DNA from: a virus
IMG/VR virus record: IMGVR_UViG_3300008120_006850
Location: 1-44,398 of that record
Reading direction: 5' to 3' (one strand)
Length of the DNA: 44,398 nucleotides
Each line of letters begins with the position of its first letter. Position 1 is the stretch's first letter. The notes beneath the pieces were generated by a model. The model saw only the letters and a program-made list of their open reading frames with translations. It did no database searches and had not been told where the DNA came from. This document shows, one piece after another, positions 1 through 44,398 of the stretch. The position numbers and the translations under genes were made by a program.

Positions 1-1488
1 AAGTAATACTTTTTGTACTTTTTGACGTTGATCATAAAATTCATATTTTTCCCATTCTTTAGCATCAGCATGCTTTTTAGCTAGTTTACGAAGATCTTTA
101 CGTTCATCGAACCATTTTACTAGAATTTCTGGAATAACACCTTGAAATGACTGATTATACATTACTCCATTACTAGCAATACTGTAATTGGAAGATTTCA
201 ATAGTTGAGTAAACTGTTCTTTTGTATATGAAGCCGATCCAACCTGAATTGTATCAATCTCACCCTTCATATATTTTTCAAAATCCCAATTCTCAGCTTT
301 AGCTATTTTGGTTTCAGGTGAAATGTTAAGACTGATGATGATATTCGGATACATTGATGTGAGATCCAAGTCAAACACCCAGTCATAACGACCAGGAATA
401 GGATCTTTAACGTATGCGCCTTCAAATCCTTCTTCACCTTGTTCCATCTGGTTTTCATATTCTTCTCTACCATCAACAGGTTTATTTTTAGCCACTTGAC
501 CCTTACGACGAAGATACATAAGAATAGCACCTTCGATGAATCGTGAACTCATTGTAAAACAATCATAAGGTACGTGTCCTTTGTGACAGATAGCTCTTGC
601 TTGTTCAATAAATTGAAGTTTCTTCTCCAAGGCAACAATGATCTTTACGTCATTCAAGTTATATTCAATATACTTGTTTAGATCACTCTTATACAAATCA
701 TCCAAACTACCATGATAGGTAATCTTTTCCATACCCACCACTTTCTTGCCGATTGCACCCAATGCATAACTTGGTTCTTGTTTGATATTCCACTTCTTAT
801 ACAAAACCATGTAATCAATAAATGAAACACCTGCTACAACGATCTTACCACTCCAATCGTTCTTATAACAAACATTAATTGGACTCAATCGTTTAGCCTC
901 ACGATCACTCAATACACGTTTGATTCGATTAAATACGTAAGGAGTATCGAATTCATCAATATTCCAACCAGTAGCAATTGTTGGTTGAATTTCTTCCCAC
1001 TTTGTCAAAAAGTGCATCAGTAGACTTGATTCGTCTTGAAACCCACGAACCTCTACATTTTCTTTTTTATAGTCTTCTAGACGACGTTCCTTATCCAAAA
1101 TAAACGCAGTATACTGTTCTGCAGCTGCATCATATAATGCAATTGCAGTAATTTCTTTATCAGCTTCATCTACTTTTGGAAATCCACCTTCGGTACTAAC
1201 TTCGATATCATAATAAACAACACGATGACCTACAGATGAATCATCACTGTCTTCATAGGCATCAATCAAAACCCGAGTTTCAGCTGGAACGTCGCTTTCA
1301 AATAGACTTGGATCTTTAGGACTGAACTTATATACCTTTTCCAGTTCATCACCATAAATACTCTTATACATACCACCCTTACGTTTACGGTAAGCATATG
1401 GTTGATATGGAAACTTTACATAACCTTTCTTATCGTCCCACAAATGGACCGTATTGTCCTTCTTCGAAATGAAAATATTTTGATACAT
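1..1488 (-). CDS. Family B DNA polymerase (T4 gp43-like), 3' end cut by window edge
   Basis: The reading frame starts at ATG 1488 and runs off the left edge without a stop, so 496 N-terminal residues are visible. The 3'-5' exonuclease motifs are present: YYDIEVST (Exo I, Asp94/Glu96), WNIDEFDTPYVFNR (Exo II, about 175-188) and YNLNDVKIIVALE (Exo III, Tyr276/Asp280). Polymerase motif A, DLDLTSMYPNIIIS, follows at about 373-386. The order and spacing fit proofreading replicative polymerases of the T4 gp43/RB69 type (about 900 aa), so motifs B and C should lie beyond the window. It would be the main phage replicase, working with the clamp loader, helicase and SSB genes further right. It is the last visible gene of a three-gene minus-strand unit, 10 bp after the small gene upstream. 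Confidence 0.95.
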   Translation of the reverse strand, partial: MYQNIFISKKDNTVHLWDDKKGYVKFPYQPYAYRKRKGGMYKSIYGDELEKVYKFSPKDPSLFESDVPAETRVLIDAYEDSDDSSVGHRVVYYDIEVSTEGGFPKVDEADKEITAIALYDAAAEQYTAFILDKERRLEDYKKENVEVRGFQDESSLLMHFLTKWEEIQPTIATGWNIDEFDTPYVFNRIKRVLSDREAKRLSPINVCYKNDWSGKIVVAGVSFIDYMVLYKKWNIKQEPSYALGAIGKKVVGMEKITYHGSLDDLYKSDLNKYIEYNLNDVKIIVALEKKLQFIEQARAICHKGHVPYDCFTMSSRFIEGAILMYLRRKGQVAKNKPVDGREEYENQMEQGEEGFEGAYVKDPIPGRYDWVFDLDLTSMYPNIIISLNISPETKIAKAENWDFEKYMKGEIDTIQVGSASYTKEQFTQLLKSSNYSIASNGVMYNQSFQGVIPEILVKWFDERKDLRKLAKKHADAKEWEKYEFYDQRQKVQKVLL

Positions 1489-1498
1489 GATAACACTA

Positions 1499-1726
1499 CT
1501 ATACCTTCAATTTATTCACAAGTCCAGTAAAAACCGCACGATGGTCTTCTTTTACATGTTGAGCACACTGCAATATTCTATCCATTAATCTTTTATGTTT
1601 AATAGCAACAAATACAGTTGGTTCCAATTCAATACCAGAAATAACCGGTGGATTTACTTTATTAATACAAAACCATAACATTGCCAATTCATCTTCTGTT
1701 AGTGATTCTAATTGTTCTAATTTCAT
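1499..1726 (-). CDS. Small hypothetical protein between FecR-like gene and DNA polymerase
   Basis: I do not recognise this 75-residue protein. It begins MKLEQLESLTEDELAMLWF, is mostly helical in character, and has no signal peptide, membrane segment or known motif. Its ATG overlaps the TGA stop of the upstream FecR-like gene (ATGA), and its stop lies 10 bp before the polymerase start, so it should be translationally coupled and co-expressed with the replicase. The position suggests a small accessory factor, but no function can be assigned. Confidence 0.7.
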   Translation of the reverse strand: MKLEQLESLTEDELAMLWFCINKVNPPVISGIELEPTVFVAIKHKRLMDRILQCAQHVKEDHRAVFTGLVNKLKV

Positions 1727-2454
1727 TTTAATTTAAAACCAAATATATTTTGACCATAATTTACAAACAATGTATTATCCAACTTAGATTTAAGTAGTAC
1801 GAGTTCTTTGTTATGAACTTCTTTTTCTTCATCTTCTACTTCTTTTACACTAAAACTATTACCCAACTTAGTTACATTAGCTTCTCTAGCACTCATAATA
1901 ATCTGAGGAGTAACAACCAAATAATCGCCAGCTTTTAATTCTTTCTTCTTCTTTGACTTATTATCCAAAGCCGTTACTGTGCCACTTACCACGTACAAAT
2001 GTGTGTACTTTTCATTGGATTTAACAAAGAATGACGATTGACCAAATGCTACACTACACAACGTTGTAAGTAACGTATTTACATTGGTACTTTCACTAAT
2101 ACAATATAGTTCCCCATTAACAGTAAAGTTAAACATAGCATCTTTTACTTTAACCACTTCGGGTAATTTAAAATCATTTACATATTCAGTGCTTGTCTGG
2201 TTAAAGTACGTAGAAGTGTTTTCTTTTTGAAATACTGCAATACGATACGGTAATATGTATGATGTACTGGAGTTAGTAGTATTTATATTGAGACTATTAG
2301 TAATACTATACGTTTTACCTTCGACCGTTGGTAATACATTTAGTTTGTTGTTTATAACCTCGGTTAATTCTACCTCATTATTCGTATCATATAGAAACAA
2401 ATCGTTGGCGTGTAGATTTAGAGCTGTCAATAGAATAGTTAATAATTTTTTCAT
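1723..2454 (-). CDS. Exported FecR-like domain protein
   Basis: This is a 243-residue protein. The N-terminus (MKKLLTILLTALNLHAND) is a typical Sec signal peptide with a likely cut after LHA. Residues about 110-185 resemble a FecR/FecR-like beta fold: SSFFVKSNEKYTHLYVVSG, then GTVTALD and a basic KSKKKKELKAGDYLVVTP segment, matching the family's 'v..GtV.v...~v.L.aGd.l.v' pattern. FecR domains occur in periplasmic sensors and in secreted proteins of unknown role. The following 50 residues are charged and may form a helix. It is first in the unit leading to the DNA polymerase and is driven by a consensus promoter. An exported protein in front of a phage replicase is odd. The fold call is by eye and moderate; the signal peptide is clear. 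Confidence 0.65.
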   Translation of the reverse strand: MKKLLTILLTALNLHANDLFLYDTNNEVELTEVINNKLNVLPTVEGKTYSITNSLNINTTNSSTSYILPYRIAVFQKENTSTYFNQTSTEYVNDFKLPEVVKVKDAMFNFTVNGELYCISESTNVNTLLTTLCSVAFGQSSFFVKSNEKYTHLYVVSGTVTALDNKSKKKKELKAGDYLVVTPQIIMSAREANVTKLGNSFSVKEVEDEEKEVHNKELVLLKSKLDNTLFVNYGQNIFGFKLK

Positions 2455-2477
2455 ATGTAATATATAGTTTTTATAGA

Positions 2478-2505
2478 TTGACTTTTCTTAATTATACTTT
2501 AAGAT
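2478..2505 (+). promoter_or_regulatory. sigma70-like promoter for the rightward operon, leaderless geometry
   Basis: A -35 box TTGACT (2478-2483), a 16-bp spacer and a -10 box TAAGAT (2500-2505). Only six bases (GGTAGA) separate the -10 from the ATG at 2512, so transcription should start at or next to the start codon. It overlaps the oppositely oriented promoter at 2491-2518. Confidence 0.6.
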
Positions 2506-2518
2506 GGTAGAATGTCAA
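2491..2518 (-). promoter_or_regulatory. Consensus sigma70 promoter for FecR-like/DNA polymerase unit
   Basis: On the minus strand there is a perfect TTGACA (2513-2518), a 16-bp spacer and a perfect TATAAT (2491-2496). The predicted start is near 2484, giving a leader of about 30 nt without an obvious Shine-Dalgarno sequence. The -35 covers the first codons of the opposite gene, and the -10 lies inside the spacer of the plus-strand promoter, so polymerase binding should be mutually exclusive. Confidence 0.75.
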
Positions 2519-3402
2519 TTGAAGAAATTAAAGAAATAAAAAAGAAACGAGTCAGTTTTAGTCAATATTCTACATATTTGAAGTGTCCCCAAAAATGGTA
2601 TTTAGATTATGTTAAGAATCTTCGGGTAAAAGACGACAATATCAATACCACGTTTGGAACTGCTATTCATCATGCGTTTCAGACATATCTTACATCTCTT
2701 TATAAAGAAGGAGTGGGTGTAGCTGACACTTTAGATGTGAAGAAGCTGTTCTTAGATAAATTCAATGAAGAAATCAAAAAGGTAAAAGATGTAGATGATA
2801 ATGAATTTACCGACTTTGTATTTGATGGTAATGATATTATTGATACCTTTTGTAAAAGTGCCAATAGACTAAAATATTTTCCTACCAAAGAATATGAGTT
2901 GGTAGGCATCGAAATTCCCCTAGAAATTCCTATTAAGAACAATGTAGAGTTCGTAGGATTTATTGATATAGTATTAAAAGAAAAAGACAAGGAGATATAT
3001 CGTATTATTGACTTCAAGACATCCAGTAATGGTTGGAACAGCTATATGAAAGAAGATGTAAGCAAGATTGCTCAGTTACATCTATACAAGAGTGTTTATA
3101 GTAAAAAATTCAATGTACCTCTAAATAATATTGATGTAGAGTTCTTTATTGTTAAACGTAAACTATATGAAAATGTAAGCTTTCCCCAAAGCAGAATTCA
3201 GTTATTCAAACCAACCGCTGGCCCAACTGCTATTAAAGAAAGTATTCACGGATTCATTGAATTTTTAGATTATGGATTTAATCCAGATGGTACATACAAC
3301 GAAACCAATCAATATATAAAAGTACCTGGTAATGGTAAAAAGAATTGTAAGTACTGTGTACACTACAAAAAGATCTGTGATGGCAAAGCCACTAAATTAT
3401 AA
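2512..3402 (+). CDS. PD-(D/E)XK nuclease, RecB/AddB/Cas4-like, with probable Fe-S cluster
   Basis: This is a 296-residue protein. In order it shows the N-terminal SFSQYSTYLKCPQKWYLDY segment typical of the RecB/Cas4 clade (Cys25), GTAIHHAF with the motif I histidine (about 49-56), EFVGFIDIVL with Asp152, RIIDFKTSS with Asp167 and Lys169, and QLHLY (about 188-192). The C-terminal CKYCVHYKKIC places Cys279, Cys282 and Cys289. One N-terminal plus three C-terminal cysteines is the layout of the 4Fe-4S cluster in AddB and Cas4. It should be a Mg-dependent DNA exonuclease or endonuclease in recombination, end-processing or host DNA breakdown. It is the first gene of the rightward operon, with a promoter whose -10 lies 6 nt upstream of its ATG. 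Confidence 0.9.
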   Translation: MSIEEIKEIKKKRVSFSQYSTYLKCPQKWYLDYVKNLRVKDDNINTTFGTAIHHAFQTYLTSLYKEGVGVADTLDVKKLFLDKFNEEIKKVKDVDDNEFTDFVFDGNDIIDTFCKSANRLKYFPTKEYELVGIEIPLEIPIKNNVEFVGFIDIVLKEKDKEIYRIIDFKTSSNGWNSYMKEDVSKIAQLHLYKSVYSKKFNVPLNNIDVEFFIVKRKLYENVSFPQSRIQLFKPTAGPTAIKESIHGFIEFLDYGFNPDGTYNETNQYIKVPGNGKKNCKYCVHYKKICDGKATKL

Positions 3403-3405
3403 TAA

Positions 3406-3441
3406 ATATGTACATATGTGTATATCTATATATGTACATAT
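3406..3441. promoter_or_regulatory. Twin palindromic operator upstream of the RHH gene
   Basis: The perfect 12-bp palindrome ATATGTACATAT occurs twice, at 3406-3417 and 3430-3441, with centres 24 bp apart and an AT-rich spacer. The copies lie between the nuclease stop and the start of the ribbon-helix-helix gene. RHH proteins bind tandem palindromic half-sites and commonly autoregulate, so these are likely binding sites for the product just downstream. Helical phasing (about 2.3 turns) is a little off face-to-face. Confidence 0.6.
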
Positions 3442-3444
3442 GTT

Positions 3445-3660
3445 ATGGATCAATTTGTTACAACAGTAAAACTTAATCAAGAATTATATAATCAGTTTAA
3501 AGAACTGAATATAAGAGGCAAAATATCTTTTCAAGATTTTGTCAATAAATGTCTAGAAAGATATTTAAACGATTCTGACTTTCAATCTGAGATTAGCGAA
3601 AGCATTTCACAGAAGTTAAGTTTTAATGCTCCATTTTCATTATCAAAGGATTCTAAATGA
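3445..3660 (+). CDS. Ribbon-helix-helix (Arc/CopG-like) regulator
   Basis: This is a 71-residue protein from ATG 3445. The layout is strand-helix-helix: MDQFVTTVKLNQELYNQFK, then a turn (NIRGKIS) and FQDFVNKCLERYLND. The alternating polar strand 'TTVKL' followed by 'FQDFVNKCLERYL' is the CopG/Arc pattern, and the remaining 20 residues look like a flexible tail. An in-frame GTG at 3418 would add a low-complexity extension translated from the palindromes, which I consider wrong. The twin palindromes directly upstream suggest autoregulation. The TGA overlaps the ATG of the next gene (ATGA), so the regulator is coupled to the glycan operon it may control. Confidence 0.75.
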   Translation: MDQFVTTVKLNQELYNQFKELNIRGKISFQDFVNKCLERYLNDSDFQSEISESISQKLSFNAPFSLSKDSK

Positions 3661-4208
3661 AAAAGAAAAAGATATTATTATTAAGCGACGATCTAAGAAT
3701 GCATAGTGGTGTAGCTACTATGAGTCGAGAATTGGTATTGGGTACATTACATCACTATGATTGGGTACAAATTGCCGGTGCTATTAAACATCCTGAACAG
3801 GGTAAGATCGTAGATATGAAGGATGCTTGTGACAAACTTAATGGTAGAAAAGATAATTATCTAAAGTTATATCCAGTCGATGGTTATGGTGATGAAGAAG
3901 TGTTGTATCAAATCATGGCATTAGAAAAGCCAGATGCAATTATGCACTTCACAGATCCTCGTTTCTGGGGTTGGTTGTATAATATAGAACATCAAATTCG
4001 CAGTAAGATTCCACTAACATATCTTGATATTTGGGACGATCTACCATATCCAATGTGGAATAAACCATTCTATAAGAGTTGTGATGCTTTATTTAGCATC
4101 AGTAAACAAACGGACAATATCAACAAGTGGGTAATTGGACCAGAACTATGTACCTCTGTTGAAGGTGATTTTGATAGCAACGGTAATTTAATCAAGGAGA
4201 ACATTTAA
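3657..4208 (+). CDS. GT-B glycosyltransferase, N-terminal half (split gene)
   Basis: This is a 183-residue protein equivalent to the acceptor-binding N-terminal Rossmann domain of a GT4-type glycosyltransferase. It starts KKKKILLLSDDLRMHSGVA (beta strand and G-rich turn), has a central DAIMHFTDPRFWGWLYNIE segment, and ends shortly after CDALFSISKQTDNI, the usual last helix before the interdomain linker. A TAA then stops it. The matching C-terminal domain is encoded from 4210 in another frame, with an AAGGAG ribosome site just before the junction. The two chains probably assemble into one enzyme, unless this is a recent frameshift. Together they have the length of a normal GT4 enzyme (about 500 aa). 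Confidence 0.75.
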   Translation: MKKKKILLLSDDLRMHSGVATMSRELVLGTLHHYDWVQIAGAIKHPEQGKIVDMKDACDKLNGRKDNYLKLYPVDGYGDEEVLYQIMALEKPDAIMHFTDPRFWGWLYNIEHQIRSKIPLTYLDIWDDLPYPMWNKPFYKSCDALFSISKQTDNINKWVIGPELCTSVEGDFDSNGNLIKENI

Positions 4209-4209
4209 T

Positions 4210-5172
4210 ATGCCAGTAAAAGGAAAACATCTATTACACTATGTACCACACGGTATTAATAGTAACGAATTTAAACCTCTTCCAAAAGGAGACTCTTCGG
4301 TTGCCAAGTTAAAGAAAGAGTTACTCGGCGACGGAGAATATAATTTCGTAGTAGCATTCAATAGTAGAAATGCACACCGTAAACATCCCGCAAATCTAAT
4401 ATTGGCATTCAAAGCTTTTTGTGCATCCATTGATCAAGAAGAAGCTAAAAAATGTGCATTGATAATGCATACAGACAAAGTATGTGAAGCTGGTACGGAT
4501 CTAGTTGCTACAATTCAAGCTATTTGTCCAGAATATAAAGTGGTACTAGATGAATCTCGTAGAACCCCAGAAGAAATGACAGCATTCTATAATCTAGCCG
4601 ATGTTACTGCTAATGTGAGTTCAAACGAAGGATTTGGTCTAAGTATTGCCGAAAGTATCATGTGTGGCACACCGGTAATCGCTACAGTCACAGGAGGTTT
4701 ACAAGATCAACTCGGAATTGTTACAGATGACGGTAAACCTGTAGAATTCAATCTAGAGTTTGGTACTAATGTTACAGGACGATACACTAAACACGGAGTA
4801 TGGGCAAAGCCTGTGTGGGCTAAAGTACAAAATCTACAAGGTAGTCCTCCAACACCATATATTATGGATGATTTAGTAAACTATACAGACATTGCTGATG
4901 CCATTGGTTATTGGTATGTGATTGGTAATGAGAAACGTGAAGAATGTGGTACCGAAGGTCGTAGATGGGCAATGAATGAAGGTGGTATCAATAGTAAAAA
5001 TATGTGTGACCAGTTTATTAAAGCTATGGATTTCACACTAAACAATTTTACTCCGGTTAAAACATTTGACATTTTTACCGAAAATGGTTATGATATTAAA
5101 AATCTACCCAAGGGTAAATTGGGATTTGATCTACACGTAGTAAATCTAGAATCTATTAAACAAACTATTTAA
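4210..5172 (+). CDS. GT-B glycosyltransferase, C-terminal nucleotide-sugar-binding half (split gene)
   Basis: This is a 320-residue protein. It opens with the conserved linker YVPHGINSNEFKPL (11-24), which in GT4 enzymes joins the two Rossmann domains, and continues as a Glycos_transf_1 domain: FVVAFNSRNAHRKHP, then SSNEGFGLSIAESIMCGTPV with the E-x7-E donor-binding pair (Glu140 and Glu148). It starts one base after the TAA of the N-terminal half, preceded by AAGGAG about 10 nt upstream, so it can be initiated independently. Its TAA overlaps the dUTPase ATG. Donor and acceptor sugars are unknown. Confidence 0.85.
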   Translation: MPVKGKHLLHYVPHGINSNEFKPLPKGDSSVAKLKKELLGDGEYNFVVAFNSRNAHRKHPANLILAFKAFCASIDQEEAKKCALIMHTDKVCEAGTDLVATIQAICPEYKVVLDESRRTPEEMTAFYNLADVTANVSSNEGFGLSIAESIMCGTPVIATVTGGLQDQLGIVTDDGKPVEFNLEFGTNVTGRYTKHGVWAKPVWAKVQNLQGSPPTPYIMDDLVNYTDIADAIGYWYVIGNEKREECGTEGRRWAMNEGGINSKNMCDQFIKAMDFTLNNFTPVKTFDIFTENGYDIKNLPKGKLGFDLHVVNLESIKQTI

Positions 5173-5864
5173 TGAAAATTCAAGTATTAAAAAACGAAGA
5201 TTATCAAGATATAGAAAATCTACCGAAGAAAGGTACAGAACGTGCTACTGGTTATGATGTAATCGCTACAAGTGGTCCAGAGATAGTTGGAGAAACGTAT
5301 GAGAATGGTACGTATAAACGAATAGACTACATTCAGTATAAAACAAATCTGAAACTAGCAGTTCAAAAAGAAAGACAATATAGTGGATTCGGTTATACTG
5401 ATATTGACTATGATGTACTAGCATTTCCTCGTAGCAGTGTTAGTAAATACAATCTCACCTTGGCTAACTCTATTGGCTTGATCGATGCCGATTATCGTGG
5501 GGAAGTATTACTTCGTTTTAAGTATATCTGGCAGCCAGAAGATTATAAAATCAGTACTGATAATCTGATTGAAGGAACCGTAAATCTCACTAAGGTTTAT
5601 AACAAGGGTGATAAAATCTGTCAACTCAAAGTTACCAAAGTAGAAAACGTTGAATTCATTTTAGTAAATGAACTAGATTCTACTAATAGAGGTGATGGTG
5701 GATTTGGTAGTACCGATACTAAAAAAGCAGAAAAAGCTGAGATTGCTCAGATTCAAATGAGCAAGATGGAAGAACTCTACAACAATCTAGGTGGTATACC
5801 AACACCAACTAAAAAATATAGTCAGTTAATTCACGAAAGAGAATCAAAACAATTTAATCAATAA
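5172..5864 (+). CDS. dut: dUTP diphosphatase (trimeric dUTPase)
   Basis: This is a 230-residue protein with all five motifs of the trimeric dUTPase family: ERATGYDV (24-30), PRSS (86-89), IGLIDADYRGEV (101-112), GDKICQL (146-152) and RGDGGFGST (173-181). It hydrolyses dUTP to dUMP and PPi, lowering uracil in phage DNA and supplying dTMP synthesis. At 230 residues it is longer than the usual 140-150. There is an insertion before motif II (about 32-80), one between III and IV, and a 50-residue C-terminal tail past the phosphate-binding motif V. The gene sits inside the glycosyltransferase operon and overlaps its neighbours, so it is co-expressed with them and separated from the other nucleotide genes at 21-34 kb. 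Confidence 0.95.
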   Translation: MKIQVLKNEDYQDIENLPKKGTERATGYDVIATSGPEIVGETYENGTYKRIDYIQYKTNLKLAVQKERQYSGFGYTDIDYDVLAFPRSSVSKYNLTLANSIGLIDADYRGEVLLRFKYIWQPEDYKISTDNLIEGTVNLTKVYNKGDKICQLKVTKVENVEFILVNELDSTNRGDGGFGSTDTKKAEKAEIAQIQMSKMEELYNNLGGIPTPTKKYSQLIHERESKQFNQ

Positions 5865-5865
5865 T

Positions 5866-7197
5866 ATGAGCAAACCATTATGTCTAATTTCAGGTCCAGT
5901 ATTTAACCGTAGCGGATATGGTGACTGGGCAACAACAGTTGCAAAAAGCATCATTCGTTATGATAAGTTTGATGTCAAAGTAGCTCCAACTAGATGGGGT
6001 AACTGTCAAAGCAAACGTTTTCTTGAAGATCTTACAGATCCAGAAGATAAACTATTAGCGAGTAAGTTCCTTCAAGGAAATTTAAATAAACAACCAGAAT
6101 TGTTTATTCAATTAACAATTCCAGAAGAATTTCACGCTGTTGGTAAATACAACATCGGCATGACTGCTGGTATAGAAACCACCATTCCACCTGGCAGCTG
6201 GGTTGAAGGTGTTAATAGAATGGATCTAACAATCGGTCTATCTAATCACGTAAAGAAAACCTTTACCGAAATTAAAATGGCTAAACAACTTGAAAATGGT
6301 CAACAAGTAAGTATTCAAGTTGAAAAGCCAATCGAAGTATGTTTCTGGGGAGCTGATACAAACATCTTCAAAAAGACAGATGAAAAGTTAGCTACGGTCG
6401 AAGAGTCGATGTCAAAGATTAAAGAATCAAGCGCATTCTTGTTTATTGGACAGTGGACACATGGTGGATTGTATAATGACCGTAAAGACATTGGCAATCT
6501 AATCAAGACCTTTTGTACAGCATTTAAGAATCAATCAGAAAATGATCGTCCATGTTTGATCGTCAAGACGAGTGGACATGCTTATTCTACAGTAGATAGA
6601 TTTGAAATGTTGAGTAAGATTAAAAAGATTCGTGACAGCATTGGTGCAAACGTTCCCAACGTATATTTGTTACATGGCGAACTTAGTGAACCGGAAATGA
6701 ACGCTTTGTTGAATCATGAGAAGATTATAGCACATGTTTCATTTACACATGGTGAAGGATATGGTCATCCAATGTTATTGTCCACACTTAGTGGTAAACC
6801 ACTACTAGCTCCTAATTGGAGTGGTCATTTAGACTATCTAAATCCTTCACTAGCAAACTTGTTGCCTGGTAATCTTGTTGATGTAGATAAAAAGTCAGTC
6901 AATCAATGGATTATCAAAGAAAGCAAATGGTTCAAGGTAGCTTATTCTTTGGCAGAAGACAAGATGAAACAAGTTTACTTTGCTCGTAAGGGTGATAAGT
7001 TTACAAAGAATGCTGAACTTTTACGTAAAGAAAACGCTGACAAGTTTAGTATTCCGGCTATGGATAAACGTTTGTGGGAGATTCTTGATAAGTATGTACC
7101 ACAATTCGCAGTAGAAAATCAATTTGTACTACCAAAGTTAAAAGCGGTAGGAACCACTGAAAATAAAATTACTCTACCCAAGTTGAAAGTAGTCTAA
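5866..7197 (+). CDS. GT-B (GT4-like) glycosyltransferase
   Basis: This is a 443-residue full-length two-domain enzyme. The N-terminal part starts PLCLISGPVFNRSGYGDWA, with the glycine-rich loop of the acceptor domain. The linker KPIEVCFWGADTNIF (about 154-168) leads to the donor domain, where FTHGEGYGHPMLLSTLSGKP (about 293-311) carries the acidic donor-site loop. The donor domain has a roughly 200-residue Rossmann layout. At the extreme C-terminus an imperfect repeat, LPKLKAV then LPKLKVV, is present. It is a full-length counterpart of the split enzyme just upstream. Donor and acceptor cannot be inferred. It begins 1 bp after the dUTPase stop and its TAA is followed immediately by the broken GT2 gene. 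Confidence 0.85.
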   Translation: MSKPLCLISGPVFNRSGYGDWATTVAKSIIRYDKFDVKVAPTRWGNCQSKRFLEDLTDPEDKLLASKFLQGNLNKQPELFIQLTIPEEFHAVGKYNIGMTAGIETTIPPGSWVEGVNRMDLTIGLSNHVKKTFTEIKMAKQLENGQQVSIQVEKPIEVCFWGADTNIFKKTDEKLATVEESMSKIKESSAFLFIGQWTHGGLYNDRKDIGNLIKTFCTAFKNQSENDRPCLIVKTSGHAYSTVDRFEMLSKIKKIRDSIGANVPNVYLLHGELSEPEMNALLNHEKIIAHVSFTHGEGYGHPMLLSTLSGKPLLAPNWSGHLDYLNPSLANLLPGNLVDVDKKSVNQWIIKESKWFKVAYSLAEDKMKQVYFARKGDKFTKNAELLRKENADKFSIPAMDKRLWEILDKYVPQFAVENQFVLPKLKAVGTTENKITLPKLKVV

Positions 7198-7198
7198 T

Positions 7199-7694
7199 AT
7201 GTTTTTATCTTATCTAGTAACATGTCATAACGAGACAAATAGTTTGGAAAAATCATAAAAATTATGGCATAGAACTGTGTAAGGGTGAATGGATATTTCA
7301 ACTTGATGGTGATGAACTACCTACAGACATTCTAATTGAAAACATCGATGCCATATTAGAGTCTAACAATACTAATGAAGTAATTTGGCTACCTAGATGT
7401 AATTACTTCATCGGAGTAACTGATAAAGATGTAAATGATTGGGGATGGCGGTTACATGATGGTATGATTAACTTTCCAGATTATCAATCTCGTCTGTATC
7501 GTAATAAGCCTAACATTAGATATCAACGTAGGTTACATGAAAAAGTAGAAGGATATAAGAGTTATGTTTTTATTCCGCCACAAAAAGACATAGCAATTAT
7601 TCATGAAAAGACTATTGAAAAACAAAGACAGACAAACTTAAATTATAACAACATGTTTACTCAAGAGGAAAACATGGGTTATGCAGTAAAATAA
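7199..7694 (+). pseudogene. GT2 glycosyltransferase with internal deletion and frame change
   Basis: An ATG at 7199 opens MFLSYLVTCHNETNSLEKS, the first strand of a GT-A/GT2 enzyme, but meets TAA at 7256-7258. From about 7251 a different frame continues with GIELCKGEWIFQLDGDELP, the GT2 'DxD' region, and then runs without interruption to the TAA at 7692-7694. The second part includes WLPRCNYFIG, DYQSRLYRNKPNIRY and HEKVEGYKSYVF, typical of the C-terminal half of these enzymes. Between the two pieces some 50-60 residues, including the nucleotide-binding strand and the loop before DxD, are missing. An internal ATG at 7464 could still give a 76-residue fragment. I read this as a deletion-inactivated gene, unless it is an assembly artefact. 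Confidence 0.75.
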
Positions 7695-8701
7695 TGAAAA
7701 TTAAAATATACGAACTTGACAAACATCGTAATGAAACTACGTTTAGACCATTATTGTTACAACATAAGTTATTCAATGATGTTGGTATAGAGTTCGTAAA
7801 TTCAGGTCAAGCGGATTTTGCTTTTGTTGGTCATGCAAGTATAGTTGATAAAAAAGTATCATTGAGTGAATCCACAAACAAAGGATTAGAATTTTTAAAG
7901 TCAGTAAAAGACCCTTATTTTTTGTTTGATGGTCAAGACGCAGCTACTTTAATGGGCGTGTATGAAGTTGCTACACGTTCTAATCCTATCTATGTATTAA
8001 AACCTACTCTATACAAAGATCGTTCAAATTATCTAAAAAAGAGTGTCAATGGTCGAATTTATTGGGGTGAAGGCAATTATAGTTTACCAAACTTAAACAT
8101 CTTTGAAAAAGTAAAGTTGGCTCATTTTAATTGGTTATCTACCATGATGCCTGAGTGGTATGATTATTATCCAAATAAACCATATGATGTTAGTCTATTG
8201 TTGGGTAGAAGAGATTCTGACAGTTTAGAACACAATTTAAATCAAACGCCTCACTATAACAGTCATAGAGATAATCTATTCAATACAGTAGATAAAAAAT
8301 ACAAAACCGCTTCTTTAGAAAAGGGACAAAGACTGGCGTTGGGAGAATATCTTAACAAGATGTACAATTGTAAGATAATACTATCACCATATGGATTTGG
8401 TGAAGTTACTCCTAGAGATTTAGAAGCAGCTATGTTTGGTTGTGTTTTAATTAAACCAGATATGTCTTATTTAGAAATGATACCTAATGTATATGTTCCA
8501 AATGAAACATACGTTGCTTGTAAACATGATTTTTCAGATATAAATGAAAAAATTGATTATGTACTGTCCGATTATGAAAATTTGCAGAAGTTTTATACTG
8601 AAAATCTAAGAAAGAAATTTATTGAAGAAAACAATCCAGAAAAAATGGTAACTTACTATTACAATTTGTTTAAAAATATAAAAGGAGTTACAACAGAATG
8701 A
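7694..8701 (+). CDS. Probable GT-B glycosyltransferase (Glyco_trans_1_2-type C-terminus)
   Basis: This is a 335-residue protein. The C-terminal third, CKIILSPYGFGEVTPRDLEA, then AMFGCVLIKPDMSYLEMIPN and a short helical tail, matches the donor half of the CgeB/exostosin-like GT-B families, where an acidic residue follows 'G..~p.dlEA...G.~~i'. The N-terminal two-thirds are less conserved but contain a plausible beta-alpha pattern (FAFVGHASIV, YFLFDGQDAA). Its ATG overlaps the TAA of the broken gene upstream (TAATG), and its TGA overlaps the next ATG. Function in the shared glycan pathway is inferred from fold and context; the substrate is unknown. Confidence 0.65.
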   Translation: MKIKIYELDKHRNETTFRPLLLQHKLFNDVGIEFVNSGQADFAFVGHASIVDKKVSLSESTNKGLEFLKSVKDPYFLFDGQDAATLMGVYEVATRSNPIYVLKPTLYKDRSNYLKKSVNGRIYWGEGNYSLPNLNIFEKVKLAHFNWLSTMMPEWYDYYPNKPYDVSLLLGRRDSDSLEHNLNQTPHYNSHRDNLFNTVDKKYKTASLEKGQRLALGEYLNKMYNCKIILSPYGFGEVTPRDLEAAMFGCVLIKPDMSYLEMIPNVYVPNETYVACKHDFSDINEKIDYVLSDYENLQKFYTENLRKKFIEENNPEKMVTYYYNLFKNIKGVTTE

Positions 8702-9363
8702 AAATAGGCATTACCGCTCCAATGCATTGGTCCGATAAATATAGAGTCAAAGGTAACGACTTTATAAAAAAAATGACAGATTCTATTAATAAATCTGTTA
8801 AATATGATCATACCGTCTATGTCGTGGACAATGGAAGTCAATACAAATCGGATATTCATACATATCCAAATGTACATTATACTTGGATTGAAGATCAATC
8901 AATTGGCGGTATTACTCATGCTTATAATGTAGGAATATATCAAGCTTATAAAGATAATTGTGATGTAATTATCGTGACCAGTGATGATGTAGAATTCAAT
9001 CACACCGCAAATAAATTTGTTGAGTTTATATCAAGAGACTCGGAAAGTTTAGATTGTATATACGGTCCATTAACAAATGGAGTGTTAAGTGAAGAACAAA
9101 AATCAAATGGACCGATGATAGGAACTAAAGAAATAACTGTACTGAACGGATTTACTTTCGCTTTTACAAGACAACATTATGAAAAGTATCGTGCAACTAA
9201 ATACACATATTTAAATGAACAGACAATAAATAAATGGCACGGTCAAGAAAATCAATTCATAGAGAATAGAAAACGAGGAGCTAAGTGTAAAGTGTTGAAT
9301 TTCTGTTGGTTAATGCATGACAAACAACGTGGTTGGAAAAAGTGTTTGAGTGAAATAAAATGA
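8698..9363 (+). CDS. GT-A (GT2-like) glycosyltransferase
   Basis: This is a 221-residue protein. The first strand ITAPMHWSDKY is followed by VYVVDNGSQ, the nucleotide-binding strand and 'NGS' turn of GT2 enzymes. SIGGITHAYNVGI corresponds to the 'N.G...A.N.Gi' helix, and DVIIVTSDDVEF to the DxD-type metal site (acidic pair at about 100-102). The C-terminal WHGQENQFIENRKRGAKCKV fits the region holding the catalytic acidic residue (often ED or EN). It lacks membrane segments, so it should act in the cytoplasm. It overlaps both neighbours by a few bases or sits 1 bp away, as expected within one operon. Confidence 0.75.
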   Translation: MKIGITAPMHWSDKYRVKGNDFIKKMTDSINKSVKYDHTVYVVDNGSQYKSDIHTYPNVHYTWIEDQSIGGITHAYNVGIYQAYKDNCDVIIVTSDDVEFNHTANKFVEFISRDSESLDCIYGPLTNGVLSEEQKSNGPMIGTKEITVLNGFTFAFTRQHYEKYRATKYTYLNEQTINKWHGQENQFIENRKRGAKCKVLNFCWLMHDKQRGWKKCLSEIK

Positions 9364-9364
9364 T

Positions 9365-10372
9365 ATGAAGATCAAAAACAAATATGTTACAGGTACACAA
9401 GTAATGTTTTATGAAATAGAAATGTTTGATGATAACATTTCAGGTATTATAAACACTTTAAAATTGGTAGACAACAGAGAAAATCTTACTTATCATTTTA
9501 CGTTCAATATGTCTGAAGCGTTTGAACTAATTGATACTTTAAAAATTTCTAGAGACGAATTAAAGCGTAGATTTATAGAACAAATAGATAGACTAAAAAA
9601 AGAAGGTGTAAACGTAAAGTATGATATCTTGGAAGGTAAAGAACCATATAGTATGGCAAATTACCGTAGAGATTTTAATTATTTAAATTGTACAAATAAC
9701 GATGTTTTGATATGGGGTGAAACCGACTGTTATATGCCTGCCGAGACCTTTCCTATTTTAGAACAACTGCGTGAATATTCAACTTCACAGAATATTTGGA
9801 AATATGTAGTTACATTCGCAATACGAAAGATGTGGGATTCTAGTTGGTCTGCGTTGGAACATGTTGACTTTGAAAATTGTAAATATTACGAAAAGACCGA
9901 ACCCAAATGTTTTACAGAACAATCATCTATAAGATATGTCATGTCAATAGATGAAATGAATGCAATAAACTCAAAAGCAACTGATCTAGACATTCGTATA
10001 TTAAAAAGTCCTCGGTTCGATGGTTCTGGGGCTATATTCTCCACGGATCTAATAAAAGCCGGAGCCAATATACCTCTGGCTGCGTTTGGCATAGCATCAG
10101 ATGACACTTTCATGATGGAATCGTGTAGAAAGACCATGGGCAATCAATATGTACAGTATGTAGTTAAAAACGTCTTAAAAGTACATAATAGAGAACATCC
10201 TCGTAAACGTAATTATGCTTTAAATATTCAAGGTCAAGAAAGTACTCAAAGTAAAAAAGGCGATTGGTATAAAGTTATAAGAAATACGAACGAACAAAAT
10301 CTACATATGTATTCTCAGACCAATCAAAATAGGTTTTTCACTTATCAAGATTGTTTAAATACGTTACAATAA
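9365..10372 (+). CDS. Putative GT-A glycosyltransferase
   Basis: This is a 335-residue protein. A possible metal/nucleotide site is NDVLIWGETDCYMPAETF (about 112-129), and a later SPRFDGSGAIFSTDLIKAG plus GIASDDTFMMESC resembles the acceptor-binding and catalytic-base segment (DD/ED) of GT2 folds. KVHNREHPRKR could be the conserved His region after it. The N-terminal 100 residues, with LKISRDELKRRFIEQIDRL, look different from ordinary GT2 proteins, so the family assignment is weaker than for its neighbours. It starts 1 bp after the preceding stop. Confidence 0.55.
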   Translation: MKIKNKYVTGTQVMFYEIEMFDDNISGIINTLKLVDNRENLTYHFTFNMSEAFELIDTLKISRDELKRRFIEQIDRLKKEGVNVKYDILEGKEPYSMANYRRDFNYLNCTNNDVLIWGETDCYMPAETFPILEQLREYSTSQNIWKYVVTFAIRKMWDSSWSALEHVDFENCKYYEKTEPKCFTEQSSIRYVMSIDEMNAINSKATDLDIRILKSPRFDGSGAIFSTDLIKAGANIPLAAFGIASDDTFMMESCRKTMGNQYVQYVVKNVLKVHNREHPRKRNYALNIQGQESTQSKKGDWYKVIRNTNEQNLHMYSQTNQNRFFTYQDCLNTLQ

Positions 10373-10376
10373 ATAT

Positions 10377-11051
10377 ATGGGTTATATTCTACCAGAAATA
10401 TACGAGGAAATGGCAAGAACTACTAAAAGTGAAATGCCTAGAATTTTAGTTGAAACAGGTACATTTAAAGGTGGTTTGGCATATCGGTTTCTAGAAAAAT
10501 ATGGGTCAGTAGATCCTTTTAGAAAGTTATATACATTTGAATTGGGTGAAGAAATCTGCCAAATAGCAAGTAATCGATTCAAACTGTTTGAAAAATACCA
10601 AGGTGACACAACCAAATTTGATTTACATTCAAATGATAAAGATGCCGAATTTAAATCAAGACATACATACATGTATGACACAATTGAGCTGATCAACTCT
10701 GATAGTGTAAGTGGATTACAAAAATTGTTACCTGCGATAGATGAAAGATGTTGTTTTTGGTTGGATGCACATGCCGGTGCGGCTAAATATGCTAGAGGAC
10801 CAAAGGATGTACCTCTATTGGATGAAATTGCTGCAATAGAAAATCATCATATTAAAAATCATTTCATTGCAATCGACGATGCACATTTGTTTGGTAAATT
10901 ACAATATGATAATACTACAAAAGAACAAATTTGTGATTATAGAGAAATAACGATTGAAAAGGTAAAAGATGCAATCGTTAAAATAAATAAAAACTATATT
11001 ATCGAAGTAATAAGTCCTTATCAACATCAGATGTTAATTGCATATGTATGA
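10377..11051 (+). CDS. SAM-dependent methyltransferase, Methyltransf_24/TylF-like
   Basis: This is a 224-residue protein. RILVETGTFKGGLAYRFLE (about 22-40) is the SAM-binding glycine loop, and KLYTFELGEEICQIASNRF holds the acidic residue expected to bind the ribose. CCFWLDAHAGAA and HFIAIDDAHLFG resemble the metal/catalytic Asp strands of TylF/macrocin-type and related sugar O-methyltransferases. Its place among glycosyltransferases suggests methylation of a sugar on the glycan. The TGA overlaps the next ATG (ATGA). An alternative is a small-molecule methyltransferase of unknown substrate. Confidence 0.7.
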   Translation: MGYILPEIYEEMARTTKSEMPRILVETGTFKGGLAYRFLEKYGSVDPFRKLYTFELGEEICQIASNRFKLFEKYQGDTTKFDLHSNDKDAEFKSRHTYMYDTIELINSDSVSGLQKLLPAIDERCCFWLDAHAGAAKYARGPKDVPLLDEIAAIENHHIKNHFIAIDDAHLFGKLQYDNTTKEQICDYREITIEKVKDAIVKINKNYIIEVISPYQHQMLIAYV

Positions 11052-11953
11052 ATATTATAGTTTTTCATCAACCATATCCACAGGAAAATTACAAGTTAAA
11101 TGAGTATGTAGCTAAACATCTCAAAGATCAAGGTCATACTGTATATCTGTTACAACAGTTAAATGGTATGAAATGTACATCTGAATTTGTTGAAGAAATA
11201 AAATCTGTCAATCCTGATGTTTTATACTTTGAAATGTTGGATAAAGAAACATTCAAAGCCGTTGAACAATTAAATTGTAAAAAGGTTTTGGTATATGCTA
11301 GTAGAGGTATACTTCCAAACTTTGAAGAAATTGTAAACTATTATGGCAAATGGTTTACTCACATCTATACAAATTCTTACAACTTACATAAACTATTTGT
11401 ATCAAAAAATATACCATCAGAACATTTTGAGTACTATTTTAGCTGTTTAACTGATGAAGAATGTGTTTTTACCCCAAAATATTTTAATGATTGTGTCTTT
11501 TTGGGAATGGGATTTGCTAGAGTAAATGATAAACACTATGAAAGTGAACGTAATTTATTCTTTGACGGCATACCTAATATAAGATTTTCTATATATGGCA
11601 ATGGATGGCCAAGTTTGCCACATTATCGGGGACTGCTACCACCGGATGATATTGGTAAATTATATTCAAGTGCTAGATCGGCTATAGGTATTATTGGATC
11701 GGGTCAACGTAGTATGGGTATGATAAATAATAGATACACAGAAATGATGTATTGTGGAGTACCTATCTTTAGCTTAAAGTACGATACAATAAATTGGTTT
11801 GGTGGAGAACAATATATCAACTTTATCGAAAACAAAAATGATATAGTCAATTTGTTAAAAACCGATTTAAAAACAAAATCCAACGAATCAAAGAATTTCA
11901 TTCGTAAAAAACATCAAGACTTTTTCAATAAATTAAACAATTTAATTCAATGA
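11048..11953 (+). CDS. GT-B glycosyltransferase (CgeB/Glyco_trans_1_2-like)
   Basis: This is a 301-residue protein. The N-terminal domain begins NIIVFHQPYPQENYKLNEYV with a typical first strand and helix and contains SVNPDVLYFEML. The C-terminal domain shows CVFLGMGFARVND, IRFSIYGNGWPSLPHYRG, the GLLPPDDIGKLYSSARSAIG segment and NNRYTEMMYCGVPIFSLKYD, which is the usual 'R.fE..~cG~p~~' donor loop. Length and layout fit one compact GT-B enzyme. The gene overlaps both neighbours by 4 bp. Sugar specificity cannot be read. Confidence 0.8.
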   Translation: MNIIVFHQPYPQENYKLNEYVAKHLKDQGHTVYLLQQLNGMKCTSEFVEEIKSVNPDVLYFEMLDKETFKAVEQLNCKKVLVYASRGILPNFEEIVNYYGKWFTHIYTNSYNLHKLFVSKNIPSEHFEYYFSCLTDEECVFTPKYFNDCVFLGMGFARVNDKHYESERNLFFDGIPNIRFSIYGNGWPSLPHYRGLLPPDDIGKLYSSARSAIGIIGSGQRSMGMINNRYTEMMYCGVPIFSLKYDTINWFGGEQYINFIENKNDIVNLLKTDLKTKSNESKNFIRKKHQDFFNKLNNLIQ

Positions 11954-12900
11954 ACATTTGTTTCGTAAGTCAAAACGGTCATACAGGTAAGTTGCCAAGA
12001 AATTTTCAAAATTGTCGTACAGAATTTTCTTGGCAGATTGCACTTGATGCCGATCATCTACCTATAGACTATATTTTAAGCAAACCATTTAAAGGTGTAT
12101 CTCAGTATGATTTAGTAATTGTTATACTACCTAAAAAATTAGAAAATTATAACAGTTCAAGATTATTAGATTTAGTTAAAGCAATTGGCAAAAAAGTAAC
12201 CGTGATGCAGGAAGGTCCGGCTTGGTATTATCAAGACTATGATTATGTCAATCAAGTTAATTATATCAACTTCTTAAGTGAGATGGATTTTCTATTAACT
12301 CACAATAAAAGTGACATTTCATATTTCAAAGGTATATTTAAAAAACCAACATTCAATCTACAGTCACTTATGATTGAAGATACAGTAAAAGATGTACCCC
12401 GTGAAAATAATAATATGCCTATCATAGGTGGCAACTTCTGTAGTTGGTATGGTGGTGTAGATAGTTACTTCGTGGCAAGAAACTTTGATAAACCCATTTT
12501 TATTCCAAGTATGGGACGTAAGATACAAAACGAAGAACAATTCCCAGGTTTACATCACTTACCATATATGATGTGGAATGAATGGATTAAAGCACTTGCC
12601 AATTTTAATGTTGGTATACATCTAATGAGAACACACGCTGCGGGTACATTCGCTCTAAATTGCGCTTATTTAGGCATACCATGTATAGGATATAAAGGAC
12701 TAGATACACAAGAAACATTACATCCACAACTATCTGTAGATATAGGAGATATAGAAAAAGCAAATATATTAGCTAATAAACTTAAAATAGACAAAGAGTT
12801 TTATAATTACTGTTCACAAAATGCTAAGGATAATTATAAGATATTCTACACCGAAAAGGTTTGGTTGAATAACTGGAATAAAATCGTTGATAATATATGA
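11950..12900 (+). CDS. Putative GT-B glycosyltransferase
   Basis: This is a 316-residue protein. NICFVSQNGHTGKLPRNFQN is a first strand with a glycine-rich turn. KPIFIPSMGRKIQNEEQFP and NVGIHLMRTHAAGTFALNCA followed by YLGIPCIGYKGLDTQETLHP form a C-terminal domain that resembles the donor site of GT-B enzymes (His/Thr in the loop, 'lG~P~ig' strand). It has no E-x7-E, so it belongs to a divergent branch. It is coupled by ATGA overlaps to the genes on both sides. Confidence 0.6.
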   Translation: MNICFVSQNGHTGKLPRNFQNCRTEFSWQIALDADHLPIDYILSKPFKGVSQYDLVIVILPKKLENYNSSRLLDLVKAIGKKVTVMQEGPAWYYQDYDYVNQVNYINFLSEMDFLLTHNKSDISYFKGIFKKPTFNLQSLMIEDTVKDVPRENNNMPIIGGNFCSWYGGVDSYFVARNFDKPIFIPSMGRKIQNEEQFPGLHHLPYMMWNEWIKALANFNVGIHLMRTHAAGTFALNCAYLGIPCIGYKGLDTQETLHPQLSVDIGDIEKANILANKLKIDKEFYNYCSQNAKDNYKIFYTEKVWLNNWNKIVDNI

Positions 12901-13685
12901 GTCGTAAAATTAAATTTGTAATACCAACAGTATTCGCTAGAAAAGAAACTGAAATTAAGTGTGTTGAAGCAATTTGTCACCAGGCTTTAAAACACAATTC
13001 AGAAAACGAAGTACACATGGTTTGTAATTTTGACAGTCTAGAATTTGAACAATGGAAACCGGAACATAAAGAAATTAAGAAACACGTTTCTAATTTGATG
13101 CATAGTATCTCTAGAGCATTAAATGTTATTGCCAGACAAGAAAACACAAAAGATTTTGACTATTTTTGTTTTGTACAATCGGATGTATTCTTTGAAAATG
13201 AAAGTTGGATTGAAAAATGTATAGAGGTATACGAAACACATGGAAATGTAGGAGTGATTGGTACCAGACCACACAGTGCATTTGAAAGATATCATGTACC
13301 AATAAAACATGTAAAAGTTAATGGGATTAATGAAATGTACGAGGTGTTATGGTCAGATGGTATCATGTTCTTCAGTACAAAATTATTCGATGAAATTGGT
13401 TATTTTGATGAACAATTTTTCGGAGACTGTGAAAGCAATGATTTTTGTTACAGAGCTTTAGAACGTGGTTATAAAAATATCTATATACCAGGCCGATGGC
13501 TGAATTTTAAACACGAATTGATTGGTTTTGATAAAAAATCTCCGACACCGGATTCTTTGATTCGTAACGTAGAGAAATCTCGCAAACTATTTTTCCATAA
13601 ATGGGAACACATTTTTAGACAATTTTTCCAAAATATTTATGAACAACAGGCAGCAATGTATAATAATGATAGCTATAGAGGATAA
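12897..13685 (+). CDS. GT-A (GT2-like) glycosyltransferase
   Basis: This is a 262-residue protein. KIKFVIPTVFARKETEIKC is the first strand and helix, HSISRALNVIARQ matches the 'a...N.~i' helix, and YFCFVQSDVFFENESWIEK contains the DxF-type acidic metal site. GYFDEQFFGDCESNDFCYRA, with its ALERGY extension, is the classic GT2 segment carrying the catalytic base, followed by IPGRWLNFKHE, with the conserved His. It is a soluble enzyme of normal GT2 domain length. The last codons overlap the following gene by about 20 bp. Confidence 0.8.
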   Translation: MSRKIKFVIPTVFARKETEIKCVEAICHQALKHNSENEVHMVCNFDSLEFEQWKPEHKEIKKHVSNLMHSISRALNVIARQENTKDFDYFCFVQSDVFFENESWIEKCIEVYETHGNVGVIGTRPHSAFERYHVPIKHVKVNGINEMYEVLWSDGIMFFSTKLFDEIGYFDEQFFGDCESNDFCYRALERGYKNIYIPGRWLNFKHELIGFDKKSPTPDSLIRNVEKSRKLFFHKWEHIFRQFFQNIYEQQAAMYNNDSYRG

Positions 13686-14400
13686 TAACTCTAAGCATCA
13701 ACATAAATCATATTACGAATTAACAAAACTAGCCTGGCAAAAGTATTGTGACAAAAACAATATAGACTTTGTTTTGATTACAGAAAAGTTACCCGGAGTA
13801 AAACACGCAAAGTGGAACAAACATTATGTGTTTGATTATTTGGGAGACAAATATGAAAAAATAGGCATGGTAGATTTTGATACTATGCCACATTGGAATT
13901 GTCCAAATCCATTTAATCTGTATACCGATGAATTTTGTGGAGTAATTGATAACTCTTCTTTATACTGGCTTAACAACAGTTTGACATCTTATAAATCAGC
14001 TTTTCCAGAATTGAATGTTGATATAAAAATTAGTGAATATGTCAATAGTGGAGTGTTATTTTTTACAAAAAAACACAAATACGTCTTTGATCAAGTTAAA
14101 GAGTTTTATCTAAACAATCAAGAAAAGATAGATAATTGGAATGTGCCGAATACAGGCAGAGATCAAACTGTATTAAATCTTATACTAAAAAAGAATAATG
14201 TAAACAAAAAGTATCTACCCCACTCATGGAACACATTTGCAATGATCAAAAAGGGATATTTCTTTTATAACGATAAATTGAATGATCCTACCCCATTCTT
14301 TGTAAAGTATGGTAATATATGGCATTTTACTGGATTTTCAATTGAACAACGTACACAATTGATTCAAGATATCTGGAATCAAACCAAACATTTATATTAA
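13666..14400 (+). CDS. GT-A glycosyltransferase, GT8-like fold
   Basis: From ATG 13666 the protein is 244 residues, starting MIAIEDNNSKHQHKSYYEL. An in-frame ATG at 13639 would add nine residues and lengthen the overlap with the previous gene; neither start has a good ribosome site. KIGMVDFDTMPHWNCPNPFN contains the DxD metal site, EYVNSGVLFFTKKHK the 'NsGv~~~' strand, and TGRDQTVLNLIL the 'DQ..~N' acceptor helix. These three elements in this order are diagnostic for GT8-type and related glycosyltransferases. The next gene encodes a clear relative, so the pair probably arose by duplication. Confidence 0.75.
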   Translation: MIAIEDNNSKHQHKSYYELTKLAWQKYCDKNNIDFVLITEKLPGVKHAKWNKHYVFDYLGDKYEKIGMVDFDTMPHWNCPNPFNLYTDEFCGVIDNSSLYWLNNSLTSYKSAFPELNVDIKISEYVNSGVLFFTKKHKYVFDQVKEFYLNNQEKIDNWNVPNTGRDQTVLNLILKKNNVNKKYLPHSWNTFAMIKKGYFFYNDKLNDPTPFFVKYGNIWHFTGFSIEQRTQLIQDIWNQTKHLY

Positions 14401-15176
14401 TGAAAAAAAACATAATTTTTATTCCAGCGGTAATTTCTAACAAAGGAGAAAAAAAGTTACGTAGTACTCCTCTTATCAACAAAATATTTGAATATAGCAT
14501 AAACAGTTGGAAACACTTCGCAAACAAAAATAACTGTGAAGTGGTTGTATTGGATCAGCCAATTATGGATTCAAATATAACCAGTATGGCATGGCAACGT
14601 TACTATGCGTTGGATATATTGGAAAATAGTGGCATCGATTATGACCAAGTACTAATTGTAGATGCTGATACTATTGTTCACCCAAACTGTCCTAACTTCT
14701 TTGAAATGACAAACCATAAATACACAGGCGTACACGACGGTGTTGTGTATGAATGGGTAATGAGAAGTGTGGAGTGTTATAGTAAATACGTATTTAATGA
14801 CTATAAGTTAAACATATGGAATTATATCAATGGTGGATTTCAAATATTTAACGAATCACACAAAGATCATATCAACAAGTTTAAACAGTTTTATATTGAT
14901 AACCGTGATGTTCTATATGAAGTAGAATCAAAAATAAAATTGGGTACGGATCAAACACCTATGAATTTCTTTCTACAAATGAACAATGTAGAAACTACAA
15001 TATTGCCATATGAGTATAATATGACTGGGTTAAATCTATCAGAAGGTTTAACGGAAGACCTTGTATATACAAATTTGGGATGGATATATCATTTTAATGG
15101 CATACCGGATAACACATATGGTAACAAAGTAGAATATTATATGGCAAAGACGTATAATAAATTGTATGAAAAATAA
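14400..15176 (+). CDS. GT-A glycosyltransferase, GT8-like, paralogue of the preceding gene
   Basis: This is a 258-residue protein. VLIVDADTIVHPNCPNFFEM holds the DxD motif in the same context as VDFDTMPHWNCPNPF of its neighbour. YINGGFQIFNESHKDHINKF and KLGTDQTPMNFFLQMNN repeat the 'N~G~~~F...' and 'DQ..~N' elements, and the final GWIYHFNGIPD parallels the neighbour's NIWHFTGFS. The stop-start TAATG overlap with the neighbour supports joint translation. The two enzymes probably add similar sugars at successive positions or share an acceptor, which is inference. Confidence 0.75.
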   Translation: MKKNIIFIPAVISNKGEKKLRSTPLINKIFEYSINSWKHFANKNNCEVVVLDQPIMDSNITSMAWQRYYALDILENSGIDYDQVLIVDADTIVHPNCPNFFEMTNHKYTGVHDGVVYEWVMRSVECYSKYVFNDYKLNIWNYINGGFQIFNESHKDHINKFKQFYIDNRDVLYEVESKIKLGTDQTPMNFFLQMNNVETTILPYEYNMTGLNLSEGLTEDLVYTNLGWIYHFNGIPDNTYGNKVEYYMAKTYNKLYEK

Positions 15177-16095
15177 AAAAATATTCATAACCGGTGGAGC
15201 TGGGTTTTTAGGTAAACACATTGTAAAACGATATTACGATAACAACGATATAACAATCTTCAGCCGAGATGAGGCAAAACATTATTATCTTAAAAAACAA
15301 TTTCCAAAGATAAACTGCATTGTAGGAGATGTACGTAATTATGATTTATTAAAAAGAGTTAGTAAAAATCATAATATTGGAATATTCGCTGCGAGTTTAA
15401 AACAAATCGAATCTGTAGATCAAAATGTTGAAGAAGCTTTACATGTTATAATACACGGTGCAATTAATAGCAGAAGAATTTCTGAAGAAAATGGATTTGA
15501 ATCTTCTTGTTTTATATCTTCCGATAAAAGTAGATCAGCTACAACATTATATGGATCTATGAAATTTGTAGCCGGTGAAAGTTTCATAGTCAACTCAGAT
15601 AAAAATAATATCAATTTAAGCACCGCCATATATGGAAATGTTTTAAATTCGACTGGAAGTATAATTCCATTGATATGGAACGCTATAGAAAATAAATACA
15701 GTTTAAAATTGTACTCATCTGAAATGACACGGTTCATGATCACGGTAGATGAAGCGATTGATTTAATCGAAGCTGGATTAAAAGTCAATGGCTATAATGT
15801 GATACCCAAGGTTAAAAGTTTCAAAATCTTAGATTTATTTGAACTTTATAAAGAATTATTCGGATTACAGTATACTTTAGATGTTCCTAGAATATCGGAA
15901 AAAATACATGAGATTATGATATCCGAAGAAGAAAAACCCAGAGTTTTAGAATTAGGCAATTACTACTATATGCATTATAAAAATACTTGCATAAACGGTG
16001 TTAAATTTACAAATAATGAATATTCTAGTAAAGATGTATGTATCACCAAAGAAGAATTAAATAATGTATTAAAATCGTTTAACTACTTTAAATAA
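15166..16095 (+). CDS. SDR sugar-nucleotide dehydratase/epimerase, PseB/CapD-like
   Basis: This is a 309-residue extended short-chain dehydrogenase. FITGGAGFLGKHIV (7-20) is the NAD(P)-binding glycine motif; FSRDEAKHYYLKKQFP and CIVGDVRNYDLL match the PseB/CapD signature after the second strand. AASLKQIESVDQNVEEALHV stands where PseB has 'AAlKhVp..E.nP.Ea'. FISSDKSRSATTLYGSMK gives Lys121, Tyr129 and Lys133 as the catalytic set, and TRFMITVDEAIDLIE the usual substrate-loop motif. It most likely acts as a UDP-sugar 4,6-dehydratase. The substitutions around residues 75-95 make pseudaminate chemistry unproven. The gene is more AT-rich than those at 4-7 kb. Confidence 0.8.
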   Translation: MKNKKIFITGGAGFLGKHIVKRYYDNNDITIFSRDEAKHYYLKKQFPKINCIVGDVRNYDLLKRVSKNHNIGIFAASLKQIESVDQNVEEALHVIIHGAINSRRISEENGFESSCFISSDKSRSATTLYGSMKFVAGESFIVNSDKNNINLSTAIYGNVLNSTGSIIPLIWNAIENKYSLKLYSSEMTRFMITVDEAIDLIEAGLKVNGYNVIPKVKSFKILDLFELYKELFGLQYTLDVPRISEKIHEIMISEEEKPRVLELGNYYYMHYKNTCINGVKFTNNEYSSKDVCITKEELNNVLKSFNYFK

Positions 16096-16096
16096 C

Positions 16097-17311
16097 ATGT
16101 ATTCTGAATATAAATTACGAAAAAGTTGTGCAGTTTGTAAAAACGCAAATTTAAACACAATTATTGATTTTGGAGAAATATCCTTAGCTGGAAATTTTCC
16201 TACAAAAGAAGAAATTGACAATTGTAGAAAATATCCTCTTTCTTTAAAATATTGTGACACCTGTAAATTGGTACAAACCGACAGTATTATAAATTCAGAC
16301 TTTTTATTTAAAGATTATAGATATATTTCGTCTATAGGATTAACTAAACATTTTACGTCAGTTGCCAATCTTTATAAACAAAAATTTAATCTATCTTCTG
16401 AAAGCAAAGTACTTGAAATTGGGTCGAATGATGGTGTTTTATTGAAGCCTTTAATGGATCTTGGCGTACAGTGTGTGGGATTCGATCCATCTATAAACAT
16501 TTCTGAAATAGCTAAAAAACGTGGGTGTAATGTAATAGTTGATTATTTCAATAAAGAAAACGCAATAAAACACTTGAAACAAAACGAATTTGATATTATA
16601 TGTTCAAATAATTGTTTCGCCCATATAGATGATATTCATTCTATATTAGAAGGCGTAAATTATTGTTTAAAACCAAACGGCCAATTTATTATTGAAGTAC
16701 ATTATCTAAAGAATCTAATTGATCAGTTACAATATGATTTTATATATCACGAACATTTGTATTATTACTCAATTTCAACTCTAAATTATTTATTCAATTT
16801 ACATGGGTTTAAAATAGTTGATTTCGAGGAAATTTCTATTCATTCCGGCAGTATCAGAGTGTACGCATCGAAACAAGAAAACATATCAACAAAAGTACTT
16901 GATAGATTGAAATTTGAAGAAAATGTAGGATTAACATCATTCGAATATTTCAAAAACTTTAGTAATATTGTAAAAAATCATATCTCATCGCTAAAAACAG
17001 TCGTTGACAATATTAAAAATCAAAACTTAAAGATAATTGGATATGGTGCATCTGGCAGAGGTAACGTATTAATTAATGTATGTAAGTTTAATTCAAGTGA
17101 TATTTCATATATCATAGATGAATCTCCAGAAAGATATAATCGGTACGTAGGTAGCACCGATATACCGATTGTAAATAAAAATATATTAGATGTTGATTCC
17201 CCAGATTATATCTTGATATTTGCTTGGAATTATAGTGATATGATTATGGAAAAATTAAAAAATAAAAATTACAAATACATAATTCCGTTTCCATCTGTAA
17301 AGTTAATTTAA
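16097..17311 (+). CDS. Sugar-nucleotide C-methyltransferase (NovU/TylCIII/TcaB9-like)
   Basis: This is a 404-residue three-part enzyme. The N-terminal zinc-binding domain has CAVC (11-14) and CDTC (53-56). The SAM-binding domain has SKVLEIGSNDGVLLKPL (about 103-119), and FDIICSNNCFAHIDDIHS is the loop with the family's 'NNv~~Hi.d~' signature. The C-terminal domain contains KIIGYGASGRGNVLIN (about 312-327) and ends in a PDYILIFAWNY strand. This order (Methyltransf_13, Methyltransf_12/23, Methyltransf_14) defines C-methyltransferases that act on 4-keto sugar nucleotides, the product type of the dehydratase just upstream. It suggests a branched-chain deoxysugar. Confidence 0.88.
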   Translation: MYSEYKLRKSCAVCKNANLNTIIDFGEISLAGNFPTKEEIDNCRKYPLSLKYCDTCKLVQTDSIINSDFLFKDYRYISSIGLTKHFTSVANLYKQKFNLSSESKVLEIGSNDGVLLKPLMDLGVQCVGFDPSINISEIAKKRGCNVIVDYFNKENAIKHLKQNEFDIICSNNCFAHIDDIHSILEGVNYCLKPNGQFIIEVHYLKNLIDQLQYDFIYHEHLYYYSISTLNYLFNLHGFKIVDFEEISIHSGSIRVYASKQENISTKVLDRLKFEENVGLTSFEYFKNFSNIVKNHISSLKTVVDNIKNQNLKIIGYGASGRGNVLINVCKFNSSDISYIIDESPERYNRYVGSTDIPIVNKNILDVDSPDYILIFAWNYSDMIMEKLKNKNYKYIIPFPSVKLI

Positions 17312-17313
17312 TT

Positions 17314-18093
17314 ATGAAGATATTGGTATTAGGCCACAACGGCATGTTAGGACATGTGGTTTTTAAATATCTCACATCACAAAATATAGAAGTTATTACT
17401 ACGGATTTAAAGTGGGAAACGTATGAATTAAAAGAGTATATAAAAAAGTGTACATGTGAATATATGATTAACTGTATTGGATGTATACCACAAAAAAAGT
17501 ATACGTGGGAACAATATAAATCCATCAACATATCACTTCCAATGTTTTTGTCAAATAATTTTACAGGAAAAATAATTAATCCGTCAACCGATGGCGAATT
17601 TGACGGAAAAGTTAATGAACATTATTTTTACAGTAAAAATGAACTGCCTACTGCTTTGGATGATTACGGATTATCCAAAGCATACATATCTTCAATTTTA
17701 AGATTTAAAAATAATGTAAAACAAATACGTTCCTCTATTATAGGACCAGAATTAAAAAATAAAGTTTGTCTCATGGAATGGTTTTTTAAACAATCTGAAA
17801 ATGTAAATGGATATACGAATCATTATTGGAATGGAATAACAACGTTAGAATGGTCAAAACAGGCTTATAAAATTATCAAAAATTGGGATCGTTATGATAC
17901 AATAAATCAAATAGGAACGAATAAAATAAACAAGTATGAATTGTTGTGTTTGATAAATAAAATATTTGAATGTAACAAGAATATAATATCTATTAATGTA
18001 GACTGTGTAAATAAGTGTTTACAGACGGATTACACATTACAATCATTAGAAAATCAGCTTATAGAGTTGAAAAAGTTTTATTATGAAAATTAG
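17314..18093 (+). CDS. SDR sugar-nucleotide reductase/epimerase, RmlD-like
   Basis: This is a 259-residue protein. LVLGHNGMLGHVVFKYL is the NAD(P)-binding motif with the 'G..GmLG' form typical of RmlD-type dTDP-4-keto-rhamnose reductases. INPSTDGEFDGK contains the catalytic Ser/Thr, and DDYGLSKAYIS supplies Tyr118 and Lys122. HYWNGITTLEWSKQAYKII fits the substrate-binding helix. It should reduce a 4-keto-sugar nucleotide after the dehydratase and C-methyltransferase encoded just upstream. The three genes are adjacent and share a notably AT-rich composition. The final codons overlap the next gene by 11 bp. Confidence 0.8.
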   Translation: MKILVLGHNGMLGHVVFKYLTSQNIEVITTDLKWETYELKEYIKKCTCEYMINCIGCIPQKKYTWEQYKSINISLPMFLSNNFTGKIINPSTDGEFDGKVNEHYFYSKNELPTALDDYGLSKAYISSILRFKNNVKQIRSSIIGPELKNKVCLMEWFFKQSENVNGYTNHYWNGITTLEWSKQAYKIIKNWDRYDTINQIGTNKINKYELLCLINKIFECNKNIISINVDCVNKCLQTDYTLQSLENQLIELKKFYYEN

Positions 18094-19285
18094 TTTTATC
18101 CAACCCAGTAGAAACAACCTAAAATATCTTAAGTGGAGTTACGAAGCTATTCGTAAAAACTTAAGCCATAAAGAACATGAAATTTGCGTTGCCGACGACT
18201 TTAGTAACGACGGTACATTGGAATGGTGTAAAGAAACAGCAGAAAAAGACCCACATTTCAAGTTCATCCGTAACGACGGTCCAACCCGATTGGGTCATAC
18301 AATCCTATATGATCGTCTCATCAATGAAGTAGCTACTAACGATGTGGTAATGATCTATCACGCTGACATGTATGCTTGTCCTAACTTCGACAAATATGTT
18401 GAAAAATATATTGCACCCGGTACAATTGTTAGTCTAACCCGCATTGAACCACCTCTACATCCTCCCGGTCCAGAAAAAATTGTACAAGCATTTGGTACTG
18501 AGCCAGAAGAGTTTAATGAAGCTGGATTCTTGAAATGGTTCAATGATACCCGTCTGACAAGAAAAGATAAAACCACAGAAGGAATTTTTGCGCCTTGGGC
18601 CCTTTATAAGAGTGATTTTCAATCTATAGGAGGTCACGATGATCTATACGCTCCCCAAAGTAAAGAAGATAGCGACATCTTCAATCGTTTTCTACTAAAC
18701 GGATATAAGTTTGTACAAACATGGGAAGGATGTGTTTATCACATGACTTGTAGAGGCAGTAGATACAATCCTACTCTAACTACTGTTGGTAAAGAAAGTG
18801 ACGAGTGGCTAGCACAAAATAACCGTAGTGCAAGAAACTTCATTCGTAAATGGGGTCACTTTGTAAAACACAATGATACCATGAAACCTATTGTACCAAA
18901 ACGATATGATGTGGGATTCATAGTTCGTAACTGTGATGAATATAAATTGATGTTGCTGGAACCGTGGTGTGATTCAATATATACAGATGTTCCTTATGAC
19001 CGTTATATTCAAGCAGAACAAAAGAATACAAAATTTGATCTTAAAAAGAAATTGAAACGTTATGATGATCAAAGAACAAATGACGTACTTATTGAATTTG
19101 ACGCAACAAAAATAACCAATCAAAGTTTTGAATTCTTCAATATGTTACAGTTGATGTTGGAAGATAGTGGTCAAGTCGGAGAATTTGAGTATGAAATATT
19201 CAAATTAAAAATAAATAAATTATCAGACTACAACAAGAATCTAATTAATATAAAAGATAACTGGTATTCTAATAAATTAACATGA
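18083..19285 (+). CDS. GT2-family glycosyltransferase with C-terminal extension
   Basis: This is a 400-residue protein. Residues 1-240 form a GT-A domain: ISFIQPSRNNLKYLKWSYEA, EICVADDFSNDGTLEWCKE (the classical 'vDD.S.DgT' loop), VVMIYHADMYACPNFD (metal site, about 92-107) and APQSKEDSDIFNRFLLNGYK (catalytic ED). The remaining 160 residues are unlike the usual GT2 tail and include KRYDVGFIVRNCDEYKLM and a charged region; a second acceptor- or partner-binding domain is possible. The first part is richer in G/C-ending codons than the three genes before it, which suggests a different evolutionary source. The TAACATG junction couples it to the dehydrogenase gene. Confidence 0.85.
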   Translation: MKISFIQPSRNNLKYLKWSYEAIRKNLSHKEHEICVADDFSNDGTLEWCKETAEKDPHFKFIRNDGPTRLGHTILYDRLINEVATNDVVMIYHADMYACPNFDKYVEKYIAPGTIVSLTRIEPPLHPPGPEKIVQAFGTEPEEFNEAGFLKWFNDTRLTRKDKTTEGIFAPWALYKSDFQSIGGHDDLYAPQSKEDSDIFNRFLLNGYKFVQTWEGCVYHMTCRGSRYNPTLTTVGKESDEWLAQNNRSARNFIRKWGHFVKHNDTMKPIVPKRYDVGFIVRNCDEYKLMLLEPWCDSIYTDVPYDRYIQAEQKNTKFDLKKKLKRYDDQRTNDVLIEFDATKITNQSFEFFNMLQLMLEDSGQVGEFEYEIFKLKINKLSDYNKNLINIKDNWYSNKLT

Positions 19286-20079
19286 AAAAGACAAAAATAG
19301 GTATAATTGGTTATGGTTACGTAGGTAGGGCGTTTGATAACTTTTTTAAAAATCATTATGATGTATCGATTTACGATCCATCGTATATAATGTCTTGTAC
19401 AAAAGAAGATATCAATAAATGTGATTTAGCCGTTATATGTGTACCTACGCCTGAAAATGCTGACGGTAGTTGTAATACCAGTATAGTAGAAGAAACGATA
19501 CAGTGGTTGAATACTCCGTTAATACTATTGAAGTCTACAGTTGAAATTGGTACTACTGATAGATTGATCAAAACTTACAATAAAGAAATCGTATTTAGTC
19601 CAGAATTTGCCGGTGAATCAAAATATTGGACTCCGGATGGATTTACCAATGATGTAAAACAAACTCCGTTCTTTATCTTTGGTGGTAAAAAAGAATTGTG
19701 TTATAAATTGATAGAAATCTATACACCAATAACAGGCCCAAGCAAAACATATAGAGTTACGGATCCAATCAATGCTGAAATTGCAAAGTATGTAACAAAT
19801 ACACATTTAGCAATGAAGGTTGCTTATTGTAATGAAATATACGATCTATGTGAAAAGTTAGGTACCAATTACTATGAAGTGCGTGATTTGTGGTTATTGG
19901 ATCCTCGTACAACCAAATCACATACAGCTGTATTTACGGGAGAACGTGGATTCGGCGGTAAATGTTTTCCAAAAGATACAAAAGCTATGGTTAAATTGGG
20001 TGAAAAAGTTGGCATTGATCTATCTATATTAAAGACAGTACTAGAAAGTAACAAAGAACAATTGAAAAAGAATATATGA
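19282..20079 (+). CDS. Short UDP-glucose/GDP-mannose dehydrogenase, C-terminal domain missing
   Basis: This is a 265-residue protein. GIIGYGYVGRAF (7-18) binds NAD, AVICVPTPENADGS follows, and LKSTVEIGTTDR is the conserved 'KST' strand. FSPEFAGES, AEIAKYVTNTHLAMKVAYCN (catalytic Lys169) and GERGFGGKCFPKDTKA, with the catalytic Cys228 and Asp232, are all in place. It ends shortly after, without the third domain that binds the UDP end in normal enzymes (about 390-450 aa). Either this is a natural two-domain form or the substrate site is completed by another protein. It would oxidise a hexose to a uronic acid nucleotide for the glycan pathway. Confidence 0.85.
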   Translation: MKKTKIGIIGYGYVGRAFDNFFKNHYDVSIYDPSYIMSCTKEDINKCDLAVICVPTPENADGSCNTSIVEETIQWLNTPLILLKSTVEIGTTDRLIKTYNKEIVFSPEFAGESKYWTPDGFTNDVKQTPFFIFGGKKELCYKLIEIYTPITGPSKTYRVTDPINAEIAKYVTNTHLAMKVAYCNEIYDLCEKLGTNYYEVRDLWLLDPRTTKSHTAVFTGERGFGGKCFPKDTKAMVKLGEKVGIDLSILKTVLESNKEQLKKNI

Positions 20080-20453
20080 ACTTTACCGATTTTAATATTC
20101 CTATGATATGTTGGGTAGCATTTGTCATGGTCGTTTGGTTTGAAAGTGATATCGTTACTACGATTGCTAATTTAACCAATACGAGAAATCTTTTAAAAAT
20201 AAACGAGTTTAGTAAATATAAGTTGGAAATAGATGTAATGTCTAATTATCCAAACTTTCTTTATAGTATGTATCCAGGCTATTTAACTAAACTATTATCA
20301 TGTCCAATATGTTTATGTTTTTGGACAACACTATTCTCTGTTAACTTACTGGTACTTGCATATGGATATAATCCATTATTTGCTTATTTATTATTTCCAA
20401 TCAACTATATCAGTAGTTTGTTTTTATATTTAATAGTTAGAAAACTGTTATGA
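20076..20453 (+). CDS. Small membrane protein with CPICLCFW motif (DUF1360-like)
   Basis: This is a 125-residue protein with three probable membrane helices: IPMICWVAFVMVVWF near the N-terminus, then LLSCPICLCFWTTLFSVNLL (about 83-102), and YLLFPINYISSLFLYLIV near the end. The CPxCxxFW motif at the head of the second helix is the signature of DUF1360-type membrane proteins, whose function is unknown. The gene lies between the dehydrogenase and the FkbM methyltransferase with 4-bp overlaps on both sides. It is the only clear membrane protein seen in the glycan operon, so it could anchor or transport the product, but this is inference. Confidence 0.65.
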   Translation: MNFTDFNIPMICWVAFVMVVWFESDIVTTIANLTNTRNLLKINEFSKYKLEIDVMSNYPNFLYSMYPGYLTKLLSCPICLCFWTTLFSVNLLVLAYGYNPLFAYLLFPINYISSLFLYLIVRKLL

Positions 20454-21079
20454 TTCACATAAACTATTTTGACATGGGATTGTGTTATGATGCAAAAGAA
20501 ATAGAACTTTTTGTAAATCATGTAGTTCCCAAATTTAAAAATATTACCTATACTGTATATGGATTTGAAGCAGATCCAGATTCCTATAAAGTAATTAAAG
20601 ACCGTTATAAAGATAATACGAATGTTAATATTAACAATCTTGCTATTTCAAATTCAAAAGGAAATGTAAAATTATACAAGTCCGATAATGGAGGATTAGG
20701 TAATTCAATTTTTCCATCAAAAAATAATGTAAGTCCTTTTAAATATTATGAAGTAGAATCAGATACATTTTCAAATTGGTTGATTGAAAATAACGTCGAT
20801 TTAAAAAATAGTGTTAATATACTAAAAGTTAACATAGAAGGTGCTGAATTATATTTGTGGGAAGATTTTAAATTAAATAATTTAAGGAAAGACTTTCATA
20901 TATTATGTGGAACTACTACACATGATATAAATAAAGTAAGAGAACTAGAACCGAAGGTTTCTTACTATTATGAACTTGTAAAAGAATTAAATGCCGAGTT
21001 AAGTTTATTTACAGGTACACATTGTAAAAAATCTGTAGATTGTTTAACAGATTTACTCAAACCAATTTTAGAACGATGA
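20450..21079 (+). CDS. FkbM-family SAM-dependent methyltransferase
   Basis: This is a 209-residue protein. YTVYGFEADPDSYKVIK (about 34-50) is the FkbM '~~~fE~~p..~..l' signature following the SAM strand. INNLAISNSKGNVKLYKSD and GGLGNSIFPS match the family's central region, and VNILKVNIEGAELYLWEDF (about 123-141) is the highly conserved 'lK~DiEG.E~~vl' segment. The glycine-rich motif I is reduced (YFDMGLCYDAKE), so the N-terminus may be shortened compared with typical 240-280 aa members. It probably O-methylates a sugar or small acceptor at the end of the glycan pathway. It overlaps the genes on either side by 4 bp. Confidence 0.8.
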   Translation: MIHINYFDMGLCYDAKEIELFVNHVVPKFKNITYTVYGFEADPDSYKVIKDRYKDNTNVNINNLAISNSKGNVKLYKSDNGGLGNSIFPSKNNVSPFKYYEVESDTFSNWLIENNVDLKNSVNILKVNIEGAELYLWEDFKLNNLRKDFHILCGTTTHDINKVRELEPKVSYYYELVKELNAELSLFTGTHCKKSVDCLTDLLKPILER

Positions 21080-21357
21080 ATATAGGAAGTTATCAAGCAT
21101 GTTTAAACTTTGTGGGTAATGATCAAGTACCCGGATTGAATAATCTACGTGATTGTGTATCACAGTTGAGTAAAATCTGTAATTGTCAAAAATCTAGAAA
21201 AGCACAAAAAGGAGAAGAATGTAATGTGCTTTATATAAATTTTGCAAGTACAGTGGCACCAAATATGGTAGAATACTTCAAGTCAAAAACAAATGATGCT
21301 ACCATAACATTTACGCATGGTAGCAATCATATTATATCAACAATTACACTACGTTGA
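21076..21357 (+). CDS. Small hypothetical protein at end of rightward operon
   Basis: I do not recognise this 93-residue protein. I place the start at ATG 21076, which overlaps the preceding TGA (ATGA); a start at 21040 would only add 12 residues inside the upstream gene. It contains a run of cysteines (ACLNF, LRDCVSQLSKICNCQ, EECN), which could bind a metal or form an unusual fold. The last 14 bp overlap the 3' end of the converging dNMP kinase gene, with no terminator visible between the two opposing units. Confidence 0.65.
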   Translation: MNIGSYQACLNFVGNDQVPGLNNLRDCVSQLSKICNCQKSRKAQKGEECNVLYINFASTVAPNMVEYFKSKTNDATITFTHGSNHIISTITLR

Positions 21358-21976
21358 TTTGTTTTAGTACTTCCAATACAGTAGTCCGAATCGTCGGATG
21401 ATTTTTAATATCAGAACAATCTGAATAATCTTGCCATTCTATGGCAACATCTGCTCGTTTTAAAACTTTTGGATTATTCAATAACTCATGTTCATTTGGA
21501 GCACTATCATATATCTTGGTAATTTTGTTTTTACTAAAACGTTTACCTGATGGTATCGGTGCTAATTTATATTTGGTAATATGTACCAACTTACCCGTCA
21601 TTTTACGTTGTAACCAAGTACATTCATCTTCTAGATAATGATCATATCGAATATCAGTTATGAACACTACATCAGCTTTAGTATTGGAGATTCGATTTTC
21701 TACCTTTTGAGTCCAGTATTTACCCTCACTGGTCTTTCGCATAACATCGCCATATGCAACTAATAGTGGTCTGATAATATTCTTTTCAGACGTATTTTCA
21801 GTAAATACATCTATACCTACTTTTTCTTTAATAAGATCCTTCAAATCACTTTTAAGTTCATATGCCAAAGCATACTTTTCTGATTTAATCCCATGTTCAG
21901 ATAAAATCTCTTGTGCTACTGTAGTAAACAAGTCTTTACCACTTCTAGCAAATCCAGATACCCCAATAATTTTCAT
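21344..21976 (-). CDS. Deoxynucleoside monophosphate kinase (T4 gp1-like)
   Basis: This is a 210-residue protein. IIGVSGFARSGKDLFTTVA carries the P-loop (GFARSGKD, about 8-15). YALAYELKSDLKDLIKE and RPLLVAYGDVMRK with the nearby GKYWTQKV are hallmarks of phage dNMP kinases and related P-loop kinases. FITDIRYDHYLEDE corresponds to the Walker B and lid region. The enzyme phosphorylates dNMPs to dNDPs, recycling host nucleotides and feeding the pool with NrdAB and dUTPase. Its ATG overlaps the TGA/TAA end of the clamp-loader gene, so both belong to one minus-strand unit. Confidence 0.88.
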   Translation of the reverse strand: MKIIGVSGFARSGKDLFTTVAQEILSEHGIKSEKYALAYELKSDLKDLIKEKVGIDVFTENTSEKNIIRPLLVAYGDVMRKTSEGKYWTQKVENRISNTKADVVFITDIRYDHYLEDECTWLQRKMTGKLVHITKYKLAPIPSGKRFSKNKITKIYDSAPNEHELLNNPKVLKRADVAIEWQDYSDCSDIKNHPTIRTTVLEVLKQINVV

Positions 21977-22449
21977 GATAACATCTTCTCCACTTCTTTT
22001 TCAGAATAACCAAATCCCTCAATTAAATTAATTAAATCTTTGATACCATTCTCAGACGATACCAATATTGTGTAGTAATCTTTAGCATCAGATGCTCCTA
22101 CGGAAAACTTTTTGCAAATACAATCCAATACGGTCTGATTGATATTTTCAGTACTGCCTTTAATATATTTACAAAACTTTCTACCTTTTGGTACCACTTC
22201 AACTAATACCTTATAAAATTGTTCATTCGGAACAAGTTGAAAATATTTAGATACAAATGCCATATCCTCAACAAGATCCGGATCCATACTCAAAAAACGA
22301 ATAAGCATGTACTTGTTGAATGATGTTTTTTCTGCATCTGTAAGAGAGTTGTAATAATCTGGACTTTTAACCTCACGTATATGATTGATATGATCAAACA
22401 ATCCACGGGTTTTACTGCTGGTTTCTTCGGATGTTTTCTTTCGTTTCAT
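21973..22449 (-). CDS. Sliding-clamp loader small subunit (T4 gp62-like)
   Basis: This is a 158-residue protein. LFDHINHIREVKSPDYYNSL and YMLIRFLSMDPDLVEDMAFV match the N-terminal region of gp62-type subunits in T4-like phages. VVPKGRKFCKYIKG parallels T4 gp62 VPRGKRYGKWAK, and CKKFSVGASDAKDYYTIL parallels YQVNTNDAINYKSIL, both in the same order. In T4, gp62 joins four gp44 ATPase subunits to load the gp45 clamp; gp44 and gp45 are not in this window. It overlaps the upstream membrane protein by 38 bp and the kinase downstream by 4 bp. The call is from remembered T4 motifs, so the family is good but not certain. Confidence 0.8.
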   Translation of the reverse strand: MKRKKTSEETSSKTRGLFDHINHIREVKSPDYYNSLTDAEKTSFNKYMLIRFLSMDPDLVEDMAFVSKYFQLVPNEQFYKVLVEVVPKGRKFCKYIKGSTENINQTVLDCICKKFSVGASDAKDYYTILVSSENGIKDLINLIEGFGYSEKEVEKMLS

Positions 22450-22663
22450 TATTTAATATTCTACTACGACGATGTAAATTTTCAACTTGTTTTAATAACT
22501 TGATTCTTTCTGAGTTTAATAACTCTATAGCGTCACTAGTAATAATTTGAAACTCATCAAATTTTTTGATAACACGTAAAACCAAGTATATAGATAAAAA
22601 AGAAGTTATGGTTGCCAACGTGGTCAGCAACCATAACATTATGTTATAAATGTTCCAGTCCAT
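22412..22663 (-). CDS. Small membrane protein with coiled coil
   Basis: This is an 83-residue protein. The N-terminal MLWLLTTLATITSFLSIYLV is a transmembrane helix, followed by a charged, heptad-rich helix (KKFDEFQIITSDAIELLNSE and ERIKLLKQVENLHRRSRIL), consistent with a coiled coil. I do not recognise the family. Its end overlaps the clamp-loader gene by 38 bp, so it is co-transcribed. No promoter was identified directly in front. A role in membrane attachment of the replication complex is possible but unsupported. Confidence 0.6.
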   Translation of the reverse strand: MDWNIYNIMLWLLTTLATITSFLSIYLVLRVIKKFDEFQIITSDAIELLNSERIKLLKQVENLHRRSRILNNETKENIRRNQQ

Positions 22664-22690
22664 AGTAATATATATGAACTGGATTGATTA

Positions 22691-22897
22691 TCAGGCATTC
22701 TTATAAGCAGTGCTCAAGACTTCACGTAGAGCCTTGATCTGACGACCGTCGAGATCAACGCGGGTCTTGCCAGAACGTAGAGTCAAACGCGAGGCCTTCT
22801 TCGCCTTAGCAACCGGGGTGGAGAGATAAATCTCAACGCCAGAGGAGTTATGGCCTACGAAGTTAGTCTTATTACGAGCATTTGTACGAGTATACAT
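22691..22897 (-). CDS. Small basic protein with G/C-ending codons, probably highly expressed
   Basis: From ATG 22897 the protein has 68 residues (starts MYTRTNARNKTNFVGH). A start at 22954 would add a Lys/Asn-rich stretch read from an A-rich leader, which I regard as untranslated. VEIYLSTPVAKAKKASRLTL, RSGKTRVDLDG and RQIKALREVLSTAYKNA give a beta-beta-beta-helix pattern; a resemblance to PC4/YdbC-like DNA-binding folds is only tentative. Codons end mostly in G or C (AAG, CTC, GAC, GTC), unlike its AT-rich surroundings. It has its own near-consensus promoter and a 60-nt A-rich leader, both signs of strong expression. A nucleic-acid-binding role is inferred from basic composition. Confidence 0.75.
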   Translation of the reverse strand: MYTRTNARNKTNFVGHNSSGVEIYLSTPVAKAKKASRLTLRSGKTRVDLDGRQIKALREVLSTAYKNA

Positions 22898-22966
22898 ATT
22901 ATTTTTTTCTTTCTTTTTTATTTGTTTGTTTTTTTGTTTCGTTAGTTTCATCACTAACTTAAATTT

Positions 22967-22995
22967 ATCTTAACACCCAACTATCAAACTGTCAA
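22967..22995 (-). promoter_or_regulatory. sigma70-like promoter for the small basic protein
   Basis: On the minus strand: TTGACA (22990-22995), a 17-bp spacer and TAAGAT (22967-22972). The predicted start is near 22960, giving a leader of about 63 nt that is almost pure A with scattered G/C (22900-22945) and no hairpin. It lies 11 bp after the UV endonuclease stop. Confidence 0.7.
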
Positions 22996-23006
22996 CAACT
23001 TTTTAA

Positions 23007-23924
23007 TTATATTTTGAATTCTTTTTCAAACCGTTCAAGAGCATAGTCCTTTGCCTTGAATTCAAACTCATAATTCACATCATATTCACCTACATATTCA
23101 TCAGGAATGTTACGTACATAGTCACCATGTGCGCGTGGATTAGTATTGTTTAGATCATTATCACTGAAATGAAACAACGGTGTGTACTTACCCCATGTAG
23201 ACTTAGCTAGTTTTACTGCATCTTTAGGTGATAGTTTACCTGGATTACATCGAAAATGAAGATTGTCATAGGTAATTGGAATGCCAGTCTGAGAATAAAC
23301 CAAATCATATAGTTCTTCAACTTTCCAACTATTAGGTTTGTCTTCATTCTCCAAAACCAGTCTAGACCTCACATTGTCAGGAAATGTTTTATAGACATCA
23401 ATAAAACGCAAGGCGATGTCTTTTACATCACCTTTGTAACAGTTCATATGAATATTGATAGGAGCTTCATATGATTGAGGCAAACCAAGCATATCCATCA
23501 TTTTGGCATGCATCTTTAGTTCTTCGATAGATTTGGTTACTACCGCTGAGTTTGAACTAGCCGGTACAACAAATTGATCTGGATGTGTGCTACAACGAAT
23601 ATTGTTATCCTTGATTACTTTAGCACACAAATCAAATTCGTTTTTGATAGACTTGAAATTATAAGCAGATTCCAACAATAAATTTGCTTCTGGAAGTGTT
23701 TCCAATGGCATCATTCCGCTTGTAACACGATAGTTCCAATTTTTAGATGCACATAATTCTAGAGTTTTGCGTGTAACAAAAACATTGTTGAGAGTTCGAT
23801 CAGCAACAATTTTTTCTGCATTTTTACGATCAAGAGCAAGAAATCGTGTTTTGGTCATGGTTGACCCTTTGATTCCTTGCTCTTGAAGTTTGAGACTGAT
23901 GCAACATAGTGATTTTTTCATCAT
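23007..23924 (-). CDS. uvsE: UV damage endonuclease (UvdE/UvsE family)
   Basis: This is a 305-residue TIM-barrel enzyme. Conserved metal and catalytic elements are in order: CSTHPDQFVVP (His114), INIHMNCYKGD (His159), SRLVLENEDKP (Glu192), ITYDNLHFRCNPGKL (Asp220, His223), LFHFSDND (His252), RAHGDYV (His266) and NYEFEFKAKDYAL (Glu288). The protein is about the normal family length and begins with the expected first strand MKKSLCCISL, so the upstream ATG (23924 or the adjacent 23921) is right. It nicks 5' to UV photoproducts and starts excision repair. Phage copies are uncommon compared with T4 endonuclease V. It has its own consensus promoter. Confidence 0.93.
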   Translation of the reverse strand: MMKKSLCCISLKLQEQGIKGSTMTKTRFLALDRKNAEKIVADRTLNNVFVTRKTLELCASKNWNYRVTSGMMPLETLPEANLLLESAYNFKSIKNEFDLCAKVIKDNNIRCSTHPDQFVVPASSNSAVVTKSIEELKMHAKMMDMLGLPQSYEAPINIHMNCYKGDVKDIALRFIDVYKTFPDNVRSRLVLENEDKPNSWKVEELYDLVYSQTGIPITYDNLHFRCNPGKLSPKDAVKLAKSTWGKYTPLFHFSDNDLNNTNPRAHGDYVRNIPDEYVGEYDVNYEFEFKAKDYALERFEKEFKI

Positions 23925-23930
23925 TTTATA

Positions 23931-23959
23931 ATATTACATCACAAATTATAAAATGTCAA
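23931..23959 (-). promoter_or_regulatory. sigma70-like promoter for uvsE, leaderless geometry
   Basis: On the minus strand: TTGACA (23954-23959), a 17-bp spacer and TAATAT (23931-23936), then six bases (TATAAA) and the ATG at 23924. The stop codon TGA of the upstream gene (23956-23958) lies inside the -35 hexamer. Confidence 0.7.
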
Positions 23960-25140
23960 CGACCAACTTCGTGAAAATAAACACTCTTTGCTTCATCATA
24001 TGTCATACCAATCATTTGATTATAAAAGTGTATATCAGTCTTTAAATTACCCTCACTCTTTAATTTTTTATATCTTTCAATTGCTTTGGGTTTCCACCAT
24101 TCCATAATGGCTTTATTATCATCGGCAAATAACTTCTTCATCACCAATTTATCTTCGGTAATTTTATTTTGAAAGAATTCTTTGCTGTTTTCATAAAAAC
24201 AACTGTAATATACACCTCGTTCATAACCATGCATATAATGGCTCTGTTTTATATCACACTTACTAAAGATCATTCCTATAACTCTGGATTTAGCACCTGT
24301 TACAGGCCCACTTACACCTTCTTTTTGTGTCATGGCTTTATCATACTTTTCAGTACAATTTTCTTTTACCCAATCGTGCCATACTTTATAAATCTCATCA
24401 TCAGGCTTAATGGCAACTTTACCAGCACTAGTACCACACTTGTGCCACCATTTTAAACTGTTGTACATACTGTAGCTACCGTACAACGATGTGGTGGTCA
24501 TACCTACAAGAGTTTGATTATAGAGTTTCTTCCATAAATCTCTTACACCACTACTAACAACCATTGCAGCTGCTAGTTTACCACCCAAGAAATTGTATCC
24601 AAATGGTTGTGTACTAATAATACTACTACCAATAGCACTGTGTGCTAGCTTTTTATCCACAATTTTATTGTCAGAACTCCAACCAATATAATTGTCACGA
24701 TCTGTGATTGTAATTACATCACTACTTACAGCTAGTACTCCAATATAAGGAGTTTCTGGTTTATTTTTATCAATTATTAAAAACTTAAGAAATCTACCTG
24801 GCGTTTGACTAAACTCAAAGGTACTTACGAATACTCTCAATAAGTTCCAATCTTCTACTTGTTGTTTTGACTCAACATATACTAACTCTGGTTGACAATT
24901 TTCGATTTCTTTGATTGTACCCGATTCATCGTTAAAATCAGTTGGTCTCCAAATACGAGCTTTTATTGTATTTAATTTATTAGCTAAATCACGATAGTGT
25001 TGTACTTCCAACCACTTCTTATAAAATGTCTGTTCTTCTACAGACATAGATTTTAGAAAATTGAGATTATCTATCAATTTCTTTTTGTTAGTGTTAAAGT
25101 CAAACGCCTGTATACCAAAATATTCTTGTAATGCATCCAT
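23956..25140 (-). CDS. DUF4338/DruA-like protein
   Basis: This is a 394-residue protein. The middle part shows GRFLKFLIID, then YIGVLAVSSDVITITDRDNY and YIGWSSDNKIVDKKLAH, followed by a QPFGYNFLGGKLAAAMVV segment, LWKKLYNQTLVGMTTTSLYG and WWHKCGTSAGKV. This recalls DUF4338, the family of the Druantia defence protein DruA, in the order 'RflilD...lG.l..s....~RD..IGW' and a later 'tTfvd..Y.g..~~~lgt..Gr'. The GNAT-like core (Mom-type) is another possible relative. The N-terminal 100 residues and the C-terminal 130 are unfamiliar. The biochemical role of DruA-type proteins is not settled. It has a promoter reading into the opposite-strand gene's start region. Confidence 0.55.
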   Translation of the reverse strand: MDALQEYFGIQAFDFNTNKKKLIDNLNFLKSMSVEEQTFYKKWLEVQHYRDLANKLNTIKARIWRPTDFNDESGTIKEIENCQPELVYVESKQQVEDWNLLRVFVSTFEFSQTPGRFLKFLIIDKNKPETPYIGVLAVSSDVITITDRDNYIGWSSDNKIVDKKLAHSAIGSSIISTQPFGYNFLGGKLAAAMVVSSGVRDLWKKLYNQTLVGMTTTSLYGSYSMYNSLKWWHKCGTSAGKVAIKPDDEIYKVWHDWVKENCTEKYDKAMTQKEGVSGPVTGAKSRVIGMIFSKCDIKQSHYMHGYERGVYYSCFYENSKEFFQNKITEDKLVMKKLFADDNKAIMEWWKPKAIERYKKLKSEGNLKTDIHFYNQMIGMTYDEAKSVYFHEVGR

Positions 25141-25150
25141 ATTTATAACT

Positions 25151-25178
25151 AGTATACCATGGCATTTAAGAAAATCAA
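25151..25178 (-). promoter_or_regulatory. Probable extended -10 promoter for the DruA-like gene
   Basis: On the minus strand: TTGATT (25173-25178), a 16-bp spacer and TATACT (25151-25156) preceded by TGG, an extended -10. The ATG is 10 bp further on, so the leader would be only about 3 nt. The element lies inside the first codons of the opposite-strand gene. Confidence 0.5.
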
Positions 25179-25398
25179 TCCAAAAGAAAAGATCTTTTAT
25201 ATATTTGAAATATCATCCACAAAGTTTTTGATATTGGATAGTGAGATGGATGAACCCATTTATTATGGTAGCTGGAACATGACCTCTGGTATTATAAGAT
25301 CAATAAAAGATAAAATGCCAAAAGCTACAATAAACTACTATACAAAAGAAAAAAGCGGATTGCTTAAATACAATCCGCTTTGGTCCTACGTTCCTTAA
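25159..25398 (+). CDS. Small hypothetical protein, lone plus-strand gene in minus-strand region
   Basis: I do not recognise this 79-residue protein. The sequence looks like a folded protein (IFYIFEISSTKFLILDSEMD, then a YYGSWNM segment) and codon usage is typical of the surrounding phage genes. It lies head-to-head with the DruA-like gene (18 bp between start codons) and tail-to-tail with the winged-helix gene. No good plus-strand promoter or ribosome site is visible. Its last codons contain the terminator hairpin of the opposite gene. It may be a real gene, or a chance frame; I favour the first. Confidence 0.5.
   Translation: MAFKKINPKEKIFYIFEISSTKFLILDSEMDEPIYYGSWNMTSGIIRSIKDKMPKATINYYTKEKSGLLKYNPLWSYVP
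25343..25380 (-). terminator. Rho-independent terminator after the winged-helix gene
   Basis: On the minus strand a 10-bp perfect stem, AAGCGGATTG and CAATCCGCTT with an 8-nt loop (25353-25380), is followed by TTTTCTTTTG (25343-25352). It begins 25 bp after the stop at 25405 and lies inside the 3' end of the plus-strand gene. Confidence 0.8.
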
Positions 25399-25404
25399 CT
25401 CTTA

Positions 25405-25791
25405 TTAAGCGCCAACGGCATTATTATTTTGTACGTTGATGCTTGTCTCGGTTGACTTTCTATCAAAGATATCAACCGCCGTTGGAACATTTGTGATTTT
25501 AATCACATTCACAGTTGGTGATTCCTTCAAGATAACCTGTCGAGACTTAGCTTCTTCGATATGTTCCTTGGTAGGAGTACCATGTACAAATACAAGAGTT
25601 GGTCGGCCCTTGCCATTGTGTAGTACACCAATATCAGTAATCTCACCAGAGTCCAGTGCTTTCTTGAGACGTACTCGTAGTGTAATTTCTACAAAGTCTG
25701 GGTTATTGGCATTCAACTCTTTAATAGTAAAGACGTTTGAGGGCCATGTTACTGTTAGGTTTGTCTTATTCTTTCGATCTGTCTTTTTCAT
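25405..25791 (-). CDS. Winged-helix-like DNA-binding protein, strongly expressed
   Basis: This is a 128-residue protein. Residues about 13-68 (TVTWPSNVFTIKELNANNPD, then FVEITLRVRLKKALDSGEI) with the following TDIGVLHNGKGRPTLVFVHG read as helix-turn-helix plus a beta wing: the 'G~PtlvF' hairpin is typical. The C-terminal 45 residues are polar and perhaps disordered (TSINVQNNNAVGA). It has a consensus promoter, an AAAGGA ribosome site 9 nt before the ATG, a terminator, and more G/C-ending codons than its neighbours, all pointing to high single-gene expression. Function as a regulator or architectural protein is inference. Confidence 0.7.
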   Translation of the reverse strand: MKKTDRKNKTNLTVTWPSNVFTIKELNANNPDFVEITLRVRLKKALDSGEITDIGVLHNGKGRPTLVFVHGTPTKEHIEEAKSRQVILKESPTVNVIKITNVPTAVDIFDRKSTETSINVQNNNAVGA

Positions 25792-25842
25792 GTTTTATCC
25801 TTTCTGTTTATAGTTGTTTAGTGAACAAATCACTATAGATAT

Positions 25843-25870
25843 ATTATACCATCGTTATATTATATGTCAA
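25843..25870 (-). promoter_or_regulatory. Perfect-consensus sigma70 promoter for the winged-helix gene
   Basis: On the minus strand: TTGACA (25865-25870), a 16-bp spacer and TATAAT (25843-25848). Predicted start near 25836, leader about 45 nt, with AAAGGA upstream of the ATG. The -35 covers the last sense codons of the VWA gene. Confidence 0.85.
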
Positions 25871-27938
25871 TAGCTTCCATCATCTTACCATTGACTGTTT
25901 TTACAATCTGATTTAGATTCTCCACATTGATAAAATGTGAATCACTACCATACATGGTCTTGAAGTTGTTACGAATTACCTCAAGTCCAAAAGTATCATA
26001 ATCAGTTACAAAGTAAGAAATAATGTTATAACCAGATTCCTTAATCATTTTTACTTGCTTACGAGTATGTTCACAAGCTTGTTTGTCACGATAATTAAAT
26101 GAGATTCCGGTTTGTGTATTGTTATAATAAAAACAAGGTTCACCGTCACTAATATTAACAAAATAACTATTTGTACTACTATCAGCTTTTGGCAAAAACT
26201 TCATTAGTGCTTCAAAACACAATCCTTCTGGAGTAGTGTTTACTGGTACCAAGTAAGAAAACAAGTTCTTGATCTTAGAAAACTTATCTACTTTAGAATT
26301 ATAAGCAATTAGAATATATGGATTGTTGCTCATCGTTGTACGAAAACTAATAGTAAGATCAACATTATCAATCATAGATGTAGCCTTAGCTAGGGCTACA
26401 CATAGCTTGATTGTACGATTCCACTTACTACCTCGCATACTAGCACTAGCATCCACACTAATATGAAAGTTAACCTTCTTATATTTGGTTGTGAATGTAC
26501 TATAAAAGATATTGCTATCGGTTTCAAATCCCAATTCATGCATTAATCGTTTATCAATCTTACCCAAATTACGGCGGGTAAATTTGTCAACGTTAATTTC
26601 GTTACGAATTTGAAGACGACGACCTAGCTTTGTACCAAGTACAATACCGTCATCTACATTCTTCTGAAATTCCTTGTGTGTATTTTCATTGTTAACACCA
26701 ATTCCCATGGGAAATTCTTCAGACATAATAAGGTCTTTGGTCATATTCTTTACAAGAATACATTCGATATTTCCAATCATACCATTAGCCTTAAGCATTT
26801 CTTGCGCTACAGGTACTAGATCAATTTGACTCTTTTCTAGAACGTCCAATAATGCCTTTTCACGTTTAGAAACCTTCTTCTTTTTAATTTTACCAGCAAT
26901 AAAATCCTTCTGTTTCTCAAAAGCCTTTGTAATCTTAGTTTGTTTGGTCTTGCTAACATTAGCATCATTGCCAATATCCGAAACAACAGGTGTATTATCA
27001 GTAGTTACTGTTGATTCTGTACCACCAAGTACATCAGATACATCTTTATTGCTATCAGTAGACATAGAAACCCCAGAAGAAGTGCCTTTTCCGATACCTC
27101 CTTCTTGTCCCAAGACCATTTCACTTGGCTGTTGATTATGTTCGTTGATGTTCTTAAATACAATTTCAGCAATCTTATAAGCAACATTTAACCGATCTTT
27201 TGCAGTAGTCAAACGGCTAATATTGGTAAGATTCAATTCTTTGGCAATATCATACAAACCAGGTAGTGCTTTTAGATTGGTGCTTGGATTTGTAAGATTA
27301 ATAATGCGGTACAAGTAAGACTCGATGCTCAATGTACGATATAGATCACTTTCCAAGGCATCTGTAATTACCTTGTTGTTGAAATATGCGTCATACAAAG
27401 CATCATAGTATCCACGATAGCCAGGAGCATTACGATGTACAGTATAGTCAATAAAACGATCCTCTACATAGTTTAAAATGGTCTGACAAGTCTTACCTAC
27501 TTCATCTTTTGAAATATTCAACTTTTCAGTATAGTTATAAATGTCACGGGGTACATTCATCCATACAGTCTTGAACAATTCAAAATCAGAATATTTGATG
27601 TGGCTGCCTTCGTGTAAGGCTAGTCCGACAGCCACATCAAAATTATCCTTCTTAGTAATATCGCTACTGATATAAACCACCTTACCGTCAGTACAATTTA
27701 CCGCACTATCATTGAACACTACAGGTACATTCTGATTTGTCAGAATACTGACATAATTAGCAACAGCACGACGAGCAGAGGATAGACGAATCAGTCGAGC
27801 GGTGTTCTCGCTTACACGATCTTCAGCATCGACTGTAGCATCGTTGCCATCTTCTTCAGCAATAGCTACGTCTAGTTCATCTTCCCAATCCCATTCGTAA
27901 TGGTTGTCTTTAAGCCAGAAATCACTGTAGTTACTCAT
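25860..27938 (-). CDS. CobT-like VWA protein with HExxH metallopeptidase motif
   Basis: This is a 692-residue protein. The N-terminal part carries VGLALHEGSHIKYSDF, a HEGSH zinc motif (His109, Glu110, His113), with NYVEDRFID (Glu159) downstream where the third ligand of such metallopeptidases sits. Residues about 270-360 are low-complexity and basic, a likely linker. The C-terminal VWA domain has the MIDAS motif DASAS (Asp496, Ser498, Ser500) and VNISDGEP (about 603-610). With the AAA ATPase encoded just upstream it forms a MoxR/VWA (CobS/CobT-like) pair, as seen in several T4-like marine phages. Its job is unproven; a chaperone or protein-remodelling role is more likely than cobalt chelation. 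Confidence 0.85.
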   Translation of the reverse strand: MSNYSDFWLKDNHYEWDWEDELDVAIAEEDGNDATVDAEDRVSENTARLIRLSSARRAVANYVSILTNQNVPVVFNDSAVNCTDGKVVYISSDITKKDNFDVAVGLALHEGSHIKYSDFELFKTVWMNVPRDIYNYTEKLNISKDEVGKTCQTILNYVEDRFIDYTVHRNAPGYRGYYDALYDAYFNNKVITDALESDLYRTLSIESYLYRIINLTNPSTNLKALPGLYDIAKELNLTNISRLTTAKDRLNVAYKIAEIVFKNINEHNQQPSEMVLGQEGGIGKGTSSGVSMSTDSNKDVSDVLGGTESTVTTDNTPVVSDIGNDANVSKTKQTKITKAFEKQKDFIAGKIKKKKVSKREKALLDVLEKSQIDLVPVAQEMLKANGMIGNIECILVKNMTKDLIMSEEFPMGIGVNNENTHKEFQKNVDDGIVLGTKLGRRLQIRNEINVDKFTRRNLGKIDKRLMHELGFETDSNIFYSTFTTKYKKVNFHISVDASASMRGSKWNRTIKLCVALAKATSMIDNVDLTISFRTTMSNNPYILIAYNSKVDKFSKIKNLFSYLVPVNTTPEGLCFEALMKFLPKADSSTNSYFVNISDGEPCFYYNNTQTGISFNYRDKQACEHTRKQVKMIKESGYNIISYFVTDYDTFGLEVIRNNFKTMYGSDSHFINVENLNQIVKTVNGKMMEAIDI

Positions 27939-27965
27939 AATAGTTTATTTTTTTATTTATACGGA

Positions 27966-28937
27966 TCAGAAAGGAGGCTGATCAGTCTTTAGTGGATCAT
28001 TGAACAACTTGTCCTTAGACTCGACCTTGATGTACTTTTGTACAAGCTGTCGAATATAAGTACGTTCACTATCCACACCTCCATCATCACTAAAGTTAGG
28101 ATAAATGGTTGACTCTGCAATTTCAAGCAAATTAAATCCATCAACAATAAGTTCAGCGATCTCAACCGTTGAACGTGTGGGAATAAAATTCGTTAGCTTG
28201 CTGTCATCTTGTTTGACTTGTTTACGTGTATGTTCAGCAATTTCACAAACAGCCTTGAGAATGTCAAGCTGATCTTCATCTGAAATATTGAAACGATTCT
28301 TTAGTAGATTGAATTCACTATCCTTGTCAAGTGGAGTTACTTCGATCTTGACTGGAAAACGTGAAAGTAGAGCACGATCCATTACACGGGTAGCAGTATA
28401 TTCATTGCCCACGTTAGCTGTAGCAATAAAGGTAACACCGTCAGCGACCTTGACAACTTCACAATCGTCCTTTTCATCAAGACGTAGATAACGTTGAAGA
28501 TCATCCAAAACAGTCATTAGAATATTAACACCATCGTGGTGACTACGACTAATTTCGTCAAGAAGAATAATTGCGTTAGGAGTACGAATAGCCTTGATAA
28601 AGCTAGACTCCTTGAATAGAGTACCCGTCTTTTTATCGAAATGGGTATTGCCAATCAAAGCACTACGTGCGTCTTGTGTAGCACCAAGATTAAAATAGAA
28701 GAAGTTATCTTCACGACCAATAGCCTTAGCTACAGTCTGTGCAGATAGAGTTTTACCACAACCAGTTGGACCAAGAAGCAAAATGTTCTTGCCACGAATA
28801 GCACTACGTACCATGTACTTCCACTTTAGATCATCCATGATCAACGAAGATGGACGTAGATTGATACAAGTATTTAGATACTGTTTGATATCAAAATCCT
28901 TGCCAGTAACCAGACTTAGTGAGTTTTTATTTTTCAT
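27966..28937 (-). CDS. MoxR/CobS-like AAA+ ATPase
   Basis: This is a 323-residue protein. NILLLGPTGCGKTLSAQTVA holds Walker A (GPTGCGKT, about 56-63), NAIILLDEISRSH holds Walker B, and VTFIATANVGNEYTATRVMD contains the sensor segment with the 'AT.N' Asn. ALLSRFPVKIEVTPLD provides the arginine-finger region. The order is that of MoxR/CobS ATPases, which work with VWA proteins on protein complexes. It is 28 bp upstream of the VWA/HEGSH protein gene on the same strand and is preceded by a sigma70-like promoter and a terminator for the previous gene. The two genes thus form their own unit. Confidence 0.9.
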   Translation of the reverse strand: MKNKNSLSLVTGKDFDIKQYLNTCINLRPSSLIMDDLKWKYMVRSAIRGKNILLLGPTGCGKTLSAQTVAKAIGREDNFFYFNLGATQDARSALIGNTHFDKKTGTLFKESSFIKAIRTPNAIILLDEISRSHHDGVNILMTVLDDLQRYLRLDEKDDCEVVKVADGVTFIATANVGNEYTATRVMDRALLSRFPVKIEVTPLDKDSEFNLLKNRFNISDEDQLDILKAVCEIAEHTRKQVKQDDSKLTNFIPTRSTVEIAELIVDGFNLLEIAESTIYPNFSDDGGVDSERTYIRQLVQKYIKVESKDKLFNDPLKTDQPPF

Positions 28938-28959
28938 ATGTTTTTCTTACCGTAAATCC

Positions 28960-28987
28960 ATCTTACCACGGATTTATAAGAAGTCAA
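28960..28987 (-). promoter_or_regulatory. sigma70-like promoter for the MoxR/VWA unit
   Basis: On the minus strand: TTGACT (28982-28987), a 16-bp spacer and TAAGAT (28960-28965). A 7-bp inverted repeat, TAAATCC and GGATTTA, flanks the -10 region and could be a protein-binding site. The predicted leader is about 15 nt. Confidence 0.6.
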
Positions 28988-28990
28988 TAG

Positions 28991-29023
28991 AGAAAATAAA
29001 AAAACCACCAGTTATGGTGGTTT
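28991..29023 (-). terminator. Rho-independent terminator after the His-rich protein gene
   Basis: On the minus strand a 9-bp stem, AAACCACCA and TGGTGGTTT with a 4-nt loop (29002-29023), is followed by a run of T with one A. It starts 8 bp after the stop codon at 29032 and sits just upstream of the MoxR promoter. Confidence 0.8.
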
Positions 29024-29031
29024 AGGTTACT

Positions 29032-29364
29032 TTAACGATGAATGTGATGTACGTGATGGTGATGATAACCATGATAGTATACTATCGCCGGAGGAGGACA
29101 ATAATAACTAGGTTGTACATAAACCACAGGTTGTGGTTGAACATATACTACCGGTTGAGGTTGTACTACTACAGGTTGTGAATAAACAACTGGTTGTGGT
29201 TGTACATATACAACTTGTGTTGGGGGATTAAGTACACGATCAATAACATGAATTGCTGCAACTCCGGTTAACACTTTACCTACAGTTGCCCATTCTCTAT
29301 CGCCAGCAAACGTTTGGGAAGTTAAAGTTGCACCCAATGCTGCGATAGTAATTAATTTTTTCAT
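29032..29364 (-). CDS. Exported QPVV-repeat, His-rich small protein
   Basis: From ATG 29364 the protein has 110 residues; AAGGAT lies 6 nt upstream. A 45-nt longer frame from a TTG at 29409 overlaps the promoter and is rejected. MKKLITIAALGATLTSQTFA is a Sec signal peptide with a cut after TFA. A repeat of QPQPVVYVQPQPVVY units (about 50-84) is followed by a Pro/Tyr segment and a His-rich tail, HGYHHHHVHHIHR, which could bind metals. Similar proline/tyrosine-rich exported proteins are common in bacterial genomes, and I know no phage function. It is a single-gene transcription unit with its own promoter and terminator. Confidence 0.8.
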   Translation of the reverse strand: MKKLITIAALGATLTSQTFAGDREWATVGKVLTGVAAIHVIDRVLNPPTQVVYVQPQPVVYSQPVVVQPQPVVYVQPQPVVYVQPSYYCPPPAIVYYHGYHHHHVHHIHR

Positions 29365-29391
29365 ATTTATCCTTTTCTTAGATATACTTTT

Positions 29392-29420
29392 ATTGTATAT
29401 CAAAACCAAGAAAATGTCAA
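29392..29420 (-). promoter_or_regulatory. Near-consensus sigma70 promoter for the His-rich protein
   Basis: On the minus strand: TTGACA (29415-29420), a 17-bp spacer and TACAAT (29392-29397), with a leader of about 20 nt. The -35 begins directly after the TAA stop of the upstream gene (29421-29423). Confidence 0.75.
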
Positions 29421-30065
29421 TTACTTCTTTTTCTTTTTACCGTTTTTAGTATACTTTACAACTAGTTTTTGTAAAGCTTTTGGTAGTGTAGGAGGGGTGT
29501 GTTTTGGAGTAACACTCTTGTACTCAGATGCTTTGATAAACTTACCAACAACTTGCATTGGTTCTGTTGGGTTATCAATTTCTTTGTTCATAGGTTCAGC
29601 TTTAATATTCTTTATCACCTTATAGTTGTCTTTAAAATCAACCATATGTTCCATATCTTCTTGTTTATCAGCTGAAGTACCACCTTGTTTGTCCTTAGCA
29701 TTATCTACACTCTTTTGTAAAGCCGCATCTACGTAATTCAAATCCTTTGATTCTAAGTATTCTTTTACAAACTTTTTAACTTCATCGAATGTTCTAAACA
29801 ATTTCTTTGTTCTATCACTATAATCTTTGAAGGCTTGTACGTCACATATACCGTGTACTATTGGACGAATACTAATATGATATGGTTCACATTCACATAC
29901 ATTGTAATTACCCGCATCATCCAACACAATTGGCTTCTTGATTTCTTTGGATAGTTCATCAATTAAATCACCCCAAGAAGCAGCTGCTTTTGTGTATTTT
30001 TGTTCTAGGGTTTCTTTTACAAGTCTTTTAACTAGTTCTTTGGAAGGCTTCATATTAATATACAT
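29421..30065 (-). CDS. Hypothetical Lys-rich phage protein
   Basis: This is a 214-residue protein that I do not recognise. MKPSKELVKRLVKETLEQKY at the N-terminus is helical; residues about 45-70 (PIVLDDAGNYNVCECEPYHI) look like beta strands; the C-terminus is strongly basic (KYTKNGKKKKK). The true start may be the second ATG at 30053, four residues later. No known nuclease or enzyme motif is visible. It is followed directly by the promoter of the His-rich gene and follows the PAS protein gene with a gap of 25 bp, in the same direction. Confidence 0.6.
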   Translation of the reverse strand: MYINMKPSKELVKRLVKETLEQKYTKAAASWGDLIDELSKEIKKPIVLDDAGNYNVCECEPYHISIRPIVHGICDVQAFKDYSDRTKKLFRTFDEVKKFVKEYLESKDLNYVDAALQKSVDNAKDKQGGTSADKQEDMEHMVDFKDNYKVIKNIKAEPMNKEIDNPTEPMQVVGKFIKASEYKSVTPKHTPPTLPKALQKLVVKYTKNGKKKKK

Positions 30066-30090
30066 ATAAATAGTATTGGGTATCTAATTA

Positions 30091-30645
30091 TTAATCTTTT
30101 TTATTGTCTAATATCTCAATGTGTCCTATATACCCATGACTATCATTTCTAGTAGCTATTACCTTAACATTATATACAGTTCCTTCTCTATCTATCAATC
30201 TATGTGTACTAGTACTACTTCTTTTATCTTTAATAGCTCTCTCCCATTCTTTTTCCACCATCTCTAGATCTTCACCGTGTACTCCATTTTTCCAGCCATT
30301 ACCAAGAAAATACTCTACATCGTGTTGTAATAATTGACAATACTTTTCATTTACCCAAGTACAGTTGCCATTCGTATCACATTCAAATATTGGCTCGGGT
30401 CTATTATCTAATATCCATTTTTGACGAATGCATATAGTATTGATTAAATCACTATCCCGACAGACCTGTTTTTCTATTTTATCTACTTTATCTTTTAAAG
30501 AAGTACCTGAGTTGGGTTTTACTTCCTTTAAAATTTCTTTAACATTTTTATTCAATGTATAAATCCATTTAAATGCGCCGTAAAGAATACCACCTGAAGC
30601 ACTTATTACCAGTACTTTTTCTAAGTAATAAAAAAATTGTTCCAT
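30091..30645 (-). CDS. Membrane-anchored PAS-domain protein
   Basis: This is a 184-residue protein. One N-terminal membrane helix, VLVISASGGILYGAFKWIY (about 12-30), is followed by a coiled-coil stretch (KNVKEILKEVKP, SLKDKVDKIEKQVC) and a PAS_3-type domain (about 75-183). The PAS domain shows RPEPIFECDTNGNCTWVN, EKYCQLLQHDVEYFLGNGWK, the GVHGEDLEMVEKEW 'Hp.D' segment, and HRLIDREGTVYNVKVIATRN. There is no kinase, cyclase or DNA-binding output domain, so signalling would go through a partner or oligomerisation. The gene follows the nrdB terminator by about 20 bp. Confidence 0.8.
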   Translation of the reverse strand: MEQFFYYLEKVLVISASGGILYGAFKWIYTLNKNVKEILKEVKPNSGTSLKDKVDKIEKQVCRDSDLINTICIRQKWILDNRPEPIFECDTNGNCTWVNEKYCQLLQHDVEYFLGNGWKNGVHGEDLEMVEKEWERAIKDKRSSTSTHRLIDREGTVYNVKVIATRNDSHGYIGHIEILDNKKD

Positions 30646-30666
30646 ATAAGATGAATATAAATATAA

Positions 30667-30697
30667 TAAAAAACGAGTACTATTTAAAGTACTCGTT
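30667..30697 (-). terminator. Rho-independent terminator after nrdB
   Basis: On the minus strand the 9-bp stem ACGAGTACT and AGTACTCGT with a 6-nt AT loop (30673-30696) is followed by TTTTTATTATA. It lies 30 bp after the nrdB stop and only about 20 bp before the start of the PAS gene, for which no separate sigma70-type promoter is visible. Confidence 0.8.
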
Positions 30698-30726
30698 ACA
30701 TTTTTTGAATTATTTACAATTGTAAT

Positions 30727-31785
30727 TTACAATTTAAAGTCGTCGAACGCACCTTCTGTGATAGTATTATCAACGCCTTTTACATAACTACTCAATTCAG
30801 TTTCTTGAGGAGCTACTTGTAGTTTCTTACTATCATAGTAACTATCCAACCATCCACTCAGTGGATTAGTCTTAGCATTAGAATATAATTTCTTAAATCC
30901 AAGACTACTTAGTCTATTATTAGCCAGCCATTCAACATAGTGTTTTAGACTTTCACTTGTTAGACCTACTAGATTACCCTTACTAAATAGATAATCTGCC
31001 CAATCTTTTTCTGCATTTACTGCCATTTCATAAGCGGCATAGATCTTGTCTTCGTTTTTCTTAACAACGTCTTGGAATCCTTCATCTGGATTGTTAATCC
31101 AATTCTTCATAATGTTTTGGGTAATAGCAACATGAAGATTTTCATCACGACTGATAAACTTAATAATCTTACTATTACCCTCCATCTTTCCACGATATCC
31201 AAAGTAGAAACTACAAGCAAATGATACGTAGAATATCAACCCCTCAGTAATTTGAGTAGCTAATACTGCATCAAACAATTGTTGTTTAACATCATCTGAC
31301 GGCGCTAGTAGTTCATCGTATTTTTTACTAATAGCCTTAGCTCTCTTCACAATTTCTTGGTCTTCCAAAACACTATCAAAAAACTTGGTAGCATCTGGAT
31401 AAACATTGTTAAGAATGTATGTATAACTGTTACTGTGAATAGTTTCAAAAAAACTCCACGCATTCATGCAAATTTCTAATTCACTATTAGTAACATGTTT
31501 CATAAGTTCATGTATGCTACGACTCAACATGCTATCAGTCATAGTTTGAAACTTAAGGTTACTATCAAATACAAATCGTTCTTCGGGAGAAAGATTCTTA
31601 TAATCGCTGATATCTTTTACAAGTGAAACTTCTTGGGGTCTCCAGAAAAAATTCAATTGTTGGTCATATAGTTCATAGAACTTTGGATACTTTATCAAAT
31701 CATATCGTTGTAGCGATAGATCCTCTCCAAAGAACATTGGATTTCTTAACTGGTCTATGTTTTTTTTATTCAATACTGTTTTCAT
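30727..31785 (-). CDS. nrdB: Class Ia ribonucleotide reductase small subunit
   Basis: This is a 352-residue protein of normal NrdB length. The iron ligands and radical region are present: MTDSMLSRS (Asp), AWSFFETIHSNSYTYILNNV, with Glu/His ligands and the tyrosine equivalent to the E. coli Tyr122, ITEGLIFYVSFACSFYFGYR and ISRDENLHVAI with Glu and His. The C-terminal GAFDDFKL is the flexible tail that docks on NrdA. The ribosome site AGGAGGAAGAG directly before the ATG is the strongest Shine-Dalgarno in the window. It follows nrdA by 12 bp, forming an nrdA-nrdB unit that makes dNDPs. Confidence 0.95.
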   Translation of the reverse strand: MKTVLNKKNIDQLRNPMFFGEDLSLQRYDLIKYPKFYELYDQQLNFFWRPQEVSLVKDISDYKNLSPEERFVFDSNLKFQTMTDSMLSRSIHELMKHVTNSELEICMNAWSFFETIHSNSYTYILNNVYPDATKFFDSVLEDQEIVKRAKAISKKYDELLAPSDDVKQQLFDAVLATQITEGLIFYVSFACSFYFGYRGKMEGNSKIIKFISRDENLHVAITQNIMKNWINNPDEGFQDVVKKNEDKIYAAYEMAVNAEKDWADYLFSKGNLVGLTSESLKHYVEWLANNRLSSLGFKKLYSNAKTNPLSGWLDSYYDSKKLQVAPQETELSSYVKGVDNTITEGAFDDFKL

Positions 31786-31797
31786 CTCTTCCTCCTA

Positions 31798-34086
31798 TTA
31801 TAGAGCACAAGCGCCACTGGCACAACCAGATTCTTCTTGTACTTTTGGTTTTGCTTCTACTGCTTTTGTTTCCATAGCAGTTTGTTTGTCTCCGTCATCA
31901 GTATTAGCATAATACAAGTTCTTTAGACCATATTTGTAAGCCAATAACATGTCCTTAATTACTTCTTGAACAGGAACTTTATTTTTATCATAACGAGATG
32001 GAATATAGTAAGTATTTGTACTAATACTCATATCCGTAAATTTTTGAATAGCCGCCGCTACCTTCAAGTAACCTTCATTACTTGGCATATCAAAAGCAAA
32101 AGTATAATCATCCTTGTACTTGTCGATATTAGGAACTACCACAGGCAAAATGTTGCTTTTGCTGCCCTTGAAGCTAATAGCACTACGAGGTGGTTCAATA
32201 CCATTAGTAGAACTTTGAATTACACTACTAGATTCTACAGGCATACAAGCTGTAAGTGTACTGTGTCTCATACCATACTTCTTGATTTCTTCACGTAGAG
32301 CTTCCCAGTCACAATGTAGAGGTTCTGTAATAAACTCATCTACATCCTTCTTATAAGTATCTATTGGCAAAACTCCTTGACTAAACTTAGTACGTTCAAA
32401 CTTCTCACACTTACCAACTTCTTTAGCCATTTCAACACTCGCCTTAATTAGGTGATAACTGGTCTTTTCCATCCACTTAGCAACAAAGTTTGGAGACTTT
32501 GGATCCCAATACTTCAAACCTTCTTTAGCCAATAGAGCAGCCAAATTGCTTACACCTACACCAAGACTACGACGTTTAGTAGCAAAGTTCTTTGCTGCCG
32601 GTACAAAGTATTCTTGATGATCAATCAAAGCATCCAACATTCTGACAATGATGTCACATACACTTGACATTTCATCATCGTCTTTGATCTCCAACCAATT
32701 TAATGCTGCCAATACACAAACACCGATTTCACCATTTGGATCATTAACGTCATAAATCGGAGTCAATGGATGATTTACCTCAAGACATAGATTGCTTGTA
32801 TCTACTTGATCCAACCAACTACCGTGCTCATTAGCATGATCTACAAACATTGTATAAATACGGCCTGTTTCAAGACGTTCTTTGGCAAGTAGTCCCATCA
32901 ATTCACGAGCAGGTACTTTCTTTTTAAGCTTAATGTTCTTGTTAGCTTCAGCCTTTTCATACTTTTCTTTGAAACCTTCCATACCAAAGGTATTCCAAAG
33001 TGATGGACATTCGTGATAGCTGAATAGTGTTACATCTTTATTTTGTAGAAATCTTTCAAAGATTAACTTATCCAAACCAACACAATAATCTAGTTTACGA
33101 ACACGATTATCATCGGTACCTTGGTTGTTCTTCAATACAAGAATATCTAGAATATCATAATGGAACCAAGCAAAGTTTACCGTAGCACTACCACCACGAA
33201 TACCATTTTGGTGACAACTCTTTACCGTAGATTCAAATGCTTTAGCGAATGGAATTGGACCTGTGTGTACAACTTCTCCGTTACGAATAGGAGCGTTTGT
33301 AGCACGTAGTCTGGATAGATTCAATCCAATTCCATAACGACTAGCGGTAGCAAAACCTACAGCACTATTGTTGCTGAAAATACTACGTAGATCATCATCT
33401 ACTGTAAACAGAGAACAACTAGCGTAACTCTTCATAGGAGTTCTTACACCCGCCATAATAGGCGTTGGCAGATTAATCTTATGCTTACTAAAGTAGTTAT
33501 AAGCCTTCTTTACATAATCAAGTCTCTTTTCTTTATAGTCCTTAAAGAAAGTCATGGCAATAAGCATATATGCAAACTGTGGAGTTTCATAAATTGTCTT
33601 AGTTACACGATTTTGTACCAAGTACTTATCACACAACTGTTTGATACCAGCATAAGTGAAATTAAAATCACGATCATGCTTTAGAAACTCGTCTAGTTTA
33701 TCAAACTCTTGTTTACTATACCAATCAAGAATACTACCATCATAAACCAAAGCATCAATATTAGTCTTTACCAGATCATATAGTTTAGGTGGATTTTTAC
33801 CTCCCCAAACATTCTTTCTCAATTGATAATTTAACAGACGAGATGCTACGAATTGATAATTTGGTTTTTCTTCTGTAATTAGATTAGCAGAAGCCTCAAT
33901 CAACATAGAATGAATATCTTTGGATGTCATTCCATCAAAGAATGACAAATGAGCATTCATTGCAACTTCTTCAAAAGAAACACCTTTTATATCCTCCGTA
34001 GCCCATTGTAAGATCTTGTTGATCTTGTCTGCGTTGAATTTCTCAGTATTACCATTTCTCTTCTTTATAAAAATTTCTTTATTCAT
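31798..34086 (-). CDS. nrdA: Class Ia ribonucleotide reductase large subunit
   Basis: This is a 762-residue protein. An ATP-cone-like N-terminus (FIKKRNGNTEKFNADKI) is followed by the alpha/beta barrel. YASCSLFTVDDD holds the first redox Cys, DTSNLCLEVNHPL the finger-loop Cys and Glu, and GVCVLAALNW the partner Cys. MPVESSSVIQSSTNGIEPPR is the family signature. The C-terminal ESGCASGACAL carries the shuttle Cys pair. No intein or inserted endonuclease is seen. A terminator-like hairpin lies within the 30 nt before the start codon, and there is no Shine-Dalgarno sequence there, unlike nrdB. Confidence 0.95.
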   Translation of the reverse strand: MNKEIFIKKRNGNTEKFNADKINKILQWATEDIKGVSFEEVAMNAHLSFFDGMTSKDIHSMLIEASANLITEEKPNYQFVASRLLNYQLRKNVWGGKNPPKLYDLVKTNIDALVYDGSILDWYSKQEFDKLDEFLKHDRDFNFTYAGIKQLCDKYLVQNRVTKTIYETPQFAYMLIAMTFFKDYKEKRLDYVKKAYNYFSKHKINLPTPIMAGVRTPMKSYASCSLFTVDDDLRSIFSNNSAVGFATASRYGIGLNLSRLRATNAPIRNGEVVHTGPIPFAKAFESTVKSCHQNGIRGGSATVNFAWFHYDILDILVLKNNQGTDDNRVRKLDYCVGLDKLIFERFLQNKDVTLFSYHECPSLWNTFGMEGFKEKYEKAEANKNIKLKKKVPARELMGLLAKERLETGRIYTMFVDHANEHGSWLDQVDTSNLCLEVNHPLTPIYDVNDPNGEIGVCVLAALNWLEIKDDDEMSSVCDIIVRMLDALIDHQEYFVPAAKNFATKRRSLGVGVSNLAALLAKEGLKYWDPKSPNFVAKWMEKTSYHLIKASVEMAKEVGKCEKFERTKFSQGVLPIDTYKKDVDEFITEPLHCDWEALREEIKKYGMRHSTLTACMPVESSSVIQSSTNGIEPPRSAISFKGSKSNILPVVVPNIDKYKDDYTFAFDMPSNEGYLKVAAAIQKFTDMSISTNTYYIPSRYDKNKVPVQEVIKDMLLAYKYGLKNLYYANTDDGDKQTAMETKAVEAKPKVQEESGCASGACAL

Positions 34087-34092
34087 ACGGGT

Positions 34093-34118
34093 AAAAAATA
34101 ACTATCGTGTGGATAGTT
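34093..34118 (-). promoter_or_regulatory. Terminator-like hairpin in the nrdA leader
   Basis: On the minus strand, AACTATC and GATAGTT with a 5-nt loop are followed by ATTTTTT and then the nrdA start 7 nt later. It could stop transcription from the helicase gene upstream or act as an attenuator in the nrdA leader. A lone TATAAT lies a little upstream (about 34134-34139), without a recognisable -35. Confidence 0.55.
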
Positions 34119-34188
34119 CATTTTGTCTTTACATTATAACTTTTTTAATAATTTTTTTATACGTTTTCTAGTCGTTACATACTATAAA

Positions 34189-35571
34189 TTATTCTTCGTC
34201 ATCACTATTGTGAACATTCCACTTGGACTTGAGTGCTTTCTTAACTTGATTTTCACCGTCCATCATTTCGTTAAGAATACCCATACCCTCCCTAGAATTC
34301 TCACTATAGATTTCAATTTGACCACAACCAGCGTTCATCTTACTTGGAAATGTCAAACCATCAGGACCGAAACGATTCTTAATTACATGGAATCGTGCTG
34401 TATTTGCTTGTTTATCATTTACCTTACGACTAAGTGACATAACAAAGTCAGCAGTCATAATCTTACGATAACTGTCAGCGATGTTGTTAGCCTGAATAAT
34501 ATCTTCATCCATAGCAGCACGGTTACTCTGTGAAGCACTCCAAATTGGAACTTGTAATTCACCAGCTACACCACGTAGTTCTTCATAAATACCACCAGCT
34601 TCGCTATAACTGTTACTATTACGTTCACTTTGTGATGGACGTAGAATATCAGCATAGTCAACGATGATCATATCTACTTTGGTACCAAGTACTGCCAATC
34701 GTTCACAATGTGCTTTTAGACTATATGCACTTACAGTCTTGATTGGGAAATACTTAATCTTTAATTTACCAGGCACTTCCGCAATCTTATTTCTTACGAT
34801 ATCTACGTTGTTACGGATATTTTGGAAATCGATGCCGGTAAAACAACTATCATAACGAAGACCAACGTAGTTCTCATTCAACTCTAGAGTAAAATGTACT
34901 ACATTCTTACCTTGTTTCATAGCTTCAGCACCCAACTTACTTAGTACCCAACTCTTACCGCTACCAGCACAAGCTGTGATAATACCAAGTTCACCAGCTG
35001 CCAATCCACCATCCATAATTGTATCAATTTCAACCCAATTGGTTTTAACACAATTACGACTCATTACACTCATACGCTTTTCAACGTCTTCAGTATAATC
35101 GTGACCGATATTACGTTCCATACCAGCTTTCATAGCTTGGTCTACAACGTGTTTGATCTTTTCATATTGACCGATCTCTAGTAGATCTGCACTTTCAATA
35201 ATAGCATTCTTTAGCTTTTGATTTTTACAGAATTCTAGAAACTGTTCCTTTACAAACTTTAGATCGTTATCAGTAACCTTCTGATAAATCAATTTAAGAT
35301 TGTCTACAATGCTCTTTTTAAGAACATCGTCGGATACAGAATCAATTTTAATTTTAAATACTGTTAATGTAGGCAAATCTTTATACTCACTAAAGTATGC
35401 TAGACTTTCCTTTAAAATCCATTTATTAGCGTCACTTTCAAAAAATTCAACTTCAATAATATCATGAATACGTTCAATAAACGAACGATCTGATATTAGG
35501 CATGAAATGCACTTGAGTTGAAAATCCCGACCATATTTAATTAATGAATCAATTGCTTTTTTATTTTCCAT
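34189..35571 (-). CDS. Replicative DNA helicase (T4 gp41/DnaB-like)
   Basis: This is a 460-residue protein. The N-terminal helical domain of about 165 residues precedes a RecA-like motor: TNWVEIDTIMDGGLAAGELG, ACAGSGKSWVL (Walker A, about 200-210), VDMIIVDYADILRPSQ (Walker B), IWSASQSNRAAM (motif H3) and HVIKNRFGPDG with the arginine finger. The acidic C-terminus (NVHNSDDEE) resembles interaction tails of phage helicases. It should unwind ahead of the family B polymerase. A weak promoter lies just upstream. Primase is not seen in this window. Confidence 0.93.
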   Translation of the reverse strand: MENKKAIDSLIKYGRDFQLKCISCLISDRSFIERIHDIIEVEFFESDANKWILKESLAYFSEYKDLPTLTVFKIKIDSVSDDVLKKSIVDNLKLIYQKVTDNDLKFVKEQFLEFCKNQKLKNAIIESADLLEIGQYEKIKHVVDQAMKAGMERNIGHDYTEDVEKRMSVMSRNCVKTNWVEIDTIMDGGLAAGELGIITACAGSGKSWVLSKLGAEAMKQGKNVVHFTLELNENYVGLRYDSCFTGIDFQNIRNNVDIVRNKIAEVPGKLKIKYFPIKTVSAYSLKAHCERLAVLGTKVDMIIVDYADILRPSQSERNSNSYSEAGGIYEELRGVAGELQVPIWSASQSNRAAMDEDIIQANNIADSYRKIMTADFVMSLSRKVNDKQANTARFHVIKNRFGPDGLTFPSKMNAGCGQIEIYSENSREGMGILNEMMDGENQVKKALKSKWNVHNSDDEE

Positions 35572-35582
35572 AAGATAATACT

Positions 35583-35611
35583 ACTTTACCACTGTTTTAA
35601 GTGTACCTCAA
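35583..35611 (-). promoter_or_regulatory. Possible promoter for the helicase gene
   Basis: On the minus strand: TTGAGG (35606-35611), a 17-bp spacer and TAAAGT (35583-35588), 11 nt before the ATG. The match is only 4 of 6 in each box, so this is weaker than the others. Confidence 0.4.
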
Positions 35612-35631
35612 CTTTTATTACCAACTTTTTT

Positions 35632-36696
35632 TTATTCTACGAAACTGTTTAATTTACCGAAACATTCATTTAGCCAAATGTGATAATTGGGGATATTATT
35701 CCACATTTTGTCTTCTGTAATTAGCTTTGAAAAACTAATTTTATCAATTTTCTTGACGGGGGTATTAATAATTTCTTCTACACGTAACTGTGTAAAAGAC
35801 TGTATCTGAGTATTTTGTAACTGCATCAATTCGTAATTGCGTTCAAGCAATAACTTATTGTTCAATACAGTTTCATAAATTTTATACTTACTTTTATAAT
35901 TCTCGGAATAATTATAGATTTCTTGCAATGAAGTTTGTTGTTCATTTGCTAAAAATGGAAATGCTTTACTAATTCTTTTTAGACCAGCCCCATCTAAACC
36001 AGGAATATTGTCACTCGTATCACCTTCCATAATTCTATAGAAAATAAAGTTATTACAAGTAATTCCATATTCATCAACAATTTCTTTACAACCAAAAATC
36101 TTCTTTTTAGTAGGACTCCAGATTTTAATCTTGTCACTAGCCAATTGTAGGAAATCTTTATCAGTAGACATAATGGTTACATTACTGTCTTTGAATGTAT
36201 CTTTAGCTAAATAAGCTATTGTATCATCGGCTTCTATTTGATCAATTGCCATAACTGTAACAGGCAATGTGTCCAAATAATTTACTGTACGAATTAGTTC
36301 TTTCTTGAAATTGACGGATTCAATTTGTGAAGAAGATAATTCTTCATAATTACGGTTAAGTTTAATATCTGTTTTTCTTCCATTCTTATAACCAGGATAT
36401 ATCTTTCTACGCTTTTGACTACCACCTTTACCATCAAACACAATGATAACTCTAGTAGGAGAAAGTAATTTAATTGCAAAGCCAACGCTCTTTAAAAATC
36501 CAGCAATACCACCCGTATGCAATCCGTCTTCATTCAAAGATGGAATAGCCATAAAACTACGAATATAGGTATTAAGACCGTCAACAAGGAGGATGTCAGA
36601 ATTGGTATTCTTTTGGAGACCCGTTCCAACATCCTCCTTGATATTTTCAAAGAGAGAAAACAGTCTTTTCTTTTCAGATGAACTGAATCCACTCAT
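35632..36696 (-). CDS. 5'-3' exonuclease/RNase H (T4 Rnh-like flap nuclease)
   Basis: This is a 354-residue protein. ILLVDGLNTYIRSFMAIP holds the first acidic residue, RVIIVFDGKGGSQKRRKIYP the second with the basic helix, and IDQIEADDTIAYLA the Glu/Asp pair. MSTDKDFLQL adds the next aspartates, and RIMEGDTSDNIPGLDGAGLK is the helix-3-turn-helix DNA-binding segment. It should remove RNA primers and process flaps on the lagging strand. Its ATG is 4 bp after the uvsX stop, with no separate promoter, so it is in the uvsX unit. Confidence 0.92.
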   Translation of the reverse strand: MSGFSSSEKKRLFSLFENIKEDVGTGLQKNTNSDILLVDGLNTYIRSFMAIPSLNEDGLHTGGIAGFLKSVGFAIKLLSPTRVIIVFDGKGGSQKRRKIYPGYKNGRKTDIKLNRNYEELSSSQIESVNFKKELIRTVNYLDTLPVTVMAIDQIEADDTIAYLAKDTFKDSNVTIMSTDKDFLQLASDKIKIWSPTKKKIFGCKEIVDEYGITCNNFIFYRIMEGDTSDNIPGLDGAGLKRISKAFPFLANEQQTSLQEIYNYSENYKSKYKIYETVLNNKLLLERNYELMQLQNTQIQSFTQLRVEEIINTPVKKIDKISFSKLITEDKMWNNIPNYHIWLNECFGKLNSFVE

Positions 36697-36700
36697 GTTT

Positions 36701-37843
36701 TTATTCTTCTGTTCCAGTAGTTCCTTCGTCAGTATCTACTACAGCATCTTCGACGATCTGACTATTAGGATCTTTGTACTTCATAATAACAGCATCACAA
36801 ATCTTCAAGTAAATTTCTTCACCTAGTTGTTTGTCAGACTGCATTGTTGTTACAAAGTCCTTGGATTGGAACTTCCATTCAGTACCGTCGTCTTTCTTGT
36901 ATGTGTAATAAGCACCACCTTGTTTAACTAGATTTTGTTCTTTTAGAACTTTAATCCAGCTACCATAGTCAGCAATTCCACTATCAAAATAGATATCAAA
37001 ACTTGCTTGACGTTGTGGTGGTCCCATACGATTTTTCACAACAACCGCTTTACACTCATTTCCGATGATTTCCTCACCCTTCTTGAGTTTACCCGTGTTA
37101 TTCAAACGTACACGTACACTACAATGATATGCCAGAGCTTTACCACCACTTACTACATACTTGTCACCAAATGCCATAGCATTTAGATTCTGACGTAGTT
37201 GATTGGTAAATACAGTAAGAACCTTTTGACGACCAATCATAGTAGTAATCTTACGCATTGCTTTACTGATAATAATACTCTTACCAGTTGCGTAACCATC
37301 CTTACCATGATCACTTTCTAGTTCTGCCTTTGTTGATGCTGCTGCTACAGAATCAACAATGATTGTTAGAATACGATCTTTGTTGCTCTTACGAACAATT
37401 GCAATCATCTTCTCCATCTGAGCAAAAATATCTTCAACGGTTTCACATTGAACATATAGAAGTTTCGATAGATCTACACCCAAACTCTTCCAGAACTCAG
37501 GAGCAGCTGCGTTTTCAGTATCAATTACTACCGCAACTCCTCCCTTTCTTTGGGTATCAGCAACAACGTGAGCTGAAACTAGACTCTTACCGGTTCCTTC
37601 CAAACCGTTGAATTCTACCATCTTACCAACAGGCAATCCACCGTGAGGACGATTACTAATTGCTAGATCCAAAATAGAAGAACCTGTACTAATCCAGTCA
37701 CTAATTTCTGCTGGATTTTCTTGTTCATCTAGAAAGTAAGCAATCTTGCCACCATCCTTGTTTGCTTTGTTTAGTTCGTTTGCTAACAACTCAACTAATT
37801 CGTCTCGTTGTCCGGTTTCTTTCGTAACACTTTTTTTTGCCAT
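36701..37843 (-). CDS. uvsX: RecA/UvsX recombinase
   Basis: From ATG 37843 the protein has 380 residues (starts MAKKSVTKETGQRDEL). A longer frame to 37885 would be read through the terminator hairpin and is rejected. Motifs are VEFNGLEGTGKSLVSAHVV (Walker A, about 80-87), AVVIDTENAAAPEFWK, TIIVDSVAAAS (Walker B), TVFTNQLRQNLNAMAFGDKY (the loop L2 region) and KNRMGPPQRQ. The tail is acidic (VEDAVVDTDEGTTGTEE), as in RecA and UvsX. It forms the strand-exchange filament for recombination-dependent replication and repair, with SSB from the gene just upstream. Confidence 0.93.
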   Translation of the reverse strand: MAKKSVTKETGQRDELVELLANELNKANKDGGKIAYFLDEQENPAEISDWISTGSSILDLAISNRPHGGLPVGKMVEFNGLEGTGKSLVSAHVVADTQRKGGVAVVIDTENAAAPEFWKSLGVDLSKLLYVQCETVEDIFAQMEKMIAIVRKSNKDRILTIIVDSVAAASTKAELESDHGKDGYATGKSIIISKAMRKITTMIGRQKVLTVFTNQLRQNLNAMAFGDKYVVSGGKALAYHCSVRVRLNNTGKLKKGEEIIGNECKAVVVKNRMGPPQRQASFDIYFDSGIADYGSWIKVLKEQNLVKQGGAYYTYKKDDGTEWKFQSKDFVTTMQSDKQLGEEIYLKICDAVIMKYKDPNSQIVEDAVVDTDEGTTGTEE

Positions 37844-37859
37844 AACGTATATAACTAGA

Positions 37860-37891
37860 AAGCCGGTGGGGTATAAAAACTCCACCGGCTT
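37860..37891 (-). terminator. Strong hairpin terminator between the SSB and uvsX genes
   Basis: The stem AAGCCGGTGG-like arm (37860-37869) pairs with CCACCGGCTT (37882-37891) around an AT-rich loop. On the minus strand it follows the SSB stop by 12 bp and ends in TTTCTAG; the plus strand also carries a T-rich tract. The uvsX ATG follows 17 bp later with no promoter between, so read-through must supply uvsX. Confidence 0.75.
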
Positions 37892-37902
37892 ATTTTTATT
37901 TT

Positions 37903-38673
37903 TTAGGAGTTAAACAAGTCATCAAATGCTTGTTCTACCTTAGCTGGTGTTGCAAATGGAGCTTCATCATCATCGGCAGAAGCAGCTGTTTCTGTTGGAA
38001 CAGAAGAATCCGATGTTGTTTCTGGATTCAACCACTTATCCATCACTTCCTTGAGTTCATCATAAGAAAGTTCTGGGAATAGATCCAGAATGTTAACTTG
38101 TGCCTTTAGAGCATCAAGCAACTGAGTATTCTTTGGATCAATAGCAACACTTACATTTGGCTTAACACGAATGCTGGTTTCTGGGAAACTAGCACCACCT
38201 TCAGCAGTCTTGAATTCAACAACGATGTCACGACCACTGGTTAGATCAGTAATATCACCAAAATCAGGATCGCTGATAATAGATAGAAGTTCCTGATATA
38301 CTTGCTTACCAAATCCCCAGAACTTTACACCTTCGTGTTCTTCGCCACGAACAATTACTGGAGCAAATGTACGCATCTTTGGTTCCATCTTGCGACCCAT
38401 CTGCCAATCTTCCTTAGAACCAGTTTTCTTCAAACGGTTACTAAACTCAACGATTGGATCTGGACGACCGAAACTATCGGGAGATAGATAAGTCTTGTTA
38501 TTGATATTGTAGTGAAACTTTAGCTCAATGAAAGGATTCTCAGGAGCATACTTGTAGGGAACAATACGAACTACTTGTTTACCGGGCTTTGGTTTCCAAA
38601 TCAAGTTGGATTTTTGATTTGTGTTTGAGAGTGAGCTCAAACGGCTCTTTAGCTTACTAATGTCTAATGCCAT
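37903..38673 (-). CDS. Single-stranded DNA-binding protein (T4 gp32-like)
   Basis: This is a 256-residue protein. The N-terminal LDISKLKSRLSSLSNTNQKS is a basic self-interaction region like the gp32 'LAST' segment. LIWKPKPGKQVVRIVPYKYA, PENPFIELKFHYNINNKTYL and FGRPDPIVEFSNRLK are typical of the gp32 core in marine T4-like phages. The zinc-binding His/Cys set of T4 gp32 is absent. A Pro/Thr/Ser-rich linker leads to an acidic tail (ADDDEAPFAT, FDDLFNS), the usual partner-binding end. The 70-nt leader contains a hairpin and an A/U tract that resemble the gp32 autoregulatory operator. Confidence 0.88.
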   Translation of the reverse strand: MALDISKLKSRLSSLSNTNQKSNLIWKPKPGKQVVRIVPYKYAPENPFIELKFHYNINNKTYLSPDSFGRPDPIVEFSNRLKKTGSKEDWQMGRKMEPKMRTFAPVIVRGEEHEGVKFWGFGKQVYQELLSIISDPDFGDITDLTSGRDIVVEFKTAEGGASFPETSIRVKPNVSVAIDPKNTQLLDALKAQVNILDLFPELSYDELKEVMDKWLNPETTSDSSVPTETAASADDDEAPFATPAKVEQAFDDLFNS

Positions 38674-38731
38674 AATTTATTTAATTTGTTAATTGTTAAT
38701 TAGTTAATTATTTTTGAGTCACTCGACTCAA
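38674..38731 (-). promoter_or_regulatory. Probable SSB autoregulatory mRNA leader
   Basis: In the mRNA a perfect 7-bp hairpin, UUGAGUC and GACUCAA with a 4-nt loop (38714-38731), is followed by 40 nt containing no G at all and three AAUUAAC-type repeats plus AAAUUAAA, ending at the AUG. There is no Shine-Dalgarno sequence. T4 gp32 represses its own mRNA by binding from a 5' pseudoknot along such an unstructured A/U tract. An overlapping CAAGU/ACUUG pairing just upstream could form an alternative fold or a pseudoknot. Confidence 0.55.
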
Positions 38732-38750
38732 GTATAACCAACTTGATCTT

Positions 38751-38779
38751 AGTCTACACCAGGTGCAAATCAAAATCAA
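38751..38779 (-). promoter_or_regulatory. Possible promoter for the SSB gene
   Basis: On the minus strand: TTGATT (38774-38779), a 17-bp spacer and TAGACT (38751-38756). It would give a leader of about 71 nt starting just upstream of the hairpin. A TTGACT lies 5 bp further upstream. Matches are moderate. Confidence 0.4.
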
Positions 38780-38793
38780 GTCAAAAATATATA

Positions 38794-39189
38794 TCAAATT
38801 TCTGAGATAGAAAACAATTTTAATGGAATTATTTTAACTCCGATATCATTGGTTAATATGATGGAGTTTTTATATAGATCCCAGTTTAATTGAAAATTTT
38901 TATCATATACACCGTTGTTTTCGTCAGCAATTAATTTATTCATTGCATTGAGTGTATATAATGTATTTGTCTGTTTCTTACGATGTATACTTATCGTGCC
39001 TTTATAACGATTGTTTTGTTCACTCTTTTCTACATTGAATGTCAAATATAATTCACGCAAATTATTTTCATTTGCAAATATGAAGATTTTATTATCAACT
39101 AAAGTATATTGTTGACTAATTTCACTCAATACAGAAGTATATTGACTACTGTTTGAAAATGTGCAAAGTAATTGTTTTTGAACGATCAT
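38794..39189 (-). CDS. Hypothetical protein
   Basis: This is a 131-residue protein that I do not recognise with certainty. It has an alternating beta pattern (KQLLCTFSNSSQYTSVLSEI, NKIFIFANENNLRELYLTFN) and a segment GTISIHRKKQTNTLYTLNAM. It has no signal peptide or membrane helix. Its start overlaps the stop of the large 672-residue gene by 4 bp (ATGA). The stop lies about 120 bp upstream of the SSB start. Confidence 0.6.
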   Translation of the reverse strand: MIVQKQLLCTFSNSSQYTSVLSEISQQYTLVDNKIFIFANENNLRELYLTFNVEKSEQNNRYKGTISIHRKKQTNTLYTLNAMNKLIADENNGVYDKNFQLNWDLYKNSIILTNDIGVKIIPLKLFSISEI

Positions 39190-41204
39190 AATGCTATTGA
39201 TGTACCTGATAATTTACCGTAAGGCATTACTAGTATTCTACATCCCAATAACAATATGACTTTACCTTTTTTAGTATAAGAGAAATTTTCTTCTTCGGTA
39301 AAACGTGCATATATTACAGGTCGATATTGTAAAATTGGATCCTCAGCGTTTTTTGGAGCCGGAAGATTTGGGTTAAATAAAATATGGCCTCTTTTATCTG
39401 TAGAAATTTTTATTCCATCCGGTTCATTCTCTTGATTTGTGTGATACTCTACGTCTAGAACTTCATTGGTTTGAATCAAACATTGTACATTTTCGGGTCC
39501 GTAATTTGTTGAATTCAACTTAAAATCCAAACCATATATTGTCATACCAGCAATTTGCTTAGACTCTTCCGTACCATCTAACATATCCATCCAAACAGAA
39601 AATCCTCTTGGCAAGAAATATATTTCTTTATCTAAACCAGGATTGTTTTTGAAAACAGTTTGAACCGAAGCTGCGTTTGCATTTATTAAATCTATTTCTT
39701 CTTGAGAGAATAATACATTTGAATCATTTGTTCGGACTTTTCTGTTTTTAGCGTCTATATTTATAGTATAACCACTACGAATCGTAGTTGGTGATGGTAA
39801 TTTTTCAGTAATTTTAGATAAAAAGTTTGATATTATCTCTGCCCATTTGCCTTTTTCACTACCAAGTTTTGTATGTAAAGTTTTTATACTTCCATATTGT
39901 TGAAATGGTACAGGTGATAACGCTTTTGCCGAACCTTCTTCTGACCAATAGTTACCGTGTTTATACGATATCCAAAATTTTGGTACAGAATTTGCTGTTA
40001 ATGCTAAATCGGCTTTGCCCGTGCCTTTGAGTTTTTCGGCACCATTTACACTGACCCCTGTATCTCTAAATTCGTTAAGTTCATCCGAAATATAAAGTCT
40101 CATAGGAACTTTAATTTCGTTTTTTACAAACCAATCGTTCAAATTTTGAACTTGCATTTGTTCATAACCCAAACCACGAGCTGCTTTAGCTATCAATTCT
40201 ACTTTATCACTGTTATTGGTATAAAATTGATATGCCATTATAGCTCTCTTAAAATCGGTACTTGAAATTGATTTAGCAGTAGACCATTCGGCGATTCTTA
40301 TGTTTGATACTGTTCTTATCTTTTTTACAGTACCAGCATATGTTATTACAAGTTTACCTTCTTTTTTTAGAATATTTTCCAAACCGATATAGTTTACAGG
40401 AGTTGTAAGACCGTATTTATTGTTGCTACCAGGAGAAATCGTTACGTTTGATACATTTTGATTTACATTATTAATAATTTCTTCATCCGTAAATTTTTCC
40501 AATCCTAATTGTCTTAAAACTTCAATATTAACATTATCGGCTTTAATACGAGTTGCTTCTGCTAAAGATCTAATTATTGGTTTCCCATTTGTTTCATCAA
40601 ATACTTGTTCACCAATTAACTCTCCTTCGGAATTGTACCAATTCATTCCTTTTCTGTAAAACCCATACTTTTTGGCTTCATCTACACTATAATTTACTAA
40701 TGGTGTTTGACCTGTTAGTATTGATTGTACACCTACAGCATCTATTTGCTTTTCTTTTGGAGTTCTTTCGTCTTTATCAGTATCTACAACCTTATCAGAA
40801 AGTTCTTGATCAATTGATATATCTTTTGGTTTTTGTTCGTCTGGTTGATAAATAGAATCTGATTCTCCACCAGCCTTTACATCTGGAGGAGGTGTTGTAA
40901 ATATATTAGCATCTGACTTTTTAGGATTTTCAGCAAAGTGAGTGCCTTTATTTACGGCTCTATCTCTATATTCTTTATTTGGAAATGTAACAAGAATACC
41001 ATCTTTGTTGTATGCTTGTCTTTCAGGAAATTTACCAGCTTCAAATAGATTAGCTGTTTTTTCTACGATATAGTCAACGCCACAGCCAGACTTTTCAAGA
41101 TACTCTTGTAGTACAAAAACATGATCTGGGTTACCAAGATCAAAAATACCGTTCTTTATACGACCGTCACAACAAATATCGTTTACTAATGATTTAAAGT
41201 TCAT
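39186..41204 (-). CDS. Large hypothetical phage protein, possible nuclease-like core
   Basis: This is a 672-residue protein. The N-terminal segment (NDICCDGRIKNGIFDLGNPD, then KFPERQAYNKDGILVTFPNK and EYRDRAVNKGTHFAENP) reads as a conserved domain of T4-like environmental phages. Residues about 95-160 are a polar linker (Pro, Asp, Lys rich). The central part contains GKADLALTANSVPKFWISYK with HGNYWSEEG and VPFQQYGS after it: an Asp-x(n)-SxK arrangement that could be a PD-(D/E)XK core, which is tentative. The C-terminal 130 residues are beta-rich (VILLLGCRILVMPYGKL). Both a virion role and a DNA-processing role remain open. Confidence 0.6.
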   Translation of the reverse strand: MNFKSLVNDICCDGRIKNGIFDLGNPDHVFVLQEYLEKSGCGVDYIVEKTANLFEAGKFPERQAYNKDGILVTFPNKEYRDRAVNKGTHFAENPKKSDANIFTTPPPDVKAGGESDSIYQPDEQKPKDISIDQELSDKVVDTDKDERTPKEKQIDAVGVQSILTGQTPLVNYSVDEAKKYGFYRKGMNWYNSEGELIGEQVFDETNGKPIIRSLAEATRIKADNVNIEVLRQLGLEKFTDEEIINNVNQNVSNVTISPGSNNKYGLTTPVNYIGLENILKKEGKLVITYAGTVKKIRTVSNIRIAEWSTAKSISSTDFKRAIMAYQFYTNNSDKVELIAKAARGLGYEQMQVQNLNDWFVKNEIKVPMRLYISDELNEFRDTGVSVNGAEKLKGTGKADLALTANSVPKFWISYKHGNYWSEEGSAKALSPVPFQQYGSIKTLHTKLGSEKGKWAEIISNFLSKITEKLPSPTTIRSGYTINIDAKNRKVRTNDSNVLFSQEEIDLINANAASVQTVFKNNPGLDKEIYFLPRGFSVWMDMLDGTEESKQIAGMTIYGLDFKLNSTNYGPENVQCLIQTNEVLDVEYHTNQENEPDGIKISTDKRGHILFNPNLPAPKNAEDPILQYRPVIYARFTEEENFSYTKKGKVILLLGCRILVMPYGKLSGTSIAL

Positions 41205-41208
41205 CTAT

Positions 41209-41234
41209 TATAAATATAGATATAAATATATTTA
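41209..41234. repeat. AT-rich direct repeat and palindrome between genes
   Basis: TATAAATATA occurs twice (41209-41218 and 41221-41230) and merges into the perfect 12-bp palindrome TAAATATATTTA (41223-41234). It lies between the polymerase-like gene stop and the start of the 672-residue gene. It could be a weak promoter/operator element or simply AT-rich spacer. Confidence 0.4.
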
Positions 41235-42527
41235 CATTTGGACTAATTTCAAATCATTGTAATTATTTCCCTCGTATACCTTAACTTTGAAACGTTTATT
41301 CTTGATAATCTCAATCAAATCCGTTATATCATTTGGGTCTACATTACCAACATCAAACAATATAGCATCATAATTGTATAGTATAGTCGAAATCTGTTTA
41401 CCAGCAGTAAACTTTAAACACGACTGTAATCTGTCCATACCATACTCGGTTTCCGCCGCTTGAATAATATACGCAAACAACTTATTCTTGTTTGGATCAG
41501 CAATATGTTTGTTGGTTATCTTTCTCTTATAAATCGGAGTATTTACATAACCTTTATTTATAAACTGATTCCAGTATTTGTTCTTTAGTTCATCGGTTCT
41601 CTTAAAATAATCTATGTTTATATAGGCTTCATTTATCTGACCATATAAATTGACCATCGTGAGCTTTTTAGCCTTACCAATTAGTTCAGGCGCAACAGAA
41701 TCGGTATCGTAGTACTGTTTAGCTAAATGTTCATAGATAGTTTCTGATTCGGGTACTTTATAATCAATCAGATTGGCTACGATATATGGATGAAATCCTG
41801 TAAAGTCTACCATCATCAAATGACCACCGTTATCATATCTTGATACAAAACTAGCCCTACATCCGTCGTCTTTCTTAAGAGCTACATAATTTACGCCATC
41901 ATATGAATTACTAGGTCTACCAGTTGGATTATAAATGTTGTAATTTGTGTAAACGTATCCATCATATGTACGAGCTTTAAAGTGTTCTTTGAACAGATCG
42001 ACATTAATCTTTAATCCGTTTTTCTCAACCTCATATAAGGTGTCTGTAATTACCTCATTGAAAAACTTAAAACAATATGTATCGGTCTCTTTGTCTGACA
42101 GATCTTCAATTTGTTGAATTTCTGCATCAAAACATTCTTGATGTGTTACATACGGAACAATCAGATTAAAATCTTTGATATTACGATAACTACTTTGTAT
42201 AAAATCTTTACAAGACGAACTCACTTCATCCAAAGTCTCGTTGTTTTCAATAAACCCAAAAATATTGGTATCAATCAATTTACAATCAATCCAGTACTTA
42301 TAAGTTTTTTTGTTTTTTACGTAAACTTCATATGGATTGTTTTCTAACTCTTTCTTGATTTCCTCAAAAGAAGAATTAGTTGATAAATCAGTATGTCCAA
42401 TATTATAATAGTATTTTTCTTTGCTACCAAAATCGTAAATAAACGCAGCAATAACATTGCCACACTTGTTATGGCAATTGTTGTCTCTGGTTATTAACTT
42501 GAGATAAATTTTGGATGAATACTTCAC
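41232..42527 (-). CDS. Divergent family A DNA polymerase-like protein
   Basis: This is a 431-residue protein. The core of a Pol I-type polymerase is seen in order: YNPTGRPSNSYDGVNYVALK (TGR at 202-204), MMVDFTGFHPYIVANLI (motif A, Asp241), IGKAKKLTMVNLYGQINEAY (motif B, Lys287 and Tyr295), FAYIIQAAETEYGMDRLQ (the 'iQg.aAD..k' helix) and LYNYDAILFDVGN (motif C, Asp387). Oddities are His246 at the E. coli Glu710 steric-gate position, Met291 for Phe762, Ile283 for Arg754 and Tyr386-Asp387-Ala388 for His-Asp-Glu. The first 160 residues show no clear exonuclease motifs. The start is GTG with a consensus promoter whose -10 is 6 nt upstream. Confidence 0.8.
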   Translation of the reverse strand: MKYSSKIYLKLITRDNNCHNKCGNVIAAFIYDFGSKEKYYYNIGHTDLSTNSSFEEIKKELENNPYEVYVKNKKTYKYWIDCKLIDTNIFGFIENNETLDEVSSSCKDFIQSSYRNIKDFNLIVPYVTHQECFDAEIQQIEDLSDKETDTYCFKFFNEVITDTLYEVEKNGLKINVDLFKEHFKARTYDGYVYTNYNIYNPTGRPSNSYDGVNYVALKKDDGCRASFVSRYDNGGHLMMVDFTGFHPYIVANLIDYKVPESETIYEHLAKQYYDTDSVAPELIGKAKKLTMVNLYGQINEAYINIDYFKRTDELKNKYWNQFINKGYVNTPIYKRKITNKHIADPNKNKLFAYIIQAAETEYGMDRLQSCLKFTAGKQISTILYNYDAILFDVGNVDPNDITDLIEIIKNKRFKVKVYEGNNYNDLKLVQM

Positions 42528-42533
42528 ATCCTA

Positions 42534-42561
42534 ATTATACTACAACAACAGTCGATGTCAA
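42534..42561 (-). promoter_or_regulatory. Perfect-consensus promoter for the polymerase-like gene, leaderless geometry
   Basis: On the minus strand: TTGACA (42556-42561), a 16-bp spacer and TATAAT (42534-42539), then six bases (TAGGAT) and the GTG start. The -35 directly abuts the TAG stop of the upstream gene (42562-42564). Predicted transcription start is at the start codon. Confidence 0.85.
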
Positions 42562-42948
42562 CTAATATCCTCTCCAAAATTGTTTTGGGTTATTTAATAC
42601 ACGATCTATATTTGGAATAACACGTTGTGCTTCACGTATACGATATATGTTATAGTTTACTACACCGACCATTTCTAGTAACTTGCCACTATATACATCA
42701 AATTCTGGACCTGTAATCTTCCAGTTTATTTTAACTTTCGTAAAATAGTTGGAATCGATCATATTATAATCTTTGTAGTTGGTTTCAATTACTTCAAAGA
42801 AATTGATTCTACCAGCAAAAAATCGGCTTATGTAACCCTCGTTATAATCTTTCTGCGTAATTGTAGGCAAATAAGTTGAAGGTTGTAGATATTGATAATT
42901 ATTCAATCCTACAATGTTTCTAGTAGCAAGTGGAGTATCGTATATCAT
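42562..42948 (-). CDS. Probable virion protein
   Basis: This is a 128-residue protein. The sequence (DYNEGYISRFFAGRINFFEV, TKVKINWKITGPEFDVYSGK, then NNPKQFWRGY at the end) resembles small conserved proteins that accompany tail/baseplate genes in T4-like environmental phages; the exact family is not recognised. Its ATG overlaps the stop of the large upstream gene by 4 bp, so both are in one operon. It has no enzyme motif. Confidence 0.55.
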   Translation of the reverse strand: MIYDTPLATRNIVGLNNYQYLQPSTYLPTITQKDYNEGYISRFFAGRINFFEVIETNYKDYNMIDSNYFTKVKINWKITGPEFDVYSGKLLEMVGVVNYNIYRIREAQRVIPNIDRVLNNPKQFWRGY

Positions 42949-44398
42949 ACAGTTACATATTCAATTTTTGAAGTGCCTACACATCTTACTAATGCATTTA
43001 CAACAGTTTCCCATTTACCAGATTCCAAACGATGGTCAACTTCCAATACTTGGAATATTACATTCCCAGGCACATATGGTTTTGGCAAGTTACTAATAGC
43101 AAAACATTGTAGATTTCTAAATGAGAATATTCCATCAAGTGTGATTGATACTTGAAAGTTATCCGCAACACCACTATACTTAGCCGTGTTGTTTTTGAAA
43201 TCACCATCATCCAACATTTGTCTTAATCTACTTTTCATACTAGGAGATAAACACAAATATTTATAGTTGTTTCTGAATCGTGGGTCTTCAAAATCTCCAT
43301 TAGATTCTATGTTTTTAAACGTCATACAAAGCACACCGTTTTTTTCTTTAGAACCGTATACTTGTAAATTAACTATATCATTGTTTTCACTTTCAATTCC
43401 AGCGGTAGCACCAGGTGTTAATGTCGCTAACGATCCACTTTGTTGTTCATATAACTTGTCGAGTTGATACTTGTCTAATCTATCAATAAACTTTAAAAAC
43501 GGAAGATTGTTCAGAGTAGTTATAGTTGCATTTAGATCTGTTACTGTTTTAGCACTTTGTATTAAAGTTCTAGGATCTTGTGATACAAGTGCACTGTTTT
43601 GATTACTAAATAAAACGTTAGTTGCTTGTTCGTTGGTTAAACTTACATCAAAATTGATATTTTTTATTACGTTGTTTGTACTACCCAATTCAAATGTATA
43701 TATCTGTTGTAACATCGAAAAATTAATAGTGTTTTTATCTACAACAGATATAGTGGATCTACCGTTTTCACTAGCACCTTGTACAATTTCAAATTTCCAA
43801 AAATTGCCTACAGATTCGTTTACTACGTTTAGTATTGAAGATAATAAATCTTTATACGCATCTGTACCTTTTGTTTCTGATTTACAGAGTTCAATTATTT
43901 TACTTTTTTTAATATAAATGTGTTTCAAATATCCGTAGTAATACTTTTTATAAGTTACCGTCGTTTCACTACCATTTTTTGTTTTTCTCGTAATTTTCTT
44001 GTCTTCTTTAAAAGGAAATGCAGCCGATCCCTTTTTGTTTGATTTATAATAAAGATAATTAATTACACGATCTAAATCATCACGTATTCTACCTCTTGTT
44101 TTAAAAGTATTTCTAGCAGCATTACATGCCAAATAATAACTTTCCTCTACACTTAAATTATAATATTCTAACGTGGATTTTATTTTTTCTTCTATACCTG
44201 AGTTACGGCTTATTGTTATATCCGCCTCTTGATTTAAAAATTGATTGCCGGTAGTTTCACTACTTGGAAATAAAGCAAAGTTACTTGCTGTTGCTTCACC
44301 TGTTTCTTTATTTATGTTTACTCCGAAAGTATTTATTGTTTGTAAGGTTTCAGCATTTTCAGCTTTTAAATACCCACCCTTGCCTGATATTTTTGAAT
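42945..44398 (-). CDS. Probable baseplate/tail protein, 5' end beyond the window
   Basis: The frame is open from its TAA at 42945 to the right edge (484 codons), so the start lies beyond the window; a TTG at 44132 is not the real start. It is beta-rich and polar (ETGEATASNFALFPSSETTG, LYEQQSGSLATLTPGATAGI), fitting a structural protein. The C-terminal PYVPGNVIFQVLEVDHRLES with GKWETVVNALVR resembles the 'f.V..v.H.i..g.W.T.v.~..R' ending of phage baseplate-hub proteins. It has no catalytic motif. It is coupled by overlap to the small virion-like gene downstream. Confidence 0.65.
   Translation of the reverse strand, partial: SKISGKGGYLKAENAETLQTINTFGVNINKETGEATASNFALFPSSETTGNQFLNQEADITISRNSGIEEKIKSTLEYYNLSVEESYYLACNAARNTFKTRGRIRDDLDRVINYLYYKSNKKGSAAFPFKEDKKITRKTKNGSETTVTYKKYYYGYLKHIYIKKSKIIELCKSETKGTDAYKDLLSSILNVVNESVGNFWKFEIVQGASENGRSTISVVDKNTINFSMLQQIYTFELGSTNNVIKNINFDVSLTNEQATNVLFSNQNSALVSQDPRTLIQSAKTVTDLNATITTLNNLPFLKFIDRLDKYQLDKLYEQQSGSLATLTPGATAGIESENNDIVNLQVYGSKEKNGVLCMTFKNIESNGDFEDPRFRNNYKYLCLSPSMKSRLRQMLDDGDFKNNTAKYSGVADNFQVSITLDGIFSFRNLQCFAISNLPKPYVPGNVIFQVLEVDHRLESGKWETVVNALVRCVGTSKIEYVTV

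Follow-up and report, generated by a model that had tools for sequence, protein, structure and literature searches.

A conserved folded leader as a candidate autoregulatory operator of gp32-type single-stranded DNA-binding protein genes in uncultivated phages

Gene 32 of bacteriophage T4 is the textbook case of a protein that represses its own synthesis. We know of no earlier indication that this self-repression persists beyond T4 and RB69.

The T4 operator combines a folded element at the 5′ end with a tract of more than 40 nt bearing UUAAA (PMC535899). Self-repression begins when gp32 nucleates on the 5′ element—a pseudoknot—and then spreads along the AU-rich, UUAAA-bearing tract over the ribosome site (PMC535899; PMC3014915). 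The 5′ end of the gene 32 mRNA lies at −71 and is made by RNase E, and the most stable T4 mRNAs are gene 32 transcripts (PMC3014915). The occluded site of T4 gp32 measures 7 nt (PMC10484735). A second T4 operator, that of the DNA polymerase gene 43, is a non-pseudoknot hairpin located ~40 bases upstream of the start codon and bound by the gene’s own protein (PMC3014915).

Here, we compare these systems computationally with a locus on the 44,398-nt viral record IMGVR_UViG_3300008120_006850 (IMG/VR), the whole of which we refer to as ‘the window’. Very probably, a conserved RNA fold stands at the head of the mRNA for the single-stranded DNA-binding protein (SSB) of this uncultivated phage, with AU-rich repeats at even intervals behind it (Table 1). 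An initial annotation of the window had already read the SSB leader as a gp32-type operator. That reading gains support from hairpin conservation, a predicted upstream promoter and gp32 homology, whereas the alternative helix, the missing Shine-Dalgarno sequence and the differing repeat unit that it also listed fare less well in the analyses below.

Table 1 Features of the SSB locus in the window (P1, outer helix; P2, inner helix; R1, covariance model of P1 and P2).
Feature	Position	Strand	Basis or remark
Predicted −35 element TTGATT (TTGACA in several relatives)	38774..38779	−	consensus; spacer 17 bp
Predicted −10 element TAGACT (TAnnnT in relatives)	38751..38756	−	position by consensus only
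Predicted SSB mRNA leader, 72 nt, whole candidate operator	38674..38745	−	fold z −4.66; R1 model match
P1 5′ arm AGUUGGUUAU, at predicted mRNA 5′ end	38734..38743	−	folding, covariance counts
P2 5′ arm UUGAGUC	38725..38731	−	alignment, covariation, fold
GAGU tetraloop (relatives: RNGU, with final G and U invariant)	38721..38724	−	alignment
P2 3′ arm GACUCAA	38714..38720	−	alignment, covariation, fold
P1 3′ arm AUAAUUAACU, contains first AAUUAAC repeat	38702..38711	−	folding, covariance counts
Predicted unpaired G-free tract, further repeats up to start codon	38674..38701	−	repeats, spacing, fold
gp32-like SSB gene	37903..38673	−	256 aa; regulated gene and presumed repressor

A gp32 homologue and its gene neighborhood

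The SSB matches the SSB PHROGs 1192 and 224 as well as the Pfam gp32 family PF08804 (E = 4.9e-13, above cut-off). Searching the PDB with the single SSB sequence returned chance matches only, and a profile was therefore needed: built from 41 SSB relatives, it matches T4 gp32 (8gme; E = 2.5e-5). When the AlphaFold model of the SSB (mean pLDDT 71) was submitted to Foldseek, RB69 and T4 gp32 ranked at the top (E = 7.5e-11 and 5.3e-10), and the same two proteins were its best fold matches (Z = 14.0 and 13.7 over 187–192 residues, with the next unrelated entry at 5.0). By profile and fold, the SSB is thus a true gp32 homologue. It contains no cysteine—40 relatives have none or one—and consequently lacks the T4 zinc site, a T4-specific trait on which neither the Pfam nor the fold match depends. 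At 256 aa, the window SSB is ~20 residues shorter than its relatives (272–282 aa), with an apparently shorter acidic C-terminal linker.

On the same strand, the SSB gene is followed by genes for a UvsX-like recombinase, an exonuclease, a DnaB-like helicase and a large NrdA-like ORF, the latter assigned by sequence reading only. Directly after the SSB stop codon lies a very stable hairpin (AAGCCGGTGGAG-loop-CCCCACCGGCTT; 37860–37891, minus strand) that is near-identical in most relatives and, in divergent ones, has a changed stem that still pairs; it is probably a terminator or a 3′ stabilizer of the SSB mRNA. The sequence CTAGTTATA (37850–37858, minus strand), located a short distance ahead of the uvsX-like gene, is conserved at uvsX in most relatives, and a second copy (25144–25152, minus strand) precedes another gene. 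A second promoter class is possible, although two copies are within chance expectation.

Upstream of the leader, a 672-aa ORF (39186–41204, minus strand) with no Pfam or PHROG match shares a four-base overlap with a 131-aa orphan ORF that sits just upstream of the SSB leader. A 431-aa ORF (41232–42527, minus strand), likewise without Pfam or PHROG match, contains the motifs DFTGFHPYIVANL and KKLTMVNLYGQ, which by eye resemble the palm of a divergent family A DNA polymerase. A single scan of bacterial and archaeal genomes yielded no confirmed SSB relative, and a photosystem gene, sought as a clue to the host, had no match in seven contigs.

A covarying hairpin at the predicted 5′ end

Scanning viral contigs identified 80 SSB relatives, and three further scans enlarged this set. 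The SSB leaders were reduced to 35 representatives, including that of the window. The stable 7-bp hairpin described in the initial annotation is indeed present in the window, as UUGAGUC(GAGU)GACUCAA (P2; 38731–38714, minus strand), and the folding energy of the predicted leader (72 nt) is −17.3 kcal/mol, whereas shuffled sequences average −5.8 (z = −4.66; none of 200 shuffles did as well). A hairpin with an RNGU-type loop recurs in all 35 leaders, on stems of very variable sequence (GAGUC/GAUUC, GGGUC/GAUCC, GGUUU/GAACC, AACUU/AAGUU, GAUUC/GAAUC, UACUU/GAGUA, AGUUUC/GAGACU and others), and eight of nine P2 pairs show compensatory changes. Across 23 distinct hairpins, 92.4% of cells are paired as compared to 66.6% after shuffling, and double-change cells number 53 versus 17.2. 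The P2 covariation score is 0.814, as opposed to 0.284 in shuffled and at most 0.18 in slid controls; conservation among relatives, which had been proposed as a check on the hairpin, is hence accompanied by strong covariation. Along the SSB gene tree, the eight inner P2 pairs underwent at least 66 changes, with 30 canonical-to-canonical double changes and 13 changes to a non-canonical pair, the latter mostly at the two outermost pairs. The P2 hairpin is real and under selection. Its second pair—a U-A below the closing pair—and the G and U of the loop are almost invariant, a pattern suggestive of recognition by sequence at the loop end of the hairpin.

An overlapping alternative helix (UCAAGU/ACUUGA), also part of the initial annotation, exists in the window but is not conserved: it is broken in the closest relatives (L002 and L001), and across the 35 leaders it does no better than after shuffling (5.4 versus 5.0).

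Folding each relative revealed an outer helix, P1, that surrounds P2 and had previously been overlooked. Here, GUURGUUA(U) at the predicted mRNA 5′ end pairs with (A)UAAUUAAC, the first of the repeats. A covariance model comprising P1 and P2 (R1) finds 33 of the 35 leaders with E-values from 1.3e-15 to 0.0015 and, weakly, L158 (E = 0.14) and L055 (E = 0.52); as R1 was built from most of these leaders, they match it by construction, with L079, L159, L160, L162 and L057 standing outside model building. In an alignment of 31 distinct leaders fitted to R1, P1 and P2 together are 94.1% paired, with changes on both sides in 14 of 19 pairs. Since the sequence of P1 is mostly invariant, most of its pairs constitute weak evidence of pairing, and since only a small number of divergent leaders (L055, L057, L158 and L162) supply its compensatory changes, P1 is less firmly shown than P2.

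Within the window, R1 returned a single match (38671–38745, minus strand; 90.3 bits) and no second copy of the element. Each of the five larger contigs with a clear R1 match likewise contained exactly one strong match, any others being weak; the strongest of these (G003, 69802–69867; 25.9 bits) has no comparable hairpin by eye. At gathering score, Rfam matched neither the window nor any of 13 related loci, one of which was the T4 gene 32 region, and at E-values up to 10 it returned chance-level matches only.

Promoter consensus places the predicted transcription start at 38745–38743, i.e., at −72 to −70 relative to the SSB start, and with this position the predicted mRNA begins at the foot of P1. 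In most relatives, TTGACA-like and TAnnnT elements spaced 16–18 bp apart end 7–9 nt before P1. In some, an overlapping promoter register scored higher, with a TAGACT/TACACT box still at the same place. The promoter is predicted to be conserved and of the sigma70 type, with the 5′ end adjoining P1. Transcription starting downstream of the hairpin had been named as an outcome that would undermine the operator reading; the predicted, conserved promoter is found upstream instead. The 5′ boundary first assigned to the element, 38756, falls in the predicted −10 box (38756–38751), with the RNA predicted to start around 38745.

Repeat register and comparison with T4 operators

The AAUUAAC repeats reported earlier are present in the SSB leader, and the two occurrences of the exact pattern AATTAACWAATTAA within the 44-kb window both belong to this leader. 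Counting the first repeat within P1, the UUAA cores of the window are spaced 8, 7 and 8 nt apart. Across leaders, 106 of 117 UUAA spacings are 7 or 8 nt, a register matching the 7-nt site of gp32. The stretch from P2 to the AUG spans ~40 nt and is AU-rich and mostly G-free in relatives. In the window, the G-free run extends over 48 nt (38719–38672) rather than the 40 nt initially noted; it is unremarkable on its own, being the fourth longest on that strand of an AT-rich genome. A Shine-Dalgarno sequence is absent from the SSB leader as stated before, but equally so from 37 of the 44 window ORFs of at least 100 aa, making its absence a general trait of this phage rather than a peculiarity of the leader.

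With the T4/RB69 gene 32 operator, the locus shares the gene family (gp32) and a ~40 nt, AU-rich, UUAA-bearing tract that extends to the AUG; its folded element would likewise lie at the mRNA 5′ end (−71 in T4; predicted −72 to −70 here). The repeat unit had been thought to set the leader apart from T4, yet direct examination of the T4 leader sequence revealed the same repeat core, AAUUAA; what does differ is the spacing of UUAA, with 4–5 nt in T4 and 7–8 nt here. Several further differences exist. The T4 fold is an H-type pseudoknot, whereas the present one is a two-helix hairpin with an RNGU loop, and inspection of the leaders by eye found no consistent loop pairing and no T4-type pseudoknot. 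The T4 5′ end results from an RNase E cut, as opposed to a predicted promoter start here; the T4 tract overlaps a Shine-Dalgarno sequence, of which the window leader has none; and T4 gp32 has a zinc site, while the window SSB is devoid of cysteines. The proteins are homologous, but the hairpin sequences cannot be aligned. In having a hairpin and not a pseudoknot as its candidate operator fold, the leader resembles that of T4 gene 43, which in turn differs by its protein, its loop (UAAC) and an operator composed of hairpin and ribosome site with no long repeat tract.

Leaders of distant gp32 homologues (L226–L305; ~50–60% identity) gave no significant R1 match. For 27 distant leaders, the layout consists of a TATACTTAT-like box predicted to be −10-like, a hairpin 2–10 nt after it and an AU tract of 34–43 nt up to the AUG. 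Their hairpins are unrelated in sequence (for example, AUCAAG-GUUAUA-CUUGAU and GGUUAC-aaaa-GUAACU). Among 70 distant leaders, a spacing of 7 or 8 nt accounts for 46 of the 80 between UUAA cores. Hairpins are modestly enriched in the most divergent group, with 52% scoring above a threshold that 32% of control genes also exceed. A TGTATTTT...TATACTTAT element upstream of the 5′ hairpin is common to the leaders of the distant homologues L246–L298, and GGTTAY recurs in these leaders and in the P1 arm of the window.

The SSB of L057 is 98% identical to those of L026/L027-type phages, but its leader is of another type. Nearly identical SSBs behind unlike leaders suggest that leader and gene have been exchanged between phages and that the hairpin-plus-repeat plan was kept in the process.

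Proposed self-repression and competing explanations

Part by part, the layout described here corresponds to that of T4 gene 32, with the two-helix hairpin in the position of the pseudoknot. Autogenous translational repression by the SSB is the best-supported explanation, and we consider it likely that the leader acts in cis as a translational operator through which the gp32-type SSB controls its own synthesis. Transcription would start at approximately −71, and the mRNA would open with the two-helix hairpin, its 5′ end joining the first repeat to form P1 and the RNGU loop capping P2. Whenever there is more SSB than free single-stranded DNA to bind it, an initial SSB would settle as a seed on the folded element. 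Additional monomers would next cooperatively fill the 28–40 nt AU tract up to the AUG, one per UUAA unit of 7–8 nt, and the filled tract would exclude the ribosome. When free single-stranded DNA rises, SSB would leave the mRNA and translation would resume.

A more elaborate version of this mechanism is speculative, and we think it unlikely. The leader would be a molecular ruler, whose UUAA units, set at the SSB site size, phase the filament from the RNGU-capped hairpin; since the first repeat is paired with the mRNA 5′ end, the growing filament would also open P1 and free that end, which would link repression to decay, and hairpins would have been repeatedly replaced within the gp32 family while the layout was kept.

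The main rival, although improbable, is that the 5′-terminal hairpin serves as an mRNA stabilizer, with P1 blocking 5′-end-dependent decay and rendering the SSB mRNA long-lived independently of SSB binding. Fold and 5′ position would fit such a function too, given that the predicted 5′ end coincides with the start of P1 in relatives; a near-invariant hairpin is present after the SSB stop codon as well, and the stability of T4 gene 32 transcripts (PMC3014915) points in the same direction. What stabilization leaves unexplained is the sequence-specific RNGU loop with the almost invariant U-A below its closing pair, the 7–8 nt UUAA register and why no gene other than that for the SSB was seen to carry the element. 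A stabilizing role could coexist with the operator as an additional function.

We regard it as quite unlikely that the leader is a translation enhancer, i.e., that the AU tract recruits the ribosome independently of a Shine-Dalgarno sequence and the hairpin either keeps the tract open or acts as a standby site. The AU-rich, mostly G-free tract of the relatives and the lack of Shine-Dalgarno sequences in the leader and most phage genes agree with this proposal. However, the exact repeat pattern occurs only at the SSB gene in the window, even though most genes there have no Shine-Dalgarno sequence, and AU repeats are kept in distant relatives although 47 of the 70 distant leaders carry a Shine-Dalgarno-like motif, many of them AGGAG.

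The near-perfect inverted repeat right after the promoter could alternatively be taken for a DNA operator bound by a transcription repressor, yet we assign this very little probability. Of the P2 pairs, 46 of 282 are G-U, and so are two P1 pairs kept in most leaders; such pairs are tolerated in an RNA helix but disrupt a palindrome in DNA. Moreover, stem sequences change freely among relatives whose SSBs are 75–90% identical, and the sense strand folds better than the antisense strand in 35 of 35 leaders. This strand preference, together with the G-U pairs in P2, indicates that selection acts on the RNA rather than on a palindrome in the DNA. Finally, a transcription attenuator or terminator, as a stable hairpin between promoter and gene might suggest, can be dismissed, as the hairpin is followed by A-rich sequence with no U run and a terminator scan does not list it.

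A leader of this kind is not described in the open-access literature searched, most subscription papers lying outside this coverage. By analogy, the leader would work like the gene 32 operator but has no recognizable pseudoknot, such that the fold may be the new part and the kind of switch a known one. In a large group of uncultivated phages, there is thus a covariation-supported candidate operator whose fold differs from that of T4, whose loop is defined and whose repeat register matches the footprint of the protein. This leader permits a direct test of whether gp32-type proteins recognize the fold, the loop or the spacing of repeats in RNA.

Follow-up and report, generated by a model that had tools for sequence, protein, structure and literature searches.

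What does a family A-type DNA polymerase do in a phage that already encodes a family B replicase? The question is raised by positions 1 to 44,398 of IMG/VR virus record IMGVR_UViG_3300008120_006850. This whole stretch of 44,398 nucleotides is called the window below, and its 44.4-kb source record is probably a fragment. At 1..1488, on the minus strand, the window carries a T4 gp43-like family B DNA polymerase (PolB) which is cut by the contig end (PF00136, E 7.9e-19). A second polymerase-like gene lies at 41232..42527, also on the minus strand, and forms a single frame of 431 amino acids with zero internal stops, while the opposite (plus) strand is broken by many stops across the same interval. 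Its GTG start is supported by relatives which carry ATG at the same place. The initial annotation, made from the sequence alone, had proposed the pairing of a family A-type enzyme with a family B replicase, and this was borne out.

Proteins of this kind have already been described. Yutin et al. 2024 (Virol J 21:200; PMC11348598) reported divPolA1, a divergent family A polymerase, in 14 phages including Immuto. In the available parts of that paper, divPolA1 occurs beside a regular family A, B or C DNA polymerase and combines an intact palm with a truncated thumb, an inactivated exonuclease and conserved replication neighbours; the authors also infer that it kept polymerase activity and a role in replication. 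The window protein belongs to divPolA1. It is homologous to the founder, its palm holds the catalytic residues of motifs A, B and C, the thumb is truncated, the exonuclease acids are replaced at the motif I and II positions, replication genes follow downstream and the gene is extra to a regular DNA polymerase. A literature search for measured activities of divPolA1 members found none.

As a single sequence, the 431-aa protein has no match in Pfam, PHROGs, NCBIfam or the PDB, and only profiles gave matches. A single-sequence search of IMG/VR returned 33 relatives. The family profile matched at least 581 places there, which makes the family far larger than the 14 phages counted in the available parts of the original description (PMC11348598). 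Six records of the INPHARED phage collection contain relatives. An alignment of 68 members, with identities down to 27%, is the basis of the profile, of all column counts and of the AlphaFold2 input. This profile matches Klenow with E=5.7e-10, and hhalign aligned it to E. coli Klenow with a probability of 98.4 and E 4.8e-14. The Pfam DNA_pol_A model (PF00476) is matched by 46 of the 68 members at E 0.05 or better (best E 1.2e-14). By itself the window protein has no match to this curated model, and like all 68 members it carries His where the steric gate of PolA has Glu, so that it lacks the strict features of PF00476. Both the profile match to Klenow and the AlphaFold2 model described below nevertheless show the protein to be truly homologous to family A polymerases. 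Among close relatives dN/dS amounts to ~0.04-0.10 (Nei-Gojobori, unsaturated comparisons), and on this sequence evidence the gene is under purifying selection.

The catalytic motifs were assigned by hhalign profile alignment to E. coli Klenow, and their conservation was counted over the 68 members; all codons given here lie on the minus strand. The alignment recovers the ordered Pol I motifs which had been read from the window sequence: TGR, motif A, motif B, Q356 (Klenow Q849) and motif C. The TGR motif comprises residues 202-204 (41916..41924), and its Arg, R204, is invariant (68/68), as are R224 and Q356. The catalytic Asp of motif A, D241 (41805..41807), corresponds to Klenow D705, and that of motif C, D387 (41367..41369), to Klenow D882; both are invariant (68/68). 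Motif B, within the O helix, spans residues 287-295 (41643..41669). Its Lys (K287, Klenow K758) is present in all 68 members and its Tyr (Y295, Klenow Y766) in 67 of them, and Gly occupies the Klenow G767 position throughout (68/68). At the position of Klenow H734, His (33/68) and Tyr (35/68) are found in similar numbers. The O-helix Arg of Klenow, R754, holds the dNTP phosphates. Only three of the 68 members have Arg at this position, which is mostly taken by Tyr, Ile, Leu or Met.

The nucleotide pocket differs from that of Pol I in further respects. H246 (41790..41792) takes the steric-gate position of Klenow E710, and the His which the initial annotation had placed there turns out to be invariant (68/68). 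By comparison, in ordinary PolAs related to Immuto gp199 the equivalent place of motif A is occupied by Glu in 80 of 80 cases; these 80 are close relatives of one another and serve as a control for the Immuto-type clade, not for all PolAs. In the available parts of PMC13228545, Glu710 is the sugar gate and residue 762 its helper, with Tyr, Phe and Leu named as variants of the latter; Met is absent from the variants named there. The replacement of Phe762 by Met holds for the window protein (M291) but not family-wide, since Phe is found in 49 of the 68 members and Met in 18, namely in the window's own clade plus a few others; Met762 was thus rejected as a hallmark of divPolA1. Similarly, the Tyr-Asp-Ala reading of motif C (Y386-D387-A388, Klenow H881-D882-E883) is right for the window protein and 9/68 members in all, while the remaining 59 have Tyr-Asp-Ser; Tyr-Asp itself is invariant (68/68).

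The AlphaFold2 model built from the 68-member alignment has a mean pLDDT of 95.6 and a pTM of 0.91. Its best matches in the PDB are the Klenow fragment, M. smegmatis Pol I, Pol theta and Pol nu, with TM scores (query length) of up to 0.76, and every one of the 50 best matches is a family A DNA polymerase; no single-subunit RNA polymerase is among them. The model contains a polymerase palm, the absence of which would have spoken against the initial annotation, and D241 and D387 stand in the same secondary-structure elements as in Pol I. D241 stands at the end of a strand and is followed by a helix, as in motif A of Pol I; K287 and Y295 are within the O-helix equivalent (280-295), and D387 is in a hairpin turn (379-385 / 388-393), as in motif C of Pol I.

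Since no more than ~62% of the chain belongs to the palm and fingers, a TM score of 0.76 needs a match of the N-terminal part as well. Since this part must match Klenow, the N-terminus would be a degenerate 3'-5' exonuclease-like domain, in agreement with the available parts of Yutin et al. (PMC11348598). Superposition on Klenow, hhalign and column counts place it at codons 1-150 (42078..42527, minus strand), with a putative border. The Klenow motif I acids D355 and E357 align with L11 and T13, and D424 of motif II falls in the Lys-rich K73/K74 region; at these compared positions the catalytic exonuclease acids are not conserved across the family. The initial annotation saw no proofreading domain, and this has to be corrected: an exonuclease fold is predicted, degenerate and devoid of its catalytic acids. 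The thumb is nearly absent, because the conserved G171 is separated from TGR by 17-37 residues in all members and by roughly 100 more in Klenow, which leaves a gap of ~80-100 residues.

The surroundings of the gene are strongly ordered. In 113 loci, read as far as each contig extends, the order is orf483, orf128, divPolA1, in some cases orf672, then orf131, gp32, UvsX, FEN and DnaB, optionally followed by NrdA/NrdB. Contig ends excepted, the first recognised gene downstream of divPolA1 in these loci is always orf672 or orf131. divPolA1 thereby keeps a fixed position heading an operon-like set of orf131, gp32, UvsX, FEN and DnaB. In the window, all of these genes are on the minus strand. The conserved upstream neighbours are orf128 (42562..42948, 128 aa), which directly precedes divPolA1, and orf483 (42945..44396), which is cut by the contig end; from its place beside structural genes in Immuto, the product of the latter is possibly a virion protein. 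Downstream, orf672 (39186..41204, 672 aa) is the next gene after divPolA1 in about half of the loci and has no match in Pfam or NCBIfam and no significant one in PHROGs. Then follow orf131 (38794..39189), a gp32-type single-strand DNA-binding protein (37903..38673; PF08804, E 4.9e-13), a UvsX/RecA-type recombinase (36701..37885; phrog_97, E 2.9e-74), a FEN-type 5'-3' exonuclease of the same family as the N-terminal domain of Pol I (35632..36696; PF02739, E 3.5e-30) and a DnaB-like replicative helicase of the gp41 type (34189..35571; phrog_19, E 3.2e-77). Class I ribonucleotide reductase genes (30727-34086, minus strand) come after the replication block, as in Immuto. Elsewhere in the window, a run of ~20 genes on the plus strand (3657-21079) includes several which by eye resemble glycosyltransferases, nucleotide-sugar enzymes and methyltransferases; the annotations of Immuto and Mel-JY01 list comparable genes.

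The 131-aa protein is the constant companion of divPolA1. With orf131 as the query, every locus which extends 4 kb or more upstream also contained divPolA1 (42/42); these loci are drawn from the best 80, a sample which leans toward nearer relatives. In INPHARED, the identical six records contain both genes. The protein bears an HRKK...TNTLYT motif of which HRKK is invariant, and its model reaches a pLDDT of 92.2. Searches assigned it to no family and to no solved relative (chance-level matches only), and its model to no known fold.

The relatives also encode other replication enzymes. PolB was found in 12 of the 20 records searched, including the window record, Mel-JY01 and two large IMG/VR contigs of 157 and 130 kb. 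In Immuto, a full-length PolA takes the place of PolB and accompanies divPolA1. LR756508.1, the 484-kb genome of an uncultured phage, holds divPolA1, split PolB matches (260623-266900), a PolC match (47415-48068) and a DnaG-type primase, and it apparently encodes three DNA polymerase families. Most of the remaining contigs are fragments in which the absence of a gene carries no meaning. All three reference phages (Mel-JY01, Immuto and LR756508) have a gene for a DnaG-type primase, as do four IMG/VR contigs, namely the two largest and two whose divPolA1 is 67% identical to that of the window.

On balance we hold it to be probable that divPolA1 is an accessory, non-proofreading and weakly DNA-gripping predicted DNA polymerase of the gp32/UvsX/FEN/DnaB module, which acts besides the main replicase. 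This reading is supported by the fold, the invariance of D241, K287, D387, Q356, R204 and R224, the low dN/dS and the fixed gene order. The enzyme is an addition and not the replicase, because PolB is present in 12 of the 20 records, Immuto has a full PolA and LR756508 has PolB pieces and PolC. Mechanistically, divPolA1 would carry out distributive synthesis of low processivity and make short patches where gp32, UvsX and DnaB have coated or opened the template. Candidate tasks are to extend primers or D-loops and to close gaps once the FEN nuclease has acted, either before the processive replicase or alongside it. As a putative cofactor, the 131-aa protein could make up for part of the lost grip, and His246 may relax or re-tune sugar selection. 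It is plausible, though speculative, that some ribonucleotides are used or that primers ending in RNA are extended efficiently. Three points count against this accessory role: the loss of R754 could point to weak binding of dNTPs or to another substrate, DNA binding without a thumb may be too weak for unaided synthesis, and the gene neighbourhood does not distinguish the filling of gaps from synthesis during translesion or recombination.

A rival reading is that of a translesion or repair polymerase, exonuclease-dead and with an open active site, recruited to damaged or recombining DNA. The missing exonuclease acids, the altered nucleotide pocket (E710H, the lost R754 and, in the window clade, F762M), the proximity of the UvsX and gp32 genes and the presence of Pol theta and Pol nu among the closest folds would all fit. 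However, a constant place in the core replication block of very different phages exceeds what is usual for a repair gene, and Pol theta and Pol nu have a full thumb and inserts, both of which divPolA1 lacks; we therefore consider this role unlikely. Synthesis of RNA or of mixed RNA/DNA, by a primer maker, a primer extender or a transcription enzyme with His246 as a relaxed sugar gate, is in our judgement still less likely. It draws on the contrast between His in 68 of 68 members and Glu in 80 of 80 ordinary Immuto-type PolAs, and on the motifs of the window clade. In this clade, K-x3-M-x3-Y-G in motif B and D-S/A in motif C look similar to single-subunit RNA polymerases such as T7 RNAP, with K631, M635 and Y639 (motif B) and D812-S813 (motif C). 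Yet most members have Phe and not Met at 762, the Arg which RNA polymerases conserve in the O helix has gone, single-subunit RNA polymerases are absent from the 50 best structure matches, and the three reference phages and four IMG/VR contigs possess a DnaG-type primase.

This resemblance of motifs B and C had also suggested that divPolA1 replaces the primase, which is one sense of the primer enzyme put forward in the initial annotation. Such a replacement is refuted by the DnaG-type primase in complete relatives and in the two contigs at 67% identity. The same annotation allowed for a dead scaffold, that is, a catalytically inactive protein binding primer-template or a partner protein. The loss of R754, E883 and the thumb would be in line with it, but the two Asp that bind metal, the Lys of motif B and the Arg of TGR stayed invariant while most other positions changed, and dN/dS is low; we regard inactivity as very improbable. 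Lastly, divPolA1 and its 131-aa partner might form a dedicated two-part enzyme of T4-like replisomes which, through its His gate, accepts or synthesises ribonucleotides and extends primase-made RNA before the hand-off to an A, B or C replicase. We give this elaboration little credence, although, if true, phages would possess an enzyme whose role parallels that of Pol alpha in eukaryotes.

Replication in T4-like phages is a textbook system, yet a large T4-like group, known mostly from environmental contigs, retains an extra polymerase in its core replication block while the main replicase swaps between families. The invariant His at the sugar gate leads to a specific, testable prediction on ribonucleotide handling, and the constant companion of 131 aa offers a concrete lead to a missing subunit.

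Among known systems, single-subunit RNA polymerases (T7 RNAP and the mitochondrial enzymes) are similar in the Met of motif B, as found in the window clade, and in the Asp-Ser of motif C, but they are much larger, keep the O-helix Arg and fall outside the 50 best structure matches. In the available parts of PMC11348598, divPolA2 is likewise a small PolA-like palm protein which lacks a thumb and accompanies a regular PolB, but it has another N-terminal domain and a variable gene neighbourhood. When the divPolA1 profile was compared by hhalign with single sequences, neither one divPolA2 member nor the regular PolA of Immuto gave an alignment. Klenow shares the fold, the domain order and D705/D882, K758, Y766, the TGR Arg and Q849. 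However, divPolA1 has ~430 instead of 605 residues, a thumb which is nearly gone, replaced exonuclease acids, His for E710, no conserved R754, Tyr-Asp-Ser/Ala for H881-D882-E883 and shorter fingers past motif B. A close counterpart is the founder, gp001 of Flavobacterium phage vB_FspM_immuto, a homologue (tblastn E 6e-35, 96% of the query covered) which is also extra to a regular DNA polymerase and shares the intact palm, the truncated thumb, the loss of the exonuclease acids and the downstream replication genes. It is only 26.7% identical to the window protein, and it accompanies a full-length PolA where the window phage uses PolB; Phe at 762 in Immuto against Met in the window is a clade feature and no difference in kind. 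The available text of PMC11348598 mentions neither the invariant His nor the 131-aa partner, although the 131-aa gene may well appear in its figure of the gene neighbourhood. Judged from sequence comparison, the invariant His at the sugar-gate position and the constant 131-aa partner would be what the present analysis adds to the description by Yutin et al.
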